Source: a bacterium
Lineage (GTDB): Bacteria; CG2-30-53-67
Assembly (NCBI GenBank): GCA_919901565.1
Contig: CAKKPE010000044.1
Span: forward strand, 1-43,743
DNA: 43,743 nucleotides
Direction of reading: 5' to 3'
A program made the position numbers and the translations under genes. Shown here one piece after another: positions 1 to 43,743 of the stretch. The notes beneath the pieces are model-generated. The model saw only the letters and a program-made list of their open reading frames with translations, was not told the DNA's origin and searched no databases. Within the stretch, counting starts at the first letter, position 1. Each line of letters starts with the position of its first letter.

Positions 1-72
1 ACCCAATGCGGTTCTTCATAAACTATGCTGCATTATATAAGGCGTTATGTATAGTAATGCGTTTCAGTATTT

Positions 73-110
73 AACTTGAACCCTTGACCCCTTGAATCCT
101 CGGACCCTTT
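73..110 (+). repeat. dispersed intergenic repeat, copy A
   Basis: This copy reads ACTTGAACCCTTGACCCCTT and continues GAATCCTCGGACCC. Closely matching copies lie at 7851-7889 (inverted), 7922-7950 and 24154-24190 (inverted). All lie outside or at the edges of genes. It overlaps the possible TTG start at 92 of the agmatine deiminase frame, which argues against that start. Confidence 0.75.
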
Positions 111-142
111 TTGCCCACTCAATGGGAGAAGAACCAAAGATA

Positions 143-1201
143 ATGACAATGCCTTCTTCCAATAATACACCTGCTGCCATGGGATACCGCATGCCCGCAG
201 AATGGGAGCCGCATGAGGCGGTCTGGCTGGCATGGCCCCATGATCCGGTCACCTTTCCAGATCGTATTCCCGCAGTCGAAGAGACCTATGTCCGTATTAT
301 CCAAGCACTTCATGGGAGTGAAGATATCCACCTCTCCGTCACCGATGAACGCATGAGAGCAAGGGTGGCGGAAAGGCTGGGGGAAGAGAAGGTGGACCTG
401 CGGAGAATCCATCTGCATATCTATGAACATGCAGATGTCTGGTTCCGGGATTACGGCCCCATCTTTGTGATCCGGCCCGAGGAAAGAAATCTCGCCATGG
501 TGCACTGGGAGTTTAATGCCTGGGGCGGGAAGTATGAGGCGCTCATCAGGGATACCCGCATTCCCGATCTTATCCGGCAGGACATGAAGATTCCCTGTTT
601 CACCCCAGGCATGGTCCTCGAAGGGGGATCCATAGACGTGAACGGGAGAGGGACGCTCCTGACCACAGAGCAGTGCCTGCTGAACCCGAACCGGAACCCC
701 GGTCTCACCAGGGGAGAGATCGATAGGCGTCTCATGGATTATCTTGGCGTACGGCACGTTATCTGGTTGAAACAGGGGATTGCCGGTGACGACACCGACG
801 GTCATATCGATGACATCGCCCGGTTTGTCAATCCCACCACCGTGGTCTGCGCATACGAAGAGGATGAAGAAGACGATAATTTTCCCATTCTCCAGGAAAA
901 TTATGAGAGGCTTCTTGCGGCCGGAGACCAGGATGGGAACAAACTCGCGGTCATAAAGTTACCCATGCCGGGGCCGGTCTCAGGGGATGAGGGGAGGCTC
1001 CCTGCGAGCTATGCCAATTTCTATATAGCGAACCGGACGGTCCTGGTCCCGACCTTCGGGCATGCCAATGATGTCCATGCGTTGGATATTATGCAGGCCC
1101 TGTTCCCGGACCGCAAGGTTGTGGGGATCCGCTGTGAGGACCTGGTCCACGGGCTCGGTGCCCTGCACTGCATCACCAAGCAGCAGCCGGCGGTGATCTA
1201 A
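143..1201 (+). CDS. aguA: agmatine deiminase
   Basis: This enzyme hydrolyses agmatine to N-carbamoylputrescine and ammonia in the arginine decarboxylase route to putrescine. It is a cytosolic member of the peptidyl-arginine deiminase (PAD) family. Visible hallmarks are the N-terminal MPAEWEPHEAVWLAWPHD block, EGGSIDVNGRGTLL in the middle, GHIDDIARF, and the catalytic Cys close to the C-terminus in GALHCITKQ. The frame is open back to a TTG at 92, but that codon lies inside a dispersed repeat. I prefer the ATG at 143, which follows a purine-rich GGAGAAG; ATGs at 122, 149 and 179 are possible. The resulting length of about 352 residues is normal for the family. A pyruvoyl-dependent arginine decarboxylase at 20966 and the arginine operon at 3394-7780 in the same window make a complete arginine-to-agmatine-to-carbamoylputrescine supply plausible. 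Confidence 0.95.
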   Translation: MTMPSSNNTPAAMGYRMPAEWEPHEAVWLAWPHDPVTFPDRIPAVEETYVRIIQALHGSEDIHLSVTDERMRARVAERLGEEKVDLRRIHLHIYEHADVWFRDYGPIFVIRPEERNLAMVHWEFNAWGGKYEALIRDTRIPDLIRQDMKIPCFTPGMVLEGGSIDVNGRGTLLTTEQCLLNPNRNPGLTRGEIDRRLMDYLGVRHVIWLKQGIAGDDTDGHIDDIARFVNPTTVVCAYEEDEEDDNFPILQENYERLLAAGDQDGNKLAVIKLPMPGPVSGDEGRLPASYANFYIANRTVLVPTFGHANDVHALDIMQALFPDRKVVGIRCEDLVHGLGALHCITKQQPAVI

Positions 1202-1368
1202 CCCCGATATTGCACCACGTCCGGTGCCGGGGCATCCTTACGGCCAGGCAAAAGGGAATATGCCATGGACCTGCTGAAGTTCCGGTATTGAACGGTTTCC
1301 CCTGATCCGCCTGGCCTGATCCGGCCGGAGGGCAGACCACAGAATACGGCAAATCATGGGGCTCAATA

Positions 1369-1551
1369 CTATTCCTCGATCACGAATCTGGCCAGATTTT
1401 TTTTAATCGGCACATACTCGCCGACCGGGACCAGTTTCTTGTTGGACTTGACGCAGTCCACGATCAGGTCCCAGACCTTCTGCATGGCAGCGGTTTCCTC
1501 TTTGGTTTCCGGCTGAAATTCAACCAGCGCCTGATCCACTTTGATCTTCAT
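1369..1551 (-). CDS. small hypothetical protein, 60 residues
   Basis: I do not recognise a family. The protein is acidic to neutral, has no membrane segment or cysteine pair (one Cys), and ends in a basic-then-acidic stretch (PIKKNLARFVIEE). A strong ribosome binding site (GGAGGAAAG) sits directly before the ATG, which supports a real gene. It lies just upstream of the ArnT-like gene on the same strand, with 51 bases between, so the two could be cotranscribed. No function is assigned. Confidence 0.7.
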   Translation of the reverse strand: MKIKVDQALVEFQPETKEETAAMQKVWDLIVDCVKSNKKLVPVGEYVPIKKNLARFVIEE

Positions 1552-1602
1552 AACTTTCCTCCATGTCTGTTTAAAATATTATCCGACCGGTTTCATGGTT
1601 GG

Positions 1603-3339
1603 TTATTTATTTTTCCCGACAACCTTCCATGCCACCATGTTCGTGGAAATTTTATCCTTATCCCATGCATAGTATTTTTCGCTCAGGGTCGGTTCTTTCC
1701 GGTTACCATCGGGAAGAACAGGAAGGAGTTCAGGCATGTACTCCCTGTTGGAGACCAGGAACTTGACCTCGTTGCCGGATTTTATAAAGCTCTGTGCCGA
1801 ATCGATGTCATTGAGGATCTTTACGGGGCCGGGATAGTCCACATAAAAGAGGACTTTCGGAGAGACATCCTTATAAAAGGCAATATCCGCTGATGGGGAT
1901 TCCATGACCTGTGCCCTGAGACTTTTCGCAAAGATTCTCTCATCACCCGGTCTGCTCAGGATCTCCTGTTGCCAGCAGAAGAAACCTCCCATGAGTACAG
2001 CCGCCGATAGTACCATGGGGGCCATCTTCAGGCGTGTTCCCGTGATGCGGACCAGCAGGTTGGGTGCAAGTCGCCTGATGAGCCAGGGGGCCAGGGCCAG
2101 CAGGCCCAATGCCGGGGTCGCGAGTTTCAGATCCCACGGAGGCATAAACCCGGTACGCGCCTTGACCATGGGCCAGAACGCAGGGCTCGCGATTTCAATC
2201 AGGCAAAGGAGGACGAGTAATCCGGCCTGAAGGCCGAGTCCCAGGCGCTGCCGGCGCTCTTTCCCTTTGGTCATAAAAAAGGCCGAGGTAAAAAGGGCGC
2301 AGAAAGGGAGGAGCGGGAGGATGTAATAATTCCTTCTGGATCCTGAAATCGTGAAAAAGAAAAAGACCAGGACCACTGCCTCCGCCAGCCAACGGGTCGC
2401 CGGGTTCATGCGCCTGAAGGAGCCCACCGAAGCCGTGACCGCCGTCAGGAGCAGCGGAGCCCAGGGGAGAAAGAAGAGCGGGAGATAATAGAGATATACA
2501 TAGGGGGGTTCGACATGGTCAAAGGGCTGGACAAAGCGCAGGATGTTCTCCCGGAAGACCAGGACAAGGCCGTTCTCACTGTATCCCTCTGCGGTCATGG
2601 CCGCATAAATGAACGGGGCAAGATAGAGGGCCAGGCCTGCGGTAAGCGCCAGCACATGGGACAGGGTCAAAAGATTCCGCCAGCGCCGCCCCCTGAGCAC
2701 GTCGGGAAGGACCAGCAGGGCCGGCACCACCACGGCCGTGAGCCCTTTGGTATGGGCGCCGAGGAAACAGATGAGGTAGAAGCCAAAATAACTGATGAAA
2801 TTCGGTTTCTCCCGACGGGCCCAGTACCAGGCAACGGCCAGGGTAATGGCCGCAAGGTTTTCCATGTCCGCGGCGCCGGTCCGGGTCCAGAAAAGGATGC
2901 CGTAGGAGGTGAGAAGCATCCACCCGGCTGTTCTTGCCACATCAAAGGACCAGAGCTTGCGGCCCAGGTAAACCGTGGCCCAGATCCCCGCGAGGCCTGA
3001 AACGGCGCTTGGAAGCCTTACGGCCCACTCATCGAGCCGGCCCAGGATCAGGGAAGTTAGGGCAATGAGCCAGTAGCCGAGAAGGGGTTTGTCGAAGTAG
3101 GGATTGTCCTTGACCGTGGGGTGGAAGAAGTCTCCTCTCAGAAACATCTCCCTCGTGATCTCGGCCCAGCGTCCTTCCAGGCCCCAGAACCCCCGGCTCC
3201 CAAGTGCCCAGAAGAGAAAAAAACAGACGGCTGCCCAGAAGATGATCCGGTCAGGCCCGCCGGCATGCGTTGGTGAAGGGGATGGCGGTGCGAAGTCAAT
3301 CTGATTATGACCGGCTGCAGTTTTCATTACCCTCTGCAT
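1603..3339 (-). CDS. ArnT/PMT-like membrane glycosyltransferase
   Basis: This is a 578-residue polytopic inner-membrane protein of the dolichyl-phosphate-mannose mannosyltransferase / ArnT superfamily (GT-C fold), which moves sugars from polyprenyl-phosphate donors to lipid A, proteins or other envelope acceptors. Visible features are an N-terminal hydrophobic segment followed by a periplasmic loop with GLEGRWAEITREM and the acidic motif region HPTVKDNPYFDKPLLGYW, typical of the catalytic first loop. Then come about ten further hydrophobic segments and a soluble C-terminal domain of about 120 residues. The substrate cannot be told from sequence. ATGs at 3339 and 3327 are both possible starts; neither has an ideal ribosome site. 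It follows argG on the same strand after about 54 bases, but no functional link is evident. Confidence 0.88.
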   Translation of the reverse strand: MQRVMKTAAGHNQIDFAPPSPSPTHAGGPDRIIFWAAVCFFLFWALGSRGFWGLEGRWAEITREMFLRGDFFHPTVKDNPYFDKPLLGYWLIALTSLILGRLDEWAVRLPSAVSGLAGIWATVYLGRKLWSFDVARTAGWMLLTSYGILFWTRTGAADMENLAAITLAVAWYWARREKPNFISYFGFYLICFLGAHTKGLTAVVVPALLVLPDVLRGRRWRNLLTLSHVLALTAGLALYLAPFIYAAMTAEGYSENGLVLVFRENILRFVQPFDHVEPPYVYLYYLPLFFLPWAPLLLTAVTASVGSFRRMNPATRWLAEAVVLVFFFFTISGSRRNYYILPLLPFCALFTSAFFMTKGKERRQRLGLGLQAGLLVLLCLIEIASPAFWPMVKARTGFMPPWDLKLATPALGLLALAPWLIRRLAPNLLVRITGTRLKMAPMVLSAAVLMGGFFCWQQEILSRPGDERIFAKSLRAQVMESPSADIAFYKDVSPKVLFYVDYPGPVKILNDIDSAQSFIKSGNEVKFLVSNREYMPELLPVLPDGNRKEPTLSEKYYAWDKDKISTNMVAWKVVGKNK

Positions 3340-3393
3340 GGTTTGAAAAAAGCCAAGACGTTACAGGACCTGCAAGCGGCCGCAAGTTTTTTC

Positions 3394-4596
3394 CTATTTT
3401 TCCATCATCTTGCGGATCCGGAGCCTGAGGGCATTGAGCTTGATGAATCCTTCGGCATCCTTCTGGTTATAGACCTGATCCGCCTCAAAGGTCGCGTATC
3501 CTGAGTGATAGAGGGAATGATCCGATTTCCTCCCCAGAACCGTGCAGTTTCCTTTATAGAGCTTGAGCCTGGCCGTGCCCGTAACGCCTCGCTGCGCCTC
3601 CTGCATGGTCTTCTTCAGAAGGTCCATCTCCGGGGAGAACCAGAACCCGTTGTAGATCAGCTCGGCGAACTTGGGGACCAGGGAGTCCCTTAAGTGCATG
3701 ACCTCCCTGTCCATGGTGATCGACTCCACGGCCCGGTGGGCTGTGTGGAGGATGGTGCCGCCCGGCGTCTCGTAGACACCCCGGGATTTCATTCCCACGA
3801 ACCGGTTCTCCACCAGGTCCAGCCGTCCGATGCCGTGTGTACCGCCGAGACGGTTGAGCTCGGAGAGGAGAGTGGCCGGAGAAAGTCCCTTCCCGTTTAC
3901 GGCGGTCGGGATGCCGTCAGCAAAGTCTATCTCCACGATTTCGGGAGTATCCGGGGCCTTCTCCGGTGAGATCGTAAGGACGAACATATCCTCGGGCGGC
4001 TCAGACCACGGATCCTCCAGTATCCCTCCCTCAAAGCTGATGTGAAAGAGATTCCGGTCGCTGCTGTAAGGCCTTTGCTTTGTCACAGGGACCGGGATCG
4101 AACGGATCTTGGCATAGGCGATCAGGGACTCCCGGGAGTTCATGTCCCATTCCCGCCACGGCGCCACCACGCGGATCCTGGGATTCAGGGCGTAGGCCGA
4201 AAGCTCAAACCGGACCTGGTCGTTTCCCTTGCCCGTGGCCCCGTGGGCAATGGCATCGGCCCCTTCCTGTTCCGCGATCCGGACCAGGTGCCTGGCGATC
4301 AGCGGCCGGGCCAGTGAGGTTCCGAGGAGATATCCTCCCTCGTACACGGCGTTCCCCTGCAGGGCCGGGAACACATAGTCCTTAACAAACTCTTCCCGGA
4401 GATCCTCCACATAGGCCTTCGAGGCCCCGGTTTCTTTGGCTTTTTCCTCGATCCCAGTGAGCTCTTCACCCTGCCCGAGATCCGCTGTAAAGGTGATGAC
4501 CTCGCACTTGTAGGTCTCCCTGAGCCAGCGGACAATCACGGACGTGTCCAGGCCGCCGGAGTAGGCGACCACGATCTTTCGGATCTTCTGCTTCAT
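3394..4596 (-). CDS. argG: argininosuccinate synthase
   Basis: The enzyme condenses citrulline and aspartate with ATP to argininosuccinate, the penultimate step of arginine synthesis. The 400-residue length is typical. The ATP-binding P-loop SGGLDTSV is at residues 14-21, and [10 protein letters not shown] (citrulline/aspartate binding) and the EGGILEDPW region are present. The start codon overlaps the argF stop (ATGA), indicating translational coupling. It is the last arginine gene in the operon; argH is not in this window. Confidence 0.97.
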
Positions 4597-5525
4597 CTCC
4601 TCATCTCTCCCATTAAAAGCTCCAGCACCGCCTTCTGGGTATGGAGCCGGTTTTCGGCCTCATCCAGGACCACGGAGTGCGGTCCGTCAATGATCTCGTC
4701 TGTGACCTCTTCACCCCGGTGAGCCGGAAGGCAGTGCATGAACAGGTAGTCGGGATCTGCATGCCTCGTTAATTCGTCATTGACCTGGTACTTTCTAAAG
4801 ACCTTCAGCCGTTTGTCATGTTCCTTTTCCTGCCCCATGCTGGTCCAGACATCGGTGGAGATGATCCGGGCCCCGGCCACGGCCTCCACAGGGTCCTGGG
4901 TGATCATGATCCTGGCACCGGTGCGCCGGGCCTCCTCCATGGCCTCGCTGGCGACCGTCGCGTCAGGCCCATACCCCTTCGGCACGGCCACCGAGAGGTG
5001 GATCCCGAGTTTGGCCGCTCCGTGCAGCCATGAGTTGGCCATATTGTTGCCGTCGCCGATATAGGCTACCTTGAGCCCTTCAAGGGACCCGATCCGTTCC
5101 CTGATCGTGAAGAGGTCGGCCAGAGTCTGGCAGGGATGGAGCAGGTCGGTCAGGCCGTTGATCACGGGGATATCGGCCACCTTGGCCAGTTCCTCCACGT
5201 CCGATTGTTTGTAGGTCCGGATCACGATCCCGTCGATGTACCGGGAAAGGACCTTGGCGGTATCAGAAATGGACTCTCCCCTTCCGAGTTGGAGGTCTTT
5301 GGAACTCAGGAACAGGGCATGGCCGCCGAGCTGAAGGATCCCAACCTCAAAGGAGACCCTGGTCCTGGTGGAGGATTTTTCAAAAATCATCCCCAGGCAT
5401 TTTCCCTTGAGGGGCTGATAGGGGATGCCGGTCTTGTGTTTTTCTTTCAGGCCTGCGGACCTCTCCAGGATCAGCTCGATATCCTCTCGGGCCAGGTGAT
5501 GAATGGATAAAAGGTCTTTTTTCAT
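4593..5525 (-). CDS. argF: ornithine carbamoyltransferase
   Basis: The enzyme transfers the carbamoyl group from carbamoyl phosphate to ornithine, giving citrulline. Family hallmarks are all present: [12 protein letters not shown] (carbamoyl phosphate binding), [10 protein letters not shown], and [11 protein letters not shown] near the C-terminus. I take the ATG that begins [11 protein letters not shown], because the 11 preceding in-frame residues are not part of the family alignment. About 310 residues is normal. It lies between argD (46 bases upstream) and argG (ATGA overlap) in a single arginine operon. Confidence 0.96.
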
Positions 5526-5570
5526 ATACAAGCTCTCAGCAAATTGCAAAGGCCACACACATCATTATTT

Positions 5571-6773
5571 TCAAGCGAAATCTCCGGCTTGAAAAATCTC
5601 GTCCAGCGCCTCCACAAGAAGATCGATCTCCTCATTCCTGATGATCAGAGGAGGAAGGAACCGGAGTACATTACCGTTGGTGCAGTTGATCAGGAAACCT
5701 TTTTCCATGCACGCCTTGACCACGGGCGCCCCGTCAACCGTTAGTTCCATCCCGACCATCAACCCAAGTGCCCGAACATTCCTGATGACCGGATGGGCCT
5801 TCTTGAGTTTGAGCAGCCGCTCCTGAAAATAATCTGAACGGGCCGTCACGTTTTCCATGAATCCAGTGGCGAGGAGCGTCTTCATCACCGCAATTCCGGC
5901 CGCGCAGGATAGGGGATTCCCTCCGAAGGTGGATGCGTGCGTCCCCGGCGAGAAGCTCTTGGCCGCTTCATCCCTGGCCAGCATGGCCCCGATGGGGACC
6001 CCTCCGCCCAGTGACTTGGCCAGGGTCATGATATCGGGCCAGACCCCGAAATGCTCGCAGGCAAAGAGCCTGCCCGTCCTTCCCATGCCGCACTGCACTT
6101 CATCGAAGATCAGGAGGGCGCCGCGTTTGTCGCAGATCTCCCGCAGGGCGTGCAGGTAGTCCGGCCCGGGAACGTTCACTCCGCCTTCACCCTGGACCGG
6201 CTCCACCATCACGGCGCAGGTCTTGCCATTGACGGCCTTCTCAGCCGCCGGGATGTCGTTGAAGGGGATATACCTGAACCCGGGAACGAGCGGCTCAAAC
6301 CCCTTGTGAAACTTTTCCTGTCCCGTGGCCGTGAGAGCGGCCAGGGTCCTTCCGTGAAAGGATTGTGTCATGGTGATGATTTCGAACCGGTCGGGTTCCC
6401 CCCGGTCTTTTGCGGCCTTGCGTGCCAGCTTGATCGCGGCCTCATTTGCCTCTGCCCCGCTGTTGCAGAAAAAGACCTTGTCTGCAAACGAATGCTCGAC
6501 CAGGAGCCGGGCCAATTCTGCCTGCGGCTCGATATGATAGAAATTGGAAACATGCAGGAGCTTGCGGCTCTGCTCCTCGATGGCGTGTAGCAGGGCGGGA
6601 TGGCCGTGCCCCAGACCGTTCACGGCAATGCCTGCCAGAAAGTCAATATAGCTCTTTCCGTCCGCGTCAAAGACCCGGCACCCGTCTCCGTGGACAAGGG
6701 CCACAGGAAACCTGCCATAGGTCTTCATGAGATACTTCTCGGATGCCTCTATGATCTGCTGCTGAGTCTTCAT
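5571..6773 (-). CDS. argD: acetylornithine aminotransferase
   Basis: This PLP-dependent class III aminotransferase converts N-acetylglutamate semialdehyde to N-acetylornithine. Visible are the SGAEANEAAIKLARK block (PLP phosphate contacts), FDEVQCGMGRTG, and the PLP lysine in DIMTLAKSLGGGVPIGAML. The ATG at 6773 is preceded by AGGTGAAG at good spacing; a GTG four codons upstream is less likely. The gene is separated from argB by a C-rich hairpin repeat at 6800-6845, so argB and argD may still be cotranscribed through it. Confidence 0.96.
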   Translation of the reverse strand: MKTQQQIIEASEKYLMKTYGRFPVALVHGDGCRVFDADGKSYIDFLAGIAVNGLGHGHPALLHAIEEQSRKLLHVSNFYHIEPQAELARLLVEHSFADKVFFCNSGAEANEAAIKLARKAAKDRGEPDRFEIITMTQSFHGRTLAALTATGQEKFHKGFEPLVPGFRYIPFNDIPAAEKAVNGKTCAVMVEPVQGEGGVNVPGPDYLHALREICDKRGALLIFDEVQCGMGRTGRLFACEHFGVWPDIMTLAKSLGGGVPIGAMLARDEAAKSFSPGTHASTFGGNPLSCAAGIAVMKTLLATGFMENVTARSDYFQERLLKLKKAHPVIRNVRALGLMVGMELTVDGAPVVKACMEKGFLINCTNGNVLRFLPPLIIRNEEIDLLVEALDEIFQAGDFA

Positions 6774-6799
6774 TTCTTTCTTCACCTGATAATATTTTC

Positions 6800-6845
6800 A
6801 AATCCCCCCTTCCCCCCTTTGCTAAAGGGGGGCAGAGGGGGATTT
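6800..6845. repeat. C-rich/G-rich inverted repeat between argB and argD
   Basis: AAATCCCCC at one end pairs with GGGGGATTT at the other, and CCCCCCTTT pairs with AAAGGGGGG around a short GCT loop, giving a long GC-rich hairpin. It fills the argB-argD gap within an operon. It resembles the dispersed C-rich repeat families common in environmental Proteobacteria and Nitrospirota. It has no T-tract in the direction of the operon, so I do not call it a terminator. Confidence 0.7.
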
Positions 6846-6850
6846 CCATG

Positions 6851-7780
6851 TTATTTACCTCTCTTGGCAGCATGAGCGATTTTTTCCCCCGTCTCTTTCC
6901 CGGAGACGATCTCCGTACCCACGCCTCCCCTGGTGAAGAGCTCCAGGAGTACAGCGTGCTTGATCCGGCCGTCAATGATGTGGGTCTTTTTCACGCCTCC
7001 GTCCAGGGCGATGAAGCAGGCAGTCACCTTGGGGATCATGCCTGAGGTGATCACCCCTTGTTTTTTCATCCGTGCAATGTCCCTGCGTGTGGCTGTGGGC
7101 ACAAGGGCGCCCTTCTTGTCCAGGATGCCAGCCACATCGGTCAGCAGGATCAGCTTTTCGGCACAAAGGGCTGCCGCGATGCTTCCGGCCACCAGGTCGG
7201 CATTGATATTATAGGAATCTCCGTTCTCGCCCTCTCCAACCGGGGCGATGACCGGGATGAATCCGCTCTGCTCGGTCACCCGGATGATCTCCGGGTTGAC
7301 TTCTTCCACCTCGCCGACCTTGCCCAGGTCGATGATCTCCGGGACCCCGGTTTCAGGCGAAGGTTTTTTTACGATCATCTTCTTCGCCCTGATCATCCGG
7401 CCGTCCCTTCCTGTCAGCCCCACGGCCTTTCCGCCGTTGTTGTTGATCAGCGAGACGATCTCTTTGTTCACCTTGCCGCCGAGGACCATCTGGACGATGT
7501 CCATGGTCTCTTCATCCGTGACCCGCTGGCCCTGGATGAACTGCGGGATCTTACCCATCTTCTCCATGATTTTGCCGATCTGCGGGCCTCCGCCGTGCAC
7601 GATGACCGGGTGGATGCCCACATACTTCATGAGGATCATGTCCAGGGCAAAGACCCTCCTCAGCTCCTCGTTGACCATGGCGCTTCCGCCGTATTTGATG
7701 ACGATGGTCTTCCCCTCAAACCTCCGGATATAGGGGAGTGCCTCGATCAGGACGTCGGCGGTTCGCAGAAATTTTTTCAT
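6851..7780 (-). CDS. argB: acetylglutamate kinase
   Basis: The enzyme phosphorylates N-acetylglutamate, the committed and often arginine-inhibited step of the pathway. Visible motifs are IVIKYGGSAM near the N-terminus, VIVHGGGPQIG, NNNGGKAVGLTGRDG, the ADLVAGSIAAAL block and a C-terminal GGVKKTHIIDGR. Its 309 residues include an N-terminal extension (FLRTADVLIEALPYIRRF) of the kind found in the arginine-sensitive hexameric forms, so feedback control is an inference. It is the first gene of argB-argD-argF-argG and lies about 200 bases downstream of hslU. Confidence 0.96.
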   Translation of the reverse strand: MKKFLRTADVLIEALPYIRRFEGKTIVIKYGGSAMVNEELRRVFALDMILMKYVGIHPVIVHGGGPQIGKIMEKMGKIPQFIQGQRVTDEETMDIVQMVLGGKVNKEIVSLINNNGGKAVGLTGRDGRMIRAKKMIVKKPSPETGVPEIIDLGKVGEVEEVNPEIIRVTEQSGFIPVIAPVGEGENGDSYNINADLVAGSIAAALCAEKLILLTDVAGILDKKGALVPTATRRDIARMKKQGVITSGMIPKVTACFIALDGGVKKTHIIDGRIKHAVLLELFTRGGVGTEIVSGKETGEKIAHAAKRGK

Positions 7781-7850
7781 CTTGTGTCCAATGCTCCAAA
7801 TAATGAGTTTGTAAGAACTCTCACGTTCCCGCTAAGATTATTTATCTGTT

Positions 7851-7889
7851 CCAAGGGTTCCAGGATTCAAGGGGACAAGGGTTCAAGTG
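7851..7889 (-). repeat. dispersed intergenic repeat, copy C (inverted)
   Basis: This is the reverse complement of copy A at 73-110, matching ACTTGAACCCTTG, CCCCTTGAATCCT and then ACCCTT. It is paired with copy B (7922-7950) in opposite orientation with a loop of about 32 bases, so the transcript between hslU and argB could form a long hairpin. Confidence 0.75.
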
Positions 7890-7921
7890 AAAAATCTTTT
7901 TCCTGTGATTTTAGTCCTGAA

Positions 7922-7950
7922 CACTTGAATCCTTGGCCCCTCGAACCCTC
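7922..7950 (+). repeat. dispersed intergenic repeat, copy B
   Basis: It reads CACTTGAATCCTTGGCCCCT and then CGAACCCTC, the same unit as copy A. Together with copy C it forms an inverted pair between hslU and argB. Confidence 0.75.
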
Positions 7951-7979
7951 CAGCCATTCCGATTATATCGGAATAGCTG
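7951..7979 (-). other. hairpin just after the hslU stop
   Basis: CAGC-C-ATTCCGAT / ATCGGAAT-A-GCTG forms a stem of about 13 pairs with one mismatch around a TAT loop, six bases beyond the hslU stop. No T-tract follows on the minus strand, so a role in RNA processing or stability is as likely as termination. Confidence 0.55.
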
Positions 7980-7985
7980 GCCGTC

Positions 7986-9350
7986 TTAAAGAATATACCG
8001 CGACAGGTCCTGGTTCTGCACGATATCCTTCAGGCACTGGCGGACTGCCTGTCTGTCTATGACCGCCTCTCTGGTTTCTGCATCCGGGGCATTAAAGGAA
8101 ATATCGGAAAGGAGCTTCTCCAGGATCGTGTAGAGCCTTCTCGCTCCGATATTTTCGGACTGCTCGTTTACCTGCGTGGCGATGACCGCAATCTCTTCGA
8201 TGCCGTCCTCGGTGAAGGTGAGATGGAACCCTTCTGTCTCGAGCATGGCCATGTACTGCTTGATCAGGGCGTTCTTGGGCTCAGTCAGGATCCTCACAAG
8301 GTCCTCCTTGCCCAGGGATTTGAGCTCCACCCGGATAGGAAAACGCCCCTGCAGTTCCGGGATCAGATCCGAGGGCTTGGAGACATGAAAGGCCCCGGCC
8401 GAGATAAAGAGGATATGATCTGTCTTGACCGGGCCGTACTTTGTGTTGACCGTGGATCCCTCCACAATGGGGAGGATGTCACGCTGCACACCCTCTCGGG
8501 AGACCGATGGGCCTGACCCTCCCGATTCCCTTCCGGCGATCTTGTCGATTTCATCGATAAAGACGATCCCGGATTCCTGGACCCTGCGCAGGGCCTCCTC
8601 CTTGACCTTGTCCATATCGACCAGGCGCTGCGCCTCCTCTTCCTCCATGATTTTACGCGCCTCTTTGACGTTCACGCGCTTCTTCTTTTTCTGTTTGGGG
8701 AGGAGGTTCCCGATCATGTCCCGGATATTGAACTCCTCCATGCCGGACCCTGAGAAGATCTCGATCATGGGCATCCCGGCGCTTTCGGTCTGCTCAATCT
8801 CGACCATCCTCTCGTTCAGCTTCCCCTGATGAAGCTTCTCCCGCAGCTTTTCTCTGGTTTTTAATTTCTGTTCTTCCTCATCGACCTCGGAAGGTCCCTC
8901 GATCTTCTGTTGAGGCGCCGCTGCGTACTTTTTGATTGGAGGAAGAAGGAGGTCCATGATTCTCTCCTCCGCGTTGGCCGCCGCCTTTTCACGGACGCGT
9001 TCAGCCATCTCGGTCTTGACCATGTTGATTGAGATCTCCGTCAGGTCCCGGATCATGGATTCCACGTCCCGTCCCACGTAGCCGACCTCGGTGTACTTGG
9101 ATGCCTCGACCTTGACAAAGGGGGCCTTTGCCAGGGAGGCGAGCCTTCTTGAGATCTCGGTCTTGCCCACGCCCGTAGGGCCGATCATGATGATATTCTT
9201 GGGAAGGACCTCCTCTCTCAACTCTTCGGAGAGCTGAAGACGCCTCCATCGGTCCCGGATCGCGATGGCCACGGCCCTCTTGGCCTCATGCTGGCCGATG
9301 ATGTATTTATCGAGTTCGGCAACGATCTCTCTGGGGGTGTATTCATTCAT
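7986..9350 (-). CDS. hslU: HslU, ATPase subunit of the HslUV protease
   Basis: This AAA+ unfoldase feeds proteins to HslV. The 454-residue protein shows Walker A (GPTGVGKTE, about residues 53-61), the pore loop GYVGRD (residues about 89-94), a variable intermediate domain (about 110-240), Walker B in [10 protein letters not shown], the sensor/arginine-finger region, and a C-terminal tail ending DLSRYIL that is expected to dock into HslV. The gene starts three bases after hslV ends. Co-regulation with hslV is evident from this spacing. Confidence 0.97.
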
Positions 9351-9353
9351 TGT

Positions 9354-9878
<525 letters not shown>

Positions 9879-9892
9879 GGCTGCCTCCCCCG

Positions 9893-9916
9893 ATGTTTTT
9901 TCAATTGAAAAAACAT
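9893..9916. promoter_or_regulatory. perfect 24-bp palindrome upstream of hslV
   Basis: The sequence is ATG-TTTTTT-CAATTG-AAAAAA-CAT, perfectly self-complementary. It lies between the polA stop and the hslV start, 14 bases upstream of the TTG start. A TTGACT on the minus strand overlaps the end of polA about 20 bases further upstream, so an operator just downstream of a promoter is possible. It is not the CIRCE element. A bidirectional hairpin with T-runs is the alternative. Confidence 0.5.
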
Positions 9917-9941
9917 ATTCTTTCAGATTTTTTTGGAAAAG

Positions 9942-12611
9942 TCAATGCGCCTCGCTCCAGTTTTTTCCGATGCCGATATCGACGATCAGCGGCACGTCCA
10001 GGTGGATCACTCCTTCCATTCCTTCTTTCAGGATCCTTTTCGCCTCTTCCAGCTCGTCTTCCGGGGCCTCAAGAACCAATTCGTCATGGATCTGCAGGAT
10101 CATCATTCCCCGCATCTTCTTTTTCCGGAGGGTCTCAAAAATCCGGATCATGGCCGACTTGATGATGTCGGCCGCGCTCCCCTGGATCGGGGTGTTGATG
10201 GCGGTCCGTTCCCCGTTGGCGGCGATGTTCTTGTTGCTGTTCAGGAGTTCCGGGATGGGACGCCTCCGGTTCATGATCGTGGTGACATAACCCTTTTCAC
10301 GGGCCTCGCTCAGAAGCTGTTCCTGATAGGCCTTGACCCCGGGATATTTCGCAAAATAGTTTTGGATATACTCATCAGCCATATCGACCGGGATTTTCAA
10401 CTGGCGGGAGAGCCCGAACCGGCCCATGCCGTAGATAATGCCGAAATTGACCACCTTGGCGTCCCTGCGCATCTCCGGGGTGACCATTTCCGTGGGGAGC
10501 CCAAAGATTTCCGCCGCGGTCCGCGTATGGATGTCCTCCTGGTTCTCAAAGGCGGTGATCAGTGTCTGGTCCTTTGAGAGATGGGCCAGGATCCTGAGCT
10601 CCACCTGGGAGTAGTCGGCCGAGAGGAGCAGGCAGCCCGGCTCGGCCACAAAGGCCTCCCGGATCTTCTTGCCCAGCGGGGTCCGGATCGGGATGTTCTG
10701 CAGGTTCGGGTCCGAACTGCTGAGGCGTCCCGTGGCCGTGACCGTCTGGTTGAACGAGGTATGGACCCTTCCGGTCTTTGGGTGGATCATCCTGGGCAGG
10801 GCGTCCACGTATGTGGACTTGAGCTTGTTCAGGGTCCGGTATTCGAGGATCTCCCTGGGGAGTTCATGCTCCCCGGCCAGCTGTTCGAGGACCTCCACGT
10901 CCGTTGAATACCCGCTCTTGGTCTTCTTGCCCGGCTTGATCCCGAGCTTGGTGAAAAGGATGCGGGAGAGCTGCTGCGTGGAATTGATGTTGAACTCCTC
11001 CCCGGCCAGGTCATAGATCTTCCGGATCAGGTCATCGAGCTGCCCGCCGATCTCACGGGACATCTTCGAGAGAACGGCCGCATCGATTTTCACGCCGCAG
11101 CGTTCCATCTGGACCAGCACCCGGACCAGGGGCATCTCGATTTCGTGGAAGAGGGTGTCCAGACTGCTCTCCTTCAGGAGCGGATCGAGCAGTCTGTAGA
11201 GCGAATAGGTGATCTCGGCGTCCTCTGCCGAGTAGAGGGTGGCCTGGTCCACGGGGACCTGGTCAAACCCCACGGCGGATTTTCCCTTGCCGGCAACCTC
11301 CTCATAGGTGACCATCTTATGATTCAGATAGGTCAGGGCCAGGTCATTAAGATTGTGCGTGGTGCGAGAGGGATTGATCAGGTAGGAGGCCACCATGGTG
11401 TCGAAATAGACCCCCTGAAGATCGACTCCGGCATTCGCGAGTACGATCATGTCGTACTTGATGTTCTGCCCGATCTTCCTGATCTCCGGGTCGGTGAGGA
11501 CCGCCCTTAAGGACCCGAGGACCATGCTCAGAGAGAGCTGTTCCGGCGCACCCGGACAGGTATGGGCGACCGGGATATAGATCCCTTCATCCTCCTTTAT
11601 TGAAAGGGAGATGCCCACGATCCCGGCCCGCATGGGGTCGAGTGCCGTGGTTTCCAGGTCCACGGAGACCTCGCCCTGGCTCCGGACTTGATCCAGGAAG
11701 GAGTCGAGTTCACTCATCTTCAGGATCGTCCGGTACGCCTTTTCCTTTGTCCCGGTCCCGCCGGAAAACTCCTTGAGAAGGCTCGTAAACTCCAGCTCAC
11801 GGATCAGCTCTATGAGGTTTTCTGCTTTCGGCTCATCATATTTGAAGTCCTCGATGTTGAGCGGAAGCGGGAGGCGGGTGTTGATGGTGACCAGTTTTTT
11901 GCAGAGGCGCGCCATCTCCTGATGTTCCCGGATCTTCTCCCCGACCTTCCCTTTTATCTGATCGGCATGGGCGAAGAGCCCGTCGATGTCATGATATTCC
12001 TGGATCAGTTTGATCGCTGTCTTTGGCCCGATTCCGGGGATGCCGGGAATATTGTCCGAGGAGTCCCCCATGAGGGCCATGACCTCGATCACGCGGTCGG
12101 GCGGGACGCCGAAGCGAGCCTTGACTTCCTCTTCCCCGTAGACCTCTTCCTTCATGGTATCGTAGACCTTGACATGGGGGCCGACCAGCTGCAGGAGGTC
12201 CTTGTCGCCGGTGACCAGAACGACCTCCAGGTCTCTCTCTTCACCCCATTTGGCCAGGGTCCCCAGGACATCATCGGCCTCGAACCCAGGCATCTCGATC
12301 TTTCCGATGCGGAACCCGTCGACCATCCTCTTGATGTAGGGGATCTGGGGTTTTAAATCATCGGGCATCTCGGGCCGGTTGGCCTTATATTCCGGGTAGA
12401 TCTCGTGCCTATGCGTCGGCCCTTTCACATCAAAGGCCACGGCCACATAGTCGGGCTTCTTATCATTTATGAGCTTCATGAGCATGCGGGTAAATCCTAA
12501 AATGGCATTCGTGGGGAGTCCTTTGGAATTGGAGAGGTGGCGAATGGCATAGAAAGCTCTGTAGATATAAGAACTTCCGTCAATTAAGTAGAGAGTCTTC
12601 TTTTTAGACAT
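9942..12611 (-). CDS. polA: DNA polymerase I, full length
   Basis: This protein of 889 residues combines a 5' nuclease domain (about 1-285), a 3'-5' exonuclease-like domain (about 300-480) and a family A polymerase domain (about 490-889). The 5' nuclease acids sit in LIDGSS, FDVKG, FEADDVLG, GDKDLLQL and GDSSDNIPG. The exonuclease-like domain keeps SVDLETTAL, and the polymerase motifs are DYSQVELR, RRDAKVVNFGIIYGMG and QIHDELVLE. The ATG at 12611 has no evident Shine-Dalgarno sequence and lies only 41 bases beyond the UvrD-like gene. A second copy of its first 283 codons, about 82% identical in protein by my alignment, lies at 18610-19461 with its own promoter and ribosome site. The 5' third here is therefore probably an acquired replacement. 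Transcription now probably depends on the accessory block upstream. Confidence 0.97.
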   Translation of the reverse strand: MSKKKTLYLIDGSSYIYRAFYAIRHLSNSKGLPTNAILGFTRMLMKLINDKKPDYVAVAFDVKGPTHRHEIYPEYKANRPEMPDDLKPQIPYIKRMVDGFRIGKIEMPGFEADDVLGTLAKWGEERDLEVVLVTGDKDLLQLVGPHVKVYDTMKEEVYGEEEVKARFGVPPDRVIEVMALMGDSSDNIPGIPGIGPKTAIKLIQEYHDIDGLFAHADQIKGKVGEKIREHQEMARLCKKLVTINTRLPLPLNIEDFKYDEPKAENLIELIRELEFTSLLKEFSGGTGTKEKAYRTILKMSELDSFLDQVRSQGEVSVDLETTALDPMRAGIVGISLSIKEDEGIYIPVAHTCPGAPEQLSLSMVLGSLRAVLTDPEIRKIGQNIKYDMIVLANAGVDLQGVYFDTMVASYLINPSRTTHNLNDLALTYLNHKMVTYEEVAGKGKSAVGFDQVPVDQATLYSAEDAEITYSLYRLLDPLLKESSLDTLFHEIEMPLVRVLVQMERCGVKIDAAVLSKMSREIGGQLDDLIRKIYDLAGEEFNINSTQQLSRILFTKLGIKPGKKTKSGYSTDVEVLEQLAGEHELPREILEYRTLNKLKSTYVDALPRMIHPKTGRVHTSFNQTVTATGRLSSSDPNLQNIPIRTPLGKKIREAFVAEPGCLLLSADYSQVELRILAHLSKDQTLITAFENQEDIHTRTAAEIFGLPTEMVTPEMRRDAKVVNFGIIYGMGRFGLSRQLKIPVDMADEYIQNYFAKYPGVKAYQEQLLSEAREKGYVTTIMNRRRPIPELLNSNKNIAANGERTAINTPIQGSAADIIKSAMIRIFETLRKKKMRGMMILQIHDELVLEAPEDELEEAKRILKEGMEGVIHLDVPLIVDIGIGKNWSEAH
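11764..11777. repeat. 14-bp shared core inside full-length polA (junction side 1)
   Basis: GAAAACTCCTTGAG here is identical to 18614-18627, at the exact place where the truncated polA copy stops matching the full-length gene. In a site-specific or single-crossover model this would be one end of the acquired segment. No known attachment-site family is recognised. Confidence 0.5.
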
Positions 12612-12652
12612 AAATGAATTGTGCCCGCGGTGCAAGGTTTGTGTTTTGTTCT

Positions 12653-14986
12653 CTATTCATTGCCAACAAAAGGTACTATGGGCAAGAAATTAATTGAAAA
12701 AGATTTTTCGCCAAATTTTTCAAAGTTGCAAACAATATTTGCTTTGCTGATTCTACATATTGTCCCTATCCCGTATTTAGTGTGCCCTATTCGCTGGCCC
12801 AAAGACCATTGGCCAATCCGATCAATATTCTTTTCATCACATTCAACTTCTTCCACTACAAGCGATCGTGTTTGTTTGGACTTCAATAAGTTTTGCGGGA
12901 TATAGCCTATAAACATTGAAGGTTCAGGATATGAATTCCAGCCTTCCGGATTAGTATGGTATGAGATCTCCAGATAATCCTTTGCGCGAGTGATCGCGAC
13001 AAAGAAGAGTCGTTTTTCCTCTTCCAACTCTTCAGAATCCATTGCGGAATGTCTTAACGGGATAAGTCCATTATTTGCGCCACTGATAAATACATATCTA
13101 AACTCTAATCCTTTGGCCGAGTGCATGGTAAGTAATTTTACTCTTTCACTGTTTGGGTCAATCGTTTCAGCGATTATTTGATGTCCACCTAAGCTCATGT
13201 CACTGAGCGCAGCAAGCAACGATGATTTCATATCAGCATCCTGGCTCAGTTGTGCATATTTAGAAATCTCTTCCAAATACAGCTTCACAAGTTCAACGTC
13301 TTTCGGATAATGAATCGATGTAGGCTTTAGATATGTTGCCAAGTCAAAGTAATCGAAGATACTCGGAATATCCGCGTAACCTTTGTTTTCAAGCCAGGAT
13401 TCAAAATTCAACATTTTAACTGGAAAGGTCAGAAGATTTTCGTCCTTGCAAATATTGCGGGAAAGCCACTCCGTAAACTTCTCAAGCTCAGTTATTTTCT
13501 TAGATTCATCACTGCTGATCTGATATTCCTGTAGCCGCACTTTCGATGATTCAACAATTCCATAAGTTTCGTGGCAAATAGCATCATAGATGCAGTTTAT
13601 GTCTTGTTTGTTCAGGCAGGCTTTCAATAGTTTTGTCAACCAGTGCAAAGGAGGGACATCTTGAAGAGTTCGCCTGCTGGCAACCTCAAAAGGAATGCCT
13701 TCCTTTTGAAAAACTGTCTCAAAGATTTTCAATTGTTGTCTTGTTCTGAAGAGAATGGCTATTTCGCGGAATGGGATACCTTCATTGTTTAGACTTTTAA
13801 TATTGGTTGCAAGATATATTGCCTCTTGATTTGAATCGTAATGGTTCACAAGAGAAACGGGAACTCCTGCTTCTCTTGTTCCGTTCAATTCTTTAACATC
13901 ATACGATATAAAATATTTCGCAACATCCAATATTTTAGTGGTTGAACGGTAGTTTACTGGCAGGTGATGTTCCTTACACTCATTCGCTCTAAAATCATAA
14001 AAGATTGACAGGTCACTTCCTCTCCATGCATATATTAATTGATTCGGATCACCCACTGCAAAGATTGAGGTTTCACCGCCCGCCATATTCATGATCATTT
14101 TAATCTGCTCCGGACTACAGTCTTGAAATTCGTCGACTATAATCCATTTGGGGTGAAAATTATTGTTGGGATGAGATAAGACAAGATTGACGTTTTCAAT
14201 AAGATCATCATAATCCATCACATTGCTTCGCTTCTTTCTTTCCTGTCCCAGCCGGATCAATTCTTTTAGGTCGTCTTCATATTTCATGTTGCCATATAGA
14301 GTCCCGCCTTCTCTGGGCCTTGTTGATTCTTGAGAATACCGCTCAATTCTTTTTTCAACTTTGTTCCTATACTTGATATTTAGACCAAGTTCATCAGCTA
14401 TTCTCAGATAGAAGACCTGTCTTTCGTTTTCGTCCATTATTGTAAACCTTGGTGTATATCCTAAGTCCGAAAGAATAGGGCTGCTTAAAAGAACACTCCG
14501 TGCAACGGCATGAAATGTCCCAAACAAAGAAAGATCGGGATTATCCAAGGCATTGTCTTGCATGTAGAATGTTGTGATTCTTTCCTTTATTTCGTTGGCG
14601 GCCCTGTTTGTAAATGTGAGTACAGCCATATCATTGAGAGGAACATCTTTGATAAAGTGAAGATAGAGAACTTTGTGAACCAAGACGGTTGTCTTTCCAC
14701 TGCCGACCATTGCACTAACGAGGGTCTTCTTGTTGTTCGTAAATATAGCCTCCATCTGATTCTGATTAAGCTTTTTCATGGATTCATAAAGGATTGAATT
14801 TCGCGATTTGATCTCTTCAAGAATGTCATTATAATCTTCAAAGATGACATGGTTTCTTATTACGGGTTCTGCGGATTGTTCCTCAGGAAGGTTTGAGGCA
14901 TCAGCATCAGGAGAAGATACGGGCTGGTCAGTAAGTTTTGTGCTTCTTCTTTCACGAAGCATCTGATGTATTTTCTTTAAATCCAT
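12653..14986 (-). CDS. UvrD/Rep-like SF1A helicase of the accessory block
   Basis: This 777-residue protein starts with an unstructured-looking stretch of about 70 residues, then a Q-motif (LNQNQMEAI, 73-81) and Walker A (VGSGKTT, 94-100). Further motifs are FTNRAANEIKERI, VDEFQDCSPEQ (Walker B), VGDPNQLIYAWRGSD, MHSAKGLEFRYVFI and VAITRAKDYLEI. The C-terminus (LGQRIGHTKYGIGTICRI, then VCNFEKFGEKSF) resembles the Tudor-like tail of PcrA/UvrD. It should be a 3'-5' DNA translocase. Its ATG lies one base after the stop of the DUF1998 helicase gene (TGATATG), so the two are translationally coupled. It differs strongly from the second UvrD at 27476 and is not a recent duplicate. Confidence 0.93.
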   Translation of the reverse strand: MDLKKIHQMLRERRSTKLTDQPVSSPDADASNLPEEQSAEPVIRNHVIFEDYNDILEEIKSRNSILYESMKKLNQNQMEAIFTNNKKTLVSAMVGSGKTTVLVHKVLYLHFIKDVPLNDMAVLTFTNRAANEIKERITTFYMQDNALDNPDLSLFGTFHAVARSVLLSSPILSDLGYTPRFTIMDENERQVFYLRIADELGLNIKYRNKVEKRIERYSQESTRPREGGTLYGNMKYEDDLKELIRLGQERKKRSNVMDYDDLIENVNLVLSHPNNNFHPKWIIVDEFQDCSPEQIKMIMNMAGGETSIFAVGDPNQLIYAWRGSDLSIFYDFRANECKEHHLPVNYRSTTKILDVAKYFISYDVKELNGTREAGVPVSLVNHYDSNQEAIYLATNIKSLNNEGIPFREIAILFRTRQQLKIFETVFQKEGIPFEVASRRTLQDVPPLHWLTKLLKACLNKQDINCIYDAICHETYGIVESSKVRLQEYQISSDESKKITELEKFTEWLSRNICKDENLLTFPVKMLNFESWLENKGYADIPSIFDYFDLATYLKPTSIHYPKDVELVKLYLEEISKYAQLSQDADMKSSLLAALSDMSLGGHQIIAETIDPNSERVKLLTMHSAKGLEFRYVFISGANNGLIPLRHSAMDSEELEEEKRLFFVAITRAKDYLEISYHTNPEGWNSYPEPSMFIGYIPQNLLKSKQTRSLVVEEVECDEKNIDRIGQWSLGQRIGHTKYGIGTICRISKANIVCNFEKFGEKSFSINFLPIVPFVGNE

Positions 14987-14987
14987 A

Positions 14988-17705
14988 TCAGCCTTTTTTA
15001 TCTTTGAAATGTCTTATCAGCTTTATACGTTTTCGTCCTTCATCTGCAACAGCCTCACTCTCAAGCAAAAGGGTAAAGCCCAGGGGCAGGTGCATATACT
15101 GCCCTAAGCTGTTAATTATCGCCCATTTTGTCTCTTCCTTGTCCGCCAATTTCACAATGCTTTCCGGGAAGTACAGAATCAAGCTTGTTTTCTCTACACA
15201 AAGCCTTGTTGCTTTGCTTAAAAGGTTTGCTCCAAAGCTTCCGTGTCTTTCCATCAAATCAATAAGTTTTAGCCAGTCATCCTCAATCTTCTCCCAAGTA
15301 AATGGGCATTTAACCCGTCCAATTTTTGGCTCTTCCGATATAATAAGATCCTTGGGAGGCTCAGTTTTAACAAAAAGGTTCTCCAGTGCCCATAATATAA
15401 TCTTTTTGTCAATCCTGTAATCGCCTACACACGCTGGACATCCAACCTTGCAAAGACATTTCTTAACCAGTAGAATGGCGTTATTAATGATCTCTTCAAT
15501 TTTTTCAAATGCCTTTTCGGAAAAGCCTAATCCCCCTGGATATAGATCATATAAAGTCACCGCGATGGATTGAGTTCCTTCTTTCTCATTGTTAAAAGGA
15601 AATGAACCTCCACCAAGATCCGAAAAGGTGGCCATCACCTTAAATTCCGCGGCGGCTTTCAAAGAGTGTACGAATCCCGCAATATAATCAAATCTGTTTG
15701 CGTCTCTTATGTCTGGAATAGGTTCACCTCTTATCTCTGAAGTAGTCGCACCATCCTGAATGTTTGCATGAGAGTCAACCGTGGCCGCACCTAATGTTTT
15801 AGCCACGTTATGTGGTAATTGGATCCAACAGCCTTCTGTGTCCATTTCGTCTTGGAGTGGATCTGCGAGTTTTTCATATCCAAGGTTTTGATGGTTGTTG
15901 AACTGGATCATCTTATATCCAGGGATAATTGTATTAACCTTTACATCGCCAAAAAATACATTGGCCCTAGCGAGTGCCCTGTTATTATGCACGACGAGAA
16001 CGTCAATACCTGTGGGCATATACGGGTCAGTGAAGTAATTTGAATCAACGGTTTCCACGGTTGCGATCTTTGTCTCAAGATTGAGATCAAGGCATTTATA
16101 CTGTATCGTGTCATGGAGATAGATCGCCCCAGGATAGAGTTCGCGCTTGGCCTGCTTTAAATCGACGGTGGTAAGGGTTTTCTCGTTCTTGCTGTCGACT
16201 ACTTCCACTGTCTCATTTGTGATGTTGCGCAGACTGAATTCGTGGGCCGGGGACGACTTGCCGATCCAATGATAATTATTATGTACTTCTTCTATTTCGC
16301 CGATATCCTGGAGTAGCGGCAGTACTTCACCTAAGTCCGGGAAATAGGCAATGTCGTCCACTGTCAGCGGTAACTCAGCGGCGGCCGCCCGTATATGGGA
16401 CAGTTGAATATACAAATTATCTTTATCAACAACCGCATCTTCGGTTGGTCTGCCGATAAGCCATTCCGGATTCATGCCGATAAACTGGTCAATCGGTCTG
16501 TTGCCCAGAATCAGAACCGCATATGCCTTTTCGCCTCTTCTTCCCGCCCTTCCTGCCTGTTGCCAAAAACTTGCGCGTGTTCCTGGAAATCCCCCCATTA
16601 CAACCATTTCGAGAGACCCAATATCAATTCCTAATTCAAGGGCATTGGTAGAAACAACACCCAAGATGTCCCCATTCACGAGGCCCTTTTCAATCCGCCG
16701 TCTTTCTTCCGGGGTGTATCCCCCACGATAACCCGAGATCTTGTCACCCAAGTTGAGTTTATCGCAAGACAATATGTCTCTGCATTCTTTGGTCACAATC
16801 TCTGTTGCTTTCCTGGACATACAAAAAGAAATCACTCGTACATTATGTTCTATAAGAGTAGGCACAAGACGCACCATCTCTTGTACTACAGAACGCCTGA
16901 CGGCCTCATCTCGTCCGACAAATGGTGGTTGCCAAAACATGATTTCCTTTGCCGGAGCGGGAGAACCATCCTTTTCAACATGAACAAACTTTGAATGGCA
17001 GATATTTTCAGCTAATTCTTGAGGATTGGCAATGGTAGCGCTGCTACAGAGAAAATGGGGCACATTATGATGGTATTTACAAATTCTCAGAAGCCTTCGC
17101 ATAACATTTGAAACATGCGAGCCAAAAGCGCCGCGATAAGCATGCAGCTCATCTATGACAACGAAATGAAGATTTGCAAAAAGATGTGGGAAGCCGTATC
17201 GGTTGTGGTTCGGCAAAAAACTCGAATTAATCATGTCCGGATTTGTAAGAATAATGTTGGCCTCTTCTCTTATTTGCCTCCGCTCGGTGGGAGGGGTATC
17301 CCCATCATAAACACCGACCTGGAGTTTTCTCTTTCCGAAATATTTCACAAAGGGCTGGAGGTTTCTGAGCTGGTCTTTTGTAAGGGCTTTGGTGGGAAAT
17401 ATAAACAGCGCTCTCCTGGAAGGATTCTGAATGATCTTCTGAATAACAGGCAGATAAAAAGCCAGAGACTTGCCGCTTGCCGTGCCAGTCGTAATAATAA
17501 CATTAGCTCCTTCTATGGCCTTTTCAAACATTTCCGCTTGATGCGAATAGAGCCTATCGTATCCAATATCCTGAAGACACTTTTCAAGCTGTGGATCACA
17601 GATCGCCGGAACAGGAGAAAAAGAAGAGGGTCTTTCCGGCAGACTTCGGGTTTCAATGATTTGACCAGAAAACTTCGTGAGAATTGTCGGAATGAATTTA
17701 GACAT
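14988..17705 (-). CDS. MrfA/YprA-type DEAD/DEAH helicase with DUF1998 domain
   Basis: This is a 905-residue SF2 helicase. Walker A is TGTASGKS (73-80), the Walker B region is DELHAYRGAFGSHVSNVMRRL, motif III is SSATIANP, and motif VI is QQAGRAGRRG. The C-terminal DUF1998 module carries a Cys cluster, CLCKVGCPACVGDY, after DLYPGGLGFSEKAFE. In MrfA of Bacillus subtilis the equivalent four Cys bind zinc and the protein acts in mitomycin C repair. DUF1998 helicases also occur in the defence systems Druantia and DISARM, but this protein lacks their partners and is closer in size and layout to MrfA. Its partner here is a UvrD-like helicase rather than MrfB. Confidence 0.92.
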   Translation of the reverse strand: MSKFIPTILTKFSGQIIETRSLPERPSSFSPVPAICDPQLEKCLQDIGYDRLYSHQAEMFEKAIEGANVIITTGTASGKSLAFYLPVIQKIIQNPSRRALFIFPTKALTKDQLRNLQPFVKYFGKRKLQVGVYDGDTPPTERRQIREEANIILTNPDMINSSFLPNHNRYGFPHLFANLHFVVIDELHAYRGAFGSHVSNVMRRLLRICKYHHNVPHFLCSSATIANPQELAENICHSKFVHVEKDGSPAPAKEIMFWQPPFVGRDEAVRRSVVQEMVRLVPTLIEHNVRVISFCMSRKATEIVTKECRDILSCDKLNLGDKISGYRGGYTPEERRRIEKGLVNGDILGVVSTNALELGIDIGSLEMVVMGGFPGTRASFWQQAGRAGRRGEKAYAVLILGNRPIDQFIGMNPEWLIGRPTEDAVVDKDNLYIQLSHIRAAAAELPLTVDDIAYFPDLGEVLPLLQDIGEIEEVHNNYHWIGKSSPAHEFSLRNITNETVEVVDSKNEKTLTTVDLKQAKRELYPGAIYLHDTIQYKCLDLNLETKIATVETVDSNYFTDPYMPTGIDVLVVHNNRALARANVFFGDVKVNTIIPGYKMIQFNNHQNLGYEKLADPLQDEMDTEGCWIQLPHNVAKTLGAATVDSHANIQDGATTSEIRGEPIPDIRDANRFDYIAGFVHSLKAAAEFKVMATFSDLGGGSFPFNNEKEGTQSIAVTLYDLYPGGLGFSEKAFEKIEEIINNAILLVKKCLCKVGCPACVGDYRIDKKIILWALENLFVKTEPPKDLIISEEPKIGRVKCPFTWEKIEDDWLKLIDLMERHGSFGANLLSKATRLCVEKTSLILYFPESIVKLADKEETKWAIINSLGQYMHLPLGFTLLLESEAVADEGRKRIKLIRHFKDKKG

Positions 17706-17734
17706 AATAAATGTTCCTTAGTCCATATTGCCTA

Positions 17735-17983
17735 TCAGGAGAGCATTGCTTTCACGTCTCCAATGAGCCTGGCACAGCAGCCGGACACTTTAAAGGTAAG
17801 GTTCTCAATTTTCTGTCCATGCGCCACAATTATGGGTGCCGCGTCATGCTCGGAACATCTGACGGCTCCTACTCTTTCAACAATCGTTTCTTCGATCTTT
17901 TTCAGAATGGCCTTTTCAAGTTCATCCGCAATATTATCGGGATCAACTTTCTTACCGTTGATTTCAAAGGAAATTGATAGCAT
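17735..17983 (-). CDS. 82-residue Cys/His protein of the helicase block
   Basis: I recognise no named family. The N-terminal half looks helical (ADELEKAILKKIEETI). It is followed by VRCSEHDAAPIIV and a C-terminal NLTFKVSGCCARLIGDVKAML. The single Cys-x2-His and the later CC pair could bind a metal or form a redox site. The gene is on the same strand as the DUF1998 helicase and ends 29 bases before that gene starts, so cotranscription is likely. The small size and conserved-looking Cys suggest an accessory or sensor subunit; this is inference. Confidence 0.75.
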   Translation of the reverse strand: MLSISFEINGKKVDPDNIADELEKAILKKIEETIVERVGAVRCSEHDAAPIIVAHGQKIENLTFKVSGCCARLIGDVKAMLS

Positions 17984-18090
17984 AGAGGTTCCCTATACAA
18001 TAAATCTGACCATACACTGATAATTGTCTCTTGCCAGGAGCAATCACCATTACTTTATCAGTTCCTTCTTGTCGTTTTCAATAATCTTTC

Positions 18091-18567
18091 TTAATGAGTT
18101 TGTTTAATTCCTGAAGTGTTTCTTCTATTAATAAGTTTGTCTAATTCCTGAAGTGTTTTTTCTATCTCATCCATTAACTCGTCATTATTCTGATTTGTGA
18201 GCTTAGACATCTCCCTCGCGTATTCCTTCAACTTGGCCTCGTGTTCTGGGGGCACTCCACCGAATCTCTGACTGCCCTCTGACAAGACAAAGGCAGCTTT
18301 GAAAATTAACTTTCCGATTTCTCCGACTTCTTGTTTTGTGGCGAGTACGTCATCTCTAGCTTTCTTCATCTCCACAGTCAGATTTGAGCCGGAAATACTA
18401 ATATCAAGGACAACCACAGAATACAAGGCCACGCTCAGTAGAATCATAAAGGCAAAAAACCAGGTGTTGTCTCTTGTTTGTTGTTTAAACCACTTCCTTC
18501 CTGCAAATAACGTTACAATAAGAAGGAAAAGAAAGGGCAAAAAAGATAACAGTATTTTCTCAGTCAT
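18091..18567 (-). CDS. two-TM coiled-coil protein, 158 residues
   Basis: Two hydrophobic segments at about residues 5-24 and 36-55 are separated by a short basic loop (GRKWFKQQTRDN). A soluble region of about 100 residues follows, rich in Glu/Lys with heptad-like spacing (LTVEMKKARDDVLATKQEVGEIGKLI, and EIEKTLQELDKLIN near the end). No family is recognised. It is the first gene of the accessory block and could be its membrane anchor or effector. The last 11 residues (RRNTSGIKQTH) are read out of frame through the second unit of a 37-bp tandem duplication at 18092-18165; without the duplication the tail would read IEETLQELNKLIKKDY. Confidence 0.72.
   Translation of the reverse strand: MTEKILLSFLPFLFLLIVTLFAGRKWFKQQTRDNTWFFAFMILLSVALYSVVVLDISISGSNLTVEMKKARDDVLATKQEVGEIGKLIFKAAFVLSEGSQRFGGVPPEHEAKLKEYAREMSKLTNQNNDELMDEIEKTLQELDKLINRRNTSGIKQTH
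18092..18165. repeat. 37-bp tandem duplication at the 3' end of the two-TM gene
   Basis: Units 18092-18128 and 18129-18165 differ at about five positions. Both encode (on the minus strand, in different frames) IE(K/E)TLQEL(D/N)KLI. Because 37 is not a multiple of three, the duplication changes the C-terminus of the encoded protein. Confidence 0.85.
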
Positions 18568-18609
18568 GATACAGTCTCCGCTATTGTTAAAGACACATTA
18601 TCAACCTGT

Positions 18610-19461
18610 TTATGAAAACTCCTTGAGCAGGCTCGTGAACTCCAGCTCCCGGATCAGCTCCATGAGGTTTTCCAATCTCGGCTCATCATACTTGAAGTCC
18701 TCGATCTTGAGCGGAAGCGGAAGGCTTGTATCAATGGTCACGAGCCGCTTGCTGAGGCGCGCCAGATCCTGGTTCTCCCGGATCTTTTCGCCCATCTTCC
18801 CCTTGATCTGATCCGCATGGGCCAGGAGCTTCTCCAGGTCATGATGTTCCTGAATCAGCTTCACAGCCGTCTTCTGACCGATGCCGGGGATGCCGGGGAT
18901 GTTGTCAGAGGAGTCGCCCATGAGGGCCATGACCTCGATCACCCGTGCTGGCTCCACGCCGAAGCGCTCTTTGACCTCCTCCTCGCCGTAGACCTCATCC
19001 TTCATGGTATCGTAGACCTTGACGTGCGGGGTGACGAGCTGCAGGAGATCCTTGTCTCCCGAGACCAGCACCACCTCCAAGCCCTTCTCTTCACCCCTTC
19101 GCGCCAGAGTTCCCAAAACGTCATCGGCCTCATATCCCGCCATTTCGATTTTCGGTATGCCGAATCCATGGACCATCCTCTTGATATAGGGAATCTGGGG
19201 TTTCAAATCGTCCGGCATCTCCGGCCTGTTGGCCTTGTATTCGGCATAGAGTTCGTTCCGGAAGGTCGGCCCCTTGACATCAAAGGCCACGGCCACATAG
19301 TCGGGGCTTTTCTCCTGAATGATCTTCATGAGCATGCGGGTAAACCCGTAGACCGCATTGGTGGGAAGCCCCCTGGAATTGGAGAGGTTCCGGATGGCAA
19401 AAAAGGCCCGGTAGATATACGAGCTGCCGTCAATGAGGTAAAGGGTTTTTCTCTGGGTCAT
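18610..19461 (-). CDS. truncated polA: 5' nuclease domain only
   Basis: These 283 residues match residues 1-283 of the full-length DNA polymerase I in this window with about 50 substitutions. The frame then stops one codon after the shared KEFS. All acidic motifs of the 5' nuclease are kept: LIDGSS, FDVKG, YEADDVLG, GDKDLLQL and GDSSDNIPG. The protein could therefore act as a free flap/5' exonuclease, like the stand-alone Xni/ExoIX type proteins. It has a good ribosome site (GGAGG) and a plausible promoter (19500-19528), signals the full-length copy lacks. I infer it is the original polA 5' end, cut off by the accessory block. Whether it is expressed or decaying is unknown. Confidence 0.88.
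   Translation of the reverse strand: MTQRKTLYLIDGSSYIYRAFFAIRNLSNSRGLPTNAVYGFTRMLMKIIQEKSPDYVAVAFDVKGPTFRNELYAEYKANRPEMPDDLKPQIPYIKRMVHGFGIPKIEMAGYEADDVLGTLARRGEEKGLEVVLVSGDKDLLQLVTPHVKVYDTMKDEVYGEEEVKERFGVEPARVIEVMALMGDSSDNIPGIPGIGQKTAVKLIQEHHDLEKLLAHADQIKGKMGEKIRENQDLARLSKRLVTIDTSLPLPLKIEDFKYDEPRLENLMELIRELEFTSLLKEFS
18614..18627. repeat. 14-bp shared core at the end of truncated polA (junction side 2)
   Basis: GAAAACTCCTTGAG is identical to 11764-11777. Homology between the two polA copies ends here, and the truncated frame meets a TAA at 18610-18612. Confidence 0.5.
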
Positions 19462-19499
19462 GGCCCGCCTGCCTCCGGTTCAGAAGATGAATGGACTTC

Positions 19500-19528
19500 A
19501 CCATATCGGAAAGATAACAATTTTTCAA
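19500..19528 (-). promoter_or_regulatory. probable promoter of truncated polA
   Basis: On the minus strand TTGAAA (19523-19528) and TATGGT (19500-19505) are separated by 17 bases, about 40 bases upstream of the ATG. It is divergent from the mqnA promoter. Confidence 0.5.
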
Positions 19529-19563
19529 GTCATATGGTAAGAGCGGTTTTGCCTTCCGGTTCC

Positions 19564-19592
19564 TTGACATGAAATCATATAGCCGATATGAT
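19564..19592 (+). promoter_or_regulatory. sigma70-type promoter of mqnA
   Basis: TTGACA (19564-19569) and TATGAT (19587-19592) are separated by 17 bases. The -10 overlaps the in-frame ATG at 19588, which rules that codon out as the start and supports 19615. Confidence 0.7.
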
Positions 19593-19614
19593 GGTTTCCA
19601 GAAAAGGAGGGGGC

Positions 19615-20448
19615 ATGATCCGGATCGGAGAAATTACTTATGCGAACAGCGTGCCCATTTTTGCCGCTCTGCGCAGGATGGGCCTTGCAAACCCTTATGA
19701 GTTCATCCCCGGGGAGCCGTCAGAACTCAACCGCATGCTCCATGCCGGCAAGATCGACCTCGCCCCCTGTTCTTCCTTCGAGTACGGGCTCCACCCCACG
19801 GAGTATTTCCTGATTCCCGATCTGTCGATCTCATCGGACCGGGAGGTGAAGAGCGTGCTCCTGACCTCCCGCTGCCCGATCGAGGAGCTTGGCGGCAAGA
19901 TGGTCCTCCTCTCTTCGGCCTCGGCCAGTTCCAATGCATTGATCCGGATTCTTCTGAAAAAACACTACGGACACACATGCTCCTATGTTTTCTCCGGGGA
20001 AGCCGGGTCCGGGCTTGCCTCGGATGCGGATGCCCGGATCACCATCGGCAATGAGGCCCTCAATGCCTACCTGAAAAAAGACAAGGACCGGAACGAATAC
20101 GTCTATGACCTCTCCCTTCTCTGGCGGAATTTTACCGGCCTCCCTTTTGTGTTCGCCCTCTGGATCATCCGGCGCGAGGCCGTGCTCAGGGAGAAGGAAG
20201 AGGTCTCCAGGCTGGTCCAGTCGCTTTACAGGGCCAGAGATTACGCCATATCTCACTTTACGGATATGGCCGGAGAATGCGAAAAAGCCCTGGAGATCCC
20301 GGCAGAGGACCTGGTCCGATACTGGGAAAGCATGTCCTTTGATCTCGATGAGGCGAAAATCAAGAGCCTGAAATCTTATTTCGATTATGCAGAAGAGCTA
20401 AGATTGATACCCAAAAGCCCGCCGCTTGTTTTTTTCATAGAGAAATGA
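19615..20448 (+). CDS. mqnA: MqnA, chorismate dehydratase of futalosine menaquinone synthesis
   Basis: This family removes water from chorismate to give 3-enolpyruvyl-benzoate, the entry to the futalosine route. The fold is that of a periplasmic-binding protein but it is cytosolic, and no signal peptide is seen. Visible are IGEITYANSVPIFAAL at the N-terminus, GEPSELNRMLHAGKIDLAPCSSFEYG, SSDREVKSVLLTS, and IGNEAL with the Trp-rich LWRNFTGLPFVFALW. The start is fixed by AAGGAGGGGG four bases before the ATG at 19615. The length of about 277 residues is normal. No other mqn gene is nearby. Confidence 0.93.
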   Translation: MIRIGEITYANSVPIFAALRRMGLANPYEFIPGEPSELNRMLHAGKIDLAPCSSFEYGLHPTEYFLIPDLSISSDREVKSVLLTSRCPIEELGGKMVLLSSASASSNALIRILLKKHYGHTCSYVFSGEAGSGLASDADARITIGNEALNAYLKKDKDRNEYVYDLSLLWRNFTGLPFVFALWIIRREAVLREKEEVSRLVQSLYRARDYAISHFTDMAGECEKALEIPAEDLVRYWESMSFDLDEAKIKSLKSYFDYAEELRLIPKSPPLVFFIEK

Positions 20449-20543
20449 AAAAAACTGAGTATGATGCCGGATATGTATTCCTGTGGTACAATAATTTTTC
20501 TTAGGAATGAAAGATTGTATGAAAAATGTAAGGAGGGTTGCGT

Positions 20544-20846
20544 ATGATTGCTGAACTATCCATTATTCCAATAGGCCACGGGGTCAGTATCAGCCCGGAG
20601 CTTGCCAGGGTCATCAAGATCATCGATCAAAGCGGTATCTCTTACAAAGTCAATCCCATGGGGACCGTGCTCGAGGGAGACTGGGACCGGGTCATGGGGC
20701 TGGTCAAGACCTGCCATCATGAGGTTTTCAAGAACTCGGAGCGGGTCTATACGATCATCACCATTGATGACCGGAAGGGGAAGACGGACAGGATTCATGG
20801 CAAGGTCGCTTCTTTGGAGGCTAAAGTCGGGAAACCGCTGTCGTAA
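20544..20846 (+). CDS. MTH1187/YkoF-like thiamine-binding family protein
   Basis: This protein of about 100 residues begins MIAELSIIPIGHGVSISPELARVIKII. It contains GTVLEGDWDRVMGLVKTCHH and a C-terminal TIDDRKGKTDRIHGKVASLEAKV, as in the UPF0045/MTH1187 family with a ferredoxin-like fold. Members form tetramers and bind thiamine or its pyrimidine moiety. The AAGGAGG at 20530-20536 lies at the right distance from the ATG at 20544; a TTG two codons upstream is inside that region and is rejected. There is no obvious operon partner. Confidence 0.88.
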   Translation: MIAELSIIPIGHGVSISPELARVIKIIDQSGISYKVNPMGTVLEGDWDRVMGLVKTCHHEVFKNSERVYTIITIDDRKGKTDRIHGKVASLEAKVGKPLS

Positions 20847-20883
20847 TTCCGGTCTCTCGGGCCCCCGTTAGAACAATTTTTGC

Positions 20884-20911
20884 TTGAAGTTTTTCATGAT
20901 TGTGATATAGT
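20884..20911 (+). promoter_or_regulatory. probable promoter of the arginine decarboxylase gene
   Basis: TTGAAG (20884-20889) and TATAGT (20906-20911) are separated by 16 bases, ending about 55 bases before the start codon. Confidence 0.5.
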
Positions 20912-20965
20912 GCACCCGTTTTTCCGGTGTTTGATCTTCCTGCATGAACCAATGGGGGGCGAGAC

Positions 20966-21511
20966 ATGAGCAGAGTCCCGAAGAAGGTTTTCTTTACCAA
21001 TGGGGTGGGCACTCATACAGAGGAACTCCAGTCTTTTGAGCTGGCCCTCAGAGATGCCGGCATTGAAAAATTCAACCTGGTTCAGGTCTCCAGTATTTTT
21101 CCCCCGGGCTGCAAGAGAATCTCCCGAAAGGAAGGATTGGGCCTGCTCGAGCCCGGCGAGATCGTCTACTGTGTTCTGGCCCGCTGTGCCAGCAACGAAC
21201 CCCGCCGCCTGCTGGCCGCCTCGGTGGGGTGCGCGGTCTCCGTAGACAAGCGGATGTACGGATATCTGAGTGAACACCATGCCTTTGGGACGACCGACCA
21301 CGCAGCCGGTGAATACTCCGAAGACCTGGCTGCAGCGATGCTGGCCTCAACCCTGGGCATCGAATTTGACGAAGAAAAGAGCTGGGATGAGAAACGGGAG
21401 ATCTGGAAGATCAGCGGGAAGATCGTTCATACCAGCAATATCACGCAATCGGCCATTGTCAAGAAAGGGTACTACACTTCGGTGGTGGCGGCGGCGGTTT
21501 TTGCATTCTGA
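20966..21511 (+). CDS. pyruvoyl-dependent arginine decarboxylase
   Basis: This protein makes agmatine from arginine with a self-generated pyruvoyl group rather than PLP. The precursor has 181 residues, and the cleavage site is visible in [11 protein letters not shown]: Ser42-Ser43 should be cut to give a small beta and a larger alpha chain with N-terminal pyruvoyl. [17 protein letters not shown] and YLSEHHAFG also fit the family. The ATG follows GGGGGGCGAGAC. Together with AguA at the start of the window it gives the agmatine route to carbamoylputrescine. Confidence 0.94.
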
Positions 21512-21529
21512 GCAGAGAAGACGTTTTTT

Positions 21530-21811
21530 CTACCGGTTCTCCGTAATCATCAAGGACAGCTTCTCCAGTCCATCCTGGTCCAGCCACCCACCGCCGCAGG
21601 TACGGCAGCGGCGGATCCTGAAAGAGCCCTTCGACTCTTGCTTGAGCGCGGTCTTGCACATCGGGCAGAAGAGTTCATGGGCGGTGGCCTCGGTCTCTTC
21701 TTTCTGATCCTTGAGTCCGGTCTTCTTTTCCAGCCACTCCCTGTGCTTTTTCAAAAAGTAGTCTTCCTCTTTTCCTTTCTCGATTTCTTCCCACAGCTCC
21801 TTTTTCTTCAT
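21530..21811 (-). CDS. TFIIB-type zinc-ribbon protein
   Basis: About 93 residues. A charged helical N-terminal half (KKELWEEIEKGKEEDYFLKKHREWLEKK) is followed by a zinc ribbon, FCPMCKTAL then RRCRTCGGGWLDQDGLEKL, which is the zf-TFIIB family signature. The exact role of this bacterial family is unknown. I chose the ATG at 21811 because AAGGGGG precedes it; an ATG seven codons upstream is possible. It converges with the arginine decarboxylase gene, with 18 bases between. Confidence 0.82.
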   Translation of the reverse strand: MKKKELWEEIEKGKEEDYFLKKHREWLEKKTGLKDQKEETEATAHELFCPMCKTALKQESKGSFRIRRCRTCGGGWLDQDGLEKLSLMITENR

Positions 21812-21967
21812 AACGGCCCCCTTGGCAGACAATGGCCGGACCTATAATGACTGGACCCGTTCCAGGTCGCTATAATGTTGTATATCCTGAGTTATGGACC
21901 CTATCGGTCTTCTCATCTCTGATCCAAGCGTAGTGGCATGATAACCTCATTTTGCCGGGATGGTCAA

Positions 21968-22000
21968 GATCGAATTTTCCAACTGATCGAATTTTCCAAC
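21968..22000. repeat. 16-bp tandem duplication
   Basis: GATCGAATTTTCCAAC occurs at 21968-21983 and again at 21985-22000. The region between the zinc-ribbon and methyltransferase genes (about 230 bases) holds nothing else apart from the weak promoter at 22015. Confidence 0.8.
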
Positions 22001-22014
22001 AAAAGAACCTTTAT

Positions 22015-22043
22015 TTGTTTCGTATCTCCGGTTATGGTAGATT
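22015..22043 (+). promoter_or_regulatory. possible promoter of the methyltransferase gene
   Basis: TTGTTT and TAGATT are separated by 17 bases, just upstream of the AAAAGGAGTG ribosome site. Confidence 0.35.
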
Positions 22044-22062
22044 GTGACAAAAGGAGTGATCC

Positions 22063-22719
22063 ATGAATGCCATAAAACGACTTCTTGCAAAAACAGCGGC
22101 CAGCCACTTTGTCATGATCTCCTTTGCCATGCCCGGCCTTTTGAAGACGCAGGGATTTGTGCGTTTGATGAACAGGATTTTCTCCGGGCTGGCGCCGTCG
22201 TACGACCGGATCGGATCAAGGCTTGCGCCTGAATCCGTGTTCCTGTGCCCCCTGGAAACAGCGTCTCAGGAACTGAAGCAACCTCCGGAACGCGCTCTGG
22301 ACCTTGCCTGCGGCACCGGCCTCGCGACGTTCCGGCTGAAGCGCCTTTTCCCCGGCGCCGGGGTCATAGGAGCCGATATTTCCACAGAGATGATTCAGGT
22401 CATGAACAGCAAGGCCCGCGATGCCGGCCTGCAAGGGCTCTTTGCTCTGGTCTGCAATTCGGCTGAGCTCCCTTTCAGCGACAACCGGTTTGATCTGGTG
22501 ATCACGCAGAATGCACCCCCCTACCCCGAGGAAATGGTCCGGGTGCTCCGGCCCGGAGGGAGTCTCTTCCTGCTCTATTCCTTTGTCTATCTCCCGCTGG
22601 TCCGGAACGCGGTCACCCGGCGGTTAAAGAGATTGAATCTCACGGAGATCACCGTGGTCCGTGCCGGGGATGGCATGGCCGCCACCGCCCGGAAACCTGT
22701 AGTGTCGTGTCACGTCTAA
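22063..22719 (+). CDS. class I SAM-dependent methyltransferase
   Basis: This 218-residue protein has the SAM-binding motif I LDLACGTG (about 79-86), the acidic motif II residue in VIGADIS, and the post-I/IV region FDLVITQNAPPY followed by EEMVRVLRPGGSLFLLYSF. It belongs to the broad UbiE/Methyltransf_11 group, and the substrate cannot be told. The N-terminus has a mildly hydrophobic stretch (FVMISFAMPGLL) that may touch the membrane. AAAAGGAGTGATCC precedes the ATG. Confidence 0.85.
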   Translation: MNAIKRLLAKTAASHFVMISFAMPGLLKTQGFVRLMNRIFSGLAPSYDRIGSRLAPESVFLCPLETASQELKQPPERALDLACGTGLATFRLKRLFPGAGVIGADISTEMIQVMNSKARDAGLQGLFALVCNSAELPFSDNRFDLVITQNAPPYPEEMVRVLRPGGSLFLLYSFVYLPLVRNAVTRRLKRLNLTEITVVRAGDGMAATARKPVVSCHV

Positions 22720-22734
22720 AATGACATATCCCGT

Positions 22735-22822
22735 TTTCCCCCTCACCTCAATCCCCCAAGGGGAGAGGAAGTTCAAACATTCCTTCTCCCCATAGGGGAG
22801 AAGGTTAGGATGAGGGGGTGGC
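22735..22822. repeat. C-rich inverted repeat
   Basis: CCCCCTCACCTCAATCCCCC and CAAGGGGAGAGGAAG are mirrored by CTTCTCCCCATAGGGGAGAA and then GGATGAGGGGGTGG. This is a typical dispersed hairpin repeat between two genes. Confidence 0.7.
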
Positions 22823-22867
22823 ATAAAAAAGACACTACAAGGTTGACACGATAGTAGGGGTATTCCG

Positions 22868-24079
22868 ATGATTCTCACACGGATCGATTCCATGGCCTAC
22901 GGCGGATACGGCGTGGCTCGGGTCGATGGCTTCGTGCATTTTGTTCCCGGGAGCGCGCCCGGGGACCTCGCGGAGATCGAGCCGGTGGTCCGGAAAAAGC
23001 GCCATGGATTCTCGCGCCTCTGCCGGATTGTGGAGCCTTCTCCCCTTCGAACCGATCCCTTCTGCCCCTATTTCGGCGAGTGCGGAGGGTGCCAGTACCA
23101 GCACATCCGTTATCCGGAACAGCTCAGGATCAAGCAGAAGATCTTTGTTGAGCAGATGAGGCGGATCGGTGGGCTCACGAATATTCCACAGCCGGAAATG
23201 TCCGGCTCAGAGGCAAAGAGGATCCGGATGCGTTTTCATCTGCATGATGGGGATATCGGACTCTACAGGACCAGGAGCCACACCCTCTGCCCGATCCATG
23301 AATGCGGGATCGCATCCCCGCAGGTGAATGCCGTGCTGCAGGAGATACAGGGATTCCTGAAGCGGGATCGAAAGACATTCAACGGCACGATCACTATCCT
23401 TACTTCACCGGCCGGCGCCCTGCTTGCCGCCACCCTTGCTCAAGGCGAGGCTTCAGATCTTTACCAGTCACTCGCTCATGCCGTGCAGGGCTGTACGGTC
23501 CTGGAGCAGGACAAACGGATTGTCCTCGGGGAGCCTTATCTCCCTGTTTCCGTGCGGGGGCTTACCCTTTATGTGCCGCCGGATGCCTTCTCGCAGGTCA
23601 ATCCGGAGATCAACGAAATACTGGTCGGCGGGATCTGTGAATTCATGAAGGGTTCGGAGCAGGTCATGGATCTTTATTGCGGCTGCGGGAACATCACCCT
23701 TCCCCTGTCTCAGGTCTGCACCAGCGTGGTTGGGGTCGAATCGGAACCCGGTTCGGTGGATGCGGCCAGCCACTCCGCATCCATGGCCGGGATCACCAAT
23801 GCTTCTTTCCGGACGGCCGATGTGTTGAAGGCGGAAATCGGGGATGCGGACGGCCTTGTCCTGGATCCGCCCCGCTCCGGACTCCCGGCCTCTTTGATCC
23901 GGAATATCACAAATCAAAGGCCCATGAAAATCGCCTACATCTCCTGCAATCCCTCCACTCTGGCCAGGGATCTTAGCCTTTTTGTGGAAGCGGAATACCG
24001 GATAGATTCAATCCGCCTGCTCGATATGTTTCCCCACACCTACCATATTGAGTCACTAACTTTTTTAGCTGCCGATTAG
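22868..24079 (+). CDS. RlmD/TrmA-family RNA (uracil-5-)-methyltransferase
   Basis: These 403 residues hold an N-terminal TRAM domain (IDSMAYGGYGVARVDGFVHFV), a 4Fe-4S cluster site (C66, C72, C75 in CPYFGECGGCQYQ and a later Cys), and a C-terminal SAM domain with DLYCGCGNITLPL, GVESEPGSVDAA and LDPPRSGL. The catalytic ISCNPSTLARDL sits near the C-terminus. The family methylates C5 of uracil in 23S rRNA (RlmD, position 1939) or related sites. Which uracil is modified cannot be said from sequence alone. The ribosome site is weak. Confidence 0.93.
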   Translation: MILTRIDSMAYGGYGVARVDGFVHFVPGSAPGDLAEIEPVVRKKRHGFSRLCRIVEPSPLRTDPFCPYFGECGGCQYQHIRYPEQLRIKQKIFVEQMRRIGGLTNIPQPEMSGSEAKRIRMRFHLHDGDIGLYRTRSHTLCPIHECGIASPQVNAVLQEIQGFLKRDRKTFNGTITILTSPAGALLAATLAQGEASDLYQSLAHAVQGCTVLEQDKRIVLGEPYLPVSVRGLTLYVPPDAFSQVNPEINEILVGGICEFMKGSEQVMDLYCGCGNITLPLSQVCTSVVGVESEPGSVDAASHSASMAGITNASFRTADVLKAEIGDADGLVLDPPRSGLPASLIRNITNQRPMKIAYISCNPSTLARDLSLFVEAEYRIDSIRLLDMFPHTYHIESLTFLAAD

Positions 24080-24153
24080 AGTTCATCTTCAATTATTGTA
24101 TTCTTTATCGATGGGAATTTATGGATCATCTCCAAAAGAGTGGATGAAAACAT

Positions 24154-24190
24154 AAGGGTTCAAGGGGTCAAGGATTCCAGGGGTCCAGTG
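24154..24190 (-). repeat. dispersed intergenic repeat, copy D (inverted)
   Basis: The reverse complement reads CCTTGACCCCTTGAACCCTT at its end, the same repeated unit as copies A-C. It directly abuts a REP palindrome at 24194. Confidence 0.65.
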
Positions 24191-24193
24191 AAG

Positions 24194-24237
24194 TTAGCGT
24201 AGGTTGGGCTGAACTTGTGAAGCCCAACAACGTTTCA
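24194..24237 (+). repeat. REP palindrome 1
   Basis: TTAGCGTAGGTTGGGCTGAA, then CTTGTGAAGCCCAAC. The arms GTTGGGCT and AGCCCAAC pair. The same element is at 25033 and, inverted, at 25278 around the transposase remnant. Confidence 0.85.
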
Positions 24238-24256
24238 CAGACACCTCTGGTGTTTC

Positions 24257-24658
24257 TCAAAAAAGCCCGGATATGGCTTTGGAGTTTTTTTCGAACCAGG
24301 ATCGGATCTCTTTCAGGGATTGATTACCTGAAGCCACAGAGAGCGTGAAGCGCTCCAGCTCCTTTTGTGATACAGTCAGTTTCCACCCGTTTAATTTCAG
24401 GAATACCGCAGCAGACGTTATGGATACCCTTTTGTTCCCATCCACGAAAGCATGGTTCCCGCAAACGGATTCCATTAATGCAGCGGTTTTTGAAAAAATG
24501 TCAGGATATAACTCCTTCCCTTCGTACGTCGCATGCATTCTTGAAAGCGCAGACTCAAGTAATCCGATATCCCGGACCCCCTGGGATCCGCCCGTAGATT
24601 TAATCAAGCGATTATGGATGAAAAGAACCTGAAGCAGGGATAAACCTTTCAGCTTCAT
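24257..24658 (-). CDS. Fic/Doc-family toxin
   Basis: This is a 133-residue Doc-like protein with the Fic core HAFVDGNKR starting at His69 and an N-terminal IHNRLIKSTGGSQGVRDIGLLESAL block, as in Phd-Doc toxins. Doc enzymes phosphorylate EF-Tu and stop translation. Its ATG overlaps the stop of the AbrB-like gene (ATGA), the usual antitoxin-first order. Here the antitoxin is an AbrB/MazE-type protein rather than Phd, a combination also seen in other genomes. Confidence 0.93.
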   Translation of the reverse strand: MKLKGLSLLQVLFIHNRLIKSTGGSQGVRDIGLLESALSRMHATYEGKELYPDIFSKTAALMESVCGNHAFVDGNKRVSITSAAVFLKLNGWKLTVSQKELERFTLSVASGNQSLKEIRSWFEKNSKAISGLF

Positions 24659-24900
24659 TTGGAGAGTTTCTTTAAGGCCGGTTTGTACTCTTCGATGAAC
24701 TCCCGTACTTCCCGGGCAAACTCGGGAGTGATCCCGCTCTTCCTGATCTCCTTGGCCACGGAGAAGATGAGAATCTGCCCTTTTTCTTCATCCACCTGTA
24801 TTTCAACCTCGGCTCCTTTCTTCAGGCCGAGACGATCAAGGTACTCTTTGGGTATCAGCACGCCTTGACTGTTTCCCATGGCCGTTACTTTTCGTTTCAT
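24655..24900 (-). CDS. AbrB/MazE-family antitoxin
   Basis: This 81-residue protein has the swapped-hairpin DNA-binding fold: VTAMGNSQGVLIPKEYLDRLGLKKGAEVEIQVDEE. The C-terminal tail (FAREVREFIEEYKPALKKLSK) should contact the toxin. It is translationally coupled to the Fic gene and probably represses its own promoter; a small palindrome upstream (24928-24941) is a candidate site. Confidence 0.92.
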   Translation of the reverse strand: MKRKVTAMGNSQGVLIPKEYLDRLGLKKGAEVEIQVDEEKGQILIFSVAKEIRKSGITPEFAREVREFIEEYKPALKKLSK

Positions 24901-24927
24901 AAATCCCCCCGGGGAACATGTAATAAC

Positions 24928-24941
24928 ATTGTTCTTACAAT
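24928..24941. promoter_or_regulatory. possible operator of the toxin-antitoxin pair
   Basis: ATTGT-TCTT-ACAAT, about 28 bases upstream of the antitoxin ATG. It is short, and assigned only by position. Confidence 0.35.
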
Positions 24942-25031
24942 ACTACTGAAAGAAATGGATGTCAATAGAGTATATTAGGGATCCCCCTTTTTTCTTTGTA
25001 GAGTTTCTTTGATCTGTAAAATCGAAAATTT

Positions 25032-25073
25032 AGTTAGCGTAGGTTGGGCTGAGTCTGTGAAGCCCAACGTTTC
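25032..25073 (+). repeat. REP palindrome 2
   Basis: AGTTAGCGTAGGTTGGGCTG, then AGTCTGTGAAGCCCAACG, nearly identical to REP 1. It overlaps the end of the transposase remnant. Confidence 0.85.
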
Positions 25074-25258
25074 ACCCGCTCGATATACCGATGCAGTGTT
25101 GAACACGGCCAATCCACCGCTCGGGCAACCCAGCCATGCCTGACCGGATTGAAGCGGATGTAATCTACATCCCAAATCAGTAAATCGGATTGCCGGTCCG
25201 CCAGATTCACCGTGAAAAAATAACTCTTTCCCGCCGTAACGGCCCGCCGGTAACGCAT
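25034..25258 (-). pseudogene. internally deleted REP-associated tyrosine transposase (RAYT)
   Basis: The N-terminal part MRYRRAVTAGKSYFFTVNLADRQSDLL and the C-terminal part DYIRFNPVRHGWVARAVDWPCSTLHRYI are both typical of the IS200/IS605-related RAYT family. The middle, which would hold the HUH motif and the catalytic Tyr, is missing; about half of the usual length is lost. The reading frame is intact across the deletion. It sits between two REP palindromes in opposite orientation, the known substrates of such enzymes, so it cannot move itself but could be moved by a full copy elsewhere. Confidence 0.85.
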
Positions 25259-25277
25259 AGGTTCATTGACCTCCATT

Positions 25278-25314
25278 CATGTTGGGCTTCACAAGCTCAG
25301 CCCAACCTACGCGG
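25278..25314 (-). repeat. REP palindrome 3 (inverted)
   Basis: ATGTTGGGCTTCACAAGCTC, then AGCCCAACCTACGC: the reverse complement of REP 1 and 2. Together with REP 2 it brackets the RAYT remnant. Confidence 0.85.
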
Positions 25315-25316
25315 GC

Positions 25317-25505
25317 TCATTCTTTGATGTGTTTGTGAATTGAATTCTCAATTGCTTGAAACCAATCTAAGTAATCACCTACCGACTCTTCAACCAAAAT
25401 AACCTCTTTCTTGGTGAGGGCGCGTTCAAGAACTTGTTTAGCTACTTCTTGAATATCACCAACATTTATCGAATAAACGAATCTATCGTTGCTGCCATTT
25501 TTCAT
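25317..25505 (-). CDS. small hypothetical protein coupled to the HNH gene
   Basis: This 62-residue protein begins MKNGSNDRFVYSINVGDIQEVAKQVLERAL and ends in an acidic-aromatic stretch (ESVGDYLDWFQAIENSIHKHI). No family is recognised. Its ATG overlaps the HNH gene stop (ATGA), so translation is coupled. It may be a control or immunity-like partner, but that is a guess. Confidence 0.65.
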   Translation of the reverse strand: MKNGSNDRFVYSINVGDIQEVAKQVLERALTKKEVILVEESVGDYLDWFQAIENSIHKHIKE

Positions 25506-26443
25506 TGAATATCCCCTTGGTGAAAAATGTTCTGGCGATGCCATCGAATTGCATTGTGATGCGGATGGAGTTCACTTCTACCCGGCAAAAATATTCGAGA
25601 ACTTTTGCTCGACAATGCTCGAATGAATTCATAATCTCCAAGTCTTCCAAAATCTGATGGCAAAGAATGAACTTTTGACGAAACGTTAATCGTGTAGTCA
25701 TCTCGCAATGTGAACCAACCAACATCGAAAGCCCAGTGATGTAAGTGACACAACGCTAATCCATTCCAAATATCATCTCGCCCCAGAGAACTATGGGGAA
25801 CAATATGGGCGGCTTCAACCTCCCACGATAGAGAATCGGGTGAATTGATTTTCATTTCGCAAATAGCACACTTGCAACTGTATGCTTCAATAACTGCCTG
25901 ACGAAACCCTCTCGTTCGTATGGCGGATTCTCTAGTTGCTTTGATAACTTTCTTTCCCTTATCAAATGGATTGTAGTTTTCAGGTCGTGGCGATTCAATC
26001 AACTTCTTTACAATCTTCTGAACTTCGTAAGACTTAGTTGGTAAGAAACTCTTTCTTGCAGTAGGTATGTTTGAAAGCTTTAGTGTTTCATCAAAGCCTT
26101 TCTCCGTTAGCATCCATTCCTTTTTCTTCGTGAGTTGGAGTGTCTTTGTCGGACGTGAAACCAATTTCTCTTTTGCCAAGGAATCCGCTGCTCGAAAAAG
26201 TAATCTATGCCAGAGGAGAGATTTCTTAACACGATTCTCTTTACGATATACTGTCTGCAAGAAGGCAGAGCGTTGATGCTCATTTAGTCCAAAGTCATTC
26301 GCTATTTCATCAACGATTTCTTGTCCGGCACCAAACTCTTTGATGACTCCTCCATGGCTCAGCAACGCTCGAAGCAAGGATTGCTCAACTTGTTTCCGTG
26401 TTGGCATGGCAAACTGTTCAAACATTTTGCTTTCGTAACTCAT
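25502..26443 (-). CDS. HNH endonuclease, putative restriction enzyme
   Basis: This 313-residue protein starts with a winged-helix-like region similar to the Mrr N-terminus (MPTRKQVEQSLLRALLSHGGVIKEF). The C-terminal HNH nuclease shows C192-x2-C195, EAAHIVPHS (His213 and His217), NGLALCHLHHWAFD (Asn227, His235/His236, Asp240). It resembles predicted type II or modification-dependent restriction enzymes of COG3440. The start is two bases after the stop of the damaged methyltransferase frame. The gene itself shows no lesion although its probable methylase is broken. It is AT-rich relative to the window. Confidence 0.85.
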   Translation of the reverse strand: MSYESKMFEQFAMPTRKQVEQSLLRALLSHGGVIKEFGAGQEIVDEIANDFGLNEHQRSAFLQTVYRKENRVKKSLLWHRLLFRAADSLAKEKLVSRPTKTLQLTKKKEWMLTEKGFDETLKLSNIPTARKSFLPTKSYEVQKIVKKLIESPRPENYNPFDKGKKVIKATRESAIRTRGFRQAVIEAYSCKCAICEMKINSPDSLSWEVEAAHIVPHSSLGRDDIWNGLALCHLHHWAFDVGWFTLRDDYTINVSSKVHSLPSDFGRLGDYEFIRALSSKSSRIFLPGRSELHPHHNAIRWHRQNIFHQGDIQ

Positions 26444-26445
26444 TG

Positions 26446-27159
26446 TTACCCTTTATTCAGCTTTTGCTTTCTATACAAATTCGTCTTCGCCCCGTTGCAT
26501 TCAGTTGCTAAATGCAAAACATTTGCGTGGGAAGACAATATCTCTGCCAATCCAGTTTGCTATCTTTTTCCCGAAACCGCTTCCCACTCTTGAATTATCA
26601 CGTCTCAAATCGGTTTCGCTTAAGTTTCTTAACCTTGTTTTAGCCCAGTCACCTACTGGGACCATCTCTTCTTCTTGGTACATATTAAATTTTTTTCTTT
26701 TATTGAATTGTAAGAGTCTTTCCCAAGCATCTCTGAACCTGTTGGGCCATTTTCCAGGATAGCAATTTTTTTGTGCCAAATAAATTCCTCTGTCCACAAC
26801 CATCCCTGTTTCCTCATTTCCAAGATTAGCTCTATGACATAAGTATGTCTTTCACCATCTACGACCTTTTCTTTGATATTCAATATAAAAGTTCCAGAAG
26901 GCTTCAAAACACGAAGAAGCTCTGCGGTTATCGGCAAAAACCATTCAACGTAATTATTCGGTTTTATCCCGCCATATGTGTCAGACCTGCTGTCAGCGTA
27001 GGGAGGGGAAGTTACAATAAGATCAACGGAGTTATCCTCCAACTTTTTCAAGATATTCTTGCAATCTCCCAGCAAGGTTTTTGCTGTAATTTCTTTTATT
27101 GGTTGTATATTTTTTTTATATGTTACATCTGTTCTTCTTTGTTTCTGATATACTTCCAT
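26446..27159 (-). pseudogene. DNA methyltransferase broken by two frameshifts
   Basis: The intact part has AKTLLGDCKNILKKL, the catalytic motif IV TSPPYADSRSD, and ELLRVLKPSGTFILNI, typical of beta-class N4-cytosine/N6-adenine methylases. At an A7 run near 26766-26772 the frame is off by one: the protein should go on from WHKK to NCYPGKWPNRFRDAWERL in the next frame. A second one-base lesion near 26520 separates IVFPR from NVLHLATEC, the usual C-terminal block. The reconstructed protein ends at 26446, two bases before the HNH start, so this was one operon. The start MEVYQKQRR at 27159 is preferred. Sequencing error in the homopolymer is possible for the first lesion. Confidence 0.82.
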
Positions 27160-27301
27160 ATTCTCCGTCCTCATTTAAAGGGAATTGATTTCGTAATATA
27201 CCATATTTCAGATGAGGTAGGATAGGAAATAAAATAGGGACAACTTGGCTGTTGAAAAAGCCTGCCTTTGTCTTTCGATCGCGTCATGGGGATGTTGTGA
27301 G

Positions 27302-27327
27302 AAATTAGGGACAACTGTCCCTAATTT
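27302..27327. other. palindrome next to the endoQ 3' remnant
   Basis: Perfect 12-base arms AAATTAGGGACA / TGTCCCTAATTT with an AC centre. A partial copy (AATAGGGACAACTT) lies at 27233-27246. Such TTAGGGACA palindromes are often linked to transposase-type repeats; the stop codon of the remnant lies in the right arm. Confidence 0.7.
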
Positions 27328-27424
27328 AATCCCTCTCACTCGGTTCAAAGATTTTTATCTTTCCATACTCCCCGTCATACCCGGGGTCGATATGGACCTT
27401 GCCTTCGCTGACGCGGCGGACCGC
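27326..27424 (-). pseudogene. 3'-end remnant of an endonuclease Q gene
   Basis: The minus strand encodes KAVRRVSEGKVHIDPGYDGE and then YGKIKIFEPSERD followed by a stop. This matches the end of the endoQ gene at 29272 (AVRRVREGKIHIDPGYDGEY and on), differing at a few residues and at the extreme C-terminus. Upstream in the frame is a stop codon, so only about 33 codons survive. It lies directly downstream of uvrD (27476), so uvrD is bracketed by an endoQ gene and an endoQ 3' fragment. The stretch 27175-27475 holds no other gene. Confidence 0.85.
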
Positions 27425-27475
27425 CTTGATATAGTATCCTTATTCAATGGAAATGCTTTGGCCGGGGAGAGCATC

Positions 27476-29275
27476 TCAGAAAAGACCGAGCTGCGGATTC
27501 TCTTTCTGAGGCGGCCTGCTCTTCTTTTGAAGGATATTCGCCTGAAACAGGGCCTCTTCGATATCCTTGAGAAAGGGGGAGGGTTCGCCGGGCAGGGGCT
27601 TGCCGTAGAGGATTCTTTTTCTTGCATGAAGAAGGTAGAGCTCTTTCATGGCCCGCGTGATCCCCACGTGAAAGAGCCGCCGTTCTTCTTCGATCTCATC
27701 GGCTGAAGGATTCCCGTCCCGGGCATACGGCATCAATCCGCGTTCCAGCCCGCAGATGAAGACCACGGGGAACTCCAGGCCCTTGGCGGCGTGCATGGTC
27801 AGGAGGGTCACGGCCTGCGCCCTGGGGTCGAAGAGGTCGCTTTCACGGCCCAGGCTGAGGTCCTGGAGAAAAAAGGGGAGGGCGCTTCCCCATGTCTGGT
27901 CCGGGTAATGAGAGGCCATGGCCTTGAGAGACCGCAGGGTGGCCTCATCGAGATTGCAGATGCCGGAGAGTTCCCGGATCAAATCCTGGAGGGAACTCTG
28001 CTCCCTGTTCTTTGAAAGTGCAATCAGGGATGCCTTGATCATCGCCGGGAGGACGGCATCCTTCTCAGGATCGGCAAGGAACCGCAGCATAGGCCGGACT
28101 TGCCTCATCTCAGGGCGGCGGTCGAGCCGCTCCCCGCTCAGGAACCTGCAGGGGATCCCGGCTTGTTCAAAGGCTGCTTGCAGGGGGCGGGCCTGGGCGC
28201 GAAGCCGGAAGAGCACGGCCATGTCCGAGAAGCTGTACTGGCCGGGATCTTCCCCGGCCTGGACCCGGTCGGTGTCGTGATGAAACATACTGGTCCCGCC
28301 CAGGAGTTTCTCGATCCGGGAGACGATCCATCCCGCCTCCTGTTTCTCGTCGCCCACCTCCATGATCCGGATCCTCTCGCCGGTTTCTGCATCAGACCAG
28401 AGCCTCTTCTCCATGCGGAGCGTATTTCTGCTGACCACCTGTTCCGCGGCCTTCACGATCACGGGCGAGGACCGGTAGTTCTGCTCGAGCCTGAGGATCT
28501 GCGCCCGGGGATAATCCTCCTGGAAATTCAGGAAGTTTTCCACCTGAGCGCCCCTGAAGGCATAGATGGCCTGGTCCGCATCCCCGACCACGCAGAGGTT
28601 CTGGTCCGGTCCCGTGAGGAGATGGACGAGCATGTACTGCGGCGGATTCAGGTCCTGGTATTCATCCACCAGGATATGCCGGAACCGGTCCATATATCGA
28701 TTGAGTATCTCGGGGTATGTCTCGAAGAGCCGGAGCACCAGGAGGATGAGATCATCGAAGTCCGCGGCGTTTCTTTGCTTGAGGGCGGCCTGGTACTCTG
28801 AAAAGAGCGGAGGGGCCCCGGTTTCTGCACGGTGCCGGTTCTTGAATGCCGAGATCTGCTTCAGGCAGGCCCTGGCCTCGGCGCGGTTTTTTGCCCCGGC
28901 CTCTCTCAGGAGATCGATCTGCTCCTCATCGGTCAGAATCACAAAATCCCGGTCATAGCCGAGTACCGGGATCTCTTCGCGGAGAATCTTCGCACAGACC
29001 GAATGGAATGTCCCGATCTCCTGGAGCATGGATTCTTTTTCTCCGAGCAGATGGGCGATCCTTTGTTTCATCTCCCATGCGGCCCGTCGGGTGAAGGTGA
29101 GGGCCAGGATGTTTGCGGGGTCCACCCCCGCCTCACGGACCAGATAGGCGATCCGGCAGGTCAGGGTGCGGGTCTTTCCGGTCCCGGCCCCGGCCACGAT
29201 CATGAGTGGGCCCTGCGTGTGGCAGACCGCTTGCCTCTGCTGGGGATTGAGCTCGTTCAGGAATTCAAGGCTCAT
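27476..29275 (-). CDS. UvrD/PcrA-like SF1A helicase paired with endonuclease Q
   Basis: This 599-residue protein is short for UvrD (usually above 650) and lacks the Tudor tail. Motifs are LNPQQRQAV (Q motif), GAGTGKT (29-35), FTRRAAWEMKQRI, VDEYQDLNPPQ, VGDADQAIYAFRGA, QNYRSSPVI, MHAAKGLEFPVVFI and VGITRAMKELYLLHAR. The extreme C-terminus reads NPQLGLF, which fits the bacterial sliding-clamp-binding consensus QL(S/D)LF. The ATG overlaps the endoQ stop (ATGTAA region, four bases), so the two are coupled. It likely unwinds DNA at the nick made by its partner; this is inference. Confidence 0.93.
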   Translation of the reverse strand: MSLEFLNELNPQQRQAVCHTQGPLMIVAGAGTGKTRTLTCRIAYLVREAGVDPANILALTFTRRAAWEMKQRIAHLLGEKESMLQEIGTFHSVCAKILREEIPVLGYDRDFVILTDEEQIDLLREAGAKNRAEARACLKQISAFKNRHRAETGAPPLFSEYQAALKQRNAADFDDLILLVLRLFETYPEILNRYMDRFRHILVDEYQDLNPPQYMLVHLLTGPDQNLCVVGDADQAIYAFRGAQVENFLNFQEDYPRAQILRLEQNYRSSPVIVKAAEQVVSRNTLRMEKRLWSDAETGERIRIMEVGDEKQEAGWIVSRIEKLLGGTSMFHHDTDRVQAGEDPGQYSFSDMAVLFRLRAQARPLQAAFEQAGIPCRFLSGERLDRRPEMRQVRPMLRFLADPEKDAVLPAMIKASLIALSKNREQSSLQDLIRELSGICNLDEATLRSLKAMASHYPDQTWGSALPFFLQDLSLGRESDLFDPRAQAVTLLTMHAAKGLEFPVVFICGLERGLMPYARDGNPSADEIEEERRLFHVGITRAMKELYLLHARKRILYGKPLPGEPSPFLKDIEEALFQANILQKKSRPPQKENPQLGLF

Positions 29276-30558
29276 GTAAACAGCCCCATCTGCCCGGAGG
29301 CCAAGGTGCGCTCTTCCGGCTCAAAGATTTTGATCTTCCCATACTCCCCGTCATACCCTGGGTCAATATGGATCTTGCCTTCGCGGACGCGGCGGACCGC
29401 TTCGGCCAGTTCATTGGAAATCGCCTGTGCGATCCCGGTCACGGGGGCCGCGGTCAGGACCGTATATTCATTCCCCAGGGCCGAGAGGGTGCGCATATAT
29501 TCCTTCTGGACCCGCTTGCTCCCCACCCCCACATTGAAGACCTCGGCGATGATCTCCTGCAGGGGGACCAGGCTCTGAAAGGGTTTGGCGGCCGGAGGCT
29601 TGTGGTCCTTTGGCCTGTCTGACAGATCCTCGACCCGGTGGAGCACGCCCACTACGATCTTACGGCCGCATTTCGGGCAGAGGCCGTTGTAGCCTCGGGT
29701 CTGCTCCGGTGTTGAACGAAGCCCGCATGACCGGTGTCCGTCATAATGATATTTCCCCTCTTCGGGAAAGAATTCAATGGTCCCCAGAAAAGTCTTCGAG
29801 TTCCGGTCCGCTCGGAGGGCCTCGCGTACCGCGGGATAAGAGAGGTCCGTATCGAAGAGATTGGCCTCGCGCATGAGTTTAGCCGGGGAATGGGCATCGG
29901 AATTCGAAATCAGGGTGAACCGGTCCAGTCCGGAGAGGCGCCAGTTCATAGGGGGATCAGAGGAAAGGCCGGTCTCGATGGCCGGGATGGCTGAGGCCAG
30001 ATCCCCGTAGCACTCCTCAATGGATGAGAAACGGGAGAAAGCCCCGAGCACCGAGAAGTGCGGGGTCCAGGCATGGGCCGGGATCAGGATATTTTCCGGG
30101 GAAGCCTCCATGGTGATCTGCAGAAGGTCCCGGCTGTCGAGCCCCAGGATGGGGCGTCCGTCGGACTTGAGGTTCCCGATGCCCGACAGGGCCTCGTTGA
30201 TCTTTGCGGCCGAGGCGAGGTCCCGGGCCAGGATCAGGTTGTGAACCTTGCGTGTCTGACCGTCCCTGGAATAGATGCAGGAAACCTCGGCCGAAAGCAT
30301 GAACCGGATCTCTCCCCTGCAGGATGCAGGGATTTCCTCGTCCTTGCGGTTGCTTTCCTTGAGTGAAAAAAGCCCCTCCTCCGCAGGGGCGAGCTTGTTT
30401 CCGATCTCCGCAAACCATGCCGGGTGGGTGAAGTCCCCTGTGCCCAGAAGGGTGATCCCCTTGAGCTGTGCCCACTGGTCGAGGTTCGGGAGCGTCATCT
30501 GCGGACTGGTGGAGCGGGAGTAGGGGGAATGGATATGCAGATCGGCGATGAATTTCAT
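29272..30558 (-). CDS. endonuclease Q family protein (PHP domain)
   Basis: The 428-residue protein has a PHP phosphoesterase domain (DLHIHSPYSRSTS at 7-19, TGDFTHP, AHAWTPHFS, SNSDAHSP). A zinc site with C278, C294 and C297 (CGLRSTPEQ and NGLCPKCGRK) follows, then a helical C-terminal region. EndoQ from Pyrococcus and Bacillus cuts 5' to deaminated bases such as hypoxanthine and uracil. The C-terminus is SGQMGLFT, a clamp-binding-like motif parallel to the PCNA-binding motif of archaeal EndoQ. It is the first gene of an endoQ-uvrD pair. Confidence 0.93.
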   Translation of the reverse strand: MKFIADLHIHSPYSRSTSPQMTLPNLDQWAQLKGITLLGTGDFTHPAWFAEIGNKLAPAEEGLFSLKESNRKDEEIPASCRGEIRFMLSAEVSCIYSRDGQTRKVHNLILARDLASAAKINEALSGIGNLKSDGRPILGLDSRDLLQITMEASPENILIPAHAWTPHFSVLGAFSRFSSIEECYGDLASAIPAIETGLSSDPPMNWRLSGLDRFTLISNSDAHSPAKLMREANLFDTDLSYPAVREALRADRNSKTFLGTIEFFPEEGKYHYDGHRSCGLRSTPEQTRGYNGLCPKCGRKIVVGVLHRVEDLSDRPKDHKPPAAKPFQSLVPLQEIIAEVFNVGVGSKRVQKEYMRTLSALGNEYTVLTAAPVTGIAQAISNELAEAVRRVREGKIHIDPGYDGEYGKIKIFEPEERTLASGQMGLFT

Positions 30559-30696
30559 GAATTTTCGGGATTTGGTTTATTTTAAAATACAAAGCAAGTA
30601 CATTTTTCAGTCATAACGCTTTTCTTTCCGCAGTTTAACTAACATATGATGGGACTGCAAGTATTAAAATAGCAGTGATAAAAAAATGCCGAAAAT

Positions 30697-30720
30697 AATC
30701 ACTTGACATATCATGTGATT
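30697..30720. promoter_or_regulatory. 24-bp operator-like palindrome over the hsdM promoter
   Basis: AATCAC at the left and GTGATT at the right are exact inverted arms. The middle is also largely symmetrical (TGA-A / T-TCA), giving 20 of 24 symmetric positions. It covers the -35 element. The first gene product carries an XRE helix-turn-helix, so autorepression is a natural hypothesis. Confidence 0.7.
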
Positions 30721-30731
30721 CATTGTATAGT
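30703..30731 (+). promoter_or_regulatory. sigma70-type promoter of the restriction/CBASS locus
   Basis: TTGACA (30703-30708) and TATAGT (30726-30731) are separated by exactly 17 bases. Expected transcription start is about 30738, leaving a leader of about 18-24 bases before the ATGs at 30756 and 30762. Confidence 0.75.
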
Positions 30732-30755
30732 CTGCTGGAATTTTTTGCTGGCGAT

Positions 30756-32600
30756 ATGTACATGAATAATATATCGGAACTCCTCATAGAACTTCGCAAA
30801 CGTCTTGGCCTAAGCCAGGAAAAGTTTGCCGCCCGCCTGAAAGTCTCACTGCCGACCATTAACCGCTGGGAGAAGGGCAAAACAAAGCTAAACACCTTAG
30901 CGCTCCACGCGATTGAAAAGTTAGTCCAAGAGTTGGGACCTGAGTATGCCGATCTTTACAATGTCTATTTTGGAACGACTAAACCAGTGGAACAAGGTTC
31001 TGTCCCCCGTAGAACACAGGTCAAAGGTACCATTCTCGATACCAAATCCATGGAAAATCTTCTCTGGAAGGCGGCCTGTTCGATTCGTGGCGAAAAAGAC
31101 GCACCGAAATTCAAAGACTATATCCTGCCGCTGATCTTTATCAAACGCCTTTCCGATGTTTTTGAGGATGAGATCGCGCGTCTTATCGAAGAATACGGCG
31201 AGAAGGATGCGTCGACGATGCTCGAAGCCGACCGAAAAGATCTGGTCCGATTTTATATTCCGCCGGAGGCGACCTGGCCGGTCGTGAGCGGTCGGGAAAA
31301 AATTGACTGGCCGGAAGGGAAAAGACCTAAGACTTTAGGGGAGCAGCTCACCTATACCGTCCGCTCCATCACAAAAGCAAATCCTTCTCTTCAGGGTGTT
31401 ATCGACATCGTGGACTACAACGAAGTCCGAAACGGTGAACGCGAGATCAGCGACGAGGCCATCTCACGCCTCATCGAACTGCTGAGCGATCCCAAGTATC
31501 GGCTTGGACTGAAGGATGTTGAACCGGACTTTTTGGGGCGGGCTTATGAATACTTGCTTCGGAAATTTGCCGAGGGACAGGGCCAGAGCGCCGGAGAGTT
31601 TTTCACACCCAAAGAGGTCGGTTGGCTGATGGCCTATCTCATGCAGGGTAAACAAGGAGAAGAGGTTTACGACCCGTGTTGCGGCTCAGGCGGGCTGCTG
31701 ATTAAATGCGAACTGGCCCTTAACGAACGAGAAAAGGAAATCGCTCGGCCGCTCAAGTTGTATGGACAGGAATGGACCGGATCCTCCTTCGCCATTGCAA
31801 GAATGAACATGATCCTGCATGATATGGAGGGAGAAATTGCGCGCGGAAACACGATGACGAACCCGAAATTTCTGGATGATTCGAGCCTCAGGCAATTCGA
31901 CATCGTGGTCACCAATCCGATGTGGAACCAGAAAAATTTCGACGAGGCTACGTATGAGAACGATCCCTACGAGCGATTCGCGACCCAAGGAGGCTTTGCG
32001 CCTTCCTCCAGCGCCGACTGGGCGTGGCTTCAGCATGTGCTGGCTTCTCTGAAGGAGGACGGCCGGGCCGCGATGGTGATCGATACCGGCGCTGCAAGCC
32101 GGGGCAGCGGGAATCAGGGCGAGAACAAGGAGAAGGCAATCCGCCGATGGTTTGTCGAGCAGGACGGGATCGAAGGGGTCATCCTGCTGCCGGACAACCT
32201 TTTCTATAACACCTCTGCCGCGGGCATCATTATTGTCCTGAATCGAAAGAAGCCGAAAGGTCGAAAGGGTAAGATCGTTCTGGTCAATGCAAGCGGAGAG
32301 TTTCAGAAAGGCAGGCCCAAGAACTTTATCCCCGATGAATCCATCAAGAAAATCGCCGACGCCTTTCATGCGGGCAAGGACATGGACCGGTTCGTCAAGG
32401 TTGTTGGCGTCGAAGAGATCGCCAAGAAGGACTATAATCTCTCGCCCTCCCGTTATATCGAAACCGCCGCTGCGACCGAGCATCGGGACGTGCAGACCTT
32501 GCTGGATGAGTTGGCGAAACTGGATACCGAAGCAAAGCGATTGGATGGGGAGCTGAAAGAGATCTTTACGGAACTGGGGTACAAGTGGAAAGAGCATTGA
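30756..32600 (+). CDS. hsdM: HsdM with N-terminal XRE helix-turn-helix
   Basis: This is a modification subunit of a type I restriction-modification system, a SAM-dependent N6-adenine methylase. Unusually, residues about 4-60 form an XRE-type helix-turn-helix (ISELLIELRKRLGLSQEKFA, LKVSLPTINRWEKGKT). A linker leads to the HsdM N-domain (MENLLWKAACSIRGEKDAPKFKDYILPLIF), then SAM motif I DPCCGSGGLLIKC and catalytic motif IV NPMWNQKNF. The open frame extends back to 30723, but that overlaps the -10 box, so I use the ATG at 30756 (30762 also possible). It is followed by hsdS with a TGATG overlap. The fused regulator with a palindrome at its own promoter suggests built-in expression control. Confidence 0.93.
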   Translation: MYMNNISELLIELRKRLGLSQEKFAARLKVSLPTINRWEKGKTKLNTLALHAIEKLVQELGPEYADLYNVYFGTTKPVEQGSVPRRTQVKGTILDTKSMENLLWKAACSIRGEKDAPKFKDYILPLIFIKRLSDVFEDEIARLIEEYGEKDASTMLEADRKDLVRFYIPPEATWPVVSGREKIDWPEGKRPKTLGEQLTYTVRSITKANPSLQGVIDIVDYNEVRNGEREISDEAISRLIELLSDPKYRLGLKDVEPDFLGRAYEYLLRKFAEGQGQSAGEFFTPKEVGWLMAYLMQGKQGEEVYDPCCGSGGLLIKCELALNEREKEIARPLKLYGQEWTGSSFAIARMNMILHDMEGEIARGNTMTNPKFLDDSSLRQFDIVVTNPMWNQKNFDEATYENDPYERFATQGGFAPSSSADWAWLQHVLASLKEDGRAAMVIDTGAASRGSGNQGENKEKAIRRWFVEQDGIEGVILLPDNLFYNTSAAGIIIVLNRKKPKGRKGKIVLVNASGEFQKGRPKNFIPDESIKKIADAFHAGKDMDRFVKVVGVEEIAKKDYNLSPSRYIETAAATEHRDVQTLLDELAKLDTEAKRLDGELKEIFTELGYKWKEH

Positions 32601-33928
32601 TGAAATCGAATTTCGTTGAGTTTGAAGATTTGAATGCTACAAAAACTGGGGATGGCATCCCTGATGGCTGGGATACCAGCACCCTTCGGTCTCTGTGCCG
32701 GAGAGCCGGAACTACCGATCCTACCAAGAATCCGAATCTATCGTTTGAATACGTGGATGTTTCGTCTATTTCAAATGAACTTTGGAAAATCACAACTACG
32801 ACTCGACATACGGGGGCAACCGCTCCCAGTCGTGCACGCAAGTTTGTTCAGGTACGGGATGTCATTTTCGCGACGGTTAGACCCACCCTTAAACGCGTCG
32901 CTCTGGTGCCTAACGATCTTGACGGTCAAATCGTCTCCACCGCTTTTTGCGTCCTTCGTGCCGATCCCGCAAAAGCCGATTCCCACTTCCTTTATTATTC
33001 GCTCTTAACAGATGACTTCATCGCGCGGATGGAAAATTTGCAACGAGGGGCCAGTTATCCTGCTGTGGCAGATAGTGATGTCTTAGAACAGGAAATCCCT
33101 GTTCCTCCCCTCCCAGAACAACGCGCGATTGCGGCGGTGCTGGCGAAGATCCATGCAGCGATGGAGGTACAGGATAAAATCGTCGCCACGCTCAAAGAAC
33201 TCAAAGCCGCGACCATGGCCAAACTCTTCCGCGAAGGCCTCCGCGGCGAGCCGCTCAAGCAGACCGAGATCGGTGAGATGCCGGAGAGTTGGGGGGTAAA
33301 AAGTATAGGGCAAGTCTTCGAATTCACCACCAAGCATAGAGGTCTTCGATTTGAAAACTATGAGTCAATCCCATTTATTCCGATGGATCTAATTCCTTTA
33401 GATCGCCTTTTCTTCTCCGACTTCGTTCTCAGAAAACCTAAGGAGATCACAAGCGGGACCTACTTTGAGGAAGGCGATTTGCTTGTTTCCAAAATCACAC
33501 CGTGCTTCGAGAACGGAAAACAAGGAATCCCGACAAAAATCCCGGGAGCTTTTGGTATTGCTACAACCGAGGTGGTTCCGATTAAAGCCAAAGAAGAAGT
33601 GAGCCATTTACCCTTCCTTGCAATGTATTTGCTGGATTCTGAAGTCAGGAACAGTTTGGCGGGCAAAATGGAAGGAGCAACGGGTCGTCAGCGACTCTCG
33701 AAATCAGTACTGGAAGAATGGCCAATACCGTTTCCCTCTTTTTCAGAACAACGTGACATCGCAAATGTTCTATTGAAAATCCAAGCGATGGAAGAGTCCA
33801 ATTCAAAGAAACGGGATATCCTCAAATCCCTCTTCTCTTCCATGCTCCACCTGCTCATGACCGGCCGGGTGAGGGTAACCAACTTAACTGAAAGCCGGTC
33901 AATAAATCAGGAGAAAAAAAATGAGTAA
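32600..33928 (+). CDS. hsdS: HsdS, type I specificity subunit
   Basis: About 442 residues with two target recognition domains, each followed by a conserved helical segment: PPLPEQRAIAAVLAKIHAAMEVQDKIVATLKELK at about 170-205, and FPSFSEQRDIANVLLKIQAMEESNSKKRDILK near the end. The start overlaps the hsdM stop (TGATG). Each target domain should read half of a bipartite site. The next gene (CD-NTase) starts eight bases before the hsdS stop, so translation continues into the CBASS genes. Confidence 0.94.
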   Translation: MKSNFVEFEDLNATKTGDGIPDGWDTSTLRSLCRRAGTTDPTKNPNLSFEYVDVSSISNELWKITTTTRHTGATAPSRARKFVQVRDVIFATVRPTLKRVALVPNDLDGQIVSTAFCVLRADPAKADSHFLYYSLLTDDFIARMENLQRGASYPAVADSDVLEQEIPVPPLPEQRAIAAVLAKIHAAMEVQDKIVATLKELKAATMAKLFREGLRGEPLKQTEIGEMPESWGVKSIGQVFEFTTKHRGLRFENYESIPFIPMDLIPLDRLFFSDFVLRKPKEITSGTYFEEGDLLVSKITPCFENGKQGIPTKIPGAFGIATTEVVPIKAKEEVSHLPFLAMYLLDSEVRNSLAGKMEGATGRQRLSKSVLEEWPIPFPSFSEQRDIANVLLKIQAMEESNSKKRDILKSLFSSMLHLLMTGRVRVTNLTESRSINQEKKNE

Positions 33929-35000
33929 CCTAACCGATCTGCTGCAAGTTCTGGGTGAAGTTAAAACCAAGAACGTCTCAAATACTTTCGAGCAATTTCT
34001 GGACAAAGAGATCAATATCTCAAAAGGGATTCGCAGTCTGGCCAGTGTAAGCCAAAATCATATTCGAGATTTTCTTGCATCCGAATGCAAACGGGATTTC
34101 ACGTTTCCGAGGGTTCTGTCAATTGCGGATTCGGACTTTCTTGGAGGATCATTCGCTCGCCACGCGAAGATCTGGCCGCTGGATGACATAGATATCTACC
34201 TACCATTAGATGGACTTGATCTGTTTTACATTCAAAATGGACTCCGTCTTCCGTATACGGTCATTTCCGATAATGTTCTTAAAACAAACCCTCTGCTGAA
34301 TCGTCGTTGGATGAACGGCTCGTTAATATCTTCTGTAAAACTCATCAACGAGTTTGCGGCTGTATTGCGGCGTCATTACCCGAAGGAGACAGGAGTCAGA
34401 TCAAACGGCGAAGCTATCAGCGTAAGGATGTCCCAATGTGCTACGAAAACAGGCGACGGCTTGGGATACGATGTTGTTCCATGTTTCCTGTTGAAGCCTT
34501 TCAATGCTGGTGAGCTGCCCTTTTATCTGATGCCAGATGGAAATGATGGCTGGCTTCGGACTAACCCCAAAATTGATGCTGAAATCTCAGACCAACTACA
34601 CGCGGATAACAACAAAACCTTTCGAAAGGTAGTAAAGCTCATCAAATACTGGAACGCTAAAAGCTTAGGAGGGACATTAAATTCGTACTATATCGAACTG
34701 GCTGTAGCCAGGGTTTTCCTCGAAAAAAATAAAATTGGAGAGAACATCCGATCCATCTCTTTCGGAGTCGCATTAGGGTTTTGGGCCTTGGATAGGGCTG
34801 TCCAGCAGGGCAATCAGATTGCCTGGATTTCGAACGCTCCCCACGCCGAACCTGGGCAATTAAATTCTTTGAACCGCATCCTACTGTCCATGGCTGTCTC
34901 AAATGCAAGATCTGCTTGGGACCTTGAGAGACAAGGGAACGAAGGAGGTGCCATTCAGGCCTGGGCTAAAGTCTTTGGCGACGCCTTCCTGTCGTCGTAG
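33921..35000 (+). CDS. CD-NTase (cGAS/DncV-like nucleotidyltransferase) of a CBASS
   Basis: This 359-residue protein has the nucleotidyltransferase core GGSFARHAKIWPLDDIDIYLPL: GGS at 75-77, DID with Asp89 and Asp91. The third metal-binding acid is Asp184 in GLGYDVVPCFLL, followed by an OAS1-C-like helical part (KTFRKVVKLIKYWN). CD-NTases make cyclic di- or trinucleotides on phage infection. AGGAGAAAAAAA precedes the ATG, which overlaps hsdS. The product nucleotide cannot be told from sequence. Its effector is the next gene. The location inside a type I restriction operon is notable. Confidence 0.9.
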   Translation: MSNLTDLLQVLGEVKTKNVSNTFEQFLDKEINISKGIRSLASVSQNHIRDFLASECKRDFTFPRVLSIADSDFLGGSFARHAKIWPLDDIDIYLPLDGLDLFYIQNGLRLPYTVISDNVLKTNPLLNRRWMNGSLISSVKLINEFAAVLRRHYPKETGVRSNGEAISVRMSQCATKTGDGLGYDVVPCFLLKPFNAGELPFYLMPDGNDGWLRTNPKIDAEISDQLHADNNKTFRKVVKLIKYWNAKSLGGTLNSYYIELAVARVFLEKNKIGENIRSISFGVALGFWALDRAVQQGNQIAWISNAPHAEPGQLNSLNRILLSMAVSNARSAWDLERQGNEGGAIQAWAKVFGDAFLSS

Positions 35001-35009
35001 GAAAAGGAC

Positions 35010-35834
35010 ATGAACTTGATCGATGCCATGAGAACTGAATATGGAAGGAGCAAGCGCTTCTGGCACTGGAGCCTGGGTTTTAGCCTTTTATTATATCTTC
35101 TGGCTGCCTTGAGCGTCTTTTACTCTGCCGGTTGGGGTGTGAAAACGATTGGAGTCATTGCTTTTATCATACAAATCCTACTTTTCTTTTCTCGTGCGCT
35201 CACGGGGCGTCACTTCTCATTGGGAGAGCAGATTCGTAGGCTTGCCATGCTGAACGACGGTTTGGGTAAGTCTCCATCCGAACTCCAGCTTGCCAAATTG
35301 AAGGAGAAGATCGGGGTAATAGAGACTGATGAGCCTGCATACGTTGGACCTTACTATGAATCAAAGTTACCGGTAGGACCTAAGCGCCTATTGGAGATCG
35401 TGGCAGAGTCCGCATTCTTTACTAGCGGACTCGCACGGACCAGCGTCTATGTATTTGGGGTAATCTCGATCGTGGGTGTCCTCCTGGTTTTCACCGGCCT
35501 TATCTTCGTTCTCAAAACTGAACTCTCTCAATCCAACTTGGACGCTGCAGCGAAAATTGCAGTTATAAGCATGGCTTTTTGGGCAACGGGTGACCTTGCA
35601 TCAACTGCTCTTCGTTTCAATTCTTTAGCAAACGCCTCTGAAAAAATTCTCGATCAATGTGGATATTTCCTCACGCAAGCGGGTGATTGCCGTGATGAGG
35701 CTCATGCAACTGCCGCGGAATACAACTGCGCCGTAATCCAAACGCCACCCATTCCAGCGTTCATCTATAAGTGGCGACAGAATATTTTAAACGAGGCATG
35801 GCGTAACAGAAAAGCGAAAGCGAGCACGACATAA
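35010..35834 (+). CDS. S-4TM-type CBASS membrane effector
   Basis: These 274 residues hold four hydrophobic segments at about 19-40, 43-62, 145-168 and 179-201, in two pairs separated by a cytosolic region. That region contains YVGPYYESKLPVGPKRLLEIVAESAFFT, which looks like the SMODS-associated 4TM (S-4TM) family signature. Such effectors are thought to open or disrupt the inner membrane when the cyclic nucleotide binds. The gene begins nine bases after the CD-NTase stop with AAAAGGA before the ATG. No further CBASS ancillary gene (Cap2/Cap3, HORMA/TRIP13) is present, so this is the minimal two-gene type. Confidence 0.85.
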   Translation: MNLIDAMRTEYGRSKRFWHWSLGFSLLLYLLAALSVFYSAGWGVKTIGVIAFIIQILLFFSRALTGRHFSLGEQIRRLAMLNDGLGKSPSELQLAKLKEKIGVIETDEPAYVGPYYESKLPVGPKRLLEIVAESAFFTSGLARTSVYVFGVISIVGVLLVFTGLIFVLKTELSQSNLDAAAKIAVISMAFWATGDLASTALRFNSLANASEKILDQCGYFLTQAGDCRDEAHATAAEYNCAVIQTPPIPAFIYKWRQNILNEAWRNRKAKASTT

Positions 35835-35909
35835 ATGCCGGGTAATTTTGGCAATGAACACCTGTCCACGCAATGCCCGCTGATCGCCTATGCTGTGGAG
35901 ATCATCTAA
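35835..35909 (+). pseudogene. hsdR 5'-end remnant (24 codons)
   Basis: The frame MPGNFGNEHLSTQCPLIAYA-VEII-stop matches the start of full hsdR at 37688 (MPNLGNERPTVQDPLIGYAVEIG): about 15 of 23 aligned positions are identical, and the DNA around GCCTATGC-GTGGAGATC matches best. It lies where hsdR would be expected directly after the CBASS genes. The AlbA-type ATPase gene starts three bases after its stop and separates it from the full hsdR. Confidence 0.85.
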
Positions 35910-35912
35910 TCT

Positions 35913-37577
35913 ATGACTGCCATCTTAAACAAACTCCGCGAATGGATGGAAGGCAAGGAGGATGAGCACCTTGAATTCAAGGAGGCGAAGAACCGCTTTG
36001 ACTTTGAGGAATTGGTAAAGTACTGTGCGGCGATTGCAAATGAAGGTGGCGGGAAATTAATCCTCGGTGTAACGAATAAACGACCGCGGCGAGTGGTCGA
36101 CTGTCGTGCATTCGAAAGTCTGGAACGTACCAAGGCCGGTTTGACTGAACGGTTGCATCTGCGTTTTGAGATTGATGAGATCGAACACCCGAATGGTCGT
36201 GTTCTTGTTTTCCACGTTCCTTCCCGTCCCATCGGTATGCCAATTCAATACAGAGGATCGTATTGGATGCGGGCCGGCGAAGGTCTCGTGCCCATGACTC
36301 CGGATAGGCTAAAACGAATCTTCGATGAAGCCGGGCCCGATTTCTCCGCTGAGATTTGTTCTCACGCAGCCCTTTCTGACCTGGACCCCACCGCAATTCA
36401 GCGTTTTCGCGCGATGTGGCAACGAAAATCCGGGAATGAAGCCATCGATAAAGTTACCGATGAACGGCTTTTGGCGGATGCAGAGCTGGTTGTGGACGGT
36501 CGCGTGACCTATGCAGCACTTATCCTTTTGGGCACCCGGCAGGCGCTCGGCAAACACTTGGCCCAGGCCGAGGTGATTTTCGAGTACCGGTCCAGCGAAG
36601 CCTCGATCCCTTCTCAGCAACGCAAAGAGTATCGTCAAGGCTTCTTTCTCTTTGATGAGGACTTGTGGAACACGATTAACCTTCGTAATGATATCCAACA
36701 TTTTCAGGATGGGCTCTTTGTTTGGGATATTCCTACTTTTAACGAACTGGTGGTTCGTGAAGCCATTCTGAATGCGGTCAGTCACCGTGATTATCGCCTG
36801 GCCGGTTCCGTTTTTGTCCGTCAGTTTCCACGAAAACTGGAGGTCATCAGCCCGGGCGGCTTTCCTCCGGGCGTGAATGCAGAGAACATCCTGATAAAGC
36901 AAGTTCCCCGGAATCGCCGCATCGCGGAGGCATTTGCCAGATGCGGATTGGTCGAACGTGCAGGTCAAGGAGCAGACCGGATGTTCAGGCAATGCATCAG
37001 AGAGAGCAAACCACGTCCGGACTTCTCGCAGACGGATGATTACGAAGTTTTCCTCACGCTCAAGGGAGATGTTCAAGACCCCGTTTTCCTGCGATTCCTT
37101 GAGAAGATCGGAAAAGAAACTTTAGCTACATTCACACTTGAAGATCTTCTTGCTTTAGATATGATTCACAGAGAGCAAAAGATTCCTTTGGATTTGAAGG
37201 AACGGCTGCCTGGTTTAAAGGACCAAGGCGTTATCGAGATCATTGGACATGGAAAAGGAACCCGTTATCTTCTCTCAAGACGTTTCTACCAGTTCATGGG
37301 CAAGAAAGGTACTTATACCCGAAAACGCGGCCTTGACCGCGAAACGAATAAGACGCTTTTGCTTAAACATATCGAAGAGAACAAAACAATGGGAAGTCCG
37401 CTTCGGGAACTCATGCAAGTTTTGCCCGCTTTGTCCCGGCAACAGGTACAAGTCCTGCTTCGGGAATTGAGATCTGATGGACAGATTCACAGTGTCGGTG
37501 CGACACGGGGAGGCCGTTGGTACTCTGGGCCAACTTCTTCTGGAATTGCTTCTAATAAAGATACCAAGAAGCAATGA
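35913..37577 (+). CDS. AlbA_2/Schlafen-type ATP-binding protein
   Basis: This 554-residue protein has an N-terminal AlbA_2 (Slfn-like) domain (EDEHLEFKEAKNRFDFEELVKYCAAIANEGGGKLILGVTNKR, about 16-55). A GHKL-like ATP-binding domain follows (VREAILNAVSHRDYRLAGSV, ISPGGFPPGV, CGLVERAGQGADRM), and winged-helix-like segments lie at the C-terminus. Proteins of this layout are often found inside type I restriction loci, but their biochemical role is not settled. It sits between the hsdR remnant and full hsdR and appears to be an insertion. A 10-bp inverted pair (AATTGCTTCT at 37544, AGAAGCAATT at 37578) spans its 3' end. Confidence 0.9.
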   Translation: MTAILNKLREWMEGKEDEHLEFKEAKNRFDFEELVKYCAAIANEGGGKLILGVTNKRPRRVVDCRAFESLERTKAGLTERLHLRFEIDEIEHPNGRVLVFHVPSRPIGMPIQYRGSYWMRAGEGLVPMTPDRLKRIFDEAGPDFSAEICSHAALSDLDPTAIQRFRAMWQRKSGNEAIDKVTDERLLADAELVVDGRVTYAALILLGTRQALGKHLAQAEVIFEYRSSEASIPSQQRKEYRQGFFLFDEDLWNTINLRNDIQHFQDGLFVWDIPTFNELVVREAILNAVSHRDYRLAGSVFVRQFPRKLEVISPGGFPPGVNAENILIKQVPRNRRIAEAFARCGLVERAGQGADRMFRQCIRESKPRPDFSQTDDYEVFLTLKGDVQDPVFLRFLEKIGKETLATFTLEDLLALDMIHREQKIPLDLKERLPGLKDQGVIEIIGHGKGTRYLLSRRFYQFMGKKGTYTRKRGLDRETNKTLLLKHIEENKTMGSPLRELMQVLPALSRQQVQVLLRELRSDGQIHSVGATRGGRWYSGPTSSGIASNKDTKKQ

Positions 37578-37687
37578 AGAAGCAATTGCGATTTACAACT
37601 ATATGTTTTGTAAGCGTTTTATTGCTTTATGGGTTTGCTGTATTATGCTTCCTTCCATGCAATTCCAGAGCAAAATGAAGGAGAACG

Positions 37688-40588
37688 ATGCCTAACCTCG
37701 GCAACGAAAGGCCTACTGTCCAAGACCCTCTGATCGGCTATGCCGTGGAGATCGGGTGGACTTATTTGTCGCCGGAGCAGGCGCTGACGCTTCGGCGGGG
37801 TGAGAGCGGGACGCTGCTCTATCCGTTGTTACAAGAAAAACTGATTTCTCTCAATCCTGGTGTGGTCACGGTCGACAACGTGGATCAGGTAATCGCTAAG
37901 ATTGAGAATGTTAGAAACAACATTGAGGGCAATGCAGAAGTTCTGGCTTGGCTTCGCGGGGAGCGGTCGATTTTTATTGAAGGTGAGAAGCGCCAGCGAA
38001 ACGTGACGGTGATCGACTTCGAGCATCCTGCGAACAACGCCTTCCATGTCACCGACGAGTGGCAATATACAAATGGACTTCACCAGTGGGACAAAAAGAC
38101 CAATCGGCCGGATGTGATCTTCCTGATCAACGGAATTCCCGTCGCGATCGTCGAGACCAAAAGCGCTAAAAGAGCGGACGGCATTGAGCAAGGGCTCACT
38201 CAGATCCGCCGCTATCACCGAGAGACGCCCGAGATGCTGACTGCGCCGCAGATCTTTGACGTGACCCATCTGATCGATTTTTACTACGGCGTCACCTGGA
38301 ACTTCGACCGAAAAGATTTCTTCAACTGGAAGGATGAGGAAAAAGGCAACTTCGAAAAGAAGGTCAAACGATTCTTCGCTCGTGAGCGTTTCTTGAAACT
38401 GATCGGCGAATGGATCGTCTTTTTCAAAAAGGATGACGAACTCCGGAAAATCGTCCTTCGGCAGCACCAAACCCGCGCGGTGGAGAAGGTGGTTGAGCGA
38501 AGCCTCGATCCGGAAAAAAGAACCGGTCTGATCTGGCATACCCAGGGCTCCGGAAAGACTTTTACGATGATCAAAGCGGCCGAGCAGATCCTTGAACACC
38601 CTGCTTTTGAGAAACCCACCGTGATCATGCTTGTGGATCGAAACGAGTTGGAAGGACAGCTTTCGGGCTGGATCACGAGCGTGCTTGGAGAAGGGAGGGC
38701 TGAACTGGCCCGCAGCAAACAGCATCTTCGAGAGATTTTACGGTCCGACTACCGCGGTTTGATCGTCTCGATGATCCACAAGTTCGACAAAGCCGATGCC
38801 GATCTCTGTACGCGTCGTAATGTATTTATTTTAGTGGATGAGGCCCATCGAACCACGAGCGGTGATCTGGGGAACTACCTTGTGGCCGCTCTTCCAAATG
38901 CCACGATGATCGGCTTTACCGGAACGCCCATTGACAAAATTGTCTACGGCAAGGGAACCTTCAAAGTCTTCGGCAAGGATGATCCGCAAGGCTATCTTGA
39001 CAAGTATTCGATCAGAGAGTCGATTGACGACGGCACGACGCTCGTTCTGAATTACACACTGGCGCCAAATGACATCCGGGTGCCGCGCGAGCAACTCGAA
39101 AAAGAGTTCTTTGATCTGGTCGAGACCGAAGGGATCAGCGACATTGAGGAACTGAACAAGATCCTCGACCGCGCTCTTCACTTGAAGGCTTTTTTGAAGG
39201 CCACGGACCGCGTGGAGAAGGTAGCCCGATTTGTTGCCGATCATTTTAAAGAGAATGTCGAGCCGATGGGCTACAAGGCGTTTCTCGTCGGTGTAGATCG
39301 GGAGGCATGTGCTCTCTATAAAAAAACCCTGGACCAATACCTGCCCCCGGAATATTCGACCGTTGTCTATACATCGGTTCACAATGATCCCGAACTGCTT
39401 GCCCAATACCATCTTAGTGGAGACAAGGAAAAGTCGGTTCGCCAAGCGTTTCGCAAGAAAGACAAGCTTCCTAAAATTCTGATTGTTACCGAAAAACTCT
39501 TGACCGGCTTTGACGCCCCCATTCTTTACTGCATGTATCTGGACAAGCCGATGCGGGACCACACACTCCTTCAAGCTATTGCCCGGGTCAACCGCCCCTA
39601 TGAAGAGGAAGGGGGCATCAGGAAGCCGGCGGGCTTTGTCGTTGACTTTGTTGGGATCTTCGAGAAACTTGAGAAGGCGCTGGCTTTCGATTCTGATGTT
39701 GTCGCAAGTGTGATTCAGAACATCGATGTTCTCAAGGAACGCTTCAAGACCCTTATGACCGAACAAGCGTCTGCCTATCTCAAACTTTGCCAAGGATCTA
39801 TTGACGACAAAGCCGTCGAGCGAGCCATTGACGTTTTTGACGATAAGGATAAACGGGAAGCCTTCTTCAAATTCTTCAAGGAACTCGAAGTGCTTTATGA
39901 GATCATTTCGCCGGATGTTTTTCTCCGCGACTATCTGGACAACTACCGAAATCTCTCGATTCTCCACCAGATTGTTCGAAATGCCTTCGGCAAACATATT
40001 GTCCCTTGTGCGGATATTGCAAAAAAGACGGAGTCGCTGGTTCGTGAGAGCGTGACGGCCTATGGGCTTACAAACACGATGCCGCTGGTGAAGATCGATG
40101 AAAAAACACTGGATGTCTTGAAAAGCTCGAAATCGTCCACCTCCTCCAAGATCATAAACCTCGGAAAAGGCTTGATCCAGACGGTTATCGACCAAGGGGA
40201 GGAGCAACCCTTTTTAGTTCCGATCGGGGAGCGAGCCGAGGCCATTCTGGAAGCCTACGACGACCGACAGATCGAAACCCAGGCCGCTCTCAGGCAGCTT
40301 GAATCGTTGCTGAACGAATATTTGCAATCGCGAAGGGAGTCTGAGAAGAGCGGTCTTGACATGAACACCTTCACGATTTTGTGGATATTAAAACAGGTGG
40401 GTGCAAAGCAACCCGAGAAAACGGCTCCTCTGATCGACGATGCTTTGAAACGGTTTTCATACCATGCATATAATGCCGCAGACCGGCGTCGTCTGAAGGC
40501 AGAACTTTATAAGATTCTCCTCTCGGCGGTCGGTAAGGAGCGGATGGTGGATTTGGTTGACCGAATCCTCAAGCTTCCGAGGAAATGA
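37688..40588 (+). CDS. hsdR: HsdR, type I restriction endonuclease
   Basis: This 966-residue motor and nuclease subunit has a PD-(D/E)xK nuclease site: PD at 141-142 and ETK at 156-158 (RPDVIFLINGIPVAIVETKS). The SF2 motor follows with Walker A TQGSGKT (about 282-288), DEAHRT, GFTGTP and the motif VI region QAIARVNRPY, then a C-terminal helical domain that binds HsdM. AAGGAG precedes the ATG. The gene looks fully intact. It is separated from hsdM/hsdS by the CBASS genes and the AlbA gene and has about 110 bases of its own leader, so expression may be partly uncoupled from the methylase. Confidence 0.95.
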   Translation: MPNLGNERPTVQDPLIGYAVEIGWTYLSPEQALTLRRGESGTLLYPLLQEKLISLNPGVVTVDNVDQVIAKIENVRNNIEGNAEVLAWLRGERSIFIEGEKRQRNVTVIDFEHPANNAFHVTDEWQYTNGLHQWDKKTNRPDVIFLINGIPVAIVETKSAKRADGIEQGLTQIRRYHRETPEMLTAPQIFDVTHLIDFYYGVTWNFDRKDFFNWKDEEKGNFEKKVKRFFARERFLKLIGEWIVFFKKDDELRKIVLRQHQTRAVEKVVERSLDPEKRTGLIWHTQGSGKTFTMIKAAEQILEHPAFEKPTVIMLVDRNELEGQLSGWITSVLGEGRAELARSKQHLREILRSDYRGLIVSMIHKFDKADADLCTRRNVFILVDEAHRTTSGDLGNYLVAALPNATMIGFTGTPIDKIVYGKGTFKVFGKDDPQGYLDKYSIRESIDDGTTLVLNYTLAPNDIRVPREQLEKEFFDLVETEGISDIEELNKILDRALHLKAFLKATDRVEKVARFVADHFKENVEPMGYKAFLVGVDREACALYKKTLDQYLPPEYSTVVYTSVHNDPELLAQYHLSGDKEKSVRQAFRKKDKLPKILIVTEKLLTGFDAPILYCMYLDKPMRDHTLLQAIARVNRPYEEEGGIRKPAGFVVDFVGIFEKLEKALAFDSDVVASVIQNIDVLKERFKTLMTEQASAYLKLCQGSIDDKAVERAIDVFDDKDKREAFFKFFKELEVLYEIISPDVFLRDYLDNYRNLSILHQIVRNAFGKHIVPCADIAKKTESLVRESVTAYGLTNTMPLVKIDEKTLDVLKSSKSSTSSKIINLGKGLIQTVIDQGEEQPFLVPIGERAEAILEAYDDRQIETQAALRQLESLLNEYLQSRRESEKSGLDMNTFTILWILKQVGAKQPEKTAPLIDDALKRFSYHAYNAADRRRLKAELYKILLSAVGKERMVDLVDRILKLPRK

Positions 40589-40917
40589 AGATGGACAGAA
40601 ACACGAGTTTCAACAAGGCTACGGCTTTGAAAGAGAATGTGGGGAAGTGGGCAACTCGAATCGGTGTGCATCCGAATCGTGTTCAAATCCAGCGTATGAC
40701 AAAAAAGTGGGCTTCCTGCTCGACGGGCGGCCGGATCTGTTTTAGCACGGATCTATTGAAGGAAAATAAAGCTTTCCAAGAGGTTGTTGTCGTCCACGAA
40801 CTTCTTCATCTCCGAGTACCTAACCACGGAAAACTATTCAAGAGTCTGATGAATGCGTATCTGCCCCACTGGGAAACAGCAGTAAATGGGCGTGTGACTC
40901 GCATGTGCGGCTATTGA
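40585..40917 (+). CDS. YgjP-like (DUF45/M48-type) metallopeptidase domain protein
   Basis: The 110-residue protein carries the zinc signature HELLHLRVPNHGKLF (HExxH plus a third His) and MTKKWASCSTGGRICFS, as in YgjP/DUF45 proteins. It begins in the last codons of hsdR (ATGA overlap) with a second in-frame ATG at 40591. Small DUF45 proteins often follow hsdR in type I loci; their role is unknown. Proteolytic control of HsdR is an attractive guess only. Confidence 0.88.
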   Translation: MKMDRNTSFNKATALKENVGKWATRIGVHPNRVQIQRMTKKWASCSTGGRICFSTDLLKENKAFQEVVVVHELLHLRVPNHGKLFKSLMNAYLPHWETAVNGRVTRMCGY

Positions 40918-40980
40918 ATTTTTTTGTTGATTCGGTAGAGTTTTGGGAATGAAGACAGCAAGCGTAAATCGTGCCGCATG

Positions 40981-42174
40981 TTATAACACCCTGCAGACCA
41001 GGCCCTTGAGGTAGCTTCCTTCCGGAAAACTGAGCAGCGTGGGGTGGTCGGGAGCCTGGGAGAGCCTTTGGATAATCTGCACATCGCGTCCTGCGTCCAA
41101 TGCCGCTCCGGCCACGATCTTCTGAAACAGATCCGGCGCCAGGAGCCCTGAGCAGGAGAAGGTGAAGAGCACGCCGCCGGGTCTCAGGAGTTTGAATGCC
41201 AGCAGGTTGATGTCTTTGTATCCCCGGCCTGCGCGCTCGATCTGACTCATGGACTCGGCGAACTTCGGCGGGTCCAGGATGATCAGATCAAACTCACGGC
41301 GTGAATCGCGGTACTGCCGCAGGACCTGGAACACGTCTCCGGCCACGCTCTCGACCTGATCGGCATTCAGATTATTCAGTTCGACGTTTTTCGCGGCCAG
41401 TGCCAGTGCATCGGATGAGGACTCGACATGGGTCACCCGGGCCGCGCCCCCCTTGAGTGCAAAGACCCCGAAACCTCCGGTATATGCGAAGCCGTTCAGG
41501 ACCTCACTCCCTCGGGCATAGCCGGCTGCCAGGGCGCGGTTGTCCCGCTGGTCAAGGTAGAAGCCTGTTTTGTGGCCGTGCAGGATATCCACCAGGAAGC
41601 GGCACTCTCCCTCCCGGATCTCGACCAGATCGGGCGGCGCATCCCCTGCGAGGATCCCCGTGCATGGCTGGAGCCCTTCTTTCTCCCGCACGTCAAGATC
41701 CGAGCGCTCGTAGATGCCTGCGCAGGGGACCAGATCTTTGATCCGGGCAACGATCTCCTGCTTCCAGTACTCGGACCCGGCGGTCATGAACTGGCAGACC
41801 AGGAAGCCGCCGTAGCGGTCCACGATCAGCCCGGGAAGGCCGTCGGATTCCGAATGGACCAGCCGGACCGCGGTCAGGTCTTTGGATTCTGTCAGGTCAC
41901 GGCGGGACGCTATGGCCCGCTCCAGCCTGCCGCGGAAAAAAGCAGGCGATATCTCTTCATCCGGGTTGAATGTCCAGACGCGGACCGTGATCTGGGAATG
42001 CGGAGAATAGGCGCCTCGGGCGAGACGTCTGCGGTCCTGCGCCAGGATCTCCACGGTCTCACCGGGCGCCGGCGTTCCTTGAACCGATGCAATGGCGCCG
42101 GAGAAGATCCATGGATGGCGGCGGTGCAGGGCTTTTTCACGCCCGGATTTAAGAATGACCGAAGCCATGCCCAT
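40981..42174 (-). CDS. RlmI-like 23S rRNA cytosine-5 methyltransferase
   Basis: These 397 residues hold an N-terminal PUA domain (HPWIFSGAIASVQGTPAPGETVEI) and a Rossmann-fold SAM domain with GFYLDQRDNRALA, VLNGFAYTGGFGVFALKGGA, VESSSDALALAAKN and the catalytic region LDPPKFAES, plus FSCSGLL. This is the RlmI/YccW family (23S rRNA m5C1962). Either of the ATGs at 42174 and 42168 may start it. It converges with the restriction locus. Confidence 0.93.
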   Translation of the reverse strand: MGMASVILKSGREKALHRRHPWIFSGAIASVQGTPAPGETVEILAQDRRRLARGAYSPHSQITVRVWTFNPDEEISPAFFRGRLERAIASRRDLTESKDLTAVRLVHSESDGLPGLIVDRYGGFLVCQFMTAGSEYWKQEIVARIKDLVPCAGIYERSDLDVREKEGLQPCTGILAGDAPPDLVEIREGECRFLVDILHGHKTGFYLDQRDNRALAAGYARGSEVLNGFAYTGGFGVFALKGGAARVTHVESSSDALALAAKNVELNNLNADQVESVAGDVFQVLRQYRDSRREFDLIILDPPKFAESMSQIERAGRGYKDINLLAFKLLRPGGVLFTFSCSGLLAPDLFQKIVAGAALDAGRDVQIIQRLSQAPDHPTLLSFPEGSYLKGLVCRVL

Positions 42175-42253
42175 TCAGACACCCATTGAAAGATTCGAGA
42201 GAGAAACCGTAACTCCCGGGATACTATAATAAGGGCTGATTTGAAATCAAGGG

Positions 42254-43429
42254 TTAAACGAATTGGCCTGCACAGTAGCCTGAAGACCAGGCCCACTGCA
42301 GATTGTAGCCGCCGAGATCACCTGTGACATCGGCCACCTCTCCTATAAAATAGAGTCCTTTGACCTTTTTGGACTCCATGGTCCTGGAGGAGAGCTCATG
42401 TGTGTCGACCCCGCCCACGGTGACCTCCGCGGTTTCATACCCCTTTGTGCCTTTGGGTTTGACCTCCCACCGGTGCAGGATATTGGACAGATGCTTCAGT
42501 TCCTTGTCCGGGATCTGATTCATGGACCGGTTCTCGATCCAAAGCTCACAGATCCGCAGGGCAAATCGGGCAGGGAGATGTTCAGAGAGCACGGTTTTGA
42601 CAGCGGCCCTGGGCCTGAGGGCCTTCTCCCCTCTGAGATGTTCGTAGAGATCAAGGTCCGGAAAGAGGTCAATGGTTAGGGTATCGCCCGGTTTCCAGCA
42701 GGAGGATATTTGCAGGATGGCCGGACCGCTCAACCCTTCATGGGTGAAAAGGAGGCTCTCCCTGATTTCCCTTTTATTGCAGGCCACCATCACATCCATG
42801 GACAGGCCTGCGAGCCCTTTGAAGCGGTCCGCATCCTCACGGCTGAATATCAGCGGCACCAGGCCGGGCCTTGTCTCTGCAACCTTCAACCCGAACTGCC
42901 GGGCGATCCTATGCCCAAGGCCGGACGCACCCAGTCCGGGATAGGATAACCCTCCGGTGGCCACGACCAGGGATTCGCACTCGAAGTCTCCGAGGCTGGA
43001 TTGGACCTGAAAGAAGCGGTCTTTTTTGATCCTTCGAATGCGGCATCCCAATCGGATGGTGACGCCGGCATCTTTGCATTCTTTCAATAGCATCTTCACT
43101 ATTTCCCTTGCCGATTTATTGCAGAAGAGCTGCCCGGATTTCTTTTCATGGCAGGGGATGCCGTGTCTTTGGACCAGTGCCTTGAAGTCGTGCTGGGTAT
43201 ACCGGGCCAGGGCGGATTTGCAGAAATGTTCGTTGCCGGACAGATAGTGCTCCGCAGAGATCTCCAGGTTGGTAAAATTGCAATGCCCGCCGCCGGAAAT
43301 GAGGATTTTCTTCGCGGCCCTGTCTGCATGGTCCAGGCACAGGACCTTTCGCCCCCGTTTTCCCGCCTCCACGGCGCACATGAGGCCCGCCGCGCCTGCA
43401 CCGATAATGATGACGTCATAATCTGTCAT
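42254..43429 (-). CDS. HI0933/YhiN-family FAD-dependent oxidoreductase
   Basis: This 391-residue flavoprotein has an N-terminal GxGxxG FAD site (DVIIIGAGAAGLMCAVEAGKRG), the KILISGGGHCNFTN segment, VVATGGLSYPGLGASG and a C-terminal GLYFIGEVADVTGDLGGYNLQWAWSSG. The length fits the family, whose substrate is not established. It is the last gene on the right and is followed only by repeats. Confidence 0.93.
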   Translation of the reverse strand: MTDYDVIIIGAGAAGLMCAVEAGKRGRKVLCLDHADRAAKKILISGGGHCNFTNLEISAEHYLSGNEHFCKSALARYTQHDFKALVQRHGIPCHEKKSGQLFCNKSAREIVKMLLKECKDAGVTIRLGCRIRRIKKDRFFQVQSSLGDFECESLVVATGGLSYPGLGASGLGHRIARQFGLKVAETRPGLVPLIFSREDADRFKGLAGLSMDVMVACNKREIRESLLFTHEGLSGPAILQISSCWKPGDTLTIDLFPDLDLYEHLRGEKALRPRAAVKTVLSEHLPARFALRICELWIENRSMNQIPDKELKHLSNILHRWEVKPKGTKGYETAEVTVGGVDTHELSSRTMESKKVKGLYFIGEVADVTGDLGGYNLQWAWSSGYCAGQFV

Positions 43430-43484
43430 AGGATTCCAGCAAATTATTAAGGTTCTCGTAATAGAATTGACATTGATTGTAAAA

Positions 43485-43572
43485 TCTCCCCTCGCCCCTC
43501 TTTTCCAAAGAGGGGGAAATTTCCGGCGCCTGCCCTGAGCGCAGTCGAAGGGGCAAAGGGAGGTGAGGAGGA
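43485..43572. repeat. C-rich hairpin repeat with GAGCGCAGTCGAAGGGG core
   Basis: CCCCTCGCCCCTCTTTTCC and AAAGAGGGGGAAATTTCC are followed by CCTGAGCGCAGTCGAAGGGG and a G-rich end. It belongs to the dispersed repeat types also seen at 6800 and 22735. The remaining stretch 43430-43743 contains no gene that I can support. Confidence 0.65.
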
Positions 43573-43706
43573 ATTTATAGAGATCATGTCGTTACAATTT
43601 CGAGACTATTAAAAACAAGACCAAAAATACTTATTATACTATAAAACAAGGGTTTCATTGAAATCAAGGGGAATGGTTTTCGTTTTCTATGTAATCCCAA
43701 AATGAT

Positions 43707-43741
43707 AATGTCCTATTTGGCCAAAGTAGAAATGTCCTATT
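43707..43741. repeat. direct repeat AATGTCCTATT at the window edge
   Basis: AATGTCCTATT occurs at 43707-43717 and 43731-43741. Multiple short direct repeats next to a boundary resemble the end of an insertion sequence that would continue outside the window. No transposase is visible here. Confidence 0.35.
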
Positions 43742-43743
43742 CT

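Follow-up and report, generated by a model that had tools for sequence, protein, structure and literature searches.

The endoQ 3' end recurs in decayed form beyond uvrD in a bacterial endoQ-uvrD locus

EndoQ and described cases of displaced 3' ends

EndoQ enzymes cut DNA on the 5' side of deaminated bases. Characterised EndoQ is a PHP-family endonuclease (PDB 5zb8, 7k30; PMC4858679). Archaeal EndoQ uses its C-terminus to bind PCNA, and bacterial homologues have been noted to carry clamp motifs (PMC4858679). Two recombination routes documented in E. coli, homology-facilitated illegitimate recombination (HFIR) and circularisation of a fragment followed by a single crossover, can place a second, partial copy of the anchor gene beside the DNA that they insert (PMC3240628). 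A related arrangement is known from Vibrio T6SS and Rhs loci, which hold orphan immunity genes as well as displaced 3' ends and in which a new 3' end and a downstream gene enter by upstream homology and the old 3' end is left behind, shifted downstream (PMC5361080, PMC3967940). For instance, Kirchberger and colleagues described T6SS effectors whose 3' end was replaced together with the gain of a new downstream gene, the old 3' end being pushed downstream (PMC5361080). A literature search found no study of EndoQ-UvrD.

The window, that is, the whole 43,743-nucleotide stretch analysed here, encodes an EndoQ that matches PfuEndoQ (5zb8/7k30) over nearly its full length (phmmer, E 4e-53, residues 5-416). 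It also resembles the characterised enzyme in its C-terminal clamp-like motif, a feature of most but not all EndoQ members, which the current gene carries as QMGLF and the remnant described below lacks. It differs in being bacterial, in being partnered by a UvrD-type helicase, and in scoring 179 bits against NCBIfam TIGR00375, under the curated cut-off of 326.6; this cut-off was held to be non-decisive, as the model is not named for EndoQ and its scope may be narrower. The start codon (ATG) of uvrD overlaps the endoQ stop codon (Table 1). Among the endoQ-locus sequences examined, a strict Q..LF-type C-terminus ends 21 of 27 UvrD matches versus none of five housekeeping PcrA proteins. From these termini we infer that EndoQ and its linked UvrD may both dock on the sliding clamp.

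Table 1. Features of the endoQ-uvrD locus and its surroundings (positions in the window)
Feature	Position	Strand	Remarks
endoQ, intact, 428 aa	29272..30558	(-)	ORF; ends ...FEPEERTLASGQMGLFT and stop; C-terminus is a QMGLF clamp-binding-like tail
Repeat copy 1, 84-nt block in the current endoQ 3' end	29317..29400	(-)	
uvrD, 599 aa, endoQ-linked short UvrD	27476..29275	(-)	Pfam UvrD-helicase, E 4e-79; C-terminus ...NPQLGLF and stop (QLGLF)
Spacer, uvrD stop to repeat, 51 nt	27425..27475	(-)	Weak endoQ-like continuation or junction sequence
Translated remnant match to endoQ residues 384-418	27329..27433	(-)	E 2e-13; no ORF listed
Repeat copy 2 (remnant), 84 nt of the endoQ 3' end, directly beyond uvrD	27341..27424	(-)	92% identity, E 2e-28
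Palindrome AAATTAGGGACAACTGTCCCTAATTT, ends the remnant	27302..27327	(.)	Folds as a strong hairpin
Low-GC insert	24134..27327	(.)	Fic, MazE-like, HNH, N6/N4 methylase, repeats; parts rlmD from the remnant

Anatomy of the repeat and its remnant

The 3' end of endoQ is present twice, on either side of uvrD, as the first-pass annotation had claimed. The two 84-nt copies are identical at 77 of 84 positions, with seven mismatches and no gaps, in the same strand and frame. A search of the whole genome with the block returned the second copy at E 2.0e-28 and no third copy, and chance similarity was rejected on this value. Five of the seven nucleotide differences are synonymous. Two amino-acid differences separate the copies, one of which places Ser in the remnant at a position that is Arg in 93 of 93 relatives compared.

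The remnant translates as KAVRRVSEGKVHIDPGYDGEYGKIKIFEPSERD followed by a stop. It had been annotated as 33 codons with a stop of their own; the stop is there, at the edge of a palindrome, but clear homology extends over 28 codons only (about 30 with E-R). No ATG, GTG or TTG start was found in its open stretch. With the start codon absent and the invariant residue lost, the possibility of a working gene was rejected: the second copy is a non-functional scar and no longer a gene. The active unit is endoQ-uvrD, and the remnant has no role as a protein. Within the spacer, a 12-nt stretch weakly resembles the matching part of endoQ (ATTTCCATTGAA vs ATTTCCAATGAA; shuffle p 0.012); 9 additional nt and an in-frame TAA come next.

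The near-perfect palindrome, AAATTAGGGACAGTTGTCCCTAATTT, starts within the remnant's stop codon and supplies two of its three bases. This stop therefore need not be the ancestral stop of the gene, the clamp tail may be absent through truncation at the palindrome rather than through ancestry, and the missing tail is thus no proof of an ancestral tail-less gene. No exact copies of the palindrome were found elsewhere in the genome, and it was therefore not tied to any repeat family.

The repeat might be an artefact, a chimeric joint or strain mixing in a draft or metagenome-derived genome, and the assembly is indeed a draft of 160 contigs. However, the region lies in the middle of a 43.7 kb contig, and the copies, which differ at 7 of 84 sites, have no exact match longer than 20 nt, too little to mislead an assembler at the usual word lengths. 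This is the least probable of the explanations considered. It could also be imagined that the copies delimit an excisable cassette, in which a crossover between the two 84-nt blocks deletes tail and uvrD at once and so serves as a loss switch. The computed product of this crossover is an open, tail-less endoQ of 418 aa with FEPSERD at its C-terminus, which resembles the family's form (see below). Nonetheless, the brevity of the exact match, the loss of the invariant Arg from the remnant, and the lack of a recombinase inside make such a switch very improbable. A site-specific integrative element was likewise rejected, only uvrD and no recombinase being present between the copies.

Ancestry and composition of the locus

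The locus was compared with those of seven other genomes of the phylum: one congener (G001), four members of the same family (G002-G005), and two class-mates (G006, G007). Relatives with a tail-less endoQ and no adjoining uvrD, which the first-pass annotation had proposed looking for, are present: all four same-family genomes with endoQ (G002-G005) have this form, the genes ending ...IRIFDGPAE, ...IRIPD, ...IGIGV and ...IRIFDELEA, each followed by a stop. In these four genomes rlmD is convergent with endoQ and close by, and in the window the remnant lies on the side of rlmD (22868-24079); the remnant is therefore in the native position. In both class-mates, endoQ is fused to or adjacent to UvrD. 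The congener has no assembled endoQ locus: one of its contigs breaks off some 350 nt past rlmD, exactly here, a second begins within hsdR, and a uvrD-less state of the genus was thus unseen in the sole congener compared.

The genes of the low-GC insert have GC3 values of 38-52%. An element of about 75 nt at 24116-24194, just after rlmD, has dozens of copies in this genome (G000) and in G001, and a REP-type transposase-like frame begins at about the same place after rlmD in G001. On the other side of endoQ, a type I restriction system spans 30723-40588, and its hsdS and hsdR are separated by a CBASS-type cyclase-like gene (33921-35000); the G001 contig that starts inside hsdR is 90% identical from the end of hsdR onwards.

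Adjacency or fusion of endoQ and UvrD was counted at 35 of 85 informative loci in a wider sample; these come from many phyla, including Nitrospirota, Omnitrophota, Bacillota, Chloroflexota, Gemmatimonadota and KSB1. The unit of the window (27476-30558) is one instance of an adjacent, overlapping or fused pair of endoQ and a short UvrD that recurs across phyla (L027-L106, L123, L124). Most of the endoQ genes compared encode the Q..LF tail, and nearly all paired EndoQ proteins carry a clamp-binding-like motif. Pair and tail are thus old and widespread, and the event in the window did not create them. The proposal that the event added the clamp motif is weakened by the antiquity of tail and pair and by the possible truncation at the palindrome. 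An association between tail and uvrD adjacency was not relied on, as its p value depends on the motif (0.12 for the strict motif; 0.006 for a relaxed motif picked by eye afterwards) and ignores kinship. No endoQ 3' remnant was found in the flanking DNA examined at 97 other loci (weak matches at L068 were not of the 3' end), and a search of viral contigs found no relatives.

In phylogenetic trees, whole endoQ is sister to the endoQ of the family with a support of 100, and alignment columns 1-300, 300-412 and 340-412 each group with the family (support 96-100; 96 for 340-412). Columns 370-412 give a tree without resolution. Up to about codon 370, the body of endoQ has thus been inherited vertically within the family. 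The GC3 of endoQ (75.5%) and of uvrD (76.3%) is that of host core genes (68-78%), and remains at 63-85% along endoQ. No break near codon 390 was seen in GC3 or in sliding identity along endoQ; past about codon 370 the resolution is too low. The window's uvrD stands without a close relative and apart from the class-mate f2 UvrD; this evidence marks it neither as ancestral in the family nor as coming from any named source.

Arrival of uvrD together with a new endoQ 3' end from a distant lineage would fit the lack of uvrD at this locus in the family, and a uvrD that has no close relative and stays apart from that of the class-mate f2. Against such a donor, the current 3' end is identical to the remnant at 77 of 84 positions versus at most 61 of 84 for any other relative, GC3 is host-like, and endoQ columns 340-412 group with the family. 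A distant donor is accordingly disfavoured by composition, tree and copy identities, and is improbable.

Recombination between alleles and tandem duplication

The best other relative is identical to the current copy at 61 of 84 positions and to the remnant at 64 of 84. Neither copy is closer to the family, from which both are equally distant. In 84-nt windows of same-genus orthologues (G000 vs G001), the mean identity is 84% for rlmD and 88% for rlmI. The copies are each other's closest relatives and their 77/84 identity falls within the range of same-genus orthologues, and their divergence is therefore of about same-genus depth. A donor, if there was one, was probably of the same genus, given that the copies are nearest each other and that neither is closer to the family.

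Our tentative preference, held at somewhat less than even confidence, is for an exchange between endoQ alleles of the same genus, by HFIR or a single crossover, that left the old 3' end behind. On this view, DNA of a close relative that carried an endoQ 3' end with its clamp tail and then uvrD would have recombined into the resident endoQ. On one side it would have paired by homology within endoQ; on the other it would have been joined illegitimately, or else the incoming DNA would have closed into a circle and integrated through one crossover. What results would be an endoQ of full length, with the resident body and perhaps the incoming 3' end, then uvrD, and then the displaced resident 3' end, which would since have decayed into the untranslated DNA after uvrD. 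As expected of such a route, uvrD has part of its presumed anchor gene repeated at its side, and it is absent at endoQ in four family genomes. The direction of the event, the same-genus donor and the crossover route are what we infer from this layout; they are read from the DNA alone, and duplication can yield the same picture. Relative to the Vibrio T6SS and Rhs loci, the gene is a repair gene, the event is single, its direction is unproven, toxin-immunity selection is absent, and the displaced end is dead.

The layout of the repeat, the tail-less and uvrD-less locus of the family, the native-side position of the remnant, the same-genus level of identity and the synonymous bias all speak for this exchange. 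Speaking against it, neither copy is nearer to the family, no break was located in endoQ, and the remnant's loss of the tail may come from the palindrome. The annotated idea that uvrD came with a replacement endoQ end agrees with the family's locus and the remnant's position, but composition and phylogeny, which show no break up to about codon 370, speak against its strong form.

A partial tandem duplication is almost as likely. The pair endoQ-uvrD would then already have been present in the genus, a unit from about codon 388 of endoQ to the end of uvrD would have been doubled, and the second tail and second uvrD would later have been deleted or replaced by the low-GC insert, so that only the 3' fragment stays. 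This accords with copies that are mutually nearest relatives, with uniform composition, with a pair that is ancient in many phyla, and with a remnant cut at the palindrome, where a deletion or insertion evidently occurred. However, it requires one further step, the second deletion, and nothing left of another uvrD or tail was found beyond the remnant. Additionally, a predominance of synonymous differences fits less well with decay of one copy from the outset: under neutral decay from birth, two or fewer amino-acid changes arose in only 6-9% of simulations, a weak test resting on seven sites (p about 0.06-0.09). This tilts the balance slightly towards two alleles that had diverged under selection and were joined later, and away from duplication and decay.

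The likeness that had been drawn to polA holds in outline only. The 5' 283 codons of polA (9942-12635) recur at 18610-19461 with 82% protein and about 81% DNA identity, and UvrD-like and DEAD/H helicase genes lie between the copies; unlike uvrD, these have a foreign composition, with GC3 values of 39-43. The exonuclease frame that stands apart is intact and slightly nearer to the family's polA (77.0, 74.6%) than is the N-terminus of the full gene (72.8, 70.7%). The low-GC helicases and the intact left-out frame therefore point to an event of a different sort from that at endoQ. A polA exonuclease-domain match is missing in G001, G002 and G005 (three of five other family genomes), perhaps through assembly gaps.

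A recombination or duplication scar between near-identical genes is an ordinary type of event, and neither same-genus exchange nor duplication is categorically new. The remnant does not show that the helicase is of distant origin. The scar illustrates, in a small but clear case, how a 3' end may be swapped together with the gene downstream of it at loci other than those of toxins. It is conceivable, if rather doubtful, that clamp tail and UvrD partner are gained or lost as one unit by recombination at a conserved block (GYDG...IF) close to the 3' end of endoQ; were this so, the scar of the gain would still be visible here, and a crossover between the repeats would restore the tail-less, helicase-less form of the family. 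More useful is the recurrent pair of endoQ and a short UvrD, found in many phyla, often fused or overlapping, and mostly with clamp-binding-like motifs, which suggests that a clamp-tethered repair route, first nicking and then unwinding, may operate in bacteria.
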